Part shown: positions 1 through 50,416 of the stretch, piece after piece
Position numbering within the stretch: the stretch's first letter is position 1
Layout: the number at the start of each line of letters is the position of its first letter
Assembly: GCA_013288045.1 (NCBI GenBank)
Contig: JABDCP010000007.1
Coordinates: 1-50,416 of the forward strand
Reading direction: 5' to 3'
DNA length: 50,416 bases
Origin: Candidatus Babelota bacterium
GTDB lineage: Bacteria; Babelota; Babeliae; Babelales; Babelaceae
Position numbers and translations under genes: made by a program
The notes under the pieces: model-generated
Databases searched by the model: none
What the model was told of the DNA's origin: nothing
The model's input: the letters and a program-made list of their open reading frames with translations, nothing else

Positions 1-954
1 AAAGGGCTTATCGAGGGCGACTTTCTCGGGGTACGAGATGCCTCAACAGGAACTTATCGGTTGCGCCACGCCTACGCTGAGGTTAATACCCCACGTTGGA
101 GTTTCCTTGCAGGACAGTATTGGCATCCTATGTTTGTTGTCGACTGTTTTCCTGACACGATCTCATTTGCCAATGGTGCACCTATAGAGGCACTCGACCG
201 AGACCCCCAACTACGCCTTACCACACGAGGTGCTGACAAGGAATTTATTCTGGCTTTGATAGTAGGCCCGGACTATCCAGTTGTGGGACCTATTGGGACG
301 ACAGACATTACACGAAATGGGGTGATACCTGAGATTCATGCTCAAGTACGCTTATTTCCTTATACGGATGTGGTCATAGGAGCGGCCGGTAATTATAAAC
401 GGATAGCTCCACGCATAGAGAGTGACAAAGGGTTTGCCGTCCAAGAGAAAATCGATAGTGTTTGTTGCGAGGTCTATGCAGCCTATAATGGCAAAAAGTT
501 CCAGGTGCGAACGAAGTTTATTTATGACCAGAATGGTGCAAGTCTACTTCTTATAAGTGGCTTTGCGGTACAGTCTATAAATCCTCTTACCGGTCAGCAA
601 AATTATGCAAATACCCAAGCAGTGAGCGCATGGATAGATACTGCTTACTGGTTTCATAATGAAACGGTGAGCGTTGGAGGTTTTCTTGGGTATACAAAGG
701 CACTCGGGTCAACCGATCGTCTCTATATTGATAAAACAACGAAGCAGCCGGTGGTATTTGCACTAGATCCTACCCTTGCCTACCTAGGAAGGTTTGCGCC
801 GCGGATCAGATATAGAACAAATCTATTCCAATTTGGAGCAGAACTTGATATTACTTGGTCTGCGTATGGTAGACTAAATAATAGAGCGCAGGTAGTTCAT
901 GCTGTTCCTACAGCAGTGTACCGTATCTTGCTAGAAGCACTCTATTTTTTTTAG
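1..954 (+). CDS. Outer-membrane beta-barrel (porin-like) protein, 5' truncated by window edge
   Basis: The reading frame is open from base 1, so the gene starts upstream; only the last 317 or so codons are visible. The protein alternates polar and hydrophobic/aromatic residues in short strands separated by turns, for example around residues matching WSFLAGQYWHP and VSVGGFLGYTKALG, and it ends in Phe-Phe. A terminal aromatic residue is the usual BAM recognition signal of outer-membrane barrels. I infer a porin-like or transport barrel, but the exact family is not recognised. The next gene starts 27 bp downstream on the same strand, so it probably belongs to the same operon as the ion channel and binding-protein genes. 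The TTG at 61 is unlikely to be a real start because coding-like sequence continues upstream of it. Confidence 0.6.
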   Translation, partial: KGLIEGDFLGVRDASTGTYRLRHAYAEVNTPRWSFLAGQYWHPMFVVDCFPDTISFANGAPIEALDRDPQLRLTTRGADKEFILALIVGPDYPVVGPIGTTDITRNGVIPEIHAQVRLFPYTDVVIGAAGNYKRIAPRIESDKGFAVQEKIDSVCCEVYAAYNGKKFQVRTKFIYDQNGASLLLISGFAVQSINPLTGQQNYANTQAVSAWIDTAYWFHNETVSVGGFLGYTKALGSTDRLYIDKTTKQPVVFALDPTLAYLGRFAPRIRYRTNLFQFGAELDITWSAYGRLNNRAQVVHAVPTAVYRILLEALYFF

Positions 955-981
955 AGTATATGAAGTGATAGGATCGAACAG

Positions 982-2031
982 ATGGAGCAAAAAAATCTGC
1001 CAGTATTCACATCAGAATCGATGGCATACTTTTCAGTATATACGATTCTTTTCTCGGCGGTACTGATCTGCTTTTTTATGTATCGTGCAAGTCAGGAGTT
1101 TATTTCAAGTTCCTCAGATACCCTTGACCCTATGCCTGAGCTGCTTCCCATTTTGCCCAAGACTATTGAACAAATGGGGCAACCTGCAGAGGTGAAAGTT
1201 GGTCTGTATATCAAGGACTTTTCAGAGTTTAATATCGTCGATAACCGCTTTGAGTTTTCAGGAATCCTTTGGTTCTATTTTGATCCGAGTATCGTTTCGC
1301 TCGATACCTTAGGAAAATTCTCTTTTGAAAAGGGGAAGATCCTCTCGATATCGCAACCGTCTACCAGGATCGTGCAAGGGAAGCTACTCGCGCGCTATGA
1401 TATTCGAGTAAGCTTTAAAGCGAACCCAACATTTGCCGCATTTCCTTTTGATAGCCATACGATATGTATCACCATGGATAATAATAACGTCTCTCCAGGG
1501 GAGGTGATATTTGATTCAACCTATGATGAGCTGGTGCTTTCACCAGAGCTTTCCTATGCAGGATGGAAAATCTATGGGACCCGCGTATATCCTGGGTACT
1601 CAATTGCTCGCGTGGACAAATCGCATCGGGAGTATGATGTAGCTCATCCACGGGTTATCTTTGCCTTAGATTTTGTACATTCGGGGGTGCGTCAGGCGAT
1701 TTTGATTATTTTCCCTTTGCTTCTGCTCTTTTTTATGGCGATGTTCACTTTCGCTCTTGATATGGAAAATTATAAAACTTCTATTGCTTCCTTAACGGCA
1801 GGAGCTATAACCGGTATTTTGGCCTATCGATTTGTGATCGATCGGCTTGCTCCTCAAGTAGGGTATTTTATGGAGAGTGACTCGCTCTTCTTCTTATTTC
1901 TGTTTGCCGTTTGTATGGCCTTTTTTATCAATGTGGGGATACCAGGAATTCGAGATAGGTATCCCAGAACGATCGTGCTCCTGTTACATGCATTCGTAAT
2001 TATCGCATTCATTTGGATTGTGAGAGGCTAG
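982..2031 (+). CDS. Pentameric ligand-gated ion channel (Cys-loop/Pro-loop receptor family) homologue
   Basis: 349 residues with the pLGIC layout. An N-terminal hydrophobic segment (about 16-34) acts as signal or anchor. A beta-rich extracellular domain follows (about 70-235), with VKVGLYIKDFSEF and the ILWFYFDP motif near 95-102. The Pro-loop FPFDSHTICITM lies near 154-165. Four C-terminal membrane segments sit at about 238-258 (M1, with the conserved Pro in IIFPLLL), 266-285 (M2), 300-320 (M3) and 329-347 (M4). In the known family these channels form inner-membrane pentamers gated by periplasmic ligands. The AGGAT sequence just upstream may be the ribosome site. The next gene starts one base after the stop codon, so the channel is cotranscribed with a periplasmic binding-protein gene that could supply its ligand. 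The family call rests on motifs and topology; ligand and ion selectivity cannot be read from sequence. Confidence 0.78.
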   Translation: MEQKNLPVFTSESMAYFSVYTILFSAVLICFFMYRASQEFISSSSDTLDPMPELLPILPKTIEQMGQPAEVKVGLYIKDFSEFNIVDNRFEFSGILWFYFDPSIVSLDTLGKFSFEKGKILSISQPSTRIVQGKLLARYDIRVSFKANPTFAAFPFDSHTICITMDNNNVSPGEVIFDSTYDELVLSPELSYAGWKIYGTRVYPGYSIARVDKSHREYDVAHPRVIFALDFVHSGVRQAILIIFPLLLLFFMAMFTFALDMENYKTSIASLTAGAITGILAYRFVIDRLAPQVGYFMESDSLFFLFLFAVCMAFFINVGIPGIRDRYPRTIVLLLHAFVIIAFIWIVRG

Positions 2032-2032
2032 T

Positions 2033-2338
2033 ATGAAAAGAAGTAGCATAGTGATTCTGGGCTTAATCATGGGAGCTCCTCTTGAAGGTGCTTTTACGCT
2101 TAAGCAAGCTCAGAACTATGCAATGACTATTCAAGAAGCTCCCCATGTCCAGATAGGGGCAAATCAGTTTTACCCAGATTATTCAGCCTGGTATCGGCAG
2201 CAGGGCCCTTCGTACCTATCACGAGCTCTCATGTTCTTGGGTATTGAAGATTCCCATTGGACCTTTCAGAAATTTACCCAACTTCTTTCAGAGGTGACGA
2301 TCGAGCGCGAAAAAACAGGGCTATCAGGGTGTGTATGA
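2033..2338 (+). CDS. N-terminal fragment of the secreted phosphoesterase-like/PBP protein (frame broken)
   Basis: 101 residues starting with a Sec signal peptide (MKRSSIVILGLIMGAPLEGA). It starts one base after the ion-channel stop. Its tail, FTQLLSEVTIEREKTG, aligns with the N-terminal part of the paralogue at 4329-5312 (MRTLSHLTDVRKQEG). There the paralogue continues YQGKQAF, whereas here the frame stops at 2338. Reading in the frame of the following gene just upstream of its GTG gives QGYQGVYEV, exactly the continuation expected. Dropping one A from the A6 run at 2310-2315 would join both pieces into one 764-residue secreted protein. I therefore treat this as the 5' part of the next gene, not as an independent small gene. 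Sequencing error, true mutation and slippage are all possible. Confidence 0.7.
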   Translation: MKRSSIVILGLIMGAPLEGAFTLKQAQNYAMTIQEAPHVQIGANQFYPDYSAWYRQQGPSYLSRALMFLGIEDSHWTFQKFTQLLSEVTIEREKTGLSGCV

Positions 2339-4328
2339 GGTTGTTATAAATCCTCGTTCTGGCTCAGAATTTATTATGCTCGGTCCTTTATATGGGGCAT
2401 TTCATTCTCTGGTACGAGTTCTTACTGAGCTTGCCGCACGAGGTATCATAGACGAAAGCTTAAAGATTACCAAACCGGATACGTTTATCGTATCACTTGG
2501 TAACGTGGTTGATAACTCACCGCTTAATTTGGAAACGCTTACACTGCTATTAGAGCTTATGAAAGTAAATCCATCACAGGTTATCTATATTTCGGGAAGC
2601 CAGGAAACGGATAATACCTGGTTAGGATATGGTCTAAAAAGAGAGCTGATCCAACGGTTGGGCTCCACAAGCCTTGATAGTTCTATTTCTCGGTTTTTTT
2701 CGACACTACCGCGAGCGCTATTTCTCCAGGATGGTAACCAGGTGATTAAGATCAGTGATGTGCCTTCTTCGTCAGAGCTCAGGTGCCCTGCCTTGAAAGG
2801 ATCGGAAGGAAAGTTGCGCATATGTCCTATGGCACAGGATAAGGAGAAAGGGGTTGTTCCTCGCGTCTATATTACCGGTGAGCATCGGCTCATGAGCTAT
2901 CGCCAGAATTTTGGGTTAGCACTGGTTCCTTCGCAAGAAGGTGGGCTTACCTGGGCCATATTTAGTGCGCCTAACTTTTGGTATCGCCATAACTTTTCTT
3001 TCCAGTACGATGCATTTGTCATTCTTACGATTGAGAAGCCTTTTCCTCAAAGTGTGCTTACGCTCTATGCACAAGAAGTTGAAGAGCTTGATGGCTTTCA
3101 TAAACGTGCGTACTATGAAGCTATGACAGGCAGAAGTCTTATGAATACTGCCTTGATTTTACCACAGGGCGAAAATCCTTTCATACCTTCTTTAAAGGTG
3201 CAAAAAGAGCTTGAGGCTTGCAAGAAAGGTCAAAACAATGCGGTAAAAAAATTGGAGAAGGCTCCTTTGTATATTGGGTGTACACTTGATCTTACAAAGG
3301 GAGGATCGCCCATAGGGAGAGCTGTACGTGATGGTATTGCGCTCCGTATAAATAAAATAAATGCAGAAGGGGGAATTAATGGCCAAACTGTGCGCGTAGT
3401 ATTTATGGATGACGAGTATTCGCCTGAAAAGGCCCGCCAAAATGTTGAAGAATTTATTACGAAATACTCGAGTAATCTCTTTCTCTGCAACCTTGGAAGT
3501 CCTACGCTAGAAACGTATATTGATCTTGTTAAGCAAGAAAAGATTTTTCTCTTTTTTCCAATAACGGGTGCCCCGATATTTAGGAATGCTGATATTAAGG
3601 GAATTGTGCATTGGCGAGCATCCTATAAGACTGAAGCTCTCGCGCTTACTCGGTATATGATCGATACGCTTAAAGTGCGTAACTTTGCTTTTCTCTATCA
3701 GAGCGATTCCTATGGACTTGGTGCCTTGGAAGGGTCGAATCAGGTGATTAAAAAAGAGGGGATCAAACAGGTGGTCAACGTTGGTTATGAGCGTAATACT
3801 ACTACATTTGCTTCGCAAATAAAGCAGATCAAAGAGGCATCAGTTACCGGTCTTGGATTCTTTTCAACCTCGTTGGCAGCGACCGAATTTATTCGCCAAG
3901 CAGGAGTTGAATTCTTTATTGGTAAAAAGCTGTTCGCCTTATCTGATCTTGCTGATGAGTCATTTAAAAAGTTTGTAGCACAGCGAGGCCTTGATCTGAT
4001 TATCTCACAGTTTGCTCCAAATCCTATGACGAGTACTTTACCCATCGTTAAAGAATTCCGTCGAGCATTGAGTGAGCAAGGGCTTTCATTGGCGGATGTA
4101 TTTACCTTAGAAGGGTACATTAGTTCGAGTTTAATGCTGCATATACTCAGTAAAGCTGCAGACTATTCAATCGATTCTATAAATAAGATTATAGCGACGA
4201 TGAAAGACGAACTGTATAAGGGTCTTCCTCTTACCTTTGATCCTGACACCCGTGAGCTCGTTCATGAATTGTGGCTCGATGTAGGAAAGCATGAATGGAT
4301 TGAACAAAAAATAAATAAGGAGGCCTAG
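2331..4328 (+). CDS. Degenerate metallophosphoesterase-like domain fused to type I periplasmic binding protein (LivJ-like)
   Basis: 665 residues from a GTG at 2331, probably the bulk of a longer frameshifted gene that begins at 2033. Residues 1-250 follow the calcineurin-like phosphoesterase scaffold, but the metal-ligand motifs are replaced: GPLYGAFHSL for GDIHGN.., SLGNVVDNSPLN for LGDYVDRG.., and ISGSQE for RGNHE. Residues about 310-660 are a Peripla_BP_6 / branched-chain amino-acid receptor fold, with IGCTLDLTKGGSPIGRAVRDG, INAEGGINGQTVRVVFMDDEY and FLYQSDSYGLGALEG. In known families the PBP half binds small polar ligands such as amino acids in the periplasm. The phosphoesterase half looks catalytically dead and may serve as a scaffold. 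The gene is packed between the ion channel and its own partial paralogue (the stop at 4326-4328 abuts the next ATG). No ABC permease or ATPase is adjacent, so a sensing role is plausible. Confidence 0.75.
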   Translation: MYEVVINPRSGSEFIMLGPLYGAFHSLVRVLTELAARGIIDESLKITKPDTFIVSLGNVVDNSPLNLETLTLLLELMKVNPSQVIYISGSQETDNTWLGYGLKRELIQRLGSTSLDSSISRFFSTLPRALFLQDGNQVIKISDVPSSSELRCPALKGSEGKLRICPMAQDKEKGVVPRVYITGEHRLMSYRQNFGLALVPSQEGGLTWAIFSAPNFWYRHNFSFQYDAFVILTIEKPFPQSVLTLYAQEVEELDGFHKRAYYEAMTGRSLMNTALILPQGENPFIPSLKVQKELEACKKGQNNAVKKLEKAPLYIGCTLDLTKGGSPIGRAVRDGIALRINKINAEGGINGQTVRVVFMDDEYSPEKARQNVEEFITKYSSNLFLCNLGSPTLETYIDLVKQEKIFLFFPITGAPIFRNADIKGIVHWRASYKTEALALTRYMIDTLKVRNFAFLYQSDSYGLGALEGSNQVIKKEGIKQVVNVGYERNTTTFASQIKQIKEASVTGLGFFSTSLAATEFIRQAGVEFFIGKKLFALSDLADESFKKFVAQRGLDLIISQFAPNPMTSTLPIVKEFRRALSEQGLSLADVFTLEGYISSSLMLHILSKAADYSIDSINKIIATMKDELYKGLPLTFDPDTRELVHELWLDVGKHEWIEQKINKEA

Positions 4329-5312
4329 ATGAGGAAAGAAGGATACTATCTTGTATGGCCCCTTGCGATTCTAGGCGGACTGTTATTGGCAAGAGGAATT
4401 CAGATCCTCTACATAAGATCGCTGCCAGTAGAACGGCTCATGCGCACGCTTTCTCATCTTACAGATGTGCGAAAGCAAGAAGGATACCAAGGTAAGCAAG
4501 CCTTTGTTCTCTCACTACCTGAAGATTCGCAGATTATCCTCTTGGGAAATGTTCTTGGCAATTATGAGTCACTGAGGCAGATACTTAATGAACTTACTCG
4601 ATCCTCGGAGCTTACTTTGAAAGGGGCATTAAAAAAGGATCGCTATCTTATTATGAATGGTCCGTTCCTAGGGCCAACTGCAACTAATGGACAGGTGCTT
4701 GAGACTCTTGCTCAACTCATTGAGCAGAATCCCCAGACGGTCTGGTATCTTCGGGGACCTCAGGACGATTTTGGAAAATTGCGGGACCTTTCGCTGTTTG
4801 GCAAGGGGATGTCTTTTCTTCAAGCACGAACGGTAGGAGCTTTTTATGCAACCCTGCCGCGTGCACTCTATCTTCTTGCTGAAAATCTTAATGAGCCGCC
4901 AGTGCGTATTGGACCCTATGGTGCTGATAGTTCTCAATTTGATAGAATGGCATGCTATCCTGTTAATAAAGGACCGATACAGTCCGTATGTCACCTTGAT
5001 GATCTTTGCTATTATTCTGAAGGGACTCTCGCAGGTATCATTGATAGCGATGATCAAAAGCTCGATTGGGCAACTATGAAGGGTCTGCAACATGCAGATT
5101 CATCTTGGCATCTGATTTCAAGCCCATCTCTTGACTATACGCTGAGGTATGGGTATAGCACTTCTGCTTATGCGGTGATAACGGTAGGTAAAGACTTAGC
5201 ATCAAGTAAGCTAACCTACTTTTATGCACCTCTTGGAAGTGACAATTTTGTACAAGGTGAGAGCTATCCCCTCAAACGTGGGAAAGAAAAAGAAACGCAG
5301 GTGAAGCAATAG
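4329..5312 (+). CDS. Membrane-anchored degenerate metallophosphoesterase-like protein
   Basis: 327 residues. An N-terminal membrane segment (about 7-24, VWPLAILGGLLLARGIQ) is followed by a domain paralogous to the N-terminal half of the preceding gene. The phosphoesterase landmarks are recognisable but lack metal ligands: LLGNVLGNYESL, LIMNGPFLGPTATNGQ and WYLRGPQDDFG stand where GDxHGN, GDxVDRG and GNHE would be. Both proteins share FYATLPRALYL / FFSTLPRALFL. No binding-protein domain follows. The ATG abuts the previous stop, so translational coupling is likely. Dead phosphoesterase folds can act as binding or scaffolding modules; here the gene could tether or regulate the channel/PBP system at the inner membrane (inference). 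The last 44 bases of conserved 3' sequence recur at 7196-7239. Confidence 0.65.
   Translation: MRKEGYYLVWPLAILGGLLLARGIQILYIRSLPVERLMRTLSHLTDVRKQEGYQGKQAFVLSLPEDSQIILLGNVLGNYESLRQILNELTRSSELTLKGALKKDRYLIMNGPFLGPTATNGQVLETLAQLIEQNPQTVWYLRGPQDDFGKLRDLSLFGKGMSFLQARTVGAFYATLPRALYLLAENLNEPPVRIGPYGADSSQFDRMACYPVNKGPIQSVCHLDDLCYYSEGTLAGIIDSDDQKLDWATMKGLQHADSSWHLISSPSLDYTLRYGYSTSAYAVITVGKDLASSKLTYFYAPLGSDNFVQGESYPLKRGKEKETQVKQ
5260..5303 (+). repeat. 44-bp direct repeat, copy 1 (3' end of phosphoesterase-like gene)
   Basis: This stretch near the end of the 4329-5312 gene is identical base for base to 7196-7239. Both copies contain TATCCCCTCAAACGTGGG. Similarity continues weakly past both edges, suggesting the remains of a duplicated gene and not a short mobile repeat. 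Confidence 0.85.
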
Positions 5313-5349
5313 GTTATTCTTCTCTTTAGTGAGTGAACAGCAGTCTGAT

Positions 5350-6708
5350 TTACATGATCTTTTCACAACGCACTTCAAAGTATGGCCCACCACCCTTTAT
5401 CCTCAATTGAACAATCTTGTTGACTTCATCTCTGATAAACTGGTAAACCATATTGGGAGCTTTATTTCCTGAGATCATAAATTGGTCTTGTGAAACTGGT
5501 ACAATCTTACCTTGGTCGGGTGTTGAGAGAGCATGATGCGCTTTTTCGAGGGTATAGCACTGTGGAAAAAGAGGATGGTTATAGATCCCTGCATACTCAT
5601 CAAACAGATCCGGCTCAATTGTTATAGGATCAGTATGAAGGTAATCATAGGGCAGACCACATACTATTGCCAAAAGAGCATCGCGTGCCTCATCAACCCA
5701 TGACTGCCAACAGTTGCTCAGAATTGCGATGATAATAGCATCATCAGTAAATAATGAAAGCGTTGATTTAAAACCACTTGATAACATGCCGCCGTGGGAT
5801 ATGAGCCTATGGCCGTAGATGTTGTTAACGAAGCATCCGTAGCCGTAACTACCTTGAGGATGATAAGCCGTGAACATGCTTTGTAAAGATTCCTTCATTA
5901 CTAAACGACCTGAAGTCAAAGCACGACCAAAGAGATAGAGATCTCCCACAGTTGCATGAAGGCCACCAGAGCCATTAAAGTTTTGTCTATACACATAATA
6001 CCCATTAACCAATTCATTGTTTGCGTTAAAACAGTAGCCCGAAGCGCAGTTTTTTATGATTTCAAAGTCGGTGGTGGGAAATATGCTCTCATGCATCTGG
6101 AGCGGATCTAGAATGTTCTTTTTAATGAAGAGATCGTATCTCATACCCGAAACCTTTTCGATGATTGATCCCAAAACTAAGTAACCGCCATTACTATACT
6201 GATAATTAGATCCTGGTTGAAATTCTAAGGGCTGGGCTTTAAAAAAAGCGAGCACTGCATCTGCTGAGGTCGGCAAAACAACCATTTCTAGCGGCATATT
6301 AGATCCTGAAAATCCGGAAGTATGGGAAAGAAGCTGATGAATCGTAATATCATCTCCCCGAGGAAAATCTGGCAGATAGGAACTTACCTTATCAGAAACT
6401 CGCAATAAACCTTTTTCCTGAAGATTCATGATGGCTGTTGCGGTTATCAGCTTGGTGATTGAGCAGATCGGAAATCGAGTGTTTGATCTATTGGGTACCT
6501 CAAATTCACGATGAGCAAACCCATAACCTTTGCTGAGTAGTATAGTATCTCCCTTGGCAACTAATACTGTTCCACTAAAGCGGTTTAACCGGGTAAGTTC
6601 CTGCATATACTTATCTAACTGAAATTGAACAGTGTTCTGCATGGTTTTACCTTCCAGGACCTGATAGCTTATAAGCATGAAAGGCAACAATGCTATTCTT
6701 GTGTTCAT
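5350..6708 (-). CDS. Serine beta-lactamase-like hydrolase (class C / AmpH / D-aminopeptidase family)
   Basis: 452 residues from the ATG at 6708, which has a GAGG ribosome site 7 nt upstream; the frame extends further 5' but without a better start. A short hydrophobic leader (MNTRIALLPFMLISYQVLEG) suggests export. The Beta-lactamase (PF00144) fold is shown by the nucleophile motif SITK (S83, K86), the YSN motif at 171-173 (QYSNGGY), and an HGG motif at 305-307 in place of KTG (LISHGGMLSSG). These are the signatures of the class C/AmpH/esterase group. Members hydrolyse peptidoglycan peptides, D-amino-acid peptides or esters, and some are beta-lactamases; the substrate cannot be assigned. It converges on the upstream operon with a 37-bp gap and has its own promoter. 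Confidence 0.85.
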   Translation of the reverse strand: MNTRIALLPFMLISYQVLEGKTMQNTVQFQLDKYMQELTRLNRFSGTVLVAKGDTILLSKGYGFAHREFEVPNRSNTRFPICSITKLITATAIMNLQEKGLLRVSDKVSSYLPDFPRGDDITIHQLLSHTSGFSGSNMPLEMVVLPTSADAVLAFFKAQPLEFQPGSNYQYSNGGYLVLGSIIEKVSGMRYDLFIKKNILDPLQMHESIFPTTDFEIIKNCASGYCFNANNELVNGYYVYRQNFNGSGGLHATVGDLYLFGRALTSGRLVMKESLQSMFTAYHPQGSYGYGCFVNNIYGHRLISHGGMLSSGFKSTLSLFTDDAIIIAILSNCWQSWVDEARDALLAIVCGLPYDYLHTDPITIEPDLFDEYAGIYNHPLFPQCYTLEKAHHALSTPDQGKIVPVSQDQFMISGNKAPNMVYQFIRDEVNKIVQLRIKGGGPYFEVRCEKIM

Positions 6709-6772
6709 ACATTTACCTCGAAGTTTCAAATTATAGGATATGAGCATCACATATATTCCCTGCTCCAAATTC

Positions 6773-6801
6773 ATAGTACTGAGAATTCTTCCTATTGACA
6801 A
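6773..6801 (-). promoter_or_regulatory. Putative sigma70-type promoter for the beta-lactamase-like gene
   Basis: On the minus strand a -35 TTGTCA (6796-6801) and a -10 TACTAT (6773-6778) are 17 bp apart, about 65 bp upstream of the chosen ATG at 6708. This also supports the downstream start over the upstream extension of the frame. Confidence 0.5.
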
Positions 6802-7264
6802 TTAAGTGTTCTGGAGAACTTTTGTAGGACGGTGGGATTCGTTTCGGCATTTGAGCCAAGACAATCTAAAGCGATGGTGTAAAAAAAGTAGTCTTTGCAA
6901 CAATCTGCAAACTCCTGAAAAAGATTCTAGCTCTCCTTATTATACAGTGAGAAAAAGCTTCGAAGCTGGGAGTATTGATATTTTCCCTTCTGGTACCGTA
7001 ATACTATCTTCTTTAGCCAGGGTAAAAACCATCCTTCTCAGAAGGACAAAGGTCATCTTATCTTCCTGGTTGTCCATTGGGTGTGTATATTGCAGGTGAA
7101 TAAAAAGTCGAGTTAGTTATGGTGTAAGGCTGTATGACTCTACTCTGTCGTCATTGGTGCACGGATTCTTTGAGGCATCTTATTCAAAGCAAATCAGAGC
7201 TATCCCCTCAAACGTGGGAAAGAAAAAGAAACGCAGGTGCAGTGATTGGTCGTCCTACATCAAC
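6802..7264. other. Gene-free stretch with remnants of a phosphoesterase-like paralogue
   Basis: No convincing intact gene lies between the hydrolase promoter and the end of the TPR protein. The region contains an exact 44-bp copy (7196-7239) of the end of the 4329-5312 gene. Near 7065-7100 an out-of-frame stretch reads GCPLGVYIAGE, resembling GVVPRVYITGE of the 2331-4328 protein. Several stops interrupt every frame. I read it as a decayed third paralogue of the phosphoesterase-like family; apart from the exact repeat the evidence is thin. Confidence 0.4.
7196..7239 (+). repeat. 44-bp direct repeat, copy 2 (in gene debris)
   Basis: Identical to 5260-5303. It lies 26 bp downstream of the stop of the TPR gene and is not part of an intact frame, whereas copy 1 is coding. 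This is the clearest piece of a degraded duplicate gene in 6802-7264. Confidence 0.85.
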
Positions 7265-10200
7265 TTATTTAGAGCTGACAGGTTGGCCGATTTTGTCTTT
7301 TATCTGCTGGACACGCTGCAAAAGGCTTACTTGTCGAATAGTTGCTTGCTGAGTTTCCATTTTTGTTTTTGTAAGGAACTGTAGGTGCTCGGGAGCCTGC
7401 GCTGAAAACCCCCCATTCTTTTGTCGACTAGACGATTGCCTTGCGTTTATTTTTTCTCTAATAAGGGCCTGCAGGTCTTCTGGAGCATGCGCTAAAGCCT
7501 CCTGATATTTCTTTATTCCGAGTGGGATATCGGTTGGCACGCCAGTACAGTAGTAGTCGCCAAGGCTTATAAGGACTTGGGCTCGTATAGTTCTACTGCC
7601 ACCTCTGTCGAGAACGGTAAGCGCTTTTTCGTACCAATAAGTCGGAGGGTGTTGGTTACACCGGTATCTGAGGTCACCAAGGTTAAGTAGAGCTTGAGCT
7701 TCTAGATTTGTATTATCACCGTTAGTAAGCATGGCAAGCGCTGCTAGGTACCATTGACCGCTGTGGGTATGAGTTGCATCTAAATATCTCACCCGACCAA
7801 GACCCATGCATGCGGTAGCTCGTAATACGTTATCACCATTATCGCCAAGTATCCTGAGTGCTTCTAGATACCAATGAGAGCTATTAGCATATTCATTATG
7901 TATACCTCTATACTGACCATTACCAAGAGCAAGGCAAGCTTGTACTCGGAGACGTATAGTACCGTCGTTACCTAGGATTCTGAGCGCATCTAAGAACCAG
8001 TCAGCCTGAGTTTTGTGAGTATCATCGACGTAGTCTGTTTCCCCAAGACCCATAAGGGCTTCAGCATAGAGGTCATGATCGTTATCTCTATCGAGCATGG
8101 TGAGAGCATGGAGATACCATTGAACTTGTGTATGTCGAGAATCAGTATAGTTGGTATTGCCAAGTTCTATACACGCTTGGGCTCGAAGCCCTCTATTGCC
8201 AGTATCACCTAGGGTATTGAGTGCAGCGAGGAACCATGCAGCTCGAGTTTGGTGGGTTTCGTCGGTATAGTTTAGCTTACCAAGTTCAATCAGTGCTTGA
8301 GCTCGTAGAGCTGTGTCGCCATTATTAACGAGTCTCTTGAACTTATCAAGACGTATAATACGGGATTTGTCACGCTCAACATAGATCTGAGCCTGGTCTA
8401 ACTTTTGCTGAATGTTGTCTTTCGTTTCTTCTGATGCATAGGCTAAAGCCTGCTGATAAAAGGATACGCCTTGTGCGTTATTACCTGTCCTGCAGTGGTG
8501 ATTTCCAAGTCCGATCAGCGCGTGAGCACGTACAGTTTTATCACCTGTATCTCCTAGTTTTTTGAGAGCATCGTGGTACCATTGAGCATGATCTGGATGG
8601 GTCCTATCGGTATATTGGATATTACCAAGACCGATAAGAGCTTGAGCCTGAAGATCGTGCTCACCGTCATTACCCAACACATCGAGTGCCTTTAGATACC
8701 ATGTACTTCGCTCTTTGTCCTTCTCGACATAATGAGCATTGCCAAGGCCAATGAAAGCTTTTGCTTGAACATCTCTATCGCCATCTTCGCCAAGAACTCT
8801 CAACGCATCGAGGAACCACTCAGCATTATACGCATGTGCTTCGTCAACATACCGAGCGTTACCAAGACCGATAAGAGCTCGTGCTTGTAAGTTCTTTTCG
8901 CGATCCTTGCCAAGTACGGAGAGTGCATCAACATACCATTGAGCATGGCTCGTATGTGTATTGTCGGTATATCGAGCATTGCCCAGCCCAATAAGTGCTT
9001 GAGCAGCGATTTCAGGGGAGGCGCTTTGGCTGAGTAGAGAGAGTGCTTTCAGATACCAATGAGCTTGTCCTCCACTATGGAAATATTTGCCATTGCCAAG
9101 GCCAATAAGAGCCTTTGCCTGGAGTACTGGATCACCATCATTTTCGAGGAGCTTTAGTGCTTGAACAAACCAGTAATTCTTATCATGTGTCTTATTACTA
9201 TATTTTTTATTGCCAAGCCCAATAAGCGCTCGTGCTCGAAGATCGTTACTGCCGCTTGTGCCGAGCACCTCTAGTGCATCGAGGTACCAATCAACTTCTT
9301 TAGGATGGGCTCTGTCAGTATATCCCCAATTTGCAAGTCTAATAAGAGCTTGTGCTCGGACGGTTATATCCTTATCTTCCTTGAGAATGAGAAGGGTATT
9401 TAGGTCTGTATCACTGCTCGTGTAAACCGAGCCGCCACGTATAATCTCCTGTGAACGGTCTATCTTTTCCTGAATGGAAGGATGCATTTCTGCAGGGGCA
9501 CACGTTAAAGCTTGCTGAAAATAGGTTATTCCTTTGGCGTTAACCCTTTGTCCACAATAATAGTTACCAAGACCGACAAGAGCTTGAGCATATACGGCAC
9601 CGTGCGATTCTGCTTCAAGTACCATAAGTGCTTCTTGGTACCATATGGCTTGTGTTGGATGTTCCTTATCAACATATCTAGAATTCCCCAGGCCAATCAG
9701 AGCCTGGGCCCGAAGGGTACTGATCCCACTCTTACCCAGTATCTGGAGTGCTTCTCTAAACCATGAGGATTGGTCACGTTTTTTGGTGGTGTAGTGAGCG
9801 TTTCCAAGTCCAATGAGAGCCTGCGCATAAAGACTTCTATCCCCGTCGTCGCCAAGAATTGTGAGAGCTTCTAGAAACCACTGCTCACTTGGCCACATCT
9901 CATCATTAACATATCGCGTATTGCCTAGGCCAATACAAGCCTCAGCTTGTAAATCTCTGGTGCCTTCTTTGCTAAGAGTATTTCGAGCATCTACGTACCA
10001 ATCAGCCTGTCTTGGGTGTTGAGCATCAGTATGTCTGGCATGGCCAAGTCTCATAAGAGTTTGCCCTTTGAGATCTCTGTCCTCCTCTTTGTCCAATAAG
10101 CCGAGCGCATCTACATACCACTGAACGTAGTTTTGGCCAGTATCATGGGGTTCTTTGGCATTACCAAGGCCGATGCAGGCTCGTGCTAGTAGTTCTTTAT

Positions 10201-11479
10201 CGCCATTTTTACCTAGTAGTGCAAGGGCCTCGAGATACCAGAAATGACTTTTGGGATGCGTATCATCAGTATGTCTGACATTGCCAAGGCCGATGAAAGC
10301 TTGGGCCTGTAGGTTACTATTGCCATCTTTGCCTAGCAAATCGAGCGCGTTCAGATACCATTGGGCATCGGTGCTAAGCTTACTATCAGTATTATCAGTA
10401 TATTTGGCGTTACCAAGGCCAATGCAGGCTCGTGCTCGGAGGTCTTTGTCACCATTTTCGCCTAGTAGTGCAAGGGCCTCGAGATACCAGGAATGACTTT
10501 TGGGATGAGTATCATCAATATACTTGACGTTACCAAGTCCCATGAGTGCCTGAGCCCTTAGATTTTTGTCGCCGCGGGGACCGAGTACTTGAAGAGCCTG
10601 CTGAAACCAATATTCACGTCCTTTTTTTTTATCAGTACAGCGAGCATTGCCAAGACCAATAAGAGCTGCTGCTCGTAGTGTTATATCACCGTCTTGGCCA
10701 AGTTCGTCAAGGGCTTCACGGTACCACTGTGCGTGGTTTTTATGCTTTTTATCGGTGTATCTGGCGTTGCCAAGGCCGATATATGCTTTTGCTTTGAGCT
10801 CGGTATCACTGTAGATGGTTAACGCTTCGAGAGCTTCTACAAACCACTGGGCATCTGTCTGATGCGCTTCATCTTTATAGTATGCGTTGCCAAGGCTGAT
10901 AAGAGATTGAATAAAGATCTTCATATCCTTACCGTTGGAGGACCATTGTCGTGCTTTGAGATACCATGCTATTCCTTGATTAGGATCTTTTAGTGTGTAG
11001 TAATAGTGGTAGCCCAAGTAATAGAGTGATTTGCCATATGCTGAGGTAGTGCGACCCCACTCTTCAGCCTTCATAGCCCAGTCCTGAGCTTCTGATAACT
11101 GGCCGTTTCTTTGCATAATTTTTGCAAGGCATCGAGCACTATGCGTTTTGATAGAGAGAGAAGAGCTTTGTTCCGTAAGTAGCTCAAAGATTTGGGTAGA
11201 AAAAGATATTGCTTCTTGATGGTCAAAGAGGTGTCGGTATTCATTAGCAATCGTATACCAGGTTTCACAATTTTTTCTCAGAGAGTCTTCTTCTGCAAGA
11301 AGTGTGTGATGCAGATGCAGCATGTTCTGAAGTTCATTGGGTGTAAGCAAGCTATACTCGCACTTTTGGGGAGCAACAAGGACAACTCTTTTTTTGAGAA
11401 CTGATACGGACGAAGGCAAAGTTTGCTGAGGGGTGGCAAGCAATCCTACTAGTATGACAACATAAGAAGGTCTTATCAT
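7265..11479 (-). CDS. Giant secreted TPR/Sel1-like solenoid protein with about 27 tandem repeats
   Basis: 1404 residues from an ATG at 11479, with AGGA about 10 nt upstream. An N-terminal signal-like segment (MIRPSYVVILVGLLATPQQT) is followed by a TPR-like region to about residue 190. About 27 repeats of 38-42 residues come next, with consensus RAQALIGLGNxRYTD..H......WY..AL..LG..GD..L. The repeats fall into three blocks (12, 8 and 7 units). Each block closes with a variant unit containing YYC/HHC, YFQQAL and a Gln/Lys-rich helix (APAEMHPSIQEKI, ASEETKDNIQQKL, APEDLQALIREKI). TPR and Sel1 solenoids bind proteins; a secreted one of this size in a host-associated bacterium is a candidate surface or effector protein, but that role is inference. 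There is no catalytic motif. The monocistronic layout gives no pathway clue. Confidence 0.85.
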   Translation of the reverse strand: MIRPSYVVILVGLLATPQQTLPSSVSVLKKRVVLVAPQKCEYSLLTPNELQNMLHLHHTLLAEEDSLRKNCETWYTIANEYRHLFDHQEAISFSTQIFELLTEQSSSLSIKTHSARCLAKIMQRNGQLSEAQDWAMKAEEWGRTTSAYGKSLYYLGYHYYYTLKDPNQGIAWYLKARQWSSNGKDMKIFIQSLISLGNAYYKDEAHQTDAQWFVEALEALTIYSDTELKAKAYIGLGNARYTDKKHKNHAQWYREALDELGQDGDITLRAAALIGLGNARCTDKKKGREYWFQQALQVLGPRGDKNLRAQALMGLGNVKYIDDTHPKSHSWYLEALALLGENGDKDLRARACIGLGNAKYTDNTDSKLSTDAQWYLNALDLLGKDGNSNLQAQAFIGLGNVRHTDDTHPKSHFWYLEALALLGKNGDKELLARACIGLGNAKEPHDTGQNYVQWYVDALGLLDKEEDRDLKGQTLMRLGHARHTDAQHPRQADWYVDARNTLSKEGTRDLQAEACIGLGNTRYVNDEMWPSEQWFLEALTILGDDGDRSLYAQALIGLGNAHYTTKKRDQSSWFREALQILGKSGISTLRAQALIGLGNSRYVDKEHPTQAIWYQEALMVLEAESHGAVYAQALVGLGNYYCGQRVNAKGITYFQQALTCAPAEMHPSIQEKIDRSQEIIRGGSVYTSSDTDLNTLLILKEDKDITVRAQALIRLANWGYTDRAHPKEVDWYLDALEVLGTSGSNDLRARALIGLGNKKYSNKTHDKNYWFVQALKLLENDGDPVLQAKALIGLGNGKYFHSGGQAHWYLKALSLLSQSASPEIAAQALIGLGNARYTDNTHTSHAQWYVDALSVLGKDREKNLQARALIGLGNARYVDEAHAYNAEWFLDALRVLGEDGDRDVQAKAFIGLGNAHYVEKDKERSTWYLKALDVLGNDGEHDLQAQALIGLGNIQYTDRTHPDHAQWYHDALKKLGDTGDKTVRAHALIGLGNHHCRTGNNAQGVSFYQQALAYASEETKDNIQQKLDQAQIYVERDKSRIIRLDKFKRLVNNGDTALRAQALIELGKLNYTDETHQTRAAWFLAALNTLGDTGNRGLRAQACIELGNTNYTDSRHTQVQWYLHALTMLDRDNDHDLYAEALMGLGETDYVDDTHKTQADWFLDALRILGNDGTIRLRVQACLALGNGQYRGIHNEYANSSHWYLEALRILGDNGDNVLRATACMGLGRVRYLDATHTHSGQWYLAALAMLTNGDNTNLEAQALLNLGDLRYRCNQHPPTYWYEKALTVLDRGGSRTIRAQVLISLGDYYCTGVPTDIPLGIKKYQEALAHAPEDLQALIREKINARQSSSRQKNGGFSAQAPEHLQFLTKTKMETQQATIRQVSLLQRVQQIKDKIGQPVSSK

Positions 11480-11873
11480 GAAGTATCGTCCTAATTAATT
11501 TTATACTTATTAATTTTATGAAAACGTACAGAGGATGTCATATTTATTAAAATATGGCAAATGTGTCTATCTGGAGCCTTTACAGGAGCTGAAAGAATGT
11601 TCACCTTAAGAGAGTATCTTCTTTGGTGATAGTTTGTCGAGTTTTTTGGGTACTTGTAAGCATGCATTAGATGTGTTTATAATTTCTACGTTTTTTTAGT
11701 CTGCAGGAATAAGGCTTTTCCTAGGTCTGTACGAGAAATAGAAAGATCTTAGAAAATCTTATAACGGTGAGTTTTTTATTTTTTCACGGGAATAGCCCAT
11801 GCTGGAGGATTCGAGGATTCTTCCGAATGCTGAGACAACTTCACAATTGAATCGTACTGCTGAAGCTTTCTTC
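11480..11873. other. Intergenic region with repeat copy; no gene seen
   Basis: AT-rich leader of the TPR gene (minus strand) next to its start, including a TATAAA box about 25-30 bp upstream of the ATG with a poor -35. The central part (11556-11690) is related to 13491-13640 on the other side of the ATPase gene. No frame of convincing coding character is present. Confidence 0.5.
11556..11690 (+). repeat. Diverged intergenic repeat flanking the ATPase gene, copy 1
   Basis: It begins GGCAAATGTG, passes GAG.CCT.TA.AGGAG, TTTTTTGGGTAC and ends GTGTTTATAATTTCTA. The same landmarks occur in the same order and on the same strand at 13491-13640. The two copies have many small differences and indels, so this is an old duplication of unknown origin, possibly remnants of a gene. 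Confidence 0.55.
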
Positions 11874-13238
11874 CTAAGCGAGTAAACGATGAATTTCTCC
11901 GAGCAGATAAAATGGGATAGACCTGAGTTCATAACGAACTGTCGTACTTGCCGTGCTTTTAAACTCTATCTGTGAGATGTTCGGAATTCCAGAACAGACG
12001 CGCACTGCTTTTGAAAGCTTTTTGAGTTCCATAAAAACATGTAGCGATTTGAGCGACCCTGTAGCTCCAGCCTTAACCTCGATAGGAACCGGCAAAGTTC
12101 CTTGAGCAATGACGTAATCTATTTCGGCTGAAGCACCCTTTTCTTGATGCAGCCTTACCCAATAATATAGCTGAGGATTTTGAGTTAGCGGAAATACTGT
12201 TCTTAGAAGCTGTCCAGTAACCTGCTCTGCTATGGCACCTTTATTAACGAGGGTGAGATCCTCGGTAGACCCAATTTGCGTCAGTGAAAGTTCGAGAGAT
12301 GCAGAACAAAGTCCTACATCGACAAAGATAACTTTCAAAAATTTTTCATTAATCTCTGCTGCTAGAGGAACTCCATTAGCAGCGGTGCTGTGCACTATAT
12401 GACATAGGCGAGCTTTTTGTAATGCAGTAAGAGCCCGTTGCACAGCATAGAGAGGTGCTGCCTTATCAACATGGCTATACACAAATTTTTCCCCAAGAGA
12501 CCGCGGAATAAAATGTATCATTTTATTCATAAGCTCAGGAGAGACTTTTGCTCCATATTTGGTAAAATCTTCTCTATACGTGGAGACTATCCTTCGATGA
12601 ACACGTCCAACTTCTTCAAGAGACCGTGTTTCTATCCATTTTTCTATTGCCGCAGGCATCCCCCCAACTATGATATATTCATGAAAGAGGCTTGTAAGCT
12701 GTTGATGCGCAATGGAAGGGAGCTCATCTCCCCATTGAAAATTCTTGATTAATCTTACGAAACCATTTTTCTGATGGGCCATCAAGAACTCTTCAAATGA
12801 TAGCGGCTCTAAATATAAGTATTCGATTCGACCGACTGGCACGCTCATAACGTAGGTACCTAGAGCAAATTCCAAAAGTGATCCTGCAGATATAACAGGC
12901 AATTCTGGCATCATCTCGGCAAACCAGCGTAACTTCGCAATAACATGCGGCTTTGCTTGAATCTCATCTATAAAAAGAAGAGCTTTGGAGGGATCAACTT
13001 TTCTATTGAGTATATCTTCAATGCTGAGCAAAACGGCTTTAGGATCATTCTTTACAAAAAGTGATTCCAATTCTGGTTCAAGTTCGAGGTTGAGTTCTAT
13101 GAGATCACGGTTCTCAAGCTCAGCCAAGCGCCTTACCACCCAGGTTTTTCCTACTTGCCGGGCCCCTCTAATAATCAAGGGTAGCCGCCCTTTCTCATGA
13201 AGCCAACGATGTAAAAATGTAAGCGCAGTTCTTTCCAT
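11874..13238 (-). CDS. AAA-family ATPase with DUF4143 (AAA_14) domain
   Basis: 454 residues from the ATG at 13238, which has an AAGGA ribosome site 8 nt upstream. The frame stays open to 13388, but that extension runs through an inverted-repeat element and is probably untranslated. The Walker A motif GARQVGKT is at about 25-32, the Walker B motif LLFIDEIQ ends in D91-E92, and a sensor-like SAGSLLEFAL follows. A winged-helix/nuclease-like C-terminal part (DUF4143) contains YYWVRLHQEKGASAEIDYVI and PIEVKAG, resembling the PD-(D/E)xK core often seen in this family. Such ATPases are widespread in accessory regions of bacteria and archaea, often in multiple copies; their role is poorly understood. 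Gene and leader are bracketed by two related intergenic repeats, suggesting insertion or a mobile past. Confidence 0.85.
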   Translation of the reverse strand: MERTALTFLHRWLHEKGRLPLIIRGARQVGKTWVVRRLAELENRDLIELNLELEPELESLFVKNDPKAVLLSIEDILNRKVDPSKALLFIDEIQAKPHVIAKLRWFAEMMPELPVISAGSLLEFALGTYVMSVPVGRIEYLYLEPLSFEEFLMAHQKNGFVRLIKNFQWGDELPSIAHQQLTSLFHEYIIVGGMPAAIEKWIETRSLEEVGRVHRRIVSTYREDFTKYGAKVSPELMNKMIHFIPRSLGEKFVYSHVDKAAPLYAVQRALTALQKARLCHIVHSTAANGVPLAAEINEKFLKVIFVDVGLCSASLELSLTQIGSTEDLTLVNKGAIAEQVTGQLLRTVFPLTQNPQLYYWVRLHQEKGASAEIDYVIAQGTLPVPIEVKAGATGSLKSLHVFMELKKLSKAVRVCSGIPNISQIEFKSTASTTVRYELRSIPFYLLGEIHRLLA

Positions 13239-13287
13239 ATAACATTCCTTTACGAGTCTTAGTATAGCTTCCTTTTTAAGCAGAGTC

Positions 13288-13373
13288 AAAAAACACCCCC
13301 GTGATTTTTGAAAAATATGAGAAATCACGGGGGTGTTTTTTGAGTTTTTTGCAAAAACACCCCCGTGGTTTTT
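13288..13373. repeat. Three-arm repeat (perfect 20-bp inverted repeat plus a third direct arm) upstream of ATPase gene
   Basis: Arm 1 (13288-13307) and arm 2 (13322-13341) are perfect 20-bp reverse complements with a 14-nt loop; the core is CACCCCCGTG. Arm 3 (13353-13373) repeats arm 1 with one change (CACCCCCGTGG). Arm 2 can therefore pair with either arm 1 or arm 3, giving two mutually exclusive hairpins. It lies 50 bp upstream of the ATPase start in its transcript, and a T-rich run flanks the arms. An attenuator-like leader or a small repeat element are the main readings. Confidence 0.75.
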
Positions 13374-13490
13374 AACTGCTCTTAACATTATTATTTAAAA
13401 TGCTTCATTGGTAAGGTAATGTTGATGGTATGGATTCGGAGTTTTCTCTGTCATGGGTCTTTATGGCGCTTGCATGAAAATCAGAACAGG

Positions 13491-13640
13491 GGCAAATGTG
13501 CTTAGTTGGATCCTATAGGAGTCCTGACATGACATTCAATTTAAAGGTATCATCTGTCAAGAAGGGTTGCCGAATTTTTGGGGAGTACTTTGGGTATACC
13601 TCTACTGAAGATTCGCTGGTGTTTATAATCTCTATGCTTC
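13491..13640 (+). repeat. Diverged intergenic repeat flanking the ATPase gene, copy 2
   Basis: Counterpart of 11556-11690. This copy contains a short open frame from the ATG at 13530 reading CRIFGEYFGYTSTEDS, while copy 1 has FVEFFGY in a broken frame. That raises the possibility that both are pseudogene fragments of the same small gene. Confidence 0.55.
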
Positions 13641-13714
13641 GTGAGCCAGCTTGAGTAAGACGTTACAGAATCAGAGCCATTGAAAAGCCAGAATAACTCT
13701 TGAGATAGCCATGA

Positions 13715-13743
13715 TTGCCGCAAAGCGAGTAGTATGATATACT
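13715..13743 (+). promoter_or_regulatory. Putative sigma70-type promoter for the ABC-F gene
   Basis: -35 TTGCCG (13715-13720), 17-bp spacer, -10 TATACT (13738-13743), about 70 bp upstream of the ABC-F ATG. Confidence 0.5.
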
Positions 13744-13811
13744 AGGCATGAGAATAAATCAAACGTTTGAAGTAGGTACGTATATAAAAAGCTATTAGAT
13801 GAGCATTCCTT

Positions 13812-15656
13812 ATGATTTACATTACTAACGCCCATCTTTCCTATGCTGGGCAGACAATTTTCGACGAACTGACTTTTACCTGTGGTGACGGCCAACGAAT
13901 TGGGCTCCTGGGGCGTAATGGCTCAGGCAAATCAACCCTTTTAAAGGTTATTTCTGGCCTGATTAAGCTTGATGAGGGGTCGGTGACCATCGATAAGTAT
14001 GCCAAAGTAGGATATATGCCTCAAGAAGTGGTTATGATGTCTGATAAATCGGTCTTTGAGGAGATATTAACTGCTTCAAAAGCATATCAAGCCCTCATAT
14101 ATGAAAAAGTAGCTCTGGAAAAACAGATGGAGACTTCTGCCGATGAAGCCTTGGTGAGCCGGTATGCTGAATTGCTCGAGCAGTATTCCACACTAGATGT
14201 AGCGCGTGCTAAGGAATCAGCAGAAAAGATTCTCAAAGGGCTTGGATTTACTCCAAAGGGATTCGAGCAACCTGTTGCTGAGCTCAGTGTCGGATGGAAG
14301 ATGCGACTTGTTCTTGCAAAGCTTCTATTAGAAGATGCCGATTTTTATCTCTTTGACGAACCGACTAACCATCTTGATTTGCCGGCAAAGGAATGGTTCT
14401 TCGACTTTTTAAAGCAGGGTTCCTTTGGCTATTTACTCGTTTCTCATGATCGCCATTATCTTGATAAGGCGTGTGATGGAATTCTTGCCTTAGAAAAAGG
14501 AACGGCGACCTACTTTGTGGGAAACTACACCCAATACGTAGCTGCCGAGAAAGAACGAAGAGAGAATCTTGAAAAGTCTCATGCCAGACAGCAAAAAGAG
14601 ATAGCGCAAAAAAAAGCGACCATTGAAAGATTCCGGGCAAAGGCATCAAAGGCCCGTATGGCTCAATCGATGGAAAAGCAGCTTAATAAAATAGAAGTGA
14701 TCGAACTTGAGCCTCTTGAACCTACCATCTCATTACGGTTCCCACCTGCAGTGCGTTCTGGGGATGTTGCTCTGACAATTCAAAAAGTTCAGTACTCCTT
14801 TGATGAGAGACTCTTATTTAAAAATGCCTTTGGAACGATTAAGCGTGGAGAGAAGGTTGCCCTCATAGCTCCTAATGGAACGGGTAAAACGACGCTCTTT
14901 AATATCCTTACAGGATCCTATCCATTGCAAGGAGGCGACGTTACCTTTGGACATAATGTTACGACAGCGATATTTGAGCAAGATCAGTTAAAGGCCCTCG
15001 ATCCTGAAAAGACTGTCTTTGAGGAAGTATTGGATTCAGTTGAGATACCAGATTCGATCGTTCGCTCCTTCTTAGGGTCATTCTTATTCAGTAACGATTC
15101 GGTGAAGAAAAAGATAAGTGTGTTAAGTGGTGGTGAACGTAATCGTGTTGCCATGGTGAAAGTGCTGCTTAAAAAGGCGAACTTCTTACTCCTTGACGAA
15201 CCGACGAACCATCTTGATCTCTTTGCCAAAGAGGTTCTCTTGCAGGCATTGCAACAATACAATGGGACGATGCTTTTTGTATCTCATGATCATTCATTTT
15301 TGCAAAATTTAGCGACACGTATCTGGGTGCTTACCCCCGATGGCATCATCGATCATCTTGGCACGTATGAATCCTATCTTGAGGAGAAGCGGTTACAGGA
15401 AAATCCTCCGATTGAGCATGCTTCAAAAAAACATTCACCCGAGAAGATAGCAAAAGATCATAGCCAAACAAAGAGGCTGATGAACCTTGAGCAGTCTATT
15501 CTTCGCCAAGAAAAGCAGATAGCTTCCTTGGAGAATACATTTGCTGGATTGACCTTTGGTTCGAAGGAATATGATACGGCAGTCATGACTCTTAAGCAAT
15601 CACAGCGGAAGCTTGCTACCTTGACCCAAGAATGGGAAGAGCTTACTCGAAGCTAA
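13812..15656 (+). CDS. ABC-F family ATP-binding protein (translation-factor type)
   Basis: 614 residues with two ABC ATPase domains in tandem and no membrane segments. Domain 1 has Walker A GRNGSGKST (34-42), signature LSVGW (158-162, a variant of LSGGQ) and Walker B YLFDEPTNHLD. A charged linker follows near 240-300 (the ABC-F P-site tRNA interaction motif region, KKATIERFRAKASKA). Domain 2 has APNGTGKTT, LSGGERNRV and LLLDEPTNHLD. The last 70 residues are a basic coiled coil, as in Uup/YdiF-type members. ABC-F proteins act on the ribosome (EttA-like) or give ribosome protection; the subfamily cannot be fixed by eye. Its 3' end overlaps the convergent EamA gene by 14 bp. Confidence 0.93.
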   Translation: MIYITNAHLSYAGQTIFDELTFTCGDGQRIGLLGRNGSGKSTLLKVISGLIKLDEGSVTIDKYAKVGYMPQEVVMMSDKSVFEEILTASKAYQALIYEKVALEKQMETSADEALVSRYAELLEQYSTLDVARAKESAEKILKGLGFTPKGFEQPVAELSVGWKMRLVLAKLLLEDADFYLFDEPTNHLDLPAKEWFFDFLKQGSFGYLLVSHDRHYLDKACDGILALEKGTATYFVGNYTQYVAAEKERRENLEKSHARQQKEIAQKKATIERFRAKASKARMAQSMEKQLNKIEVIELEPLEPTISLRFPPAVRSGDVALTIQKVQYSFDERLLFKNAFGTIKRGEKVALIAPNGTGKTTLFNILTGSYPLQGGDVTFGHNVTTAIFEQDQLKALDPEKTVFEEVLDSVEIPDSIVRSFLGSFLFSNDSVKKKISVLSGGERNRVAMVKVLLKKANFLLLDEPTNHLDLFAKEVLLQALQQYNGTMLFVSHDHSFLQNLATRIWVLTPDGIIDHLGTYESYLEEKRLQENPPIEHASKKHSPEKIAKDHSQTKRLMNLEQSILRQEKQIASLENTFAGLTFGSKEYDTAVMTLKQSQRKLATLTQEWEELTRS

Positions 15657-16554
15657 CGGCTTTCTTTTTGAGGCTCGTTATCTCATCAAAATAGAACATA
15701 GCTAATCCGATCATCACCATAAGAAGCGACACAAGGTACTGTACTTTTATTTCTTCATTGAGGAAAAACCAGCCAAAGGCTGATGCGCAGAGTGGTGTCA
15801 AAAATCCTGCAAATGCCATGAAGGTTGAGCTATAGGTTTTAAGAAGTGCCGCCTGTAGGTTTGAGCAGATCAGATTACTAATGACGATTTGCAGTGCTAA
15901 AAAACCAGCGAAGGTAAGCGGATCTTTGAAGATCCAGACTGGCTCAACGATGAAAGAAAGATTCAATGCTATGAATCCCCCAAAAAGCATCGTAAGGCCA
16001 TTGGCGAGTGAAGCGGGGCATTGTCGCGTTTTTACTAGATGTTTAAGCGCGATGAGGTTATAGCCAAATGAGGCAACTGCACCGAGCATAGCAATCTCGG
16101 GCCATGAGAAGAGCCCAAATGAGCCTGCAAGCGTCTCAAAGGAACTTCCTGTAAAGAGGGTTGGCATCATGCCCAAAAAGCCGAGCATGAGTCCTATACT
16201 TTTCTGATATGAAAGACGTTCTTTATGAAACAAATAGGAAAATAGGGCGGTAAAGAAGGGCATGAGTGTGAATATAAACGCAGCTTTGGTCGATGATAGG
16301 TAGTTTAAGCCCCAGGCACGAAGACAATAGGGTACTACGATACCAAAAAGAGTTACCTGCATAAATGCTGGCCAATCTTTCATTTGGAAACGGTATGTTG
16401 TAGACTGAAAAAAGTAATAGTAGAGCGCAAGGCCAATGCCACCTATTATCATGCGGCTGCCTACCACATAAAAAGGACTTGCATAGAACAGAGTAATTTT
16501 GCCCAGCGTAAAGCTGAAGCCAAGCAGAGTATAGAGTAGAAGAATGAGAATCAT
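15643..16554 (-). CDS. EamA/DMT-family transporter
   Basis: 303 residues, almost entirely hydrophobic, with about ten membrane helices in two halves, as in EamA (drug/metabolite transporter) permeases. Typical features are the N-terminal LLLYTLLGFSFTLGKI, the glycine-rich helix VVGSRMIIGGIGLALYYY, and the late helix AFAGFLTPLCASAFGWFFLNEEI, which matches the PVxAxxxGxxxLxE motif of EamA domain 2. Substrates in this superfamily range from amino acids to nucleotide derivatives and cannot be predicted here. The gene ends inside the ABC-F coding end (14-bp convergent overlap) and starts about 100 bp from the divergent protease gene. Confidence 0.85.
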   Translation of the reverse strand: MILILLLYTLLGFSFTLGKITLFYASPFYVVGSRMIIGGIGLALYYYFFQSTTYRFQMKDWPAFMQVTLFGIVVPYCLRAWGLNYLSSTKAAFIFTLMPFFTALFSYLFHKERLSYQKSIGLMLGFLGMMPTLFTGSSFETLAGSFGLFSWPEIAMLGAVASFGYNLIALKHLVKTRQCPASLANGLTMLFGGFIALNLSFIVEPVWIFKDPLTFAGFLALQIVISNLICSNLQAALLKTYSSTFMAFAGFLTPLCASAFGWFFLNEEIKVQYLVSLLMVMIGLAMFYFDEITSLKKKAVSFE

Positions 16555-16654
16555 GGACGCCTGTTATGTTTCTTGTGTTATACAAAATCATAGCATATTC
16601 CTTAAAAAAAGAATTGCTTCATTAAGGCTTGGCTTAGTGAGGCTCCACTTAGTA

Positions 16655-17890
16655 ATGAAAGCGTTACTTTTGTTCTTAGTGCTAGCGGGAGGCTCTGCTG
16701 AAGCTCGTCAGTGGACGATATATCTGTATATGGAGGCCTCTGATTCCTATGTAGAGGCATGTACATCCGTGCGTCAGCTGCAGGATGCTCTAAAGGATGA
16801 CCTTGAAGGTCGCATTGCTGTGCATGTTGATATACAAGTCGGTACTTCAGCAGAGCGAATTATCATTGAACGAGGGACTTCGAGCCATACTACGGTTGAA
16901 GTGCCTTTCAAGCGCCTGGAGTTTCTAAAAGAGGGTGTTAGGGGAGCATTTAGTTCAGCAACTGAAGGGAACTCCTTACTCATTGTCTCAGGCCATGGCA
17001 CGGGAATTCTTGCTCCGACGTTTGATAGTGCTCAGCAGAAATGGCTCTACGAGCCTGACGAAGGCCGATCTCCCTGTAAGCGCTACTGCGATGTGCGTAT
17101 TAAGGAGTTCTATCGGCAAATAGAACATATAATGAACGGTAAATCGATGCTTGTTGCACGTGCTGGAGGCTCATTTCTGTCGATTCATGATCTTCATGAG
17201 TTGACGAGCTACGCGACCTCTGTGCTTCAAAGAAAACTTGATATCCTGGGATTTGATTCATGCTATATGGCTATGCTTGAAGTTGCCTATCAGATAAAAG
17301 ACACAGTACACTATCTGGTTGCATCGCAAGATTGCGAGGAGAAAGATGGGTGGGACTACAAAAAAGTCATAGAATCCTTGAGTGAATATTCTGCTTTAAG
17401 GGCTGGTAAGCGTCTTGTCTATAGCTACGAGCGGAGTCAAATACTGAAAGGTCATGAGCGGTTCAGTCTTTCATTGCTTGATCTTACCTCAATGAACTAT
17501 TTAGCAGAGGTTATTGATAAGCTCGTTAATACCATCTTACAGATAGATCATCTTACGGAGATCTTATGTCGTGCTCGCCTATCACTTCATCCGGTGACGG
17601 CATTGCCGTTTTATGTTGATATGAGGGAATCTATTGAAGCATTATATGCTGAACTTATGGAGCATCAGCTTACTCCCGATACCGAATTGCTTATCAGTGA
17701 ACTTTTGCATGCTCGGGAAGTCCTAAGTCTTATGGTAGATGCTTCAGTTGCAGGGCCTTTGTGTAAGACTTTGCAGGGATGCTCATGGTATTTCCCGCTT
17801 TCGCACATTGATAGTTCGTATGCAGGATCATTTGCAAACGAGCGCCAGTGGATGAACTTCTTGAGGTACTTCACCTCAGGGATTCACTGA
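16655..17890 (+). CDS. Secreted clostripain-like cysteine peptidase (family C11)
   Basis: 411 residues from the ATG at 16655; the frame is open back to 16544, but the downstream start creates a clean signal peptide (MKALLLFLVLAGGSAEA). The C11/caspase-like catalytic dyad is visible: His114 in LLIVSGHGTG and Cys203 in LGFDSCYMAMLEVAY. The family motif DTVHYLVASQDCEEKDGWDY follows. C11 peptidases cleave after Arg/Lys and are often secreted. The C-terminal part after about 300 is family-specific helix. It converges with the secreted 17884-18612 gene, overlapping by 7 bp. It is a candidate exported protease; the substrate is unknown. Confidence 0.82.
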   Translation: MKALLLFLVLAGGSAEARQWTIYLYMEASDSYVEACTSVRQLQDALKDDLEGRIAVHVDIQVGTSAERIIIERGTSSHTTVEVPFKRLEFLKEGVRGAFSSATEGNSLLIVSGHGTGILAPTFDSAQQKWLYEPDEGRSPCKRYCDVRIKEFYRQIEHIMNGKSMLVARAGGSFLSIHDLHELTSYATSVLQRKLDILGFDSCYMAMLEVAYQIKDTVHYLVASQDCEEKDGWDYKKVIESLSEYSALRAGKRLVYSYERSQILKGHERFSLSLLDLTSMNYLAEVIDKLVNTILQIDHLTEILCRARLSLHPVTALPFYVDMRESIEALYAELMEHQLTPDTELLISELLHAREVLSLMVDASVAGPLCKTLQGCSWYFPLSHIDSSYAGSFANERQWMNFLRYFTSGIH

Positions 17891-18612
17891 GGAACAGCCT
17901 GTACATGACGGAGTATGAGACTATTTCTGCAGTTAAGATATTTCACTAAGGGTTCACGGAGTCGAGTTCGTATCGTATAGTTGGTTTTTCTTTCAAACTC
18001 ATTGAGCATTGCTCCAAGATCTTCATAGTATTTAAGCATGAGCATGAAGCTTTCGTATCTTTTGAGTGTTCTTTTCGATACCAATTTTCTTACCGAGTTC
18101 AGCACTTGTTGCATTTGTGCTGCATAACTGGTTTCGCATGGTGAAAGAACTTTTTTGGAGGGGTTGGCTGTTTGGAACTCGTAGCCAAAAGCGACACCTA
18201 CATGCGATCTACATGCGGTATAATTGGTAAGCGGTGTCCTTAAAAGTGCGCGCTCCTCAGACTTAATGGTTTGTTCAAATGCAGTCAATTTAAACAGCAG
18301 ATCATTGCGCAGTTTAATAAGAAGCATGAACTTTTTATAGTCTTTGCGCTCGTTCGGGGTGCTATTATGCATAAACTGCGTCAGAATATGTTCGATATCT
18401 TCGGTGTAGATAGCATCACATCCTTTACGCAAGGTGATCCCTTTATAGGCGTTACTCTGCTCAACGGTTATTGGCTTCCTAAATTGAGACAGAATCTTTT
18501 CACAGTTTTCGGCGTATATCGGGGCACATTCTTTACGTAAGTTGGTCTCGGATTCACCAAAGATATATGAGCTGGCAAAAAGAGTACTTGCCATAAGAAT
18601 GAAGTGCTTCAT
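17884..18612 (-). CDS. Secreted cysteine-containing helical repeat protein of unknown function
   Basis: 242 residues with a signal peptide (MKHFILMASTLFASSYIFGES). The mature part is made of one short and two full repeats. Each begins with Cys-x-x-x-Tyr (CAPIYAENCEKIL, CDAIYTEDIEHIL, CETSYAAQMQQVL). The two full ones run through YKKFMLLIKLRNDL / YESFMLMLKYYEDL and end LRTPLTNYTACR / LREPLVKYLNCR, so each full unit is bracketed by cysteines that could form disulfides. GGAG lies 4 nt before the ATG. No known family recognised. It is the first of five consecutive minus-strand genes for secreted helical proteins, though its repeat differs from that of the next four. Confidence 0.7.
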   Translation of the reverse strand: MKHFILMASTLFASSYIFGESETNLRKECAPIYAENCEKILSQFRKPITVEQSNAYKGITLRKGCDAIYTEDIEHILTQFMHNSTPNERKDYKKFMLLIKLRNDLLFKLTAFEQTIKSEERALLRTPLTNYTACRSHVGVAFGYEFQTANPSKKVLSPCETSYAAQMQQVLNSVRKLVSKRTLKRYESFMLMLKYYEDLGAMLNEFERKTNYTIRTRLREPLVKYLNCRNSLILRHVQAVPQ

Positions 18613-18667
18613 GATCTCCTTTTTTTGCGACTACCTCAGGTAGTTTTTATTAGGTTATTTTAATGCC

Positions 18668-19231
18668 CTAGAGTATGTTGTCCCGTATCGTATTAAGCTG
18701 ATTTGCAACGTTCGTGAGTTTTTGTATTTCCTCAGGCTCTAACGCGAGGCGAGATAGCATAAAGGCATTATACACAGCCCCACAATTATTTAATGTTGTT
18801 ATGAATTCATCTTGATCCTCAGGACTCATCTGGTCAAACCTATTTAGTCGGGACCTAAGATAGAGCGAATGGTTTACTAATTGCACGATAGCGATATTCT
18901 TAATCCGTAAAAGCCTTTCTTGAAATCGCGCGACTCGTCCTTCTAGATGAACGTCGGGAGGTTGCTGGAACTTGTGCTTAATGTTCCCAAGAATAGTATC
19001 TGTTGGTCGTAACACATTAACAACGGCAGGGATTCTATCGAGCCGAGTAACAAGTTCCTCCATTCTGAGTACTATTGCTTCAAAATTATGCAGCTTAGCT
19101 GCCGATTCTGCAACTGTGTCTCGAACTACAAGATCTTGTTCTACTTCTTCTATTGGGTCCAAGATCATCGCGTCTATAACACTATAATAGGTGCTCATTA
19201 GAGCGAGTAAGGTAAGTACTATTTTTTTCAT
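18668..19231 (-). CDS. Secreted helical protein, paralogue 1 of 4 (single domain)
   Basis: 187 residues: a signal peptide (MKKIVLTLLALMSTYYSVIDA) and one helical domain of about 150 residues. The domain ends with the family pattern PEDQDEFITTLNNCGAVYNAF...LEPEEIQKLTNVANQLNTIRDNIL. The Asn-x-Cys-x-x-(I/V)-(Y/H)-N-(A/T) core is shared with the next two genes upstream on the minus strand. The ribosome site AGAGGTTCTC is nearly identical to that of the paralogues. No enzyme motif is seen and the function is unknown. This is the shortest member, equal to one half of its two-domain relatives. Confidence 0.7.
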   Translation of the reverse strand: MKKIVLTLLALMSTYYSVIDAMILDPIEEVEQDLVVRDTVAESAAKLHNFEAIVLRMEELVTRLDRIPAVVNVLRPTDTILGNIKHKFQQPPDVHLEGRVARFQERLLRIKNIAIVQLVNHSLYLRSRLNRFDQMSPEDQDEFITTLNNCGAVYNAFMLSRLALEPEEIQKLTNVANQLNTIRDNIL

Positions 19232-19352
19232 GAGAACCTCTTATCATAAGGGAAGGTTTTATTTTTTTGTTACATTTCATCGCATCTGGTCGTTTCTATA
19301 TGTCTTTTAGAGATAACGACGATGCTCTATCTTCTTAAAAAATTGTAGTCAA

Positions 19353-20321
19353 CTAGCTAGCCGTACCTACAAGGCTATTTCGTATCATAGTAATTCTATT
19401 CTGAACCGAAGTGATTCTTTGTTGCTGTTCAGGTGTGAATATGGCCCCAGCTGTTACTAACGTATTATAGATGTTATCACAAAGATTTAGTTCGGTTATA
19501 TAGGTATTTTGTTCCTCATGATCCATTTGGCCGAACCTAGGGAGTAGTATAGCTAGTCTGTTCGTCCAAAAATCTAATTTCAAAATTGCGATACTTGTAA
19601 CTACCATAATGCGATTTTCTAAATCACCGAGCCTTCGATTTTCTATTTCCCAGAGCGGACTTAAAGGCCCCGAGCTAGGTAAATTCTGTCTAAGGGCCGC
19701 AAGATAGGTCAAAACTGGTTGCAATATCGCTATTGCTTTTTGGGCTATTTGGGGACGCTCAGTGTCAATGAGGGCTTCCATCTTTTGTACCTTTAGTTTT
19801 AGAAGACTTATACGAGTATCGCTAAGAGATGCCTTTGCGACGTTTATCTTCGCTTGCTCAACAGCAGTGAGAGGTACGGTACCTAGCGCATTCAAGACTT
19901 TGTCGCAAAAACTTAGGTTTCGTATAAATTCTTGTTGGATTTCTTGAGGAAGGCTTTCGTACACCAACACCTGACTGTGATATTCCCTCGTTGCATCAAC
20001 TAAACCGGTAATGACCCTGCCTGGAATTTTTCTCAGGCGATTCTCTAAATCATTTGCCTGTGCTACCAGTTGGGGATTATGAGGTCGCTGAAAGCTCCGC
20101 ACAATAGTACTGAGTTGAGCTAGAGCTGCTCGGTTTCTCTGTAATATCTCTGCCCCAATATCAATAAGGCCCGCTATCTCTTCCATTTGAAATGTTGCAC
20201 TTTCTACTTGTTGTAACAAAACTGCTGATTCCTCAGGGGTATTAGTTACAACTAGAGTGTCATGTAAAGCACTGACATGCGGAGTCATAAGGGTGAGTAA
20301 AGTAAGAAGTGTCTTTTTCAT
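19353..20321 (-). CDS. Secreted helical protein, paralogue 2 of 4 (two tandem domains)
   Basis: 322 residues: a signal peptide (MKKTLLTLLTLMTPHVSA) and two copies of the family domain. Copy 1 ends LPQEIQQEFIRNLSFCDKVLNALGTVPLT and copy 2 ends MDHEEQNTYITELNLCDNIYNTL...TPEQQQRITSVQNRITMIRNSL. Each domain looks like a bundle of amphipathic helices with a single conserved cysteine. It lies 63 bp downstream of paralogue 3 and is probably cotranscribed with it. Function unknown; secretion and multiplication of the family suggest an envelope or host-directed role (inference). Confidence 0.7.
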   Translation of the reverse strand: MKKTLLTLLTLMTPHVSALHDTLVVTNTPEESAVLLQQVESATFQMEEIAGLIDIGAEILQRNRAALAQLSTIVRSFQRPHNPQLVAQANDLENRLRKIPGRVITGLVDATREYHSQVLVYESLPQEIQQEFIRNLSFCDKVLNALGTVPLTAVEQAKINVAKASLSDTRISLLKLKVQKMEALIDTERPQIAQKAIAILQPVLTYLAALRQNLPSSGPLSPLWEIENRRLGDLENRIMVVTSIAILKLDFWTNRLAILLPRFGQMDHEEQNTYITELNLCDNIYNTLVTAGAIFTPEQQQRITSVQNRITMIRNSLVGTAS

Positions 20322-20384
20322 AAGAACCTTTTTTTAAGTGAGTAATTTTTGTACAAGTTCCTGTTTTCATCTTCATAACGCTCA

Positions 20385-21329
20385 TTATGCCCCTGTAAGG
20401 ACTTCACGTATCACATTAATTGTATTCTGTGCAGTAGTGATCCTTTGACGTTCTCCCGGTGCAAAGCTGCGACGAACCATTACCAAGGCATTATGAATAT
20501 TATTGCAACGGTTTACATCGATGATGTATGCTTGCTGTTCATCAGGAGTCTTTTGATAGAACAAAGGTAGGTCATCGATAAGATCCGTGGTCCATTCCTC
20601 TAAACGCTTAATGGCATTACTTTGAACTTGCATAATGCGGTATTCTAGCGCTTTTCCAAGTCTTGCAAAGTGAATGCCGCTGTCTGTTGTTCGGTAGTAA
20701 TCTTTTAGATCTGCAAGCCTATTGAGAGTTGGTATCAGCATCTCTACAGCTCTTGCTGATGTTTCGATATGGTTAACCATATCTTCCATGCCTTGTAGCT
20801 GTCTCACGAAAGAGATTTTGAGAATCGCATTGAGCCGCTTCTGTATAGCACAGGCAATGCTTAGTTGCTGGGGTGTAAGTTGAAGTGTACCAAAAGCTTC
20901 CAATATTTCAGAAGATATAACTACTTCGTCATCAATTTGTTCCTGTATCTGCGGTGGATATAGATCATACTCACTCATGAGGCCTAACTGACCGTTTGTT
21001 AAACCATCTAGATAATTAACAACGTACTCCTGAATCGTATCGATTCTGTCGCTTAAAGCTTGAAACTGTTCTTTCATCTCATCCGTGGGAGCTGGCTGCA
21101 AGTCTTGTATGATCCTCTCAAGGTGAGCACGGAAAGGTTGGATCCACCTCACGGCTGCTGCTGTACTATCGAGAGTAGATACACCCTCTATCAGTAGCTC
21201 TATATCACTTTTAAACAAGTGTAACTGCATGATCGCCATTGAGTCATTTTCGTCAACGACCATTGCTTCTAGGCCGATAAATTGTGGACTTATAAGACCA
21301 AGTAGGGCGATGATGATAATTTTTTTCAC
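20385..21329 (-). CDS. Secreted helical protein, paralogue 3 of 4 (two tandem domains)
   Basis: 314 residues from a GTG start at 21329, preceded by AAGAGGTTCTTC. Signal peptide MKKIIIIALLGLISPQFIGLEA. Two domains of the same family follow: the second ends TPDEQQAYIIDVNRCNNIHNALVMV with APGERQRITTAQNTINVIREVL. The first has lost the conserved Cys (DDEVVISSEILEAFG). A promoter with -35 TTTACA and -10 TAAGAT lies about 50-75 bp upstream. Function unknown. Confidence 0.7.
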   Translation of the reverse strand: MKKIIIIALLGLISPQFIGLEAMVVDENDSMAIMQLHLFKSDIELLIEGVSTLDSTAAAVRWIQPFRAHLERIIQDLQPAPTDEMKEQFQALSDRIDTIQEYVVNYLDGLTNGQLGLMSEYDLYPPQIQEQIDDEVVISSEILEAFGTLQLTPQQLSIACAIQKRLNAILKISFVRQLQGMEDMVNHIETSARAVEMLIPTLNRLADLKDYYRTTDSGIHFARLGKALEYRIMQVQSNAIKRLEEWTTDLIDDLPLFYQKTPDEQQAYIIDVNRCNNIHNALVMVRRSFAPGERQRITTAQNTINVIREVLTGA

Positions 21330-21628
21330 GAAGAACCTCTTATTTCTTTAGGCGGGCCTTTATTTTCTTAATGTAAATCTTACCAAATTTCAACATTATT
21401 GTAAAGAGTAGCCCTATTTCATTTTTGTATTAAAATGAATGGCGGACTGCTTCTTATTGAAAAATTACCAAAAAAGCAGAGTGCTCATAATAGGGGGGGG
21501 TTATATTGGGAACGTCCCGGTCGAAGCCCCTTGTGTCTCATAGTGGGATACATAAAAACACTATGGTCAATCCGGACGATAATTACTGCCAGGACTAGTG
21601 CACAATCTCTCGTATTGGACATCTTGCT
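21330..21628. other. Intergenic region between paralogues 3 and 4
   Basis: Contains the promoter of paralogue 3 (21377-21405), a G8 homopolymer at 21493-21500 and a short inverted repeat (CATAGTG/CACTATG at 21539-21565) about 65 bp downstream of the stop of paralogue 4. No gene is seen. Confidence 0.4.
21377..21405 (-). promoter_or_regulatory. Putative promoter of secreted-protein paralogue 3
   Basis: Minus strand: -35 TTTACA (21400-21405) and -10 TAAGAT (21377-21382) with a 17-bp spacer. The -35 context CTCTTTACAA is shared with the promoter of paralogue 4. Confidence 0.45.
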
Positions 21629-22525
21629 TTATCCACCCTCCATCCCAGAAAAGACGCTGAGCACCGCATTAATACGGTTTTGTATATCGGTCATTTTTTG
21701 TTGTTGTTCAGCAGAGAGAATCTGAGATATGTCACTTAAGCCTTTAAAGCTTATAGCGGCACTATTTACACTGACGAAATATCCAGAAAGGTCATGCTCG
21801 GAAAGGTCAGATAAACTTGGAAGTTGGTTGTAGAGGAGTGCTGTTTGTTTATCTAGATTTGAAAAAGCATTATTTAGAAAGCTCATGATGCCAAGTTCTA
21901 ATCTTTGAACATGGCTTTCAGTCTCACTTGTCAGTGGACGGCCAAAATTTTCCCTAAGAATCGCGAGATGCGTGAGTGCCGCGTGCAGTTTATATACTTC
22001 TAATTCATTTACCTCTTGATCTAATAGAATCTCGCGGATAGAAGTAATTCTATCCGCTATATCATTAAGGGTTTGACTTTCTCTTGCGGAGAGATACCTA
22101 TAAATAGGACTAAAAAATTCTACAGCCTGGGCACACAGTTTGACATGTGTTGTAAGCTCTTCTTTTTTCTGGCGGCTTAGGCTATACCAATAACTGGCGT
22201 TGTGTAGGTAATCACTTGTCCAGGTATCTAAATTATCTATGATAATGCTGCGAAGTGCCCTGAGGCGATAGAATACAGCATTTGCCAGAGCAACAAGCTC
22301 ATGGTTATGCGAATAGCTGATGGACTCAAAAAAAGCGATCATTTGTGCTTGATTTCGAACAATGTCTGGCACTTCACTAACGGTATTCACATTAGTTTCC
22401 ATGTTCACAATTTCAGTGTATAATTCGGTTAATTGCTCCCTCGCGAGCAGGGGATCCTGCATAGCTTCTATTGTGCTGTAATATGCTCCAAAAAAGCTTA
22501 TTAGGAGAAGGACTGTGCGCTTCAT
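21629..22525 (-). CDS. Secreted helical protein, paralogue 4 of 4 (two tandem domains, diverged)
   Basis: 298 residues: a signal peptide (MKRTVLLLISFFGAYYSTIEA) and two family domains. Domain 1 ends KKEELTTHVKLCAQAVEFF...LSARESQTLNDIADRITSIREILL. Domain 2 ends SGYFVSVNSAAISFKGL...LSAEQQQKMTDIQNRINAVLSVF, where the usual cysteine is replaced. It is the most divergent member. A promoter with the shared CTCTTTACAA element sits upstream. Function unknown. Confidence 0.7.
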   Translation of the reverse strand: MKRTVLLLISFFGAYYSTIEAMQDPLLAREQLTELYTEIVNMETNVNTVSEVPDIVRNQAQMIAFFESISYSHNHELVALANAVFYRLRALRSIIIDNLDTWTSDYLHNASYWYSLSRQKKEELTTHVKLCAQAVEFFSPIYRYLSARESQTLNDIADRITSIREILLDQEVNELEVYKLHAALTHLAILRENFGRPLTSETESHVQRLELGIMSFLNNAFSNLDKQTALLYNQLPSLSDLSEHDLSGYFVSVNSAAISFKGLSDISQILSAEQQQKMTDIQNRINAVLSVFSGMEGG

Positions 22526-22574
22526 AGGTGGATTCTTTCTCTTTTAAGGCCAGGCAAATGTTTTCTTATTGTAA

Positions 22575-22604
22575 ATATTATCATAATAATAAAGAGCTTG
22601 TAAA
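22575..22604 (-). promoter_or_regulatory. Putative promoter of secreted-protein paralogue 4
   Basis: Minus strand: -35 TTTACA (22599-22604), 18-bp spacer, -10 TAATAT (22575-22580). The -35 lies in the same CTCTTTACAA context as the paralogue 3 promoter. Confidence 0.45.
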
Positions 22605-22800
22605 GAGTATTTTTATTCAAATTGTACTAATTGTAGTATGTGCATTGGTTTGTAGGTGAAACTTACAAGACCGCGCAAGGCATGATCTAGAGGTACAAAG
22701 GATCATTTTTTTATACCTCGTAAATAAGCTATCAAAAATTATGTTGCAGTACAATTGTTGAGTTATACTCTGGATCTTTCTGGGTTCTTGAAAAAGTTGA

Positions 22801-22851
22801 TTGACAGGTATAACGAGAGGTGTACACTTTAATAGTGTGAATGAACCTCTC
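22801..22851 (+). promoter_or_regulatory. murA promoter with overlapping inverted repeat
   Basis: -35 TTGACA (22801-22806, consensus) and -10 TACACT (22823-22828), 16-bp spacer. A two-part inverted repeat overlaps the -10 and start region: GAGAGGT (22815-22821) with ACCTCTC (22845-22851), and inside it ACACT (22824-22828) with AGTGT (22834-22838). It could be an operator or a 5' leader hairpin. Confidence 0.5.
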
Positions 22852-22878
22852 TAATCAACTACCCCAAGAAGATGCCCA

Positions 22879-24153
22879 ATGAATGAATATATAGCTATAG
22901 AAACTTCTCCTTCCTTACAGGGGACAGTTGATCTTGCCGGTGCGAAAAATGCCATATTGGTTATTATGGCGTCACTGATACTCACCCGAGGAAAGAGCAC
23001 CTTATCAAATGTTCCGTATTCTGAAGATGTTCTTCATATGATTCGCCTGTTAGAATCGCTTGGAGCGCAGGTAGTGCATGATGAAGAAACGAAGACTCTA
23101 ACGGTCGATACGAGCTCTATATCTTCGGTTCATATAGGACCAGATATTATGAAGAAAATGCGTGCTTCCATATTAGTACTGGGGCCATTGTTGGCTCGCT
23201 TTGGTAAGGCGGACGTTGCTCTGCCTGGTGGATGTGTCCTTGGGATGAGACCTATTGATTACCACATAAAGTCTTTTGCTAAAATGGGTGCGACATTTAC
23301 TCAATCTAATGATTTACTACATGCTCAGGCAAATTCGCTTAAAGCAATTGACCACATACTTGCCTATCCAAGCGTAGGTGCTACTGAAAATATCATGATG
23401 GCAGCGGTATTAGCCAAGGGTTCTACACGTATTATCAATGCAGCTATAGAACCGGAAGTCCTCGATCTTGTTGAAGTATTAAGAAAAATGGGGGCTCGTA
23501 TTGAGCTTGAAGCGCCTGCCACAATTATTATAGAAGGGGTTTCTTCCTTAGAGTCGATTAATCATCATGTTATGTACGATCGTTTAGAGGCAGGAACACT
23601 GATTTTGGCTGCGGCTATTACCGGTGGAGGGATTGCCTTGCCAACGGCCCCAGCAGCCTCTATGACCGTGTTTCTCTCACTTCTTGAGGAGATGGGCCAT
23701 GAGGTAACTTTCGGCCTACAGGGACAGGGGATATTCTTTAAGGCGACGTCACATCCTCGTGCAGTATCTTTTAAAACGATGCCTTACCCAGGATTTCCTA
23801 CTGATCTGCAGGCTCCTATGATGGCAGCCCTCTGTTTAGCTTCGGGTACGAGTGTTATTCACGAAACGGTATATGAAAATAGGCTTGTGCATGTCCGAGA
23901 GCTTCAAAAAATGGGTGCTCAAATCGTAATAGATGGGCAAACTGCGACGGTAGTTGGGGTAGATGAGCTCTATGGTGCTGCTGTTATTGCTTCGGATATT
24001 CGAGCAGGAGCAGCTCTTCTTATTGCAGGGCTTGCAGCTCATGGGCAGACGACTATGACTGGAGTGCATCATATTAAGCGAGGATATGATGGGATCGTTC
24101 CCAAACTTGCTGCGTTGCGTGGACGCATTAGCGCACATTATGATGAATGCTAA
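22879..24153 (+). CDS. murA: UDP-N-acetylglucosamine 1-carboxyvinyltransferase (MurA)
   Basis: 424 residues, the usual MurA length. It transfers enolpyruvate from PEP to UDP-GlcNAc, the first committed step of peptidoglycan synthesis in the cytoplasm. Seen: the substrate-binding GAKNA motif with K23-N24; MRASILVLGPLLARFG; the active-site loop LPGGCVLGMRPIDYH with the catalytic Cys119, which is the residue alkylated by fosfomycin and is replaced by Asp in naturally resistant lineages; and the C-terminal FPTDLQAPMMA and GYDGIVPKL. A strong promoter lies just upstream, so it is probably its own unit. Its presence implies that the organism makes peptidoglycan precursors. Confidence 0.97.
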   Translation: MNEYIAIETSPSLQGTVDLAGAKNAILVIMASLILTRGKSTLSNVPYSEDVLHMIRLLESLGAQVVHDEETKTLTVDTSSISSVHIGPDIMKKMRASILVLGPLLARFGKADVALPGGCVLGMRPIDYHIKSFAKMGATFTQSNDLLHAQANSLKAIDHILAYPSVGATENIMMAAVLAKGSTRIINAAIEPEVLDLVEVLRKMGARIELEAPATIIIEGVSSLESINHHVMYDRLEAGTLILAAAITGGGIALPTAPAASMTVFLSLLEEMGHEVTFGLQGQGIFFKATSHPRAVSFKTMPYPGFPTDLQAPMMAALCLASGTSVIHETVYENRLVHVRELQKMGAQIVIDGQTATVVGVDELYGAAVIASDIRAGAALLIAGLAAHGQTTMTGVHHIKRGYDGIVPKLAALRGRISAHYDEC

Positions 24154-24159
24154 AAAATA

Positions 24160-24183
24160 GGACTCTGCAATAACACAGAGTCC
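24160..24183 (-). terminator. Intrinsic terminator of the zinc-ribbon gene
   Basis: GGACTCTG (24160-24167) and CAGAGTCC (24176-24183) form an 8-bp stem with an 8-nt loop. On the minus strand the stem is followed by TATTTTTTAG, as expected for termination of the gene ending at 24203. On the plus strand no T-run follows, so it would serve murA less well. Confidence 0.65.
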
Positions 24184-24202
24184 CAGTCGTTACAAATCAA
24201 GA

Positions 24203-24472
24203 TTATTTTGAGGCGCGCCAGCGCTTAAGTTGAGGAATAGATCGGGTAAAATATTTTCCGATGAAAGAAGGAATCCACATTTCTTTGAGTTTTCCCTGCA
24301 CTTTATCCTTCATCTGATCTAGGGTAAGGTTTGGTTCTTTAAAGGTACCTTTGGTATAGCAGTGGCTGCAATACTCCTTATTGAGCGTTCCATCACGATT
24401 GGTACCGCCGCCTTTTTTGTCCTTTGAAAGAGGCATTCCACAGCTTTGACAAGGATTTTTTGGTGTAAACAT
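24203..24472 (-). CDS. Small putative zinc-ribbon protein
   Basis: 89 residues. The N-terminal half matches the 'putative zinc ribbon' family (Zn_ribbon_2 type): CQSCGMPLSKDKKGGGTNRDGTLNKEYCSHCYTKGTF. Two CxxC pairs (about C9/C12 and C36/C39) can bind one zinc. The C-terminal half is a basic helix ending in KRWRASK. Members are small cytosolic proteins of unknown role. GGAG 5 nt before the ATG supports the start. It is 13 bp from the end of the atpG frame on the same strand, so it may be cotranscribed with atpG. Confidence 0.75.
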   Translation of the reverse strand: MFTPKNPCQSCGMPLSKDKKGGGTNRDGTLNKEYCSHCYTKGTFKEPNLTLDQMKDKVQGKLKEMWIPSFIGKYFTRSIPQLKRWRASK

Positions 24473-24485
24473 AGGCGCTCCTTTT

Positions 24486-25316
24486 TTAGGTAAGAGTTGC
24501 TGAAAGTTCGCTGAGTTCTCTCGTTATCGTTGCTTGTCTTACTTTGTTATATCCTAATTTCATGGAGGTTATGAGATTATCGGCATTTCGTGTGGAAGTG
24601 TCCATAGAAATAAAACGAGCTGCTTGTTCGGACAAAAGAGATTCAAAGAAGAGACTCTGTAAGGATACAGATACTAAGAGCCTGCTAATGGTATCATGAA
24701 GTAGCTCAGGAGATTGCTCAAAAAGATAGGAAGTCTGAGGTGCGCTCTCTAGATGCGGTGAACTAAATGGATAGACTACGGTCTTTTTTGGGAGCTGCAC
24801 AAAAAAAGTTTTCTCCATATTACTATAGGCAGTTACGGTTCTATATTTCGTAGGATCTTTCATAATAAGGTCGGTAACTGCATGGGCAACCATAATAAAA
24901 TGCTGAACTGAAAAAGTGGTATACGAAGCAATAGGGGTCACATGATGTCGTTTGAAATACTCAGCAGCAAAATTTCCAATCGCGATAATGTGCATAGATT
25001 TAGGGACTTTGGGTACATTATGCTCAAAGAACTTATATAAGGATGAGTTAAAAGTGCCGCATAATCCTTTTTGCGAACCGATAAGAATGCAGAGATCTTT
25101 AGGCTCTTCGGTGAGCAGTGCGGGTGCTTCTTGCGGGAGCGCATAATGTACTGATGACCAAAGTTCTTCGAAGGTTTTCTTGTACTGAGCAAGATGCTTC
25201 CTCTTGTCGAGTAACCGTGTGTGCGAAGACATTGAAATAAGGCGCATTGCATGGGTTACTTTTTTTATTGTTTCAACGGTTTTAATCCGCTGTTTCATAA
25301 GTATGAGCTGTTCCAT
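24486..25316 (-). CDS. atpG: F-type ATP synthase gamma subunit-like protein
   Basis: 276 residues, close to the usual 280-290. The gamma subunit is the central rotor shaft of F1. Both hallmark coiled-coil ends are present: the N-terminal helix MKQRIKTVETIKKVTHAMRLIS and the C-terminal LGYNKVRQATITRELSELSA. The Rossmann-like middle contains LCILIGSQKGLCGTFN. The start at 25316 has AAGG about 9 nt upstream. What is unusual is the context: no alpha, beta, delta or epsilon gene is next to it, whereas atpG normally sits in the atpHAGDC order. The remaining atp genes must lie elsewhere, or this is a displaced copy. Confidence 0.88.
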   Translation of the reverse strand: MEQLILMKQRIKTVETIKKVTHAMRLISMSSHTRLLDKRKHLAQYKKTFEELWSSVHYALPQEAPALLTEEPKDLCILIGSQKGLCGTFNSSLYKFFEHNVPKVPKSMHIIAIGNFAAEYFKRHHVTPIASYTTFSVQHFIMVAHAVTDLIMKDPTKYRTVTAYSNMEKTFFVQLPKKTVVYPFSSPHLESAPQTSYLFEQSPELLHDTISRLLVSVSLQSLFFESLLSEQAARFISMDTSTRNADNLITSMKLGYNKVRQATITRELSELSATLT

Positions 25317-25450
25317 GATACATACCTTTTTTGCTGATGCTTTGTCTTTCAGAGTGTACGCGGTGCTTGATTCTTTTGCAAGAAGTTGATTATCCTATTT
25401 CTTTAGAAGACTCATATCTATCAGGCTCAATTTTTTTTCGCACGGAGACA

Positions 25451-26020
25451 ATGAACATACTCATTGATGGTTATAATGTTCTTAAACAGGTTTTTGGCGG
25501 CCAGATTACTGAACGGCAACGCACAAGCTTTGAGCTTCGCGCGCTTGACTATGCTCAACGAAAGGGCCATACCCTGTATATTATCTATGATGCAGGGCCC
25601 TACAACCGAATGACCGTTGTGAAGAATGGTCGCGTGATAACCGTATACTCTGGGCATAAGGATAGTGCCGATGATATTATTAAAAGATATATCGAGGAAA
25701 GGCTCCTTAAAAATCTTCTTTTGGTAACTACTGATCGCCAACTCAATGCTTTTGCAGATACGTACGAAGTACCTTCGATCGATTCGCTTGATTTTTATAG
25801 CTATATGAATAAAACTAGTGCACCGGCACGCGGCTATATCAAAGCGCCAGGGCATGCTCATAAACTTCATCAAGACGTAAGTTCTCCTTCACTAGATGCC
25901 CTTATGGAAGAAGGATCTTCCACCTTATGGTATAAAGAAGAAGAACAAGAGGAGGAAACTCGAAGTCATGGAGTATCTAAAAGAGAGAAACGCTTACTTG
26001 CCGTGCTGAAGAAGCTCTAG
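25451..26020 (+). CDS. NYN-domain (YacP/Rae1-like) ribonuclease family protein
   Basis: 189 residues from the ATG at 25451 (GGAG 5 nt upstream); the frame extends to 25331 but without homologous sequence. The N terminus MNILIDGYNVLKQ is the classic NYN/PIN-like motif with the first acidic metal ligand. Further acidic residues follow in YIIYDAG, GHKDSADDIIKRYIEE and LVTTDRQL. The fold matches the YacP/Rae1 endoribonucleases, which in Bacillus cleave ribosome-associated mRNA. The C-terminal 60 residues are a low-complexity acidic/basic tail (EEEQEEETRS..KREKRLLAVLKKL). tsaE starts 10 bp downstream, so the two form a small operon. Confidence 0.8.
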   Translation: MNILIDGYNVLKQVFGGQITERQRTSFELRALDYAQRKGHTLYIIYDAGPYNRMTVVKNGRVITVYSGHKDSADDIIKRYIEERLLKNLLLVTTDRQLNAFADTYEVPSIDSLDFYSYMNKTSAPARGYIKAPGHAHKLHQDVSSPSLDALMEEGSSTLWYKEEEQEEETRSHGVSKREKRLLAVLKKL

Positions 26021-26030
26021 GGAAAAAACT

Positions 26031-26453
26031 ATGCAACAGGAGTTAGCATATTCATTAGACACTATAGATGAGGTGGTTGAACTTCTCTATGCTCAGATGC
26101 CTGCCCATAAGGTTTTTACCTTTACTGGTCCGCTTGGTGCTGGAAAAACTGCACTTATTAAACTATTATTAGCGCGCTGTGGAGTGACCGATGTAGTTAC
26201 CAGTCCTACCTTTACGTATATGGTAGCGTACCATAACAGTAAGCAAGAAGCTTTTTACCATTTTGATTTGTATCGCATACAAAGTCTTAATGATTTTCTC
26301 CAAGCAGGATTTGACGAATATTTGTATGTTCCTAAGAGCTGGGCTTTCATAGAATGGCCCGAAGTAATTATGCCTCTGCTTACTCATTCAGTTTGCCATG
26401 TCACATTAGATTACCTGTCCCTAGAAACTCGAAGGTGTCATATTTCTTGGTGA
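26031..26453 (+). CDS. tsaE: tRNA threonylcarbamoyladenosine biosynthesis ATPase TsaE
   Basis: 140 residues. TsaE is the P-loop ATPase that works with TsaB and TsaD to make t6A at position 37 of ANN-decoding tRNAs. Visible motifs are Walker A GPLGAGKT (33-40), the switch-like SPTFTYMVAY, the family-specific YHFDLYRI and the Walker-B-like FIEWPE. The length is typical. It lies immediately downstream of the NYN-domain gene and converges with the MATE transporter gene (4-bp gap). Confidence 0.95.
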   Translation: MQQELAYSLDTIDEVVELLYAQMPAHKVFTFTGPLGAGKTALIKLLLARCGVTDVVTSPTFTYMVAYHNSKQEAFYHFDLYRIQSLNDFLQAGFDEYLYVPKSWAFIEWPEVIMPLLTHSVCHVTLDYLSLETRRCHISW

Positions 26454-26457
26454 ACGG

Positions 26458-27858
26458 TTAGTCTTCAATAGATTGCTTTTTCCAGTTCCCACTTTTAAAA
26501 CGAATGATATAGATAAGGCCCATAAGCGCAAGACTTATATGGACTGAGCCATAGAGAAGAACAAATTTTAAAAGTAGGCTAGAGGTCGGCAGTATGGCAA
26601 TTCCATAGGAAAGAGGAATGAAAAGTGCCGTAATGACAAGCCTTGTTACCATGACTACTTTAACATCTGCAGCTCCGCGGAGTGCTCCGGCTAGAACGAG
26701 CTGGAGAACATCAAACAAAATAAGAAGCGCAATAATCGGTAATGTGTACATGATGAGATCATTATACACATCAGGTTTATTGAGTATCCAGAGGAAGAAG
26801 TGGGGCTGAAGGTAGAACATGAGAGTAAAGAGCATCGTGGTAATGCAGGCAAAGACGAGCACTTTTTTGATATTTCTTTTAATCGTCCTAAAATGGAGTG
26901 TTTTGTAGTCGTTACTTACTAAATAGGTAATGACCTGAGCAAATGCTAAGGCGGGAAGTATACCAATACGTTCCATAGTTTTAAGTACCGTGAGGCTCTC
27001 GTAGACGATGCTTTTATTCGTAGCAAGAATTGCCGCGCAGCCGATCATTTTATTGAGCCAGATAGGGATTATGGCAAGACTTGCTTTATCGATCATAACG
27101 GGCCAACTTATGTGTACGAGGTTTCTTATATGAGAAATTCTTCCCCATGAAAAAGGATTCTCCGAAAAAAGAGCGATGTTATATTTATGAAGCTCCTTAT
27201 CATAGATGATATAGATAAGGGCAGCCACAAGCATGACTGCATACTGAATAACCGAGGCAACTGCAGAACCGTTGAGTCCCATCTCTGGAAATCCCCAGGC
27301 GCCAAAGATAAGCGCATAATCAAAAAAGAGATACGCGACAGCGCCTATGATAAAGAATAGCATAGGCATCTTAGGATTCTTAATACCCCGGAGAAATCCT
27401 ATAATGGCTAAATACGTAAACGTGAGAAGTACTCCAAGAGCTCTAATCTTAAGATAGGGAACACCAAGTTCAAGGATCTCTGGTGGTACATCATGAAAGG
27501 TATAGATAGCATGGGCCCCAAAATAAATTCCTGCAGAAAGGACTAGACCGATTAATGAGGTGGTCCAAAAGGCATCGTTGAGGACTTTCCCTGCTTTGGT
27601 ATATTCTTGGGCACCATTATATTGTCCACACATGATCACCAGGCCTGTTGAGAAGCCTTCTGCTATCTTGATAAGAAGATGAAACAAGGAAGCGCTGATG
27701 AAAAGAGTTGCATTACAGAGTGCGACATTGGTGCAGGCAATAAAGCTAAAATTGATGATTTCAAGGCCAATATACAAAATACCTGTTGTGATCAGCTCAG
27801 GAATAAAATAGCTCATAAGGGTGCTAGTACGAATTGCTGACGCTGGTTTAGGTTTCAT
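26458..27858 (-). CDS. MATE-family efflux transporter
   Basis: About 466 residues from the ATG at 27858; a TTG at 27942 would add 28 residues but has no ribosome site. About twelve membrane helices form two similar halves. MatE features include ITTGILYIGLEIINF, FSTGLVIMCGQYNGA (the G-Q-x-x-G-A motif region) and FLRGIKNPKMPM, with its partner ALRGAADVKVVMV in the second half (the usual LRGxGDTR motif of each half). MATE proteins export cationic drugs or metabolites using Na+ or H+. The gene is alone on its strand, converging with tsaE. Confidence 0.85.
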   Translation of the reverse strand: MKPKPASAIRTSTLMSYFIPELITTGILYIGLEIINFSFIACTNVALCNATLFISASLFHLLIKIAEGFSTGLVIMCGQYNGAQEYTKAGKVLNDAFWTTSLIGLVLSAGIYFGAHAIYTFHDVPPEILELGVPYLKIRALGVLLTFTYLAIIGFLRGIKNPKMPMLFFIIGAVAYLFFDYALIFGAWGFPEMGLNGSAVASVIQYAVMLVAALIYIIYDKELHKYNIALFSENPFSWGRISHIRNLVHISWPVMIDKASLAIIPIWLNKMIGCAAILATNKSIVYESLTVLKTMERIGILPALAFAQVITYLVSNDYKTLHFRTIKRNIKKVLVFACITTMLFTLMFYLQPHFFLWILNKPDVYNDLIMYTLPIIALLILFDVLQLVLAGALRGAADVKVVMVTRLVITALFIPLSYGIAILPTSSLLLKFVLLYGSVHISLALMGLIYIIRFKSGNWKKQSIED

Positions 27859-28282
27859 TGGGAAGCTTTCTCGTAAGGTGACCAACTGTCTTGAGTATAG
27901 CAGGTTTTGGTGTTCTGCAAAGAATTTATGCAATGATGGCAAGTTTCATTGATCCGATCTCATAAAGCTATTGAAATGAGTGTTGCAAAAAAAAGCCCGA
28001 ATGCGGTTGAAGCGTATGTGTGAAGGTGTGGAGATGAGCGAGGAAGCTGAGGAGAGGAGACTAAGCTGAATGCTCTGGCTATCATTCTTTAGTTCTCACA
28101 GCTTACTAAGAAGCATCTAAAGATTCCTCCCTATGGTACAAAATACCATAGGGAGGAGATAGACTGTTCTTATCAATTTTCAAGTGTTTGAGAAGATTGG
28201 CCTAGCGCTCTGGTTTACTTCTCTGTCCTTTTCTTTCACATCTCTCTTCATCAGAACACTTGATGGTTTGAAGAGCAGGGGC
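27859..28282. other. Intergenic region between MATE and first beta-helix gene
   Basis: No gene seen. It contains a T8 run in minus-strand sense at about 27987-27994 following a weak CCGCATTCGG hairpin (possible terminator for the beta-helix gene), the strong hairpin at 28125-28157, and a 3' flank conserved with 30028-30154. Confidence 0.45.
28125..28157. repeat. Perfect 14-bp-stem hairpin downstream of beta-helix gene 1
   Basis: TCCTCCCTATGGTA (28125-28138) and its exact complement (28144-28157) flank a CAAAA loop. It lies 126 bp beyond the stop of the 28283-29902 gene. A related hairpin sits at the same distance from the stop of the second copy (29995-30027). No T-run follows on either strand, so it is not a classic intrinsic terminator; an mRNA 3'-end stabiliser or boundary element fits. 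Confidence 0.7.
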
Positions 28283-29902
28283 TCATATGTCAGATGAGTG
28301 GCAGGTCTTAGGACACTTGATAGAAACTGCAAGTGGATCACTTGCATCTAGGAACCCAAGGAAAGGGGTACCAAGAGAAGTTGTTGGTCCCAGACAAAAA
28401 CCATTTTGGCAGATTTGGGATGCAGGGCAAGTAGTACCTGTGCAGGGTTGTAGAGGGCCCCAAAAGTTACTGCTCACCAAGTAGGCAACGTTGCTTCCGG
28501 CATCCTTAATATCAGGATTGAACCCAGAAAATGAGTTGCAATGAGCATCAATGATTGCTGTACCTATATTACCAGTAGCCGTGGTTAGAAAGGCTTGACC
28601 GGTGCCCGTGAAACAATTGTGTTCAGCCGTTATGTAAAGTGGGGAGTAAGTGCCGCCGGAGGAGGGGGGATCTATTTGTATTCCAGTGGTTCCATTAAAG
28701 ATGTTTCCTTTGATATCAGTTGTGACGGCAGATTTTCCAGTATTTCCAGTACCACCGAACTTAATGCCTGCTTCGTAGAAAGTGCCTCCGGTTAAGGTGG
28801 GTATGGTAACTGAAACGGTATTTCCATAGAACCGATTGTCTTGTTTGATAGCACTAGATAAAGTATCTGCGTAAAATTCATCCACATTAGTACTTACTGA
28901 GTTTTCTACCACTATTTCCGATGATGAGCTGGTATTAACAGAGAATATAACAATTACATTCTGTTTCCCGTTTTCAGATTCGGTTTCTGTAAATGAGCAG
29001 CTATCAACTCTTGCTTGTAAGTTTGATGCATTATTGAGTGCCAATCGAATTTCGTTCCCAGCTGGCGCGCCAACATTGTAAAAAGATACGTTCTTAACAA
29101 GAAGAGTCTCTGTGGAGCTTTTAGTAGCACCTAAATTCACGTTGATGCCATTAGCGCTTATGCCATTAGCACTTTTATTATTAAAATCATGTAAATACGA
29201 ATCTTTGATAACGACGTTAGAGGAGGCGCCTTTATCAGGTGCTGTTTCTATACCATTTTTGGTAATCGTAGTAAGCTCACACCCGCATACAGTTAATTCT
29301 CTTGATACGCCGCTGCCCGTGGGGGCGTCGAAGATTCCAGCGGAAAAAGGAACAGGAGCAGGTACGCTGCTCTTATCATTGCGAATTGTTACGTTTTCAA
29401 TAAGAGCTTTTCCTGACTGTGGGCAGGTTCCTGTAATTGCTGATGCTTGCGTATCTAGTAGATCAAAACCATCAATGGTGACATTTTTCACAATAAGATT
29501 TTCTGCCTTGTCATAATTGATTGCGGAACCTAACATAGAAGTAAAGAAGATATTTTCAATGGCTCCATCGCCTATAACGTTAACTGCATTGGTAGTTAGC
29601 TTAGGGAATACGGCTACTTTAGAGTCACATATGTCACCAATGAGCTTTTGATTGGTGAGGGTGATACCATCGGTTAACGCAACCGCTGAGGGAAGCACAA
29701 TAAGGACGTCCCAGGTGCTCGCCGCAGCTTCTTTGAGTGTTGCAAAAGGATGCTTTTTAGTGCCAGTTCCTCCTGATGGAGCACCACCTTGAACAAATTT
29801 TACGATTTCTCCGTTATGGCGGTGTTTGTCCGATTTTGCTAACGCCGGTGCGAGCAAGGTAAGGGTTAGAAGTAACCCAAGAGATTTAGTTAAGAGCTTC
29901 AT
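28283..29902 (-). CDS. Secreted parallel beta-helix (pectin-lyase-fold) protein 1
   Basis: 539 residues from the ATG at 29902 (GGGGA 6 nt upstream); the 40 codons 5' of it cover the promoter and are not translated. Signal peptide MKLLTKSLGLLLTLTLLAPALA. A DUF1565-like entry (VKFVQGGAPSGGTGTKKHPF) with the KHPFATLKEA motif leads into a right-handed beta-helix, seen as repeated short strands such as AENLIVKNVTIDGFD, GKALIENVTIRND and SSNVVIKDSYLHDF. The C terminus has a compact Cys cluster (PCTGTTCPASQICQNGFCLG) that could form disulfides. Such folds act on or bind polysaccharides; catalytic residues cannot be pointed out. It is a close paralogue of the next gene. Confidence 0.8.
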   Translation of the reverse strand: MKLLTKSLGLLLTLTLLAPALAKSDKHRHNGEIVKFVQGGAPSGGTGTKKHPFATLKEAAASTWDVLIVLPSAVALTDGITLTNQKLIGDICDSKVAVFPKLTTNAVNVIGDGAIENIFFTSMLGSAINYDKAENLIVKNVTIDGFDLLDTQASAITGTCPQSGKALIENVTIRNDKSSVPAPVPFSAGIFDAPTGSGVSRELTVCGCELTTITKNGIETAPDKGASSNVVIKDSYLHDFNNKSANGISANGINVNLGATKSSTETLLVKNVSFYNVGAPAGNEIRLALNNASNLQARVDSCSFTETESENGKQNVIVIFSVNTSSSSEIVVENSVSTNVDEFYADTLSSAIKQDNRFYGNTVSVTIPTLTGGTFYEAGIKFGGTGNTGKSAVTTDIKGNIFNGTTGIQIDPPSSGGTYSPLYITAEHNCFTGTGQAFLTTATGNIGTAIIDAHCNSFSGFNPDIKDAGSNVAYLVSSNFWGPLQPCTGTTCPASQICQNGFCLGPTTSLGTPFLGFLDASDPLAVSIKCPKTCHSSDI

Positions 29903-29959
29903 AGTATTCCCCACTTTATTAGGATTTTGGTTTCTTGGGCGTAGTACCCAGTTACCATA

Positions 29960-29989
29960 ATAGTAGCAGAGGGGTGATGTTGACTGCAA
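29960..29989 (-). promoter_or_regulatory. Promoter of beta-helix gene 1
   Basis: Minus strand: -35 TTGCAG (29984-29989), 18-bp spacer, -10 TACTAT (29960-29965), 58 bp upstream of the ATG. The same arrangement is kept in the second copy (31787-31816), which supports function. Confidence 0.55.
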
Positions 29990-29994
29990 GAGTT

Positions 29995-30027
29995 CCTCCC
30001 TGTGGTATTTTTTGTACCACAAGGAGG
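29995..30027. repeat. Hairpin between the two duplicated beta-helix genes
   Basis: CCTCCCTGTGGTA (29995-30007) pairs with 30015-30027 with one mismatch around a TTTTTTG loop. It is the counterpart of 28125-28157. It lies 128 bp after the stop of beta-helix gene 2 and just upstream of the promoter of gene 1. Confidence 0.65.
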
Positions 30028-30154
30028 CGATTGACTGATGTTATTGACTTTTGGGTGCTTGATAGAGTTGATCTATAGACCTTTCTCTGCGTCTCTGTCC
30101 TTTTCTTTCATGTCTCACTTCATCAGAACACTTGACGGTTTGAAGCACAGCGGC

Positions 30155-31729
30155 TCATATGTCAAATGAGTGACAGGGTTTAGGACACTTGATAGAGGCC
30201 GTAAGTGGATCACTTGCATCTAGGAACCCAAGGAAAGAGTTTCCAGGGCTGCCAAGAGAAGTTGTTGGTCCCAGACAAAAACCATTTTGGCAGATTTGGG
30301 ATGCAGGGCAAGTAGTACCTGTGCAGGGTTTTAAAGGGCCCCAAAAGTTATTGCTCACCAGGTAGGCAACATTGCTTCCAGCATCTTTAATATCAGGATT
30401 GAACCCTGAAAATGAGTTGCAATGAGCATCAATGACTGCTGTACCAATATTTCCCGTAGTCGTGGTATCAAATGCATTACCGGTGCCTGTGAAACAATTA
30501 TGTTCAGCCGTTATATACAATGGGGAGTAAGTGCTACTGGAGGAGGCAGAGATTTGTATTCCAGTGGTTCCATTAAAGATGTTTCCTTGTATATCAGTTA
30601 TTACTGTGCCAGCAGAAGTGATACGTGTGTTGTAGAAAGTGCCCCCCGTACTGGTTGGTATGGTAACGGAAACGGCATTTCCGTAAAGTCTATTCTCTTG
30701 GTTGATAGAATTTTTTAATCTCTCTGCAAAAAATGCATCAACATTAGTGCTTACTGAGTTTTCTACCACTATTTCTGATGATGAACTAGTATTTCTAGAG
30801 AGAATACCAAATACATTCTGGGTCCCGCTTTCAGATGAGGTTTCTGTAAATGAGCAGCTATCAACTCTTGCTTGTAGGTTTGATTCATTATTGAGTGTGA
30901 ATACAATTATGTTGCCAAATGGAGCGCTAACATTATAAAAAGATACTTTTTTAACAAGAAGAGTCTGTATGGAGCTTTTAGTAGAACCCAAAATCAAGTT
31001 TATGCCATTAGCGCTAGCATTATTAAAATCATGTAAATACGAATCTTGGATAACGACGTTAGACGAAGCTCCATTATCAGGTGCTATTTCTATACCAAAA
31101 TTAGTGATCTTAGTAAGCTCACAACCGCATACAGTTAGTTCTCTTGATACGCCGCTACCCGTGGGGCTATCGAAGATGCCGGCATTTGCACCATTATCGT
31201 TGCGGATAATTACGTTTTCAATAAGAGTATTTCCAGATTGTGGGCAGGTACCGGTGATTGCTGGTGCTCCTGTAGGTGGTGTCTTTGTATTAAAACCATC
31301 AATGCTGACATTTTTCACGATAAGATTTTCTGCCTTGTCATAATTGATTGCGGAACCTAACATATTAGTAAAGAAGATATTTTCAATGGCTCCATCGCCC
31401 ATAACGATTACTTCATTGGTAGTAAGCTTAGGAAATAGAGCTACATTAGAGTCACATATGTCACCAATGAGCTTTTGATTGGTGAGGGTGATACCATCGG
31501 TTAACGCAACCGCTGAGGGAAGCACAATAAGGACGTCCCAGGTACTCACCGAAGCTTCTTTGAATGTTGCAAAAGGATGCTTTTTAGTGCCAGTTCCTCC
31601 TGATGGAGCACCGCCTTGGACATATTTTACGGTTTCTTCGTTATTGCGGTGTTTGTCCGATTTTGCTAACGCCGGTGCGAGCAAGGTAAGCGTTAGGAGT
31701 AACCCAAGAAATTTAGTTAAGAGCTTCAT
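30155..31729 (-). CDS. Secreted parallel beta-helix (pectin-lyase-fold) protein 2
   Basis: 524 residues from the ATG at 31729 (GGGAAATACT upstream, as in copy 1). Same signal peptide apart from one residue (KFLGLLL), same VKYVQGGAPSGGTGTKKHPF entry, beta-helix strands and terminal Cys cluster (PCTGTTCPASQICQNGFCLG). Relative to copy 1 it has small in-frame deletions in the strand region (for example around AGIFDSPTGSGV and the ITSAGTVITDI stretch) and a short insertion near the end (SPGNSFLGF). The indels keep the frame, so both copies are probably functional. Role unknown; the family suggests a secreted carbohydrate-binding or surface protein. Confidence 0.8.
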   Translation of the reverse strand: MKLLTKFLGLLLTLTLLAPALAKSDKHRNNEETVKYVQGGAPSGGTGTKKHPFATFKEASVSTWDVLIVLPSAVALTDGITLTNQKLIGDICDSNVALFPKLTTNEVIVMGDGAIENIFFTNMLGSAINYDKAENLIVKNVSIDGFNTKTPPTGAPAITGTCPQSGNTLIENVIIRNDNGANAGIFDSPTGSGVSRELTVCGCELTKITNFGIEIAPDNGASSNVVIQDSYLHDFNNASANGINLILGSTKSSIQTLLVKKVSFYNVSAPFGNIIVFTLNNESNLQARVDSCSFTETSSESGTQNVFGILSRNTSSSSEIVVENSVSTNVDAFFAERLKNSINQENRLYGNAVSVTIPTSTGGTFYNTRITSAGTVITDIQGNIFNGTTGIQISASSSSTYSPLYITAEHNCFTGTGNAFDTTTTGNIGTAVIDAHCNSFSGFNPDIKDAGSNVAYLVSNNFWGPLKPCTGTTCPASQICQNGFCLGPTTSLGSPGNSFLGFLDASDPLTASIKCPKPCHSFDI

Positions 31730-31786
31730 AGTATTTCCCACTTTATTAGGATTTTGGTTTCTTAGGCTTAGTACCCAGTTACCATA

Positions 31787-31816
31787 ATAGTAGCAGTCGG
31801 GCGATCTGGACTTCAA
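31787..31816 (-). promoter_or_regulatory. Promoter of beta-helix gene 2
   Basis: Minus strand: -35 TTGAAG (31811-31816), 18-bp spacer, -10 TACTAT (31787-31792). Conserved with the promoter of gene 1. Confidence 0.55.
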
Positions 31817-31821
31817 GAGTT

Positions 31822-32221
31822 TATGCTGTTTCCACGTGTACTAAATAAAGGGAATTTGCTTCTCATGATCGCATTTTTGCGTTCCTGAGCCATTTGGGGG
31901 ATTGGTATCTCTGAGGATGTTCCAGAGGCTATATGTTTGGTGCCTTGGTAAGTTGCAAGCAATTGTGAATGGTCTGCTTGTGCTTATTTTAAGGGTAAGC
32001 TCTTCAAAATATTTCGAAGAACTGCCTTCTTCTAAACAAAAGGAGGCAAATTATTGCAAACTTTATTTGCCACATGCTAGGCTTCTCTTGAAGATTGTAC
32101 GAAAAATCTTAACAAGGTAGCCAAACCCCGGATCCACATAGGCATCCTGTTGAGAATATCTGCTAACCTTCACTCGTAAAAATATTATTGTATTAACCTT
32201 TATTATAGGGAGAGATTTTCT
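31822..32221. other. Intergenic region between divergent beta-helix genes; no gene seen
   Basis: AT-rich. It contains a small inverted repeat (GGCAAAT at 32045-32051, ATTTGCC at 32065-32071) and the leader of the 32222 gene (AGGGAGAG ribosome site at about 32208-32215). The 72-codon frame 31902-32120 starts with TTG, has no ribosome site and looks like chance. Confidence 0.4.
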
Positions 32222-33703
32222 ATGAACAGTTCATCTATAGGCTCACGCTTGTTTGCGTTAAGTCTGTTGACCGTTTTTTCACCACTTAATGGACGTGATC
32301 ATGATTCACACTATATTCAACAGGAAGATTTACCTGTAGTTATCAAAAAATCAGGTATTTACTATATTGAAGAGAATTTAAACTACTGCAAATCTGGGGC
32401 AGCTATTACCATTAAAGATGCACATAATGTAAAGCTCGTTTTCAAAGCACGCGATTTAAAGCTCAACCATCCTAATGCTACGGGGATACTTGTAAAAGAT
32501 TCTTCTGAAGTGACCATTGAGAATGATTCTATAATCAACGTGGGTTCAGTTCCCTCAACAGGAAACGGTATTCATATCGTGAACTCAAATATCGTTCGCG
32601 TAGAGCAACTTGTGATATTAGATAACTTCTATGGTGTATTGGTAGAAAGCTCAGTTGGCGTCGTTATCGACGGGTGCATATTTACCGATAATGGCATTGG
32701 TGTTAAGTTTGCTAGCACTAAAGTCGGGAAAAATAGAGATTGCAAAGTGGTTAACACCGCATTTACAAACTCAACCGGCATGACCAATCTATTTGCTGAA
32801 CAAATTGACGGGTTTGTTATCGAAGAAAGTTCCTTTTCAAGTACTGGATCAACTGCAACAGTAAACCTTGCACAACTAGGTGGTGACGCATCTGACGCTA
32901 ATGCAATATTTTCTAATGCACTGGTAAAGAATAGTACCTTTACGAACAAATCAGCTAACAAAAATATTGAAGGACTCTATATCTATAATGGGAATGGCTT
33001 TGTGGTTGATACGGTGTTAATCGAGATTGATAATAGTGGAACCTGCTTTGAGGCGGACCTTTCAGGTATACATATCGGTAACGGCACAAGTACAATTGAC
33101 TCTAGCCTTTCATCTAAGGCAATAAATGGAATTATCTCAAATACCTTAGTGCAGGGACCTGCAACTGATGGTTACTATCCAGATGGTGGTACTGACTCAG
33201 TTACCATTATAAACTGTCGTGCAACTGGTGCTCGCAAACATGGCATTTTTCTTGCGGGAACCACTAATAGCGTTGTCATAGGCTGTACCACAACAGGCAA
33301 TGGTACTGCTACAAAGCCGAACGATTTACCCAAAGATTGTGATCCAACTGTATTTCCAATTGGATCAGGCATAGACGTAGGACAAACGAGTTTATTCAAT
33401 GCTATTCTTGATAACATATCGAGTGGGAATGTGGTTGCAGGCGTTGATATCGATGCACCAACTCCTGATCATACAGATCCAAATGCGAACAACCTTATTC
33501 AAAACAATAAAGTGTTTAATAATTTGTATGGTATTAGGGATCAAGGCGTGAACAATCAAGTATGGTATAACAGTGCCTTTGATAACAGTGCAAATTATTC
33601 CAATGCTGCCGTCTCCAAGATAGCCGTAACTAATAAACCTGGATGCCCAACGGTAACTGGTGAAAATATTGATGCAGATAGAACTACCTGCTTCAAACTC
33701 TGA
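32222..33703 (+). CDS. Secreted parallel beta-helix protein 3 (NosD/PbH1-type)
   Basis: 493 residues with a signal peptide (MNSSSIGSRLFALSLLTVFSPLNG). After a DLPVVIKKSGIYYIEENL entry the chain shows many short beta-helix turns (SSEVTIENDSIINVG, GIHIVNSNIVRVEQL, GVLVESSVGVVIDGC, VTIINCRATGARKHGIFL, NSVVIGCTTTGNG, NLIQNNKVFNNLYGI). This is the pattern of PbH1/NosD-type right-handed helices. It is not a close copy of the two minus-strand beta-helix proteins and lacks their Cys-rich tail. AGGGAGAG lies 7-14 nt before the ATG, and a strong terminator follows the stop. Secreted; ligand unknown. Confidence 0.8.
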   Translation: MNSSSIGSRLFALSLLTVFSPLNGRDHDSHYIQQEDLPVVIKKSGIYYIEENLNYCKSGAAITIKDAHNVKLVFKARDLKLNHPNATGILVKDSSEVTIENDSIINVGSVPSTGNGIHIVNSNIVRVEQLVILDNFYGVLVESSVGVVIDGCIFTDNGIGVKFASTKVGKNRDCKVVNTAFTNSTGMTNLFAEQIDGFVIEESSFSSTGSTATVNLAQLGGDASDANAIFSNALVKNSTFTNKSANKNIEGLYIYNGNGFVVDTVLIEIDNSGTCFEADLSGIHIGNGTSTIDSSLSSKAINGIISNTLVQGPATDGYYPDGGTDSVTIINCRATGARKHGIFLAGTTNSVVIGCTTTGNGTATKPNDLPKDCDPTVFPIGSGIDVGQTSLFNAILDNISSGNVVAGVDIDAPTPDHTDPNANNLIQNNKVFNNLYGIRDQGVNNQVWYNSAFDNSANYSNAAVSKIAVTNKPGCPTVTGENIDADRTTCFKL

Positions 33704-33723
33704 TTTTCTGTAGTAGATGAGAT

Positions 33724-33750
33724 GAGGCCAGTAGATTACTGGCCTCTTTT
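33724..33750 (+). terminator. Intrinsic terminator of beta-helix gene 3
   Basis: GAGGCCAGTA (33724-33733) pairs perfectly with TACTGGCCTC (33737-33746) around a 3-nt loop and is followed by TTTT, 21 bp after the stop. Confidence 0.85.
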
Positions 33751-33756
33751 ACGTGT

Positions 33757-33790
33757 ACCTAGTTAACTAGGTGCTCGTCCTGAATGGACG
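33757..33790. repeat. Two further hairpins after the terminator
   Basis: A perfect 16-bp palindrome ACCTAGTTAACTAGGT (33757-33772), then CGTCC/GGACG (33776-33790) with a 5-nt loop. Both lie between the terminator and the tRNA promoter. Role unknown. Confidence 0.5.
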
Positions 33791-33833
33791 ATAGTGCCCG
33801 GAATCATGAAGAAGACGCTTTTGTCTGTTAGAT

Positions 33834-33861
33834 TTGTAAGTTCTGAAAAGTTTGCTACAAT
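33834..33861 (+). promoter_or_regulatory. Promoter of the tRNA-Tyr/Gly/Thr cluster
   Basis: -35 TTGTAA (33834-33839), 16-bp spacer, -10 TACAAT (33856-33861), about 120 bp upstream of tRNA-Tyr. Confidence 0.5.
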
Positions 33862-33983
33862 TGAGCAATACGGTAACCTAAGTAGTACCAAGTTGCTTAG
33901 GTGAGAGTGGTGTGTGGAGAGTTTCCAAGAAGAGCTGGCTGAACGTTGAAATTAATAGTCGCTTGTTTATACTTAGTAAAAGC

Positions 33984-34068
33984 GGCGAGATTCCCGAGTG
34001 GCCAAAGGGGACGGACTGTAAATCCGTTGGCATAGCCTTCGTAGGTTCGAATCCTACTCTCGCCACCA
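33984..34068 (+). tRNA. tRNA-Tyr (anticodon GTA)
   Basis: 85 nt including encoded CCA. The acceptor stem is GGCGAGA/TCTCGCC, the long class II variable arm is present, the anticodon GTA is at 34018-34020, and the T-loop GTTCGAATC is intact. Confidence 0.96.
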
Positions 34069-34085
34069 GAAGTTGAAAATAACGT

Positions 34086-34161
34086 GCGGGAGTAGCTCAA
34101 TTGGTAGAGCGACAGCCTTCCAAGCTGTAGGTTGCGGGTTCGAGCCCCGTTTCCCGCTCCA
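34086..34161 (+). tRNA. tRNA-Gly (anticodon TCC)
   Basis: 76 nt with encoded CCA. The acceptor is GCGGGAG/TTCCCGC, the anticodon stem is ACAGC/GCTGT with loop CTTCCAA giving TCC, and the T-arm is GGTTCGAGCC. Confidence 0.95.
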
Positions 34162-34173
34162 TAGAAATTGTAG

Positions 34174-34249
34174 GCTGGTGTAGCTCAGTTGGTAGAGCAA
34201 GTGATTTGTAATCACTAGGTCGCGGGTTCGAATCCTGTCACCAGCTCCA
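34174..34249 (+). tRNA. tRNA-Thr (anticodon TGT)
   Basis: 76 nt with encoded CCA. The acceptor is GCTGGTG/CACCAGC, the anticodon stem is AGTGA/TCACT, and the loop TTTGTAA gives TGT. Confidence 0.95.
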
Positions 34250-34334
34250 AAGTTACGGTAAGTACGTAAAAGGGTATCCAGTAGGAAAAGCAAGACATGA
34301 TAAGAAAAATGTCTGATTTCCTTGCATGGTTACC

Positions 34335-34363
34335 TTGTCATGTGCATTATTTTAGGGTATAGT
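34335..34363 (+). promoter_or_regulatory. Promoter of tRNA-Thr(GGT)-rpmG-tRNA-Trp-secE-nusG operon
   Basis: -35 TTGTCA (34335-34340), 17-bp spacer, -10 TATAGT (34358-34363), 21 bp before the tRNA. One of the best promoter matches in the window. Confidence 0.6.
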
Positions 34364-34384
34364 TGGTAGAAAGTTCTACTTAAT

Positions 34385-34460
34385 GCCCACGTAGCTCAGT
34401 CGGTAGAGCACTTCCTTGGTAAGGGAGAGGTCACCGGTTCAAATCCGGTTGTGGGCTCCA
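34385..34460 (+). tRNA. tRNA-Thr (anticodon GGT)
   Basis: 76 nt with encoded CCA. The acceptor is GCCCACG/TGTGGGC, the anticodon stem is CTTCC/GGGAG, and the loop TTGGTAA gives GGT. In many bacteria tuf follows this tRNA; here rpmG does. Confidence 0.95.
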
Positions 34461-34481
34461 AAGTATCTGGTAAAGGTTATT

Positions 34482-34640
34482 ATGGCAAAAAATAGAGTTA
34501 CGACACATTTAGAATGTGAAAGTTGTAAGGAAAGAAATTATACCCAGGTTCTTACTAAAGCAAGGACTCTGGGCTCTTTGCGGCGCAAGAAGTTTTGTTG
34601 GAAGTGTCGTAAGCATCATATGCACAAAGAGACGAAATAA
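34482..34640 (+). CDS. rpmG: Ribosomal protein bL33
   Basis: 52 residues from the ATG at 34482. bL33 is a small 50S protein near the E site. The sequence carries two Cys pairs, CESC and CWKC, so it is of the zinc-binding (C+) type, and it has the usual NYTQVLTKARTLGSLRRKKFC core. The frame is open upstream through the tRNA-Thr gene, but that part is not coding. It lies between tRNA-Thr(GGT) and tRNA-Trp, in the classic rpmG-secE-nusG order. Confidence 0.93.
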   Translation: MAKNRVTTHLECESCKERNYTQVLTKARTLGSLRRKKFCWKCRKHHMHKETK

Positions 34641-34650
34641 TATGGTGGAG

Positions 34651-34726
34651 AGGCCAGTAGCTCTAACGGTAGAGCGGCAGACTCCAAATCTGAAGGTTGG
34701 GGGTTCGAATCCCTCCTGGCCTGCCA
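34651..34726 (+). tRNA. tRNA-Trp (anticodon CCA)
   Basis: 76 nt with encoded CCA. The acceptor is AGGCCAG/CTGGCCT, the anticodon stem is GCAGA/TCTGA, and the loop CTCCAAA gives CCA. It lies between rpmG and secE. Confidence 0.95.
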
Positions 34727-34747
34727 GTACAGCTAGGGTGTAAGGCA

Positions 34748-34945
34748 ATGAAGAATATAGGAACGTTTTTAAAAGAGGTCCGCTCAGAAATGGCCCGGGT
34801 GGAATGGCCCAAGCCTGAGGAATTTATTGGAGCTACTATAGTGACCCTTTTACTGGTGCTCTTTTTCACCATTTATCTAGGTTTGCTTGATAAGATTCTT
34901 GAGTGGGTTATATATAAACAGATTTTTAGCCTCGTAAGACGCTAA
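34748..34945 (+). CDS. secE: Protein translocase subunit SecE
   Basis: 65 residues from the ATG at 34748 (TAAGG just upstream). SecE clamps SecY in the SecYEG channel. This is the short single-span form: an amphipathic KNIGTFLKEVRSEMARVEWPKPEEF helix with the conserved VEWP motif, then one membrane segment TIVTLLLVLFFTIYLGLLD. It lies directly before nusG as in most bacteria. All the secreted proteins in this window would depend on this channel. Confidence 0.93.
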   Translation: MKNIGTFLKEVRSEMARVEWPKPEEFIGATIVTLLLVLFFTIYLGLLDKILEWVIYKQIFSLVRR

Positions 34946-34967
34946 GGCGGATAAGGTCATATACTAC

Positions 34968-35492
34968 ATGAAAAAATGGTATGTTATTCAGGTTCTTGCA
35001 GGATATGAGGATCGTATCCGAGCAGATCTGCTGAAAACTATTGAAGAAAAAGGCCTCCAGGATAAGTTTGGTGACATTCTTATCCCCTCTGCTAAGGCTA
35101 AGTCTTCTCATGAAGAAGTCCTGAAGAACCCTGAGGAACAGTACTTGTTTCCCGGGTATATGCTTGTAGAACTTGAACCGGTACAGGAAGCCTTGCGTTT
35201 AGTAACACAGACGCCTCGTATTTCGAGATTTTTGGGAGGGAAAGAGCCTCTAGCGCTCAGCCCTTCTGAAATGGAACGGGTACTTGCCCAGGTTCGTGGT
35301 GAAGTGGTCGTATCGCGTGAGAAGCATGCATTTGAAACGGGCAGTGAAACAGAAATTACCGATGGACCATTTGCAGGGTTTATGGGAATTATTGAAGCAA
35401 TAGATGAAACACATGAAAGATTGACCGTGATGGTAAGCATCTTCGGTCGAATGACACCGGTAGAATTAGCGTTTGACCAAGTAAAACGATAA
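34968..35492 (+). CDS. nusG: Transcription termination/antitermination factor NusG
   Basis: 174 residues. An N-terminal NGN domain begins KKWYVIQVLAGYEDRIRADL, with EEQYLFPGYMLVEL and RISRFLGG. A C-terminal KOW domain has EITDGPFAGFMGIIEAID and LTVMVSIFGRMTPVEL. NusG binds the RNA polymerase clamp and links it to Rho or the ribosome. Standard length; 22 bp after secE and 9 bp before rplK. Confidence 0.97.
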   Translation: MKKWYVIQVLAGYEDRIRADLLKTIEEKGLQDKFGDILIPSAKAKSSHEEVLKNPEEQYLFPGYMLVELEPVQEALRLVTQTPRISRFLGGKEPLALSPSEMERVLAQVRGEVVVSREKHAFETGSETEITDGPFAGFMGIIEAIDETHERLTVMVSIFGRMTPVELAFDQVKR

Positions 35493-35501
35493 AGGACACG
35501 A

Positions 35502-35927
35502 ATGGCAAAAGAGATTAAAGCCAAAGTTCGCATGAATATACCGGGAGGCGGGGCGACGCCGGCACCACCAGTTGGTGCAGTATTAGGACAACAAGGGGTA
35601 GCTATCATGGAATTTTGTAAGCAGTTCAATGCAAAGACTGCTGACAAAAAAGGCCAGACCTGTCCTGTAGTTGTGACGATATACAAAGATAGAACCTTCG
35701 ATTTTATCGTAAAGACGCCACCGGCTTCCGAACTTATTAAAAAGAAGAGCAATATCCAAAAGGGTGCAGCTAATCCTAAAAAGGATCAAGCTGGTACCAT
35801 CTCAAAAAAGGATGTTGAGGAAATAGCTAAGATTAAAATGGCTGACCTAAATGCGCATACTATTGAGCAAGCAGTAAAGATTATTGCAGGAAGTGCTCGT
35901 AGTATGGGTGTAAAAGTCGTAGATTAA
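35502..35927 (+). CDS. rplK: Ribosomal protein uL11
   Basis: 141 residues. uL11 forms the GTPase-associated stalk base with 23S rRNA. The N-terminal PGGGATPAPPVGAVLGQQGV and C-terminal IKMADLNAHTIEQAVKIIAGSARSMG are typical. The ribosome site AAAGGA lies 7 nt upstream. First gene of the L11-L1-L10-L7/L12 set. Confidence 0.98.
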   Translation: MAKEIKAKVRMNIPGGGATPAPPVGAVLGQQGVAIMEFCKQFNAKTADKKGQTCPVVVTIYKDRTFDFIVKTPPASELIKKKSNIQKGAANPKKDQAGTISKKDVEEIAKIKMADLNAHTIEQAVKIIAGSARSMGVKVVD

Positions 35928-35936
35928 GGGTGGCAC

Positions 35937-36632
35937 ATGGCTAAGCACGGTAAAAAATATACGCAAGCACGGGAAAAGTTTCAGGTTACGAAGCCACTTT
36001 CTTTCACGGATGGTATTCAGCAGGTGAAAGGTCTTGCCTTTGCAAAGTTTGATGAATCGGTTGATGTGAATGTGAACGTCGGAATTGACCCCTCAAAGGG
36101 AGACCAAGTAGTTCGTGGTTCTGTTGTTCTGCCCCATTCAACCGGAAAAGTGAGAAAAATTGCGGTGTTTGCAAAAGGTGAGCATGCTGAGGCTGCTACC
36201 AAAGCAGGCGCTGACTATGTAGGAGCTGAAGATCTTATTGAAAAGATTGAAGGTGGATGGGTAGATTTCACGGATGCGATTGCAACTCCTGACATGATGG
36301 TTTTAGTGGGTAAGGTTGCAAAGATTCTCGGGCCTCGTGGGTTAGTTCCTAATAAGAAAACGGGAACGGTAACCTTTGACGTAGGTCCTGTAGTGGCAGA
36401 TCTTAAAAAAGGTCGTCACTTCTTTAAAAATGATAAAAATGGCATTGTGCATTTTTCATTGGGTCGTGTTTCATTTGACGTGAATAAGTTAACCGATAAT
36501 TTGACGACGTTTATGAAAGCATTACTTTCTTCTAAACCGCCTTCTGCAAAAGGTAAGTATATTAAGAAAGTAACCATATCTTCTACGATGGGCGTAGGGG
36601 TTCCCCTCAACCCTGATGAAATAGCGTTATAA
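35937..36632 (+). CDS. rplA: Ribosomal protein uL1
   Basis: 231 residues, normal for uL1, the L1-stalk protein and in many bacteria the translational repressor of its own operon. Typical stretches are [50 protein letters not shown] and the C-terminal [17 protein letters not shown]. Confidence 0.98.
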
Positions 36633-36644
36633 GAAAGGAATCGA

Positions 36645-37163
36645 ATGAATCGCCAAGAAAAACAGTCGATTATTGATGCGGTGAAAGAGGACTTTCAACA
36701 TAGTCAAGCTGCTTTCATCGTAGCTACGCAAGGTATGGATGTAAGCTCCATACAGAGATTGCGTATGGGCCTTTACTCCAAGAATGGCAAAATGAAGGTA
36801 GTTAAAAATACCTTGTTAGTGAGAGCTACAAAAGATCTTCCTGGTATAAGTGACTTAGAACCACTTTTTAAAGAGCAAATAGCCGTGGTGTTCGCGCAAG
36901 ATGAGGCGCCAGCTGTAGCTAAATTGCTCTATGATGCTACAAAAGATGGGCAAAAGTTAACGTTAGTTGGGGGAACTCTTGATGCGAGAGTTATTACGGC
37001 TCTGCAAATTGAGCAGCTGGCGACTTTACCGTCAAGGGAAGTTTTGCTTGCACAACTCTGTGGTACTTTGAATGCGCCGATTACAAATTATGTGCGAGTG
37101 CTCAATGAGCTTGTTGCACGGTTTGTAAGGGTGCTTAGTCAGATTGAAAACGCGAAACATTAA
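36645..37163 (+). CDS. rplJ: Ribosomal protein uL10
   Basis: 172 residues. The stalk protein anchors L7/L12 dimers through its C-terminal helix. It shows the family core (AAFIVATQGMDVSSIQRLR, KMKVVKNTLLVRAT, LVGGTLDARVITALQIEQLATLPSREVLLAQL). The next gene is rplL. Confidence 0.96.
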   Translation: MNRQEKQSIIDAVKEDFQHSQAAFIVATQGMDVSSIQRLRMGLYSKNGKMKVVKNTLLVRATKDLPGISDLEPLFKEQIAVVFAQDEAPAVAKLLYDATKDGQKLTLVGGTLDARVITALQIEQLATLPSREVLLAQLCGTLNAPITNYVRVLNELVARFVRVLSQIENAKH

Positions 37164-37189
37164 TCTTCTAACAATAGATGGAGAATGCT

Positions 37190-37573
37190 ATGGCATTGAA
37201 TAAAGAGAAATTTATCGAAGAAATAGGCAGTATGTCGGTTTTGGAGCTTTCAGAACTGGTAAAAGCCCTAGAAACTAAATTTGGTGTATCTGCTGCGGCT
37301 CCTGCTGCGGGCGTTGCGGTTGCTGCTGCGGCTGCTCCTGCTGCTGCAGCTGGTGGTGAAAAGACAGAATTTAAAGTTGAACTTTCAGACGGTGGTGCTG
37401 AAAAGATTAAAGTAATTAAGGCACTTCGTACGGTGACAACTCTTGGGTTGACCGAAGCGAAGAAAGCGGTTGAAGAAGCTCCGACAGTTATAGCTGAAGC
37501 GGCATCTAAAGCTGACGCTCAAAAAATGAAAGAAGCACTTGAAGCTGCTGGTGCTAAAGTAACTCTTTCATAA
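37190..37573 (+). CDS. rplL: Ribosomal protein bL12 (L7/L12)
   Basis: 127 residues from the ATG at 37190, which has GGAG 6 nt upstream; an ATG at 37178 is in frame but lacks such a site. It has an N-terminal dimerisation helix region, an Ala-rich hinge ([20 protein letters not shown]) and a C-terminal factor-binding domain ([25 protein letters not shown]). bL12 recruits translation GTPases. Confidence 0.97.
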
Positions 37574-37760
37574 AAATGTTCTATCAGGGATCAGGCGTGT
37601 GGTAGCGAGTGATCCCTGATTATGATGCTAAAAAAGTGGTAGTAGTAGTGTAGTGCGCGAAAAATAGAGAAGAGGGTGTCTGAACTTGTATATACAAGCC
37701 GTGAGGGCGTGTGCGTATAGGCAAGGAGTACTCTGTAACCCCTGCAAAAGGAGTTTCTGA
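37574..37760 (+). promoter_or_regulatory. rplL-rpoB intergenic region with hairpin and palindrome
   Basis: The 11-bp perfect stem ATCAGGGATCA (37583-37593) / TGATCCCTGAT (37610-37620) has a 16-nt loop and no T-run. It resembles the attenuator or RNase processing structures known between rplL and rpoB in other bacteria. Further on is a perfect 14-bp palindrome CTTGTATATACAAG (37685-37698). The ribosome site AAAGGAG precedes rpoB. Confidence 0.55.
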
Positions 37761-40700
37761 ATGTCGAGCCTCCGTCAAGGCAAAGAAGCGGTACGTCGCT
37801 TGTTTGGTAAGATCAAGGATATTGTTCCGGTTCCGAATTTAATAGAAATTCAATCAAGGTCCTTCAATGAGTTTGCTCAGTTGGACTTTTTGCCGTCTGA
37901 AAGGGAGCTTATAGGGTTAGAGAAAGTATTTAAAGATATTTTTCCCATAGATTACAATGATAGGATGTCGCTCCAGTATGTGAGCTATGAGCTCGGACTC
38001 TGGGCATGCACCTGTGGGAAGTTAACGGGTATTGCAAACCGATATGTTTGGTCCTGCTCATCCTGCAAAAAATCTGATAGCGGTCGTTTAAATGACAAGC
38101 TTGAATGTACGTTTTGTCATAAGGATACCGCACGGTATAAAACATGTACCAATTGTCTTGCGCGGGTTACGGTACAGTTACCCTTGACCCTTGATGAATG
38201 TCGTTCAAGTGGCCAAACTTTTTCTATGCCGTTAAAAGTTAAGTTGCAATTGATCTCTTGGGATGTGAGTGAAGCGGGCGATAAGACGCTACGCGATATT
38301 AAAGAGCAAGATATCTTCTTTGCTGATGTTCCTGTTATGGCCGATTTGTACCTTGATAATGGCCAGTTTAAATTAGGTAATTTAGGAACCTTCCTCATAA
38401 ATGGGGTTGATCGTGTCATCGTAAGTCAGCTGCATAGATCGCCTGGGGTAGTTTTTTCGCATAGCAAGAAAACTAAAGATGTTCGTGGACAACTTCCTTT
38501 TATTGCACGAATTATTCCTATGCGTGGTTCTTGGGTAGACTTTGAGTTTGATAGCCACGATTATTTACAGGTTCGTATCGATAAGAAGAAAAAAATGCTT
38601 GCAACCACCTTATTGCAGGCACTTGGTATTCCACGTGATGAAATTATAGGCCATTTTTATAACTTTGATACGGTATTTGTTGAAAAGGGTGAATGCTATC
38701 AAGTGCTTGATGAGTCACTTATTGGGACCCGTATCATCAGTGGTATGATTTCTGATTATAAGGATGAGAAAGATCTAGTAGGTAAGCGTTTTACTAAAGA
38801 AATTCTCAATACCTTACAAAAGAACAAGCTCACAAGAATTTACTTAGGGAAAACGAGCTTGCTCAATCGTGTTTTTGGATCTGATGTTATCGATCCTGCT
38901 ACCGGTGAAGTTATCATTGAGCAAGGAGAGAATTGTTCTGAAGAGTACTATGAGCTTTTACTAAAATTTCCTAAGCTAGAATTTAAGCTGATCAGTCAAT
39001 CGGGATATGTGTTCCAGCCTACGCTTGCCTTAACACTTGCACAAGACAAGTGTTATTCGGAAGATGAAGCGCTTAAAGAAGTGCATGCTAAATTGTATCC
39101 GGGTGATAATGCGTCCCTTGACGAGATTAAAGAACGTTTATTTAATAACTTCTTTAATCCGCGCTTATATGATCTAACAAAAGTTGGACGTATTCGCATG
39201 AACCGTAAACTTGGTCTTTCTATTGATGAAGAAATGTCGACGCTGACAAGAGAAGACTTTATAGCGACCATTAAATATCTCGTAAACTTACGTGAGCGTG
39301 GTGAGGGTGAGCTTGATGATATTGATCATTTAGGAAATCGTCGAGTTCGCTTGGTGGGTGAGCTTTTAAATAACCAGATCTATCTTGGTCTCTTGCGCAT
39401 TGAACGAATAGTTCGTGAGCGTTTTAGGATTCAGGAAGCTCATGGAGCATTAATGCCTCAAGATTTTTTGAATGTGAAACCGCTCAGTGCAGTATTACGT
39501 GAGTTTTTTGGGACAGGACAGCTTTCACAGTTTATGGATCAAACGAATCCTTTGGCGGAAATTGCGCATAAACGGCGTCTGTCAGCTCTCGGGCCCGGCG
39601 GCGTTATGAAAGATCGTGCAACCTATGAAATTCGTGACGTGCATACCTCTCACTATGGAAGAATCTGTCCAATTGAGACTCCTGAAGGTCAGACAGTAGG
39701 TCTGATTTCTTCCTTGGCTACCTATGCTTTTGTTAATGATCTTGGGTTTATTGAAACTGCCTATCGGCCAGTAAGCAAAGGTAAGTTACTTAATGAAGTA
39801 GTATTTCTTGATGCTTTTGAAGAGAGCAACAAGTATATAGGTCAAGCGAGTTCGGTGAATGAAGAAACAAAAGAGGTTATTGAGGAACGTGTTTTTGCCC
39901 GACATGAAGGTAACTTTATGTATGTCGATAGTGATAAGATCGATTATGTCGATTTGTCGCCAAAACAGCTTGTTTCTGTTTCGACTGCATTGATTCCTTT
40001 CTTATCGCATGATGATGCGTCTCGTGCGCTCATGGGATCGAACATGCAACGACAAGCGGTTCCGATTATTAAACTTCAAACACCTATAGTAGGTACCGGC
40101 ATGGAGCGTGAAATTGCTCGTGCTTCTGGTGCGATTATTATTGCGAAACATGATGGCTATGTAGAATATGTTTCTTCAGAAAAGATTGTTGTACGCCTTG
40201 ATGAATCGGAATTTAAAAACGTTGATGATTGGATTTCTCAAGGGGTAGATACCTATTATCTGAGAAAGTTCCAACGTTCAAGTTACTATACCTGGATTCA
40301 TCAATCACCGATTGTACACGTTGGTGATCGGGTGAAAAAAGGCGATCTTTTGAGTGATGGAACCTCAGTGTATAATGGTGAGCTTGCTTTAGGCAGTAAC
40401 TTAAATGTTGCCTTCATGCCGTGGCATGGATACAACTTTGAGGACGCAATTGTCTTAAGCAAACGGTTAGTAACCGATGATGTGTTAACATCGGTGCATA
40501 TCGATGAATATGTCGTAGAAGCGAGAGATACCAAGCTCGGTCCTGAAGAGATTACTCGGGATATTCCTAATATCAGTGAATCGGTGCTTGCAGGTCTTGA
40601 TGAAGATGGCATTGTACGGATAGGTACTAGGGTTCGGCCTGGTGATATCTTAGTAGGTAAAGTTACCTTAAAAGGTGATATTCAATTTTCTCCTGAAGAG

Positions 40701-42089
40701 AAACTATTGCGTGCGATATTTGGAGAAAAATCTCGTGAAGTGCGCGATACTTCTCTTCGAGTACCCCCTGGTATTGAGGGAACCGTTATTGATGTGAAAG
40801 TATTTTCACGCGCAGGTATACGTCGAGATAGACGCTATAAAGAGATGGTTGCACAAGAAACCTTCCGTCTTGAAAAAGAGTATGACATGCATGTGCATAC
40901 CCTTGAAAAAATGGTTGGGCTTAAAATTGCCGAACTTCTTGCCGGTAAAGAGGCTGCTAAGGGTGATAAATCATCGCTTATTAAGACAGGTAAGTTCGAT
41001 AATGCGAAACTTCAACAAGCTGAGCTTAAAGAGCTTGCTGCACTTAAACCGGCTGATAAGGCGCTTGCTACTGAGGTTAAGAACCTTGCATCATCCTGTG
41101 AAAATCAGGCACGTATTTTGTTAGGTCTCAAGGAAGAACGTATTAACCGTTTGAAAAAAGGTGATCCACTTCCTTCAGGCGTTATTAAGATGGTAAAAGT
41201 ATACATCGGTATGAAGCGGCATGTATCGGTTGGTGATAAAGTTGCCGGTCGCCATGGTAATAAGGGTGTGGTATCTATTATTGTTCCTCGTGAAGATATG
41301 CCCTATATGGATGATGGAACGCCGGTTGATATTGTGCTCAACCCCTTAGGTGTACCCTCACGTATGAACGTTGGCCAGATTCTTGAAACGATTCTTGGAT
41401 TTGCGGGTCAGCAGTTGGGTGAGCAGATCGGGAAGCTTCTTGAAGTTGAAGGTCTGAAAGGGGCACGCAAGTTGCTTTTAGCAGCCTATGGTAAAGAGCT
41501 TATTGAAACCTATGAAAAATCTTATGGTGAAGAAGGGCTTCTAGAACTTGCACGACGATCAGCAAAAGAGGGGGTCTGTTTTACGACTCCGGTATTTGAT
41601 GGAGCTTCGTTTGAGCAAGATATTAAGCCTCTTATTGAGACCGTCGGTGGCCCTATTTCTGGGGTCTATATGATTCGTGATGGGCGAACGGGCGAATACT
41701 TTGACCAGCCGGTAACGGTTGGTAATATTTACATCATGAAACTGAACCACATGGTTGATGATAAATTGCATGCTCGTTCTGTGGGGCCATACTCCTTAGT
41801 TACGCAGCAACCACTTGGTGGTAAAGCGCAGCTTGGGGGGCAACGATTTGGGGAGATGGAGGTCTGGGCACTTGAAGCACATGGCGCAGCCTATAGTCTT
41901 CAGGAGATGCTCACGTACAAATCTGATGACGTTGTTGGTCGTCATAAGGTGTATGAGGCGTTGGTCAGAAATGAACCAATACCTGAGCCAGGGTTACCTG
42001 AATCATTTAATGTGTTAATAAAAGAATTGCAGAGTCTTGGGTTACGCATAGATCTCTTTAAAAGTGGCAAGGAGGAAGTAAGTGAGTAA
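37761..42089 (+). CDS. rpoB: DNA-directed RNA polymerase subunit beta
   Basis: 1442 residues, about 100 longer than E. coli RpoB. Canonical blocks are present: RSFNEFAQLDFL, LINGVDRVIVSQLHRSPGV, the Rif region FGTGQLSQFMDQTNPLAEI then AHKRRLSALGPGG (the Asp, His and Ser positions that mutate to rifampicin resistance are the sensitive type), RICPIETPEGQTVGLI, NVAFMPWHGYNFEDAIV, VAGRHGNKGVVS and KLNHMVDDKLHARS. An unusual insertion lies at about residues 81-140, between SLQYVSYELG and LTLDECRSSGQTFSMPLKVKL. It holds eight cysteines (C83, C85, C99, C102, C116, C119, C129, C132), which could make two zinc sites. rpoC overlaps the end by 8 bp. Confidence 0.98.
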   Translation: MSSLRQGKEAVRRLFGKIKDIVPVPNLIEIQSRSFNEFAQLDFLPSERELIGLEKVFKDIFPIDYNDRMSLQYVSYELGLWACTCGKLTGIANRYVWSCSSCKKSDSGRLNDKLECTFCHKDTARYKTCTNCLARVTVQLPLTLDECRSSGQTFSMPLKVKLQLISWDVSEAGDKTLRDIKEQDIFFADVPVMADLYLDNGQFKLGNLGTFLINGVDRVIVSQLHRSPGVVFSHSKKTKDVRGQLPFIARIIPMRGSWVDFEFDSHDYLQVRIDKKKKMLATTLLQALGIPRDEIIGHFYNFDTVFVEKGECYQVLDESLIGTRIISGMISDYKDEKDLVGKRFTKEILNTLQKNKLTRIYLGKTSLLNRVFGSDVIDPATGEVIIEQGENCSEEYYELLLKFPKLEFKLISQSGYVFQPTLALTLAQDKCYSEDEALKEVHAKLYPGDNASLDEIKERLFNNFFNPRLYDLTKVGRIRMNRKLGLSIDEEMSTLTREDFIATIKYLVNLRERGEGELDDIDHLGNRRVRLVGELLNNQIYLGLLRIERIVRERFRIQEAHGALMPQDFLNVKPLSAVLREFFGTGQLSQFMDQTNPLAEIAHKRRLSALGPGGVMKDRATYEIRDVHTSHYGRICPIETPEGQTVGLISSLATYAFVNDLGFIETAYRPVSKGKLLNEVVFLDAFEESNKYIGQASSVNEETKEVIEERVFARHEGNFMYVDSDKIDYVDLSPKQLVSVSTALIPFLSHDDASRALMGSNMQRQAVPIIKLQTPIVGTGMEREIARASGAIIIAKHDGYVEYVSSEKIVVRLDESEFKNVDDWISQGVDTYYLRKFQRSSYYTWIHQSPIVHVGDRVKKGDLLSDGTSVYNGELALGSNLNVAFMPWHGYNFEDAIVLSKRLVTDDVLTSVHIDEYVVEARDTKLGPEEITRDIPNISESVLAGLDEDGIVRIGTRVRPGDILVGKVTLKGDIQFSPEEKLLRAIFGEKSREVRDTSLRVPPGIEGTVIDVKVFSRAGIRRDRRYKEMVAQETFRLEKEYDMHVHTLEKMVGLKIAELLAGKEAAKGDKSSLIKTGKFDNAKLQQAELKELAALKPADKALATEVKNLASSCENQARILLGLKEERINRLKKGDPLPSGVIKMVKVYIGMKRHVSVGDKVAGRHGNKGVVSIIVPREDMPYMDDGTPVDIVLNPLGVPSRMNVGQILETILGFAGQQLGEQIGKLLEVEGLKGARKLLLAAYGKELIETYEKSYGEEGLLELARRSAKEGVCFTTPVFDGASFEQDIKPLIETVGGPISGVYMIRDGRTGEYFDQPVTVGNIYIMKLNHMVDDKLHARSVGPYSLVTQQPLGGKAQLGGQRFGEMEVWALEAHGAAYSLQEMLTYKSDDVVGRHKVYEALVRNEPIPEPGLPESFNVLIKELQSLGLRIDLFKSGKEEVSE

Positions 42090-45000
42090 CAAACTGCTTG
42101 AACGATTTCGTGAGTATATAAATACGGCACAGTTTAATGCGTTAAAAATCGGACTTGCTTCTCCTGAGAAAGTACGATCATTATCCTATGGCGAAGTGAA
42201 AAAAATAGAGACGATTAACTATCGTACGCTCAAACCAGAACGTGACGGTCTTTTCTGTGCCCGTATATTTGGCCCGGTAAAGGATTGGGAATGTAACTGT
42301 GGTAAATACAAGCGTATGAAACATCGGGGGATCACCTGCGAAAAATGTGGCGTTGAAGTGATTCAAGCCCGTGTTCGTCGTGAACGAATGGGGCATATAG
42401 AGCTCGTAGCTCCCGTCTGCCATATATGGTACTTAAAGGGGATACCAAGTTACTTGGGTCTGATCCTTGATATGCCGATTAAAGATCTTGAACGTGTCAT
42501 CTACTTTGATGCTTCCTTGGTTATTAAACAGGGCAAATCTCCCTATCCAGAACGGTACCTCTTAAGTGGTACTGAACTTGAAGGATACCTTGATGCAAAT
42601 CCAGGTGACTTTGAATTCAAAGCTGAAACGGGTGCTGAAGCGATACGCTTGGTGCTTTCAAAGCTTGATCTGCATGCGGAGAAAGCAGCTCTTGAAGAAA
42701 AATATCAGGGTACCTCAGCAGTTGCGACTCGTCATAAACTCTTGAGACGTCTTAAGGTTATTAAAGGGCTTGCACAGGCAAACTTACGTCCTGACTGGAT
42801 GATCATGAGTGTCTTGCCCGTCTTGCCACCTGACTTGCGTCCTTTGGTGCCCTTAGAAGGGGGCCGATTTGCGAGCTCTGACCTTAATGAACTCTATCGT
42901 CGAGTGCTTAACAGAAATATTCGCTTACAGCGTTTAATGGAAATACAAGCGCCATCGGTAATTATAAAAAATGAAAAGCGTATGCTCCAAGAATCTGTTG
43001 ACGCGCTCATTGATAATGGTCGTCGTGGTCAGGCTGTTCGTGGCTCAAATAAGCGTGCACTTAAGTCGTTGAGTGAAATGTTACGTGGTAAACAAGGGCG
43101 CTTTAGGCAGAACCTTCTTGGTAAACGGGTGGATTACTCAGGTCGTTCCGTTATCGTTGTTGATCCAGAATTACGCATGGACCAATGTGGTCTTCCTAAA
43201 ATTATGGCGCTTGAGCTCTTTAAATCGCACGTGTTTGCCGGTCTTTTAGAAAATGAAATGGCGCCAAACCTGCGCGTTGCAAAACGTATGGTTGAAGAAT
43301 GGGCTCCAGAAGTTTGGGACGTTCTTGAGTCGGTGGTACAGAACTATCCAGTTCTCTTAAACCGTGCTCCGACATTACATAGATTAGGTATTCAGGGTTT
43401 TTATCCAATATTAGTGGATGGTAAAGCAATCAAGATTCATCCGTTAGTATGTAGCGCATACAACGCTGACTTTGATGGTGACCAGATGGCGGTACATATT
43501 CCGTTGAGTGAGAGTGCGCGCTTAGAATCTAAGCATCTTATTCTCTCAACGCAGAATATTTTATCGGCAGCAAATGGTCGCCCGGTGACGGTTCCTTCGC
43601 AGGATATGGTTCTTGGTCTACACTTTATTACCAAGATCCGTTGTAATCAATTGGGTGAAGGTATTGTCTTTGCTACTACCGATGAGGTGGTAAGTGCCCA
43701 TCAGATGGGCCAAGTGCATCTTCATGCACGTATTAAGGTACGTGTAGGAGAAACCGAGCTTACTGAAACAAGTGTTGGTCGTGTACTCCTGTATAAAGCA
43801 TTGCCTGAAGGATCTGACTTTGCTTGGGTAAATCGGATTATGAAAAAATCTGAGCTTACCAAGCTTGTTGATCAAGTGTACAATCGCTTTGGCAGTGTGG
43901 CTACAGTAAAATGCCTCGATCGTATTAAAAAACTTGGTTTTTATAATGCAACGATGGCAGGTATCTCATTCCCGATCGATAACTTGATTGTGCCTAAAGA
44001 AAAAGATGTAATTATTGAAAAAGCAGAGAAAGAAGTTCAGAGAATCGAAGAGCTCTACATGGATGGTGTTATTACCAACGGTGAGCGAAACAATAAGGTT
44101 CTGAGCCTGTGGTCAAAGGCAACTTCTGATGTGGCAGACCATGTTTTTGCTGAACTTGATAAAGCTGATAAAAAAGCGTACCTCAACGAAGACAAAACGA
44201 ATGAACCGTTTAATGCTATCTTTATGATGTTGAGCTCAGGTGCTCGTTCTTCAAAAGAGCAGGTTCGTCAGTTGGTCGGTATGAGGGGACTCATGGCTAA
44301 GCCTTCTGGTGAAATTATGGAGACTCCTGTTAAGACAAACTTTAAGCAGGGTCTTGGGGTGTTTGAGTACTTCATTTCTACTCATGGTGCTCGTAAAGGT
44401 CAGGCTGATACCGCGTTGAAAACAGCTAACTCCGGGTACCTTACTCGTCGATTGGTAGACGTAGCTCAGGATCTTGTAGTCGTTATGCACGATTGCAAAA
44501 CGCTTGGGTATGTTATGACTGAGGCACTCAGAGAAGGTGGTGAGGTGCTCTATGATCTTGGCTTACGTGTCTATGGTCGTGTAGTTGCGCAAGATACGAA
44601 AGATCCTATCTCTGGTGAAATTATTCTTAAGCAAGGAAGTTTTGTTAGTGCTGCTGATTTAGACCGCATTAATGAATCTGCAATTACGATAATACCTCTC
44701 CGTTCACCTCTTTTATGTCAGGCAAAACGGGGTGTGTGTGCCTTGTGTTACGGTATCGATCTTTCAAAAACTGATTTGGTTGATGTGGGAACGACCGTGG
44801 GTATTATTGCCGCACAGTCGATCGGGGAACCTGGTACTCAGCTTACTATGAGAACCTTCCATATTGGGGGTATTGCGAGTGTTGCTGAGCAATCTTCCTA
44901 TACTGCTAAATATGATGGCGTGGTACAATTACGCCTTGTAAGAACCGTGGTTAATTCAGAAGGCCATACGATGATCCTGAGTCGTAAAGCGTTACTCATT

Positions 45001-46164
45001 ATCCTCTCATTGGATGGTCGTGAATTACAGCGCTATGATCTTGAATATGGGTCACGTCTCTTAGTACAGAATGACCAGCAGATAAAAGCTGGCACGAAGC
45101 TCGTAGAGTGGGACGTCAACAATAAAGTTCTTATTACTGAACAGGCGGGTACCGTAAAATACCAAGACCTTATCGATAACGTGACCGTTCAGGAACGGTA
45201 CGATGATGCGACTGGCCGATCAGCAAAAGTGGTTCTTGAGCATAAGAGTGATAAATATCAGCCGGTGATCGACATTGTCAATGACAAGGGAGATGAGCTT
45301 GCTCATTATTTCTTGCCAAGCAGTGCGCATTTAACTGTTACTGATGGACAAAAGGTAAAAGTTGGTGATGTTCTTATGAAGGTTCCTCGTGAAGCAACGA
45401 GATCTCAAGATATCACCACCGGTGGGTTGCCTCGCATTGCGGAGCTTTTTGAAGCACGTATGCCAAAAGATCCTGCAATATTGGCAGATATCGATGGAGA
45501 AGTGACCTTTGGTGGTATTACTCGTGGTCAGCGTAAGATTACGATAACTGACGGTGACCAATCATTTGATTATCTTATTCCACGAGGTAAGCAGGTAAAC
45601 GTTAATAATGGTGATCGTGTGCAAGCTGGTGACCTTATTACGGCAGGGGCTCCTGTGCTCCATGATATTCTTCGGATCCTAGGGCCTGAAGTTCTTCAAA
45701 AATATCTGGTGAACCAGATACAGCTCATCTATCGCCTACAAGGAATTGATATTAATGATAGGCATATAGAGCTTATTGTGCGTCAAATGCTCCGTAAGGT
45801 ACGTATCGTTGATCCTGGAGATACTGAATTCTTGGTGGGTGACCGCGTTGACCGTATTCACTTCCAAACCTTGAATGAAGCATTGCAAGCTGAGGGTAGA
45901 AAGGTGGCGAAGGCTAAACCGGTGCTTATGGGTATTACCCTTGCGTCGCTTGGTACTGAAAGCTTCATTTCTGCAGCATCATTCCAAGAAACGACCCGTA
46001 TTTTGGCTGAAGCGGCAGTATCTGGGCAGATAGATCATCTGTATGGATTGAAAGAAAATGTGATAATAGGTAAACTGATTCCAGCTGGAACAGGAGTTGC
46101 CTCATTTAGAAAAAAATACCTCGAAGGTTTGCATGGGGTTAAGCCTCTTGAACCGGTAATTTGA
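42082..46164 (+). CDS. rpoC: DNA-directed RNA polymerase subunit beta'
   Basis: 1360 residues from a GTG at 42082 that overlaps the rpoB stop, with a strong GGAGG just upstream (translational coupling). It has an N-terminal zinc finger ([20 protein letters not shown]), the catalytic NADFDGDQM motif with D463, D465 and D467, and [13 protein letters not shown]. The second zinc site comprises HDCKT plus [15 protein letters not shown], and the bridge/trigger region includes [17 protein letters not shown]. Normal length for a beta' without large lineage insertions. Confidence 0.98.
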
Positions 46165-46185
46165 AATAATATTAGTGCTATGAAT

Positions 46186-46260
46186 AGGCGTATAGCTCAG
46201 AGGTAGAGCACTGCTTTGACGTAGCAGGGGTCAGCGGTTCAAATCCGCTTACGCCTACCA
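46186..46260 (+). tRNA. tRNA-Val (anticodon GAC)
   Basis: 75 nt with encoded CCA. The acceptor is AGGCGTA/TACGCCT, the anticodon stem is CTGCT/AGCAG, and the loop TTGACGT gives GAC. It sits between rpoC and rpsO, so it may be processed from the long operon transcript. Confidence 0.95.
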
Positions 46261-46291
46261 GACCCTAAAGAATTGTAAGGAGTTTCTCAAC

Positions 46292-46552
46292 ATGGCTGAA
46301 ACAAGAACAGATACAGCGGCGCAATTTAAGCGCCATGCCAGTGATTCTGGCTCGACCGAAGTGCAAATCGCTCTCTTAACCGAGAGGATTAATACCTTAA
46401 ATGAGCACTTTGCAACGCATGCAAAGGACTACGGATCAAAGCGTGGATTGCTTGTCCTAGTCGGACGCCGTCGTAAGTTACTTGACTATCTTAAGCGCGA
46501 AAATTTTGATGGCTATAAAAAAGTTATAACAACTCTTGGGTTACGTAAATAA
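46292..46552 (+). CDS. rpsO: Ribosomal protein uS15
   Basis: 86 residues. uS15 binds the 16S rRNA central domain. It shows the conserved [44 protein letters not shown] and C-terminal LGLRK. AAGGAG lies 9 nt upstream. It precedes pnp by 13 bp, the widespread rpsO-pnp order. Confidence 0.97.
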
Positions 46553-46565
46553 AAGGTTCTCTTAA

Positions 46566-48644
46566 ATGCAAAAAAAATTTACATTGCCCGAGTATGGTAT
46601 TGAAGTCACCCTCGGTAAATATGCTCAGCAAGCTGATGGTGCAGTCTGGATTCAACAAGGAGGAACGGTTCTCCTTTCAACGGTATGTACCGCTCCCAGT
46701 AATGAATTTCCCGGATTTCTTCCTCTGACGGTTGAATATCGAGAAAATTTTGCCGCCGCAGGACGTATTCCCGGCGGTTATTTTAAACGTGAAGGCAAAC
46801 CAAGCGATAATGATGTCCTTGTTTCCCGCCTTATTGACCGAGCAATCCGTCCTCTTTTTCCAGAAGATTTCTTTGAACAGCTCCAAATTGTTAATGGTGT
46901 CTATTCTGTGGATAAGATCCATGAACCTTCAGTGCTTGGATTATTGGCTGCATCGTTAGCATTAACCATTTCTAAAATTCCCTTTTTAGGGCCTGTGGGT
47001 GCAATTAATGTTGCACGAGTAGATGGACAATGGATTTTTAATCCAACGCACCAACAAAGCGCCGAATCTACCGTTAAGATTACCGTTGCAGGGACCCAAG
47101 AAGGTGTCTGTATGTTAGAGGGAAGCTGCGATCAGATTAGTGAGTCAGAATTCCTGGACCTTCTTTTTAAAGCACATGATGCTATTAAGAAGCAAGTTGC
47201 TTGGCAGCTTGAGATTCAGCGTGAAGTGGGTACGCCCAAAGAAGAGCCGGTGAAACATTTTGATATGGCTCTTTGGAAAAAACGTGCTCTTGATTTCCTG
47301 ACACCGGAGGCAGTTTCAGTATTATTCCATAGTGATAAGCTCGTGCGTAGCCAGGGTATGGATCGGCTAAAAACCGAATTCTTTGCTAAATTTGCCTCAA
47401 CTGAAAGTGCAGAAGAAGCAGCATCACAAAAAGTTCTTGAATATGTTTTCTCTACAGAGATAGCATCAGTATTATCTGAAGAGACGTTTAAGCGCGGTAA
47501 GCGAATTGATGACCGTCCTTTTAATAAGATTCGTCAAATTGAAGTGGAAGTTGGTCTATTGCCCTTCAATCATGGCTCAGCCCTGTTTACCCGAGGTCGT
47601 ACACAAGCGTTAGTGAGTGCTACACTTGGTGGCGGCACTGATACCCAACGTATTGAAGATATTATGGGTGAATCATATGAAAGTACGTTTATGCTTCACT
47701 ATAACTTCCCACCTTTTTCGGTTGGAGAAGTACGTCCTATGCGTGGCGTTGGTCGTCGTGAGGTTGGGCATGGATATTTAGCAGCTTCGGCTATACGTGC
47801 TGTACTTCCAAAGGCTGGAGAGTTTCCCTATACGATTCGTTTAGTAGCAGATATGTTGGAGTCTGATGGGTCAACTTCTATGGCGACAACCTGTGGCTCT
47901 ACCATGGCGCTCATGAATGCAGGTGTACCGATTACGAGTATGGTTAGTGGGATTGCTATGGGTCTCTTAATGAGCAAAGCAGGCAAGTTCCAAGCCCTCT
48001 CTGATATCTCAGGCATGGAAGATGCTTTTGGACTTATGGACTTTAAAGTAGCGGGTACTGATAAAGGTATCACTGCTATTCAAATGGATATTAAAGCTAA
48101 AGTAGGATTACCACGAGAAGTCTTTGAAATGGCATTAGCCCAGGCTAAGGAAGGACGAGCACATATCTTAGGCGAGATGCGTAAGGTAATGACCGTTCCA
48201 AATCCTACGGTGTCTGACTTAGTACCTCAGATTGTGACCGTTAAGGTACCTACCGATAAGATTGGTGCTATCATAGGAACTGGCGGTAAAGTGATCCGTG
48301 AGATTACTGAAAAAACCGCTACAACAATTGATATCGATGATGATGGTACGGTACGTATATTTGGTCATCCTGGAGAGAAGCTTGACAAAGCAGTGCATTG
48401 GGTGAAAACTCTTGGGGGCATTATAGACAAAGGTGCCATTTTTGAGGGTCCGATTAAGAAGATCGCTGAATTTGGACTCTTTGTCGAATTGGTTCCTGGG
48501 GTGGATGGGCTTGTGCACGTTTCTAATATTCCACGAGAAGTGGGCGACTTTAGTAAAACGATGAAGCCGGGTGATCTTGTGAAAGTGTCTGTACTTGATT
48601 ATGATCCAAGTACGGGGAGAATCCGTTTAAAACTCATACAGTAG
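46566..48644 (+). CDS. pnp: Polyribonucleotide nucleotidyltransferase (PNPase)
   Basis: 692 residues. PNPase degrades RNA 3' to 5' by phosphorolysis and can add tails. It has two RNase PH-like domains (the first with FAAAGRIPGGYFKREGKPSDNDVLVSRLIDRAIRPLFPEDF; the second with FTRGRTQALVSATLGGGTD and VADMLESDGSTSMA), a KH domain with GxxG in KIGAIIGTGGKVIREI, and an S1 domain (FEGPIKKIAEFGLFVELVPGVDGLVHVS). All catalytic landmarks are present. rph follows after 11 bp. Confidence 0.98.
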   Translation: MQKKFTLPEYGIEVTLGKYAQQADGAVWIQQGGTVLLSTVCTAPSNEFPGFLPLTVEYRENFAAAGRIPGGYFKREGKPSDNDVLVSRLIDRAIRPLFPEDFFEQLQIVNGVYSVDKIHEPSVLGLLAASLALTISKIPFLGPVGAINVARVDGQWIFNPTHQQSAESTVKITVAGTQEGVCMLEGSCDQISESEFLDLLFKAHDAIKKQVAWQLEIQREVGTPKEEPVKHFDMALWKKRALDFLTPEAVSVLFHSDKLVRSQGMDRLKTEFFAKFASTESAEEAASQKVLEYVFSTEIASVLSEETFKRGKRIDDRPFNKIRQIEVEVGLLPFNHGSALFTRGRTQALVSATLGGGTDTQRIEDIMGESYESTFMLHYNFPPFSVGEVRPMRGVGRREVGHGYLAASAIRAVLPKAGEFPYTIRLVADMLESDGSTSMATTCGSTMALMNAGVPITSMVSGIAMGLLMSKAGKFQALSDISGMEDAFGLMDFKVAGTDKGITAIQMDIKAKVGLPREVFEMALAQAKEGRAHILGEMRKVMTVPNPTVSDLVPQIVTVKVPTDKIGAIIGTGGKVIREITEKTATTIDIDDDGTVRIFGHPGEKLDKAVHWVKTLGGIIDKGAIFEGPIKKIAEFGLFVELVPGVDGLVHVSNIPREVGDFSKTMKPGDLVKVSVLDYDPSTGRIRLKLIQ

Positions 48645-48655
48645 GGTAGTAATCT

Positions 48656-49450
48656 ATGAGCAAGTTTGTTCGAGCAGGCCAAAGGTCACATGACCAGTTG
48701 AGACCACTGCGCGTGTCCTATGATATTTTTAAGTATGCTTCGGCATCGACGTTGTTTGAGCTGGGCAATACCAAGATTATTTGTTCGGTCACCCTGCAGC
48801 AGGGAGTCCCTCATTTTTTGAGAGGCAAAAAATCTGGGTGGCTGACCGCTGAATATTCATTGCTTCCCGCTTCTACTCCTATAAGGACGGTACGTGAAGT
48901 AACCGCTAATAAGAGAAGTGGCAGGACCATCGAGATCTCTCGAATGATCGGGAGAGCACTGAGGTCTGTTTCTCAGCTTGATGTCATAGGTGAGCAGACG
49001 ATATTCTTAGACTGTGATGTTCTGCAGGCTGATGGGGGAACTCGCACCGCCTGCATTACTGCTGCGTATCTCGCCTTGCGTGCAGCGCAAGCAAAGTGGA
49101 TTCGACAGGGAATTATTTCTCATGAGATTCTTGTTGATGAACTCGCTGCAGTGTCTGTTGGTATTACCGCAGATATGGCGATTCTCGATTTAGATTTTAT
49201 GGAAGATAGCGGTACTGAAGCAGACTTTAACTTTGTGTTGACTCGGTCAGACAAGGTCATTGAAATACAAGGATCGGCAGAGAGAGCTCCGCTTTCCTGG
49301 GACCAGTATGAGCATATGCGTGCGTTAGCTCAAAAGGGCGTCAATGAGCTTTTTGAGTTCTATGACCAGAATCATTATGTACCTACAGCTGAGAAGAATA
49401 TTGGTGCAGCACTTCGCTCATCAGCGCATCTTTTTTCAGAATTGGAGTAA
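48656..49450 (+). CDS. rph: Ribonuclease PH
   Basis: 264 residues. RNase PH trims tRNA 3' ends by phosphorolysis. Visible features are GQRSHDQLRPLRVSYD, LFELGNTKIICSVTLQQGVPHFLRGK, GWLTAEYSLLPAST, RSGRTIEISRMIGRALR (phosphate-binding Arg residues) and DCDVLQADGGTRTACITAAYLAL, then AVSVGITADMAILDLDFMEDSGTEADFNFV. It is placed directly after its relative pnp, an uncommon pairing. Every tRNA gene here already encodes CCA, which fits trimming by such enzymes. Confidence 0.96.
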   Translation: MSKFVRAGQRSHDQLRPLRVSYDIFKYASASTLFELGNTKIICSVTLQQGVPHFLRGKKSGWLTAEYSLLPASTPIRTVREVTANKRSGRTIEISRMIGRALRSVSQLDVIGEQTIFLDCDVLQADGGTRTACITAAYLALRAAQAKWIRQGIISHEILVDELAAVSVGITADMAILDLDFMEDSGTEADFNFVLTRSDKVIEIQGSAERAPLSWDQYEHMRALAQKGVNELFEFYDQNHYVPTAEKNIGAALRSSAHLFSELE

Positions 49451-49453
49451 ACA

Positions 49454-50416
49454 ATGCAGTTACGAGCTGCGTTACCACAGATACAACAAAGCCCGGATTT
49501 TCCCGGGTTTTTTGTTATCGCATACCAAGGTTATGACTACCCAGCAGCATTTCTGGGAGGATTCTTTGTGCGCTTAAAAGCTCTTCTTGGTGAGCTTACC
49601 TTCCTTGATGTAGAGCAGTCTTCCCTCAATGAATGTAAGGCTCATTTAGATATGAGCTTTCTTGGCTTGAGAAAGCTTTATGTTCTCAGGAACTTTACCT
49701 CACTTGACGCTGCTGCTAAGAAAGCTTGGAAAGCATACCTCGAGGCCTATGAAGGTCCTCATGGGATACTATTCTTTGAAAGCTTAGGAGCTGCACCTAA
49801 AGGGCGCAAGGTAGCAGCGAAGAAAGCTTCTTCATCGTGGAATGCTGCATCTCAGATGCTCATTGAGTTACCCGAAAAAGTTGATAAAGAGCTTTATAAG
49901 GAACTCTTCTTGTTCTTGTATCCAGGTATTACGGCTGACCCTGCCTTTATACAGCATCTTTTTACGTATCAGGAGACGTTAGCTCTTGATGAAGCCTACC
50001 GGGTCATGTCTTACCAGGTCGTTGTAGGGCGTAATGGTAAGGAGTTCTTTGCTTCGTGGTATACCAAGCTTGTTGTCTCTGAGGCTTCACTCTTTACACT
50101 CAGTCAGTATCTCTTAGGTCGCAATCCACGTCTTTTCTTACGGCAGTGGAAAGCTTGTAAAGATGAATATCCACAGGAGTTTTGGGTGGCGTATTGGTCG
50201 GAGCAGATCTGGCAAGCGACCCAGTTCGTTTCGACAGCACACTCATCAGGTCTTGAAGAGGCAAAAAAAGGATTCTATAGGCTTCCTTTTACGTTTCTCA
50301 ATACTGACTGGAAACGCTATAGTCCTCAGATCCTCGTTGAAGCACATAAGGGGCTCTATGAGCTTGACTATGCGAACAAGAATGGTGGAGGTGAGTATGC
50401 ACTTGAGCTGTGGTAC
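49454..50416 (+). CDS. Probable DNA polymerase III delta subunit (HolA-like), 3' truncated by window edge
   Basis: The frame from the ATG at 49454 stays open for 321 codons to the last base of the window, so the stop lies beyond it. The start is 4 bp after the rph stop. The N-terminal PDFPGFFVIAYQGYDYPAAFLGG looks like the first strand and Walker-A-like turn of HolA. It is followed by MSFLGLRKLYVLRNFTSLDAAAKKAWKAYLEAYEGPHGILFFE, which matches the 'slf..kklvvlrn...k....l..yl..p....lif' pattern of delta subunits. The last part, LVEAHKGLYELDYANKNGG, resembles the delta C-terminal 'l..L.~~D~~~K~g' helix. The delta subunit opens the sliding clamp in the clamp loader. Family assignment is by pattern only and moderately sure. 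Confidence 0.6.
   Translation, partial: MQLRAALPQIQQSPDFPGFFVIAYQGYDYPAAFLGGFFVRLKALLGELTFLDVEQSSLNECKAHLDMSFLGLRKLYVLRNFTSLDAAAKKAWKAYLEAYEGPHGILFFESLGAAPKGRKVAAKKASSSWNAASQMLIELPEKVDKELYKELFLFLYPGITADPAFIQHLFTYQETLALDEAYRVMSYQVVVGRNGKEFFASWYTKLVVSEASLFTLSQYLLGRNPRLFLRQWKACKDEYPQEFWVAYWSEQIWQATQFVSTAHSSGLEEAKKGFYRLPFTFLNTDWKRYSPQILVEAHKGLYELDYANKNGGGEYALELWY
49488..49513 (+). terminator. Terminator-like hairpin inside the start of the HolA-like gene
   Basis: CCCGG (49492-49496) and CCGGG (49503-49507) form a GC-rich stem with a 6-nt loop, extendable by A-T pairs, followed by TTTTTT (49508-49513). It looks like the end signal of the rph operon but lies about 40 bp inside the next coding frame. 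Confidence 0.5.

Follow-up and report, generated by a model that had tools for sequence, protein, structure and literature searches.

A phylum-wide pentameric ligand-gated ion channel of Dependentiae encoded with putative binding protein-pseudophosphatase adaptors

Genes for a pentameric ligand-gated ion channel (pLGIC; Cys-loop/Pro-loop superfamily) subunit distantly related to human neurotransmitter-gated channels, a type I periplasmic binding protein (PBP) and a protein with a PPP-type phosphatase fold recur together across Dependentiae. On balance, we favour the view that they form a lineage-specific sensory channel system gated via trans-acting PBP-pseudophosphatase adaptors. The locus analysed here lies in a stretch of 50,416 nucleotides (the window), which is the whole of contig C7 in a draft genome of 1.04 Mb. 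Its open reading frames (ORFs) follow one another on the plus strand nearly without gaps, at 1-954 (open at the contig edge), 982-2031, 2033-2338, 2331-4328 and 4329-5312; the frames at 2033-2338 and 2331-4328 overlap (Table 1). All ORFs given in a preliminary description, which had been made from the sequence of the window, were found in place.

Table 1. Features of the channel locus, in nucleotide positions of the window
Feature	Position	Strand	Basis
Protein of the outer-membrane beta-barrel type, truncated 5' by the contig edge	1..954	+	Homologue signature and signal peptides
pLGIC subunit, 349 aa	982..2031	+	AlphaFold2, Foldseek, profile against GLIC
Extra N-terminal transmembrane helix TM0, residues 11-38	1012..1095	+	Model helix H11-38; hydrophobic 19-mer in homologues
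Pro-loop FPFD, residues 154-157	1441..1452	+	Conservation in 53 homologues
M1-M4 helices; M2 = residues 261-289, with T9', F16' and acidic 19'	1690..2025	+	Alignment and model
Adaptor 5' part: signal peptide and ~80-residue helical module, truncated by frameshift	2033..2338	+	Module profile 2-80/81; single intact ORF in relatives
A6 run, point of frame loss	2310..2315	+	Sequence and comparison with relatives
Adaptor 3' part (PPP-like and PBP), 665-aa open frame	2331..4328	+	ORF list
PPP-type (PP1/PP2A-like) phosphatase-fold domain, 0/4 tested metal ligands kept	2352..3137	+	Family profile, ligand alignment
Type I periplasmic binding domain (Peripla_BP_6), LivJ-like	3267..4277	+	E=1.4e-40; closest solved structures 4kv7 and 3lop
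Membrane-anchored second PPP-like protein, no PBP	4329..5312	+	Profile match; PPP-only genes in sister loci L031, L032 and L033

The product of 982-2031 matched no Pfam family above the cut-off. PF02931 and PF02932, whose cut-offs are an annotation rather than a structural criterion, left the window channel unmatched and gave weak matches in 2/53 and 1/53 family members, respectively. NF033918 (LGIC_1) matched the protein weakly (E=3.2e-4), below the NCBIfam cut-offs, and in a phmmer search with the single sequence the membrane region of a bacterial pLGIC was matched weakly (E=0.38). Searching its own genome with PF02931 produced no match, but the controls were equally silent. A profile of 53 channel homologues matched GLIC with E=4.5e-15 over the region from the Pro-loop to M4, spanning the Pro-loop, M1, M2, the M2-M3 loop and M3. 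The AlphaFold2 model, computed with 22 sequences, was confident (pLDDT 90.8, pTM 0.82) and showed a beta-sandwich ectodomain with four membrane helices after it. When this model was compared with the PDB using Foldseek, every listed match was a pLGIC, with TM scores of about 0.5-0.6 that we ascribe to a differing angle between the two channel domains. Because the profile match to GLIC, the confident model and the exclusively pLGIC matches among those listed agree, we regard the predicted pLGIC fold of this protein, already proposed in the preliminary description, as settled. The family falls below standard annotation cut-offs and would therefore otherwise stay hidden. No relative of the window channel was found in an IMG/VR scan, which thus gave no sign of viral origin.

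The Pro-loop and four C-terminal membrane segments noted previously were both confirmed: among the 53 homologues, P155 is invariant and F154 is conserved in at least 90%, M1-M4 are present, and the M2-M3 proline P291 is conserved in the channel family. To these segments a fifth membrane helix has to be added at the N-terminus (TM0), seen as a hydrophobic 19-mer in 51/53 homologues. In many members TM0 is preceded by a leader of 10-20 residues, which favours a membrane anchor over a cleaved signal. According to the alignment with GLIC, on which the pore numbering is based, the pore lumen has small, chiefly polar side chains at 2', 6' and 9', F16' and, in 41/53 homologues, an acidic 19'. Judging from this acidic ring alone, the channel is probably cation-selective. 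Position 9' is mostly occupied by Thr or Ser rather than by a bulky hydrophobic residue, and pore behaviour could therefore differ. The window channel has the beta-sandwich ectodomain, the Pro-loop, M1-M4 and the invariant M2-M3 proline in common with GLIC, ELIC and sTeLIC; we take its acidic 19' to be as in GLIC and its F16' as in ELIC. Unlike these channels, that of Dependentiae has an extra N-terminal membrane helix, Thr/Ser at 9' and dedicated adaptor genes, and lies below the Pfam and NCBIfam cut-offs.

The channel was detected in 65/101 genomes of the phylum (43/68 among the good ones), and homologues were present in 33/50 relatives. A collection scan with profile A2 yielded 16 loci; their titles name Dependentiae, TM6, Babeliales or Babeliaceae, except for a few that read only 'bacterium'. 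A channel copy was counted as linked when a PBP and/or PPP-like gene lay on the same strand within 400 bp. Among 63 copies at loci taken solely because they held a channel, 51 were linked, 41 of them to both genes, and 12 had neither neighbour. Adding a second batch, partly chosen by PPP hits, gave 69 linked copies out of 81. The genes occur in two layouts: the channel followed by a fused module-PPP-PBP gene (38 downstream cases), or separate genes in the order PBP, channel, PPP (24 with the PBP upstream and 19 with the PPP downstream). These results strongly support the channel, PBP and PPP-like protein as a conserved unit.

By inspection, almost all PPP-family matches above about 170 bits lay on channel contigs, with at least three exceptions, one of which was near a contig end. 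Families without listed channels (f3, f6, f13 and f16) gave weak PPP matches or none, and family f19 has channels without PPP-like matches. Mirror-tree correlations were 0.53 for channel-PPP and 0.50 for channel-PBP, values that carry little weight as shared ancestry was uncontrolled. At six loci (L042, L057, L062, L070, L074 and L075), the channels bear N-terminal extensions of about 220-1180 residues. Neither these nor the C-terminal extensions of split-layout PPP proteins gave a convincing Pfam match in those sampled, and a comparison with other ORFs found no similarity except that the channel extensions of three genomes are related to each other. One locus (L065; contig C9 of genome G045, 779-3972) contains three tandem channel genes with no adaptor nearby, possibly encoding a heteromeric channel.

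The protein encoded at 1-954, described previously as an outer-membrane barrel, had no Pfam or NCBIfam match. Its homologues carry signal peptides and a C-terminal aromatic signature of the outer-membrane type, sequence features that support the barrel label. A barrel gene lies directly upstream of the channel on the same strand in 6/81 copies and was not found in several channel-bearing genomes. The barrel is an occasional partner of the channel system; of the single envelope-spanning module that had been envisaged, the channel, PBP and PPP-like protein hold together, but the barrel does not belong to the constant part. On the other side, the system adjoins a minus-strand gene (5350-6801) for a hydrolase of the serine beta-lactamase/penicillin-binding family (PF00144, E=1e-61). 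Elsewhere in the window are a 1404-aa protein with GLGNxxYTDxxH-type repeats that scored as both HEAT and TPR (7265-11479, minus strand), a clostripain-family (C11) peptidase (16544-17890, E=2e-22) and a pair of neighbouring proteins (579 and 553 aa) that gave no Pfam match (28283-31816, minus strand).

The preliminary description had treated the window locus as four separate frames. All of these frames exist, but 2033-2338 and 2331-4328 are one gene split by a one-base shift, because the N-terminal module matches its own profile to position 80 of 81 in the first frame while the PPP domain begins in the second, because relatives carry an intact single ORF (mostly about 720-880 residues, and longer with extra PBP domains), and because the second frame reads KQGYQGVYEV, resembling the junction in those relatives. 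The order of the intact adaptor is signal peptide, helical module of ~80 residues, PPP-like domain and type I PBP domain, and the AlphaFold model of one intact relative reached a pLDDT of 86.2 and a pTM of 0.80. The loss of frame at the A6 run may reflect a real indel, slippage read-through or an assembly error. Being frameshifted, the window copy may be non-functional. A second locus in the same genome (L031, contig C12) has an intact adaptor and an intact channel, together with a PPP-only gene and a barrel. A decaying copy of the system was observed in a genus mate (L051; contig C57 of G002), where the adaptor is broken across three frames and the channel gene contains stop codons.

The LivJ-type binding domain reported for 2331-4328 was recovered as Peripla_BP_6 at residues 313-649, with 140 bits against a cut-off of 31.7. 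The model of the intact relative likewise matched LivJ-type proteins, 4kv7 and 3lop being the best. In the window PBP, the motifs TGA and DSYG, which presumably line the binding pocket, can be aligned to their counterparts in 4kv7. The adaptor PBP thus has the type I fold and sequence in common with Leu-Ile-Val-binding proteins, but it differs from LivJ in having no Liv permease genes nearby, in its fusion to a PPP-like domain and in its tandem repeats. Adaptors with tandem arrays carry two, three, four or five PBP domains. Domains within one chain are 32-65% identical, a degree of divergence that would fit the binding of different ligands. At L098-L100 (contig C5 of G095, about 81-122 kb), a single channel is followed downstream by an array of adaptor genes, among which two ORFs of 2324 and 2386 aa have five tandem PBP domains each.

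The domain ahead of the PBP had been called degenerate and phosphoesterase-like, a label that holds and can be sharpened to the PPP (PP1/PP2A) type. The resemblance to the PP2A catalytic subunit is weak for the single domain but clear for the family profile (E=3.3e-9), and a remnant of the SAPN motif is present. The product of 4329-5312 is a paralogue of this domain, as proposed. The domain is homologous to PP1, PP2A and PP5 but differs from them in being secreted and in having lost most of its metal ligands. Four ligands were scored (D64, H66, D92 and N124 in PP1 numbering), leaving out H173 and H248, which could not be aligned with confidence. Among 51 channel-associated PPP domains, three kept all four and 14 kept none. 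Several split-layout members retain D64, D92, N124 and GNHE, with H66 replaced by Q, and two of the split-layout proteins reach the Metallophos cut-off. In a tree, the 51 channel-associated domains were separated from 15 others by one branch with a support of 100/100. From this single, fully supported branch, it seems likely that one secreted phosphatase lineage became associated with the channel on one occasion, its active site decaying afterwards to varying degrees; we infer the root, and hence the direction of the change from phosphatase to adaptor. Most other secreted-looking PPP proteins of the phylum have intact GDxHG, GDYVDRG and GNHE motifs. Many such proteins are encoded separately (L118-L129), as a rule unlinked to channels, and are possibly effectors or periplasmic enzymes.

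Two other roles for such genes were rejected. The Liv-type permease PF02653 occurs in 30/87 genomes, mostly as single matches, and was never near the channel in any of the 87, in agreement with the earlier remark that a local ABC permease is lacking; a Liv-type ABC importer was rejected for this reason. In bacterial ART-LGICs, a PBP-I domain is fused to the channel or a PBP-II is encoded in the same operon (Tasneem et al., 2005, PMC549065); this association was proposed to concentrate or sense ligand, and a role in chemotaxis was suggested (PMC549065). MCPsignal domains were found in none of the 87 genomes, whereas seven of the control genomes were positive, and with no MCPs a chemotaxis role cannot work here in its usual form.

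Taken as a whole, the earlier interpretation is partly supported. Both findings on which it was to stand or fall were made: the pLGIC fold was predicted with confidence, and in relatives the channel recurs next to PBP/PPP-like genes. Gene order and architecture suggest that the module signals through an action of the PBP on the channel. We infer contact, gating direction, ion selectivity, ligand and downstream use as follows. Separate secreted adaptors would take over ligand recognition, in whole or in part. The LivJ-type domain would close on an amino-acid-like solute, while the PPP-fold body and N-terminal module would sit on the channel ectodomain; the mostly catalytically dead PPP-fold domain and the module would relay the state of the PBP to the ectodomain and so change the open probability. 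A channel often has several adaptors, or arrays of up to five PBP domains, which would convert different solutes into one electrical output. This output might plausibly be a shift in membrane potential or pH by which an obligate intracellular parasite could recognise whether or not it is within a host. Among Dependentiae, one cultured member lives as an energy parasite; its extracellular stage is inactive and its transporters depend on a membrane potential (PMC6561590). More tentatively, we propose that this may be a new mode of pLGIC gating, in which one pentamer integrates many solutes through exchangeable pseudophosphatase-PBP adaptors that are encoded separately and include five-PBP arrays. 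We know of no characterised pLGIC that senses through adaptors of this kind.

The most serious competing explanation is that the channel is gated directly, by protons as in GLIC or by small molecules at the ectodomain, and serves pH or turgor homeostasis, with the PBP-PPP proteins as co-regulated modulators or stabilisers. Among the nearest relatives of solved structure are proton-gated GLIC and alkaline-gated sTeLIC, and some of the 12/63 channels without adaptors may work alone. However, adaptor linkage in about 80% of copies, the two layouts and the amplification of PBP domains exceed what co-regulation predicts, and we consider direct gating unlikely. A mere chance neighbourhood with no functional link is scarcely credible: nothing beyond those unaccompanied copies speaks for it, whereas the 51/63 linked copies are spread over many families of the order, and with ~1000 genes per genome, a few of them of this kind, our unsimulated estimate for chance linkage is no more than a few percent.

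The PBPs might instead pass solute to the channel pore in place of the missing ABC permease. The phylum depends on imported host metabolites (PMC6561590) and its PBPs have no local permease; nevertheless, pLGIC pores conduct ions and not amino acids as far as is known, M2 is ordinary with F16' kept, and there is no energy source, making such an uptake route improbable. It is also very improbable that the PPP domain, in the split layout if not throughout, remains an enzyme whose action on a phosphorylated substrate is controlled by the PBP. Such activity would fit the split-layout members that keep D64, D92, N124 and GNHE and the two that reach the Metallophos cut-off, but split-layout members carry the H66 to Q replacement, just 3/51 domains have 4/4 ligands and the window copy has 0/4.

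The association of a PBP with a pLGIC is in itself known since 2005 (PMC549065). The systems of Tasneem et al. share it with those of Dependentiae, in which the PBP gene adjoins the channel on the same strand; they differ in that the Dependentiae PBP-I is separate, is often fused to a pseudophosphatase and forms arrays, without MCP chemoreceptors. Periplasmic tuning of a pLGIC is likewise known from DeCLIC, where a calcium-sensitive periplasmic N-terminal domain modulates the channel (PMC12664993). The accessory domain of DeCLIC is fused and built of jelly-roll lobes, whereas the accessory parts in Dependentiae are encoded in trans and have PPP and PBP folds. Our literature search found no paper tying Dependentiae to ligand-gated channels, and as far as the literature was searched, the trans adaptors, the pseudophosphatase link, the PBP arrays, the extra helix and the phylum-wide use appear to be new.

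Few prokaryotic pLGICs have, to our knowledge, an established physiological role. If the proposed mechanism is true, research on pLGICs would gain a bacterial channel that has dedicated partners and a testable natural role in sensing. For Dependentiae, protist parasites with little known signalling, it would provide a candidate host-sensing device. The system also offers a case in which a PPP phosphatase fold has apparently been recruited as an adaptor.

Follow-up and report, generated by a model that had tools for sequence, protein, structure and literature searches.

Which ligands and partners bacterial pentameric channels use in nature is for the most part an open question. For bacterial Cys-loop/Pro-loop channels a binding protein of type I or type II has been described, either fused to the channel or encoded in the same operon, and its proposed task is to enrich or sense the channel's ligands (Tasneem et al. 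2004, PMC549065). DeCLIC, a bacterial pentameric ligand-gated channel (pLGIC), carries periplasmic N-terminal accessory domains (PMC9897478, PMC12664993), and calcium regulates its N-terminal domain (PMC9897478). PPP pseudophosphatases are known from Apicomplexa, where PfPPP8 and its family were termed the first of this kind in 2023 (PMC10317984). The consulted parts of these papers name no PPP domain beside the channels of PMC549065 and report neither a binding domain nor a channel for PfPPP8 (PMC10317984).

Here we describe a locus from Candidatus Dependentiae, organisms that parasitise protists (PMC6561590), where a channel, a PPP-like domain and a binding domain are encoded side by side. 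Among the papers listed by our literature search none reports a channel, a PPP pseudophosphatase and a binding domain together, and there was nothing on pentameric ligand-gated channels in Dependentiae. The main text of the Chromulinavorax paper (PMC6561590) contains neither 'ion channel' nor 'phosphatase', and PMC4795631, which has 'Pro-loop' in its title, contains none of six terms on accessory domains, operons or TM6.

Results

The window, by which we mean the whole stretch of DNA analysed, comprises 50,416 nt of the + strand of contig JABDCP010000007.1 (assembly GCA_013288045.1, Candidatus Babelota bacterium), and its source genome belongs with Candidatus Dependentiae (Babeliales). All window features discussed below lie on the + strand. 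The window opens with a porin-like outer-membrane beta-barrel ORF (1..954), cut at its 5' end by the contig start. A Pfam search of this copy gave no match; relatives of the ORF stand beside several channel clusters (13 ORFs matched, itself included, in 40 cluster loci and the window), and one of them has a sub-threshold match to Pfam DcaP (2.2e-4). Further on lie a pLGIC subunit gene (982..2031), a sensor gene read in two frames (2033..2338 and 2331..4328) and a gene for a second pseudophosphatase protein (4329..5312). ORFs 2331-4328 and 4329-5312 are both complete and abut, the ATG of the latter standing directly after the stop of the former. A promoter scan of positions 1-7300 gave 14 sites versus 14.4 expected and is uninformative.

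Sequence and model together predict that ORF 982-2031 encodes a subunit of a pentameric ligand-gated channel related to animal neurotransmitter receptors. Its 349 residues comprise an N-terminal TM helix (11-38), a beta-sandwich extracellular domain and four TM helices (237-258, 261-289, 298-319 and 328-348). The family profile matches GLIC in the PDB (5v6n, E = 3.7e-13). The single-chain AF2 model (pLDDT 91.8, pTM 0.84) retrieved pLGICs or pLGIC chimeras throughout the 50 Foldseek matches listed (best 3.8e-16, DeCLIC 7q3g among them), and VIA, likewise matching pLGICs, gave Z 21.4 over 271 residues with rmsd 4.0. The motif FPFDSH (residues 154-159, 1441..1458), which we take to be the Pro-loop, is present in canonical form; F154 and P155 are invariant in channel alignment A2 and H159 is conserved in at least 90% of it. 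In three loci (L056, L062 and L075) the channel has an N-terminal extension of ~200 aa that has no Pfam match, and the extension of L062 has no PDB sequence match either.

The earlier note on this DNA, made from sequence, had treated the 665-aa ORF 2331..4328 as phosphoesterase only. That description suits its first part, the PPP-like domain copy 1 (2334..3161); residues 313-649 (3267..4277) are Peripla_BP_6 of the leucine/amide-binding type (Pfam 1.4e-40, 140.4 bits versus a curated cut-off of 31.7). The AF2 model of the ORF has pLDDT 84.7 and pTM 0.74, and its C-terminal part matches 4kv7 both in sequence (phmmer, 4e-23) and in fold (Foldseek, 4.1e-25), with VIA Z 40.3 over 350 residues and rmsd 3.0. 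We take 4kv7, like 3lop, 3ip5 and 1pea, to be a LivJ/AmiC-type periplasmic binding protein. On these grounds the C-terminal part is identified as a type-I periplasmic binding domain, amino acids or amides being the predicted ligand class. The second protein (327 aa) has an N-terminal membrane helix (~7-24) and PPP-like domain copy 2 (4497..5309), without a binding domain.

The first ~100 residues of the sensor protein, a signal peptide and a helical segment, are encoded in another frame than the rest (2033..2338) and had also escaped the earlier note. In relatives the counterpart of this ORF is the N-terminal part of one long ORF (32 ORFs at E<=0.01 with itself included, 1.1e-11 for the best of the others), and its own N terminus is hydrophobic. 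The two frames meet at a run of six A (2310..2315), and since the frame of 2331-4328 is open from this run on, the gene is split in this assembly. Frame breaks at homopolymers are a common assembly error. In 86 of the 90 channel-linked ORFs the PPP-like domain lies at least 60 residues inside one ORF, window copy 1 being among the four exceptions. Hydrophobic N termini are found in 78/90 channel-linked ORFs, which supports the earlier suggestion that these proteins are exported, and also in 20/23 stand-alone PPPs of the order.

The domain in both window copies has the PPP-type Ser/Thr phosphatase fold (PP1/PP2A/PP5-like). The generic calcineurin-like label originally given to it is too wide, while its phosphoesterase part stands: PDB profile matches of the family (BSU1 at 1.2e-11, PP5, PP2A, PP1) narrow it to PPP. 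Profile-profile comparison bears out the homology, as hhalign aligned the channel-linked family with a profile of 18 stand-alone PPPs of the same order at 100% and E = 1.7e-48 over 265 columns. The window copies alone matched this profile too (copy 1 E = 1.2e-20, copy 2 E = 8.7e-8, over the first half); judged on sequence, the resemblance is not a chance one. PF00149 itself is hardly able to detect copy 1 (E = 0.17), with no match in copy 2; it matches 31/37 aligned family members at E<=0.1, the best at 7.2e-13. Against viral models, the 665-aa model, which covers copy 1 and not copy 2, found Ser/Thr phosphatases at 8.8e-10 and 1.1e-9 (145 columns, rmsd 2.3). The PDB fold search with this model was dominated by the binding domain: the matches listed are binding proteins, or receptors containing a domain of that kind, and no PPP chain is among them.

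Every metal motif is changed in both ORFs of 2331-5312, as had been claimed, and each motif quoted was found once. In copy 1 GPLYGA (2382..2399) replaces GDxHGx, GNVVDNS (2499..2519) replaces GDxVDRG and GSQE (2595..2606) replaces GNHE with only Glu kept; the corresponding motifs of copy 2 are GNVLGN (4545-4562), NGPFLGP (4656-4676) and GPQD (4755-4766). The loss goes beyond these three motifs to the two C-terminal metal histidines, presumably H173 and H248 in PP1 numbers. Mapped by alignment and not on model coordinates, the six ligand positions D,H,D,N,H,H read P,Y,N,S,D,E in copy 1 and N,L,P,P,P,D in copy 2, i.e. 0/6 ligands are kept in either, and the proposal that both copies are probably non-catalytic gains support from this.

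The idea of a parallel loss peculiar to two paralogues did not survive wider sampling. None of 87 distinct channel-linked PPP-like domains keeps all six ligands, versus 21/23 stand-alone PPPs. No ligand is left in 20 of the 87 rows, both window copies included, and four are left in 21; the pattern is exactly DQDNHE in seven, and E stands in place of H248 in 53. In a tree built with ligand columns left out, the 87 rows form one clade versus the 23 stand-alone PPPs (SH-aLRT 100). On this tree roughly one early event would account for the loss of H248 (3 changes); each of the other five ligands needs 14-22 changes, so their erosion was repeated. The branches of the window copies are long (1.27 and 2.51 changes per column). 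Still, the PPP-like fold is retained under constraint, as seen from Glu126 (the Glu of GNHE/GSQE, conserved in 84/87 rows), from long uninterrupted ORFs and from dN/dS of 0.12-0.32 where dS is finite. We also considered that unfused clusters keep more ligands and rejected this: the mean is 2.07/6 (15 rows) versus 1.75 (72 rows), with no clear difference.

The channel, the PPP-like domain and the binding domain travel together through the order Babeliales. With the channel-linked PPP-like domain assigned by hand, 52 genomes have channel and domain, 11 the channel only, none the domain only and 41 neither (Fisher p = 8e-19, genomes counted without correction for shared ancestry). A channel gene is present in 38/40 loci fetched for a PPP-like or binding domain; the two without one are fragments of a single cluster, the channel of which is just outside. 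From the side of the binding domain, a channel gene is found within 20 kb for 123/145 Peripla_BP_6 matches, and 90/110 channel genes have such a match within 10 kb. Among Babeliales genomes the modules are fused, split or extended with up to five binding domains, tandem arrays having 2-5 of these behind one PPP-like domain. The channel can do without the domain, as follows from the 11 of 63 channel genomes that lack it and from three loci (L149, L150 and L152) that hold channels without a recognised module neighbour. In one case, G091:C3, a fused PPP-like/binding protein stands on a contig for which no channel is listed. A contig scan by alignment A2, which used a single peptide pattern, matched 42 stretches and led to 30 confirmed loci; among these are contigs titled Dependentiae, Babeliales or TM6 and two titled Leeuwenhoekiella (L097 and L106) that are probably mis-binned. 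With a single pattern used, the channel may also occur outside the phylum. In viral contigs 42 pattern matches for relatives of the sensor protein and 5 for relatives of the channel gave no confirmed case.

Discussion

The main clue to function is the fused binding domain together with the neighbouring pentameric channel, both of which the earlier note had missed. We put at roughly 60% the reading in which the window ORFs are two subunits of a four-gene operon encoding a multi-subunit envelope ligand receptor, where the pseudophosphatase would serve as a scaffold for sensor-to-channel coupling. The dead domain would be a rigid periplasmic scaffold holding the binding domain against the extracellular domain of the channel pentamer or close to it. 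On closing around an amino acid or similar small molecule the binding domain might act through this scaffold on the open probability of the channel, and an outside solute, probably host-derived, would then be read as ion current. The membrane-anchored copy 2, having no binding domain, may be an anchoring or spacer subunit, and the porin gene could provide for solute entry into the periplasm. Gating of the channel by the sensor is something we infer; operon linkage fits also with co-regulation without contact. The binding role suggested earlier is probably right as far as it went. With some hesitation we also entertain a wider idea: a bacterial ionotropic receptor of new build, in which a dead phosphatase might form a collar that couples a pentameric channel to one or several interchangeable amino-acid sensors. 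Such an assembly would unite a type-I binding domain and a Cys-loop-type channel, which belong to separate receptors in animals, and through it Dependentiae might read host solutes as membrane current.

Peripla_BP_6-type binding domains normally serve ABC importers, and porin genes occur in several clusters, so uptake has to be weighed against signalling: the binding domain would feed a transporter, with channel, porin and pseudophosphatase merely sharing a nutrient-uptake operon. A BPD_transp_2 (PF02653) permease is indeed present in 17/52 module genomes, including that of the window, which has one on another contig (C6). The remaining 35/52 have no match, though 12/14 control genomes do, and most of these binding domains therefore probably lack a Liv-type permease of their own. 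Moreover, the four genes include no ABC component, and covalent attachment to a large pseudophosphatase, with up to five binding domains per chain, is unlike the binding protein of an importer; we consider uptake unlikely. It is improbable, in our opinion, that part of the family has an altered working metal site, with H66 changed to Q and H248 to E around a single oxygen-liganded metal (e.g. calcium), acting as a metal sensor or weak hydrolase from which the window copies decayed further. Both Gln and Glu are able to coordinate metals, the N-terminal domain of DeCLIC is regulated by calcium (PMC9897478), and the rows with four ligands, with DQDNHE or with E at H248 would suit such a site; the rows without any ligand, as well as the repeated changes at five of six positions, are not what a retained site would produce.

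The discussion of PfPPP8 (PMC10317984) points to other pseudophosphatases that bind or trap phospho-substrates, and in protist parasites (PMC6561590) one could imagine that the domain binds phosphorylated or other ligands itself, without channel contact, its former active-site cleft serving in the manner of a lectin or adhesin, e.g. at the host cell surface. We hold this to be very improbable, as the genes linked to it are those of a channel and a solute-binding domain rather than secretion or adhesion genes, and copy 2, which has no binding domain, is anchored in the membrane. As for decaying pseudogenes without function, the frame change at the A run and the long branches of the window copies would agree with decay, yet the clade is order-wide, its domain lies well inside one ORF in nearly all cases, residues outside the metal site are conserved, dN/dS is well below 1, and the frame break may be an assembly error. 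This explanation we regard as hardly credible. In the receptor reading, order-wide gene linkage names a partner (the pseudophosphatase) and a sensor (of the leucine/amide type), which makes ligand, stoichiometry and gating testable. It would also add a clade of exported bacterial PPP pseudophosphatases, whose close metal-intact relatives can be controls for asking in what way phosphatases turn into scaffolds. For Dependentiae, if true, it offers a candidate means of host sensing.

Close relatives within the order are stand-alone exported PPPs (L113-L132, and L058:9971-11851 on the - strand), likely the sister group of the channel-linked clade. They share the fold over 265 columns and differ in having the six ligands kept in 21/23; no channel or binding-domain gene was found in the L113-L132 stretches. 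LivJ/AmiC-type proteins resemble the C-terminal domain in fold and sequence, but here it is fused to a pseudophosphatase and most module genomes give no match to a Liv-type permease. As in the systems of PMC549065, a conserved operon links a pentameric channel with a solute-binding domain; unlike in those, as far as the consulted part of that paper describes them, the binding domain is fused to a pseudophosphatase and not to the channel, with up to five copies per chain, and the arrangement is order-wide in Dependentiae. DeCLIC resembles the proposed receptor in being a pentameric channel modulated by accessory domains in the periplasm; its domains lie in the channel chain and bind calcium, and are neither PPP-like nor separate subunits (PMC9897478, PMC12664993). 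In PfPPP8, too, a metal motif of the PPP domain is changed (GNLINRG), and the protein is a structural member of a complex; it differs in being eukaryotic, intracellular and part of the cell-division ring, with one motif changed and not the whole site (PMC10317984). The view that such a domain was not described for this family therefore held in part: a report from 2004 has binding domains next to channels of this kind and one from 2023 a PPP pseudophosphatase of Apicomplexa, while their combination appears in none of the papers that our search listed.

Gene layout at the contig start

The window is the whole contig, from an assembly of 1.04 Mb in 31 contigs with an estimated completeness of 67%; its relatives go under the names Candidatus Dependentiae, Babeliales and TM6. 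Four closely spaced plus-strand genes stand at the contig start. ORF calls place a porin-like ORF, truncated by the contig end, at 1–954, a 349-aa membrane protein at 982–2031, a sensor protein spread over two frames at 2033–4328 and a 327-aa protein at 4329–5312. The last two genes abut, stop followed by ATG, and an AAGGAGG ribosome-binding-like stretch precedes the ATG. ORF 2033–2338 encodes the sensor's N-terminal ∼100 residues, including a signal-like N terminus, and the two sensor frames join at an A6 run (2310–2315); in relatives this stretch and the remainder form one ORF. The frame change is either an assembly error or a real lesion.

Elsewhere in the window, a 1404-aa minus-strand ORF (7265–11479) starts with a signal-like segment and contains many repeats of ∼40 residues that resemble one another (IGLGNxxYTD...) and by eye look TPR/SEL1-like. 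rpoB/rpoC (37761–46164, 8-base overlap) are followed by a polynucleotide phosphorylase-like gene (46566–48644).

PPP-like domains and loss of metal ligands

The earlier note described 2331–5312 as paired phosphoesterase-like domains without metal ligands, and each of the six altered motifs it quoted was found, once apiece. Pfam Metallophos is near-silent on both copies (E = 0.17 for copy 1, in the 665-aa ORF 2331–4328; no match for copy 2, the 327-aa protein), so that reading caught what a standard scan nearly misses. For ORF 2331–4328 it was right about the phosphoesterase-like domain but incomplete, having missed a type-I periplasmic binding domain at residues 313–649 (Peripla_BP_6, 1.4e–40). 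The AF2 model of this ORF (pLDDT 84.7, pTM 0.74) matches 4kv7 (Z 40.3, rmsd 3.0, 350 residues) and viral Ser/Thr phosphatases (8.8e–10 and 1.1e–9; 145 columns, rmsd 2.3). Searched against BFVD, it also matches the 821-aa viral protein V5L5T2 (3.1e–18), as well as Catovirus and Tupanvirus binding proteins; the predicted binding-domain fold is common to giant viruses of protists.

At the family level Metallophos matches at E ≤ 0.1 in 31 of the 37 aligned members, and this alignment, used as a profile against the PDB, retrieves PPP Ser/Thr phosphatases (BSU1 at 1.2e–11, PP2A, PP5, PP1). Profile-profile comparison upholds the assignment: the family matches 18 stand-alone PPPs (separate phosphatases of the same order) with E = 1.7e–48 over 265 columns, spanning both halves of the fold. 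Taken singly, copy 1 (1.2e–20) and copy 2 (8.7e–8) still match the stand-alone profile over the first half.

The six metal ligands, which we take to be D64, H66, D92, N124, H173 and H248 in PP1 numbers, were mapped by alignment in 110 distinct rows. All six are present in 21 of the 23 stand-alone rows and five in the other two. Among the 87 channel-linked rows (PPP-like domains tied to channel clusters) six are kept in none, five in 1, four in 21, three in 4, two in 15, one in 26 and none in 20; the window copies keep 0 of 6 (copy 1 PYNSDE, copy 2 NLPPPD). The Glu of GNHE is retained in 84 of the 87. In a tree built without the ligand columns a branch with SH-aLRT 100 separates the 87 channel-linked from the 23 stand-alone rows; H248 changes 3 times on this tree, its column being less sure in three rows showing H because the alignment is gappy there, and each other ligand 14–22 times. 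On these alignments ligand loss reads as one early event followed by repeated erosion. Long branches lead to both window copies (1.27 and 2.51 changes per column), which leaves their position inside the clade unsure. Decay of the whole domain is ruled out by low dN/dS (0.12, 0.18, 0.18 and 0.32 for channel-linked pairs with finite values among the ten closest listed, a pair occurring twice counted once and dS near saturation) and by 86 of 90 ORFs having the domain well inside one frame.

The neighbouring channel and its linkage

The gene upstream of the sensor (982–2031) is predicted, from family profile and model, to encode a pentameric ligand-gated channel subunit. A Pfam scan of the 349-aa protein gave no significant family (best 0.11), and Neur_chan_memb appears, at 0.005, in 1 of 31 channel relatives; the family profile finds GLIC in the PDB at 3.7e–13. 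The model (pLDDT 91.8) shows a beta-sandwich and four TM helices, preceded by an additional TM helix at the N terminus. All of the best 50 Foldseek matches listed are either pLGICs or chimeras of these, and the VIA comparison scores Z 21.4, with rmsd 4.0 over 271 residues.

In channels of family f17 the N terminus is extended by ∼200 residues (loci L056:7467–9155, L062:17385–19058 and 10040–11719, L075:5357–7012); three of these extensions were searched against Pfam and gave no match, and that of L062 matched no PDB sequence. Channel genes without a recognised PPP-like or binding domain adjoining occur at L149:803–3975, L150:6870–7934, L151:4384–5430 and L152:6842–7867, one of these loci having three channel genes in tandem. 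Two contigs labelled Leeuwenhoekiella sp. (HyVt-349), L097 and L106, both carry the channel, L106 also a fused sensor; they are probably mis-binned Dependentiae.

Of 40 loci picked by PPP-like or binding-domain match (L043–L082), 38 contain a channel gene; the other two, L049 and L050, are pieces of one cluster, with the channel found in L133. In a second batch, chosen once the link was known (L133–L148), 16 of 16 have both channel and PPP-like/binding-domain genes. Most commonly the PPP-like domain is fused to one binding domain; it is joined to 2–5 tandem ones in L047, L048, L050, L052, L057, L059, L061, L062 and L135, and L068, L073, L074, L076–L080, L140–L143, L146 and L148 have three separate genes. 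Such switching between fusion and separate genes is a classic hallmark of a functional link. L050:4422–11375 and 11481–18626 encode 2317- and 2381-aa proteins, each with one PPP-like and five tandem binding domains.

The channel is present in 63 of 104 genomes. By assignment made by hand, 52 of the 63 also have the channel-linked PPP-like domain, against none of the 41 others (Fisher exact test ignoring phylogeny, 8e–19). Peripla_BP_6 matches lie ≤20 kb from a channel gene in 123 of 145 cases, and a BPD_transp_2 permease match is absent from 35 of the 52 module genomes. In the window's genome there are two clusters, one on this contig and one on C12, which together hold four PPP-like domains. 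The genome has just two Peripla_BP_6 matches, both within these clusters, and a search of it for a stand-alone PPP of this kind with its metal site intact gave no match.

Proposed mechanism and known systems

A module with the observed fold, ligand loss, fusion, linkage and signal-like N termini probably works as follows. Binding of an amino acid or amide, the ligands suggested by family preference, would close the binding domain; the pseudophosphatase, no longer catalytic, would hold this domain against the channel, and channel opening would change as the outcome. Membrane-anchored copy 2, which has no binding domain, may tether or complete the ring. Against this stand 11 channel-bearing genomes missing the PPP-like domain, the channels of L149, L150 and L152 without a recognised module neighbour, a fused protein (G091:C3) with no channel listed on the same contig, and the permease present in 17 module genomes.

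A literature search found no report linking a PPP-like domain with a pentameric channel, describing an exported bacterial PPP pseudophosphatase clade or placing this channel family in Dependentiae; most subscription papers fell outside it, so absence of reports is no proof of novelty. PfPPP8 is called the first PPP pseudophosphatase by its authors (PMC10317984). Tasneem et al. 2004 (PMC549065) described bacterial channels of this superfamily with fused type-I binding domains, as well as channel operons that also encode type-II binding proteins or Cache domains, and proposed chemoreception; the general idea is thus already 20 years old.
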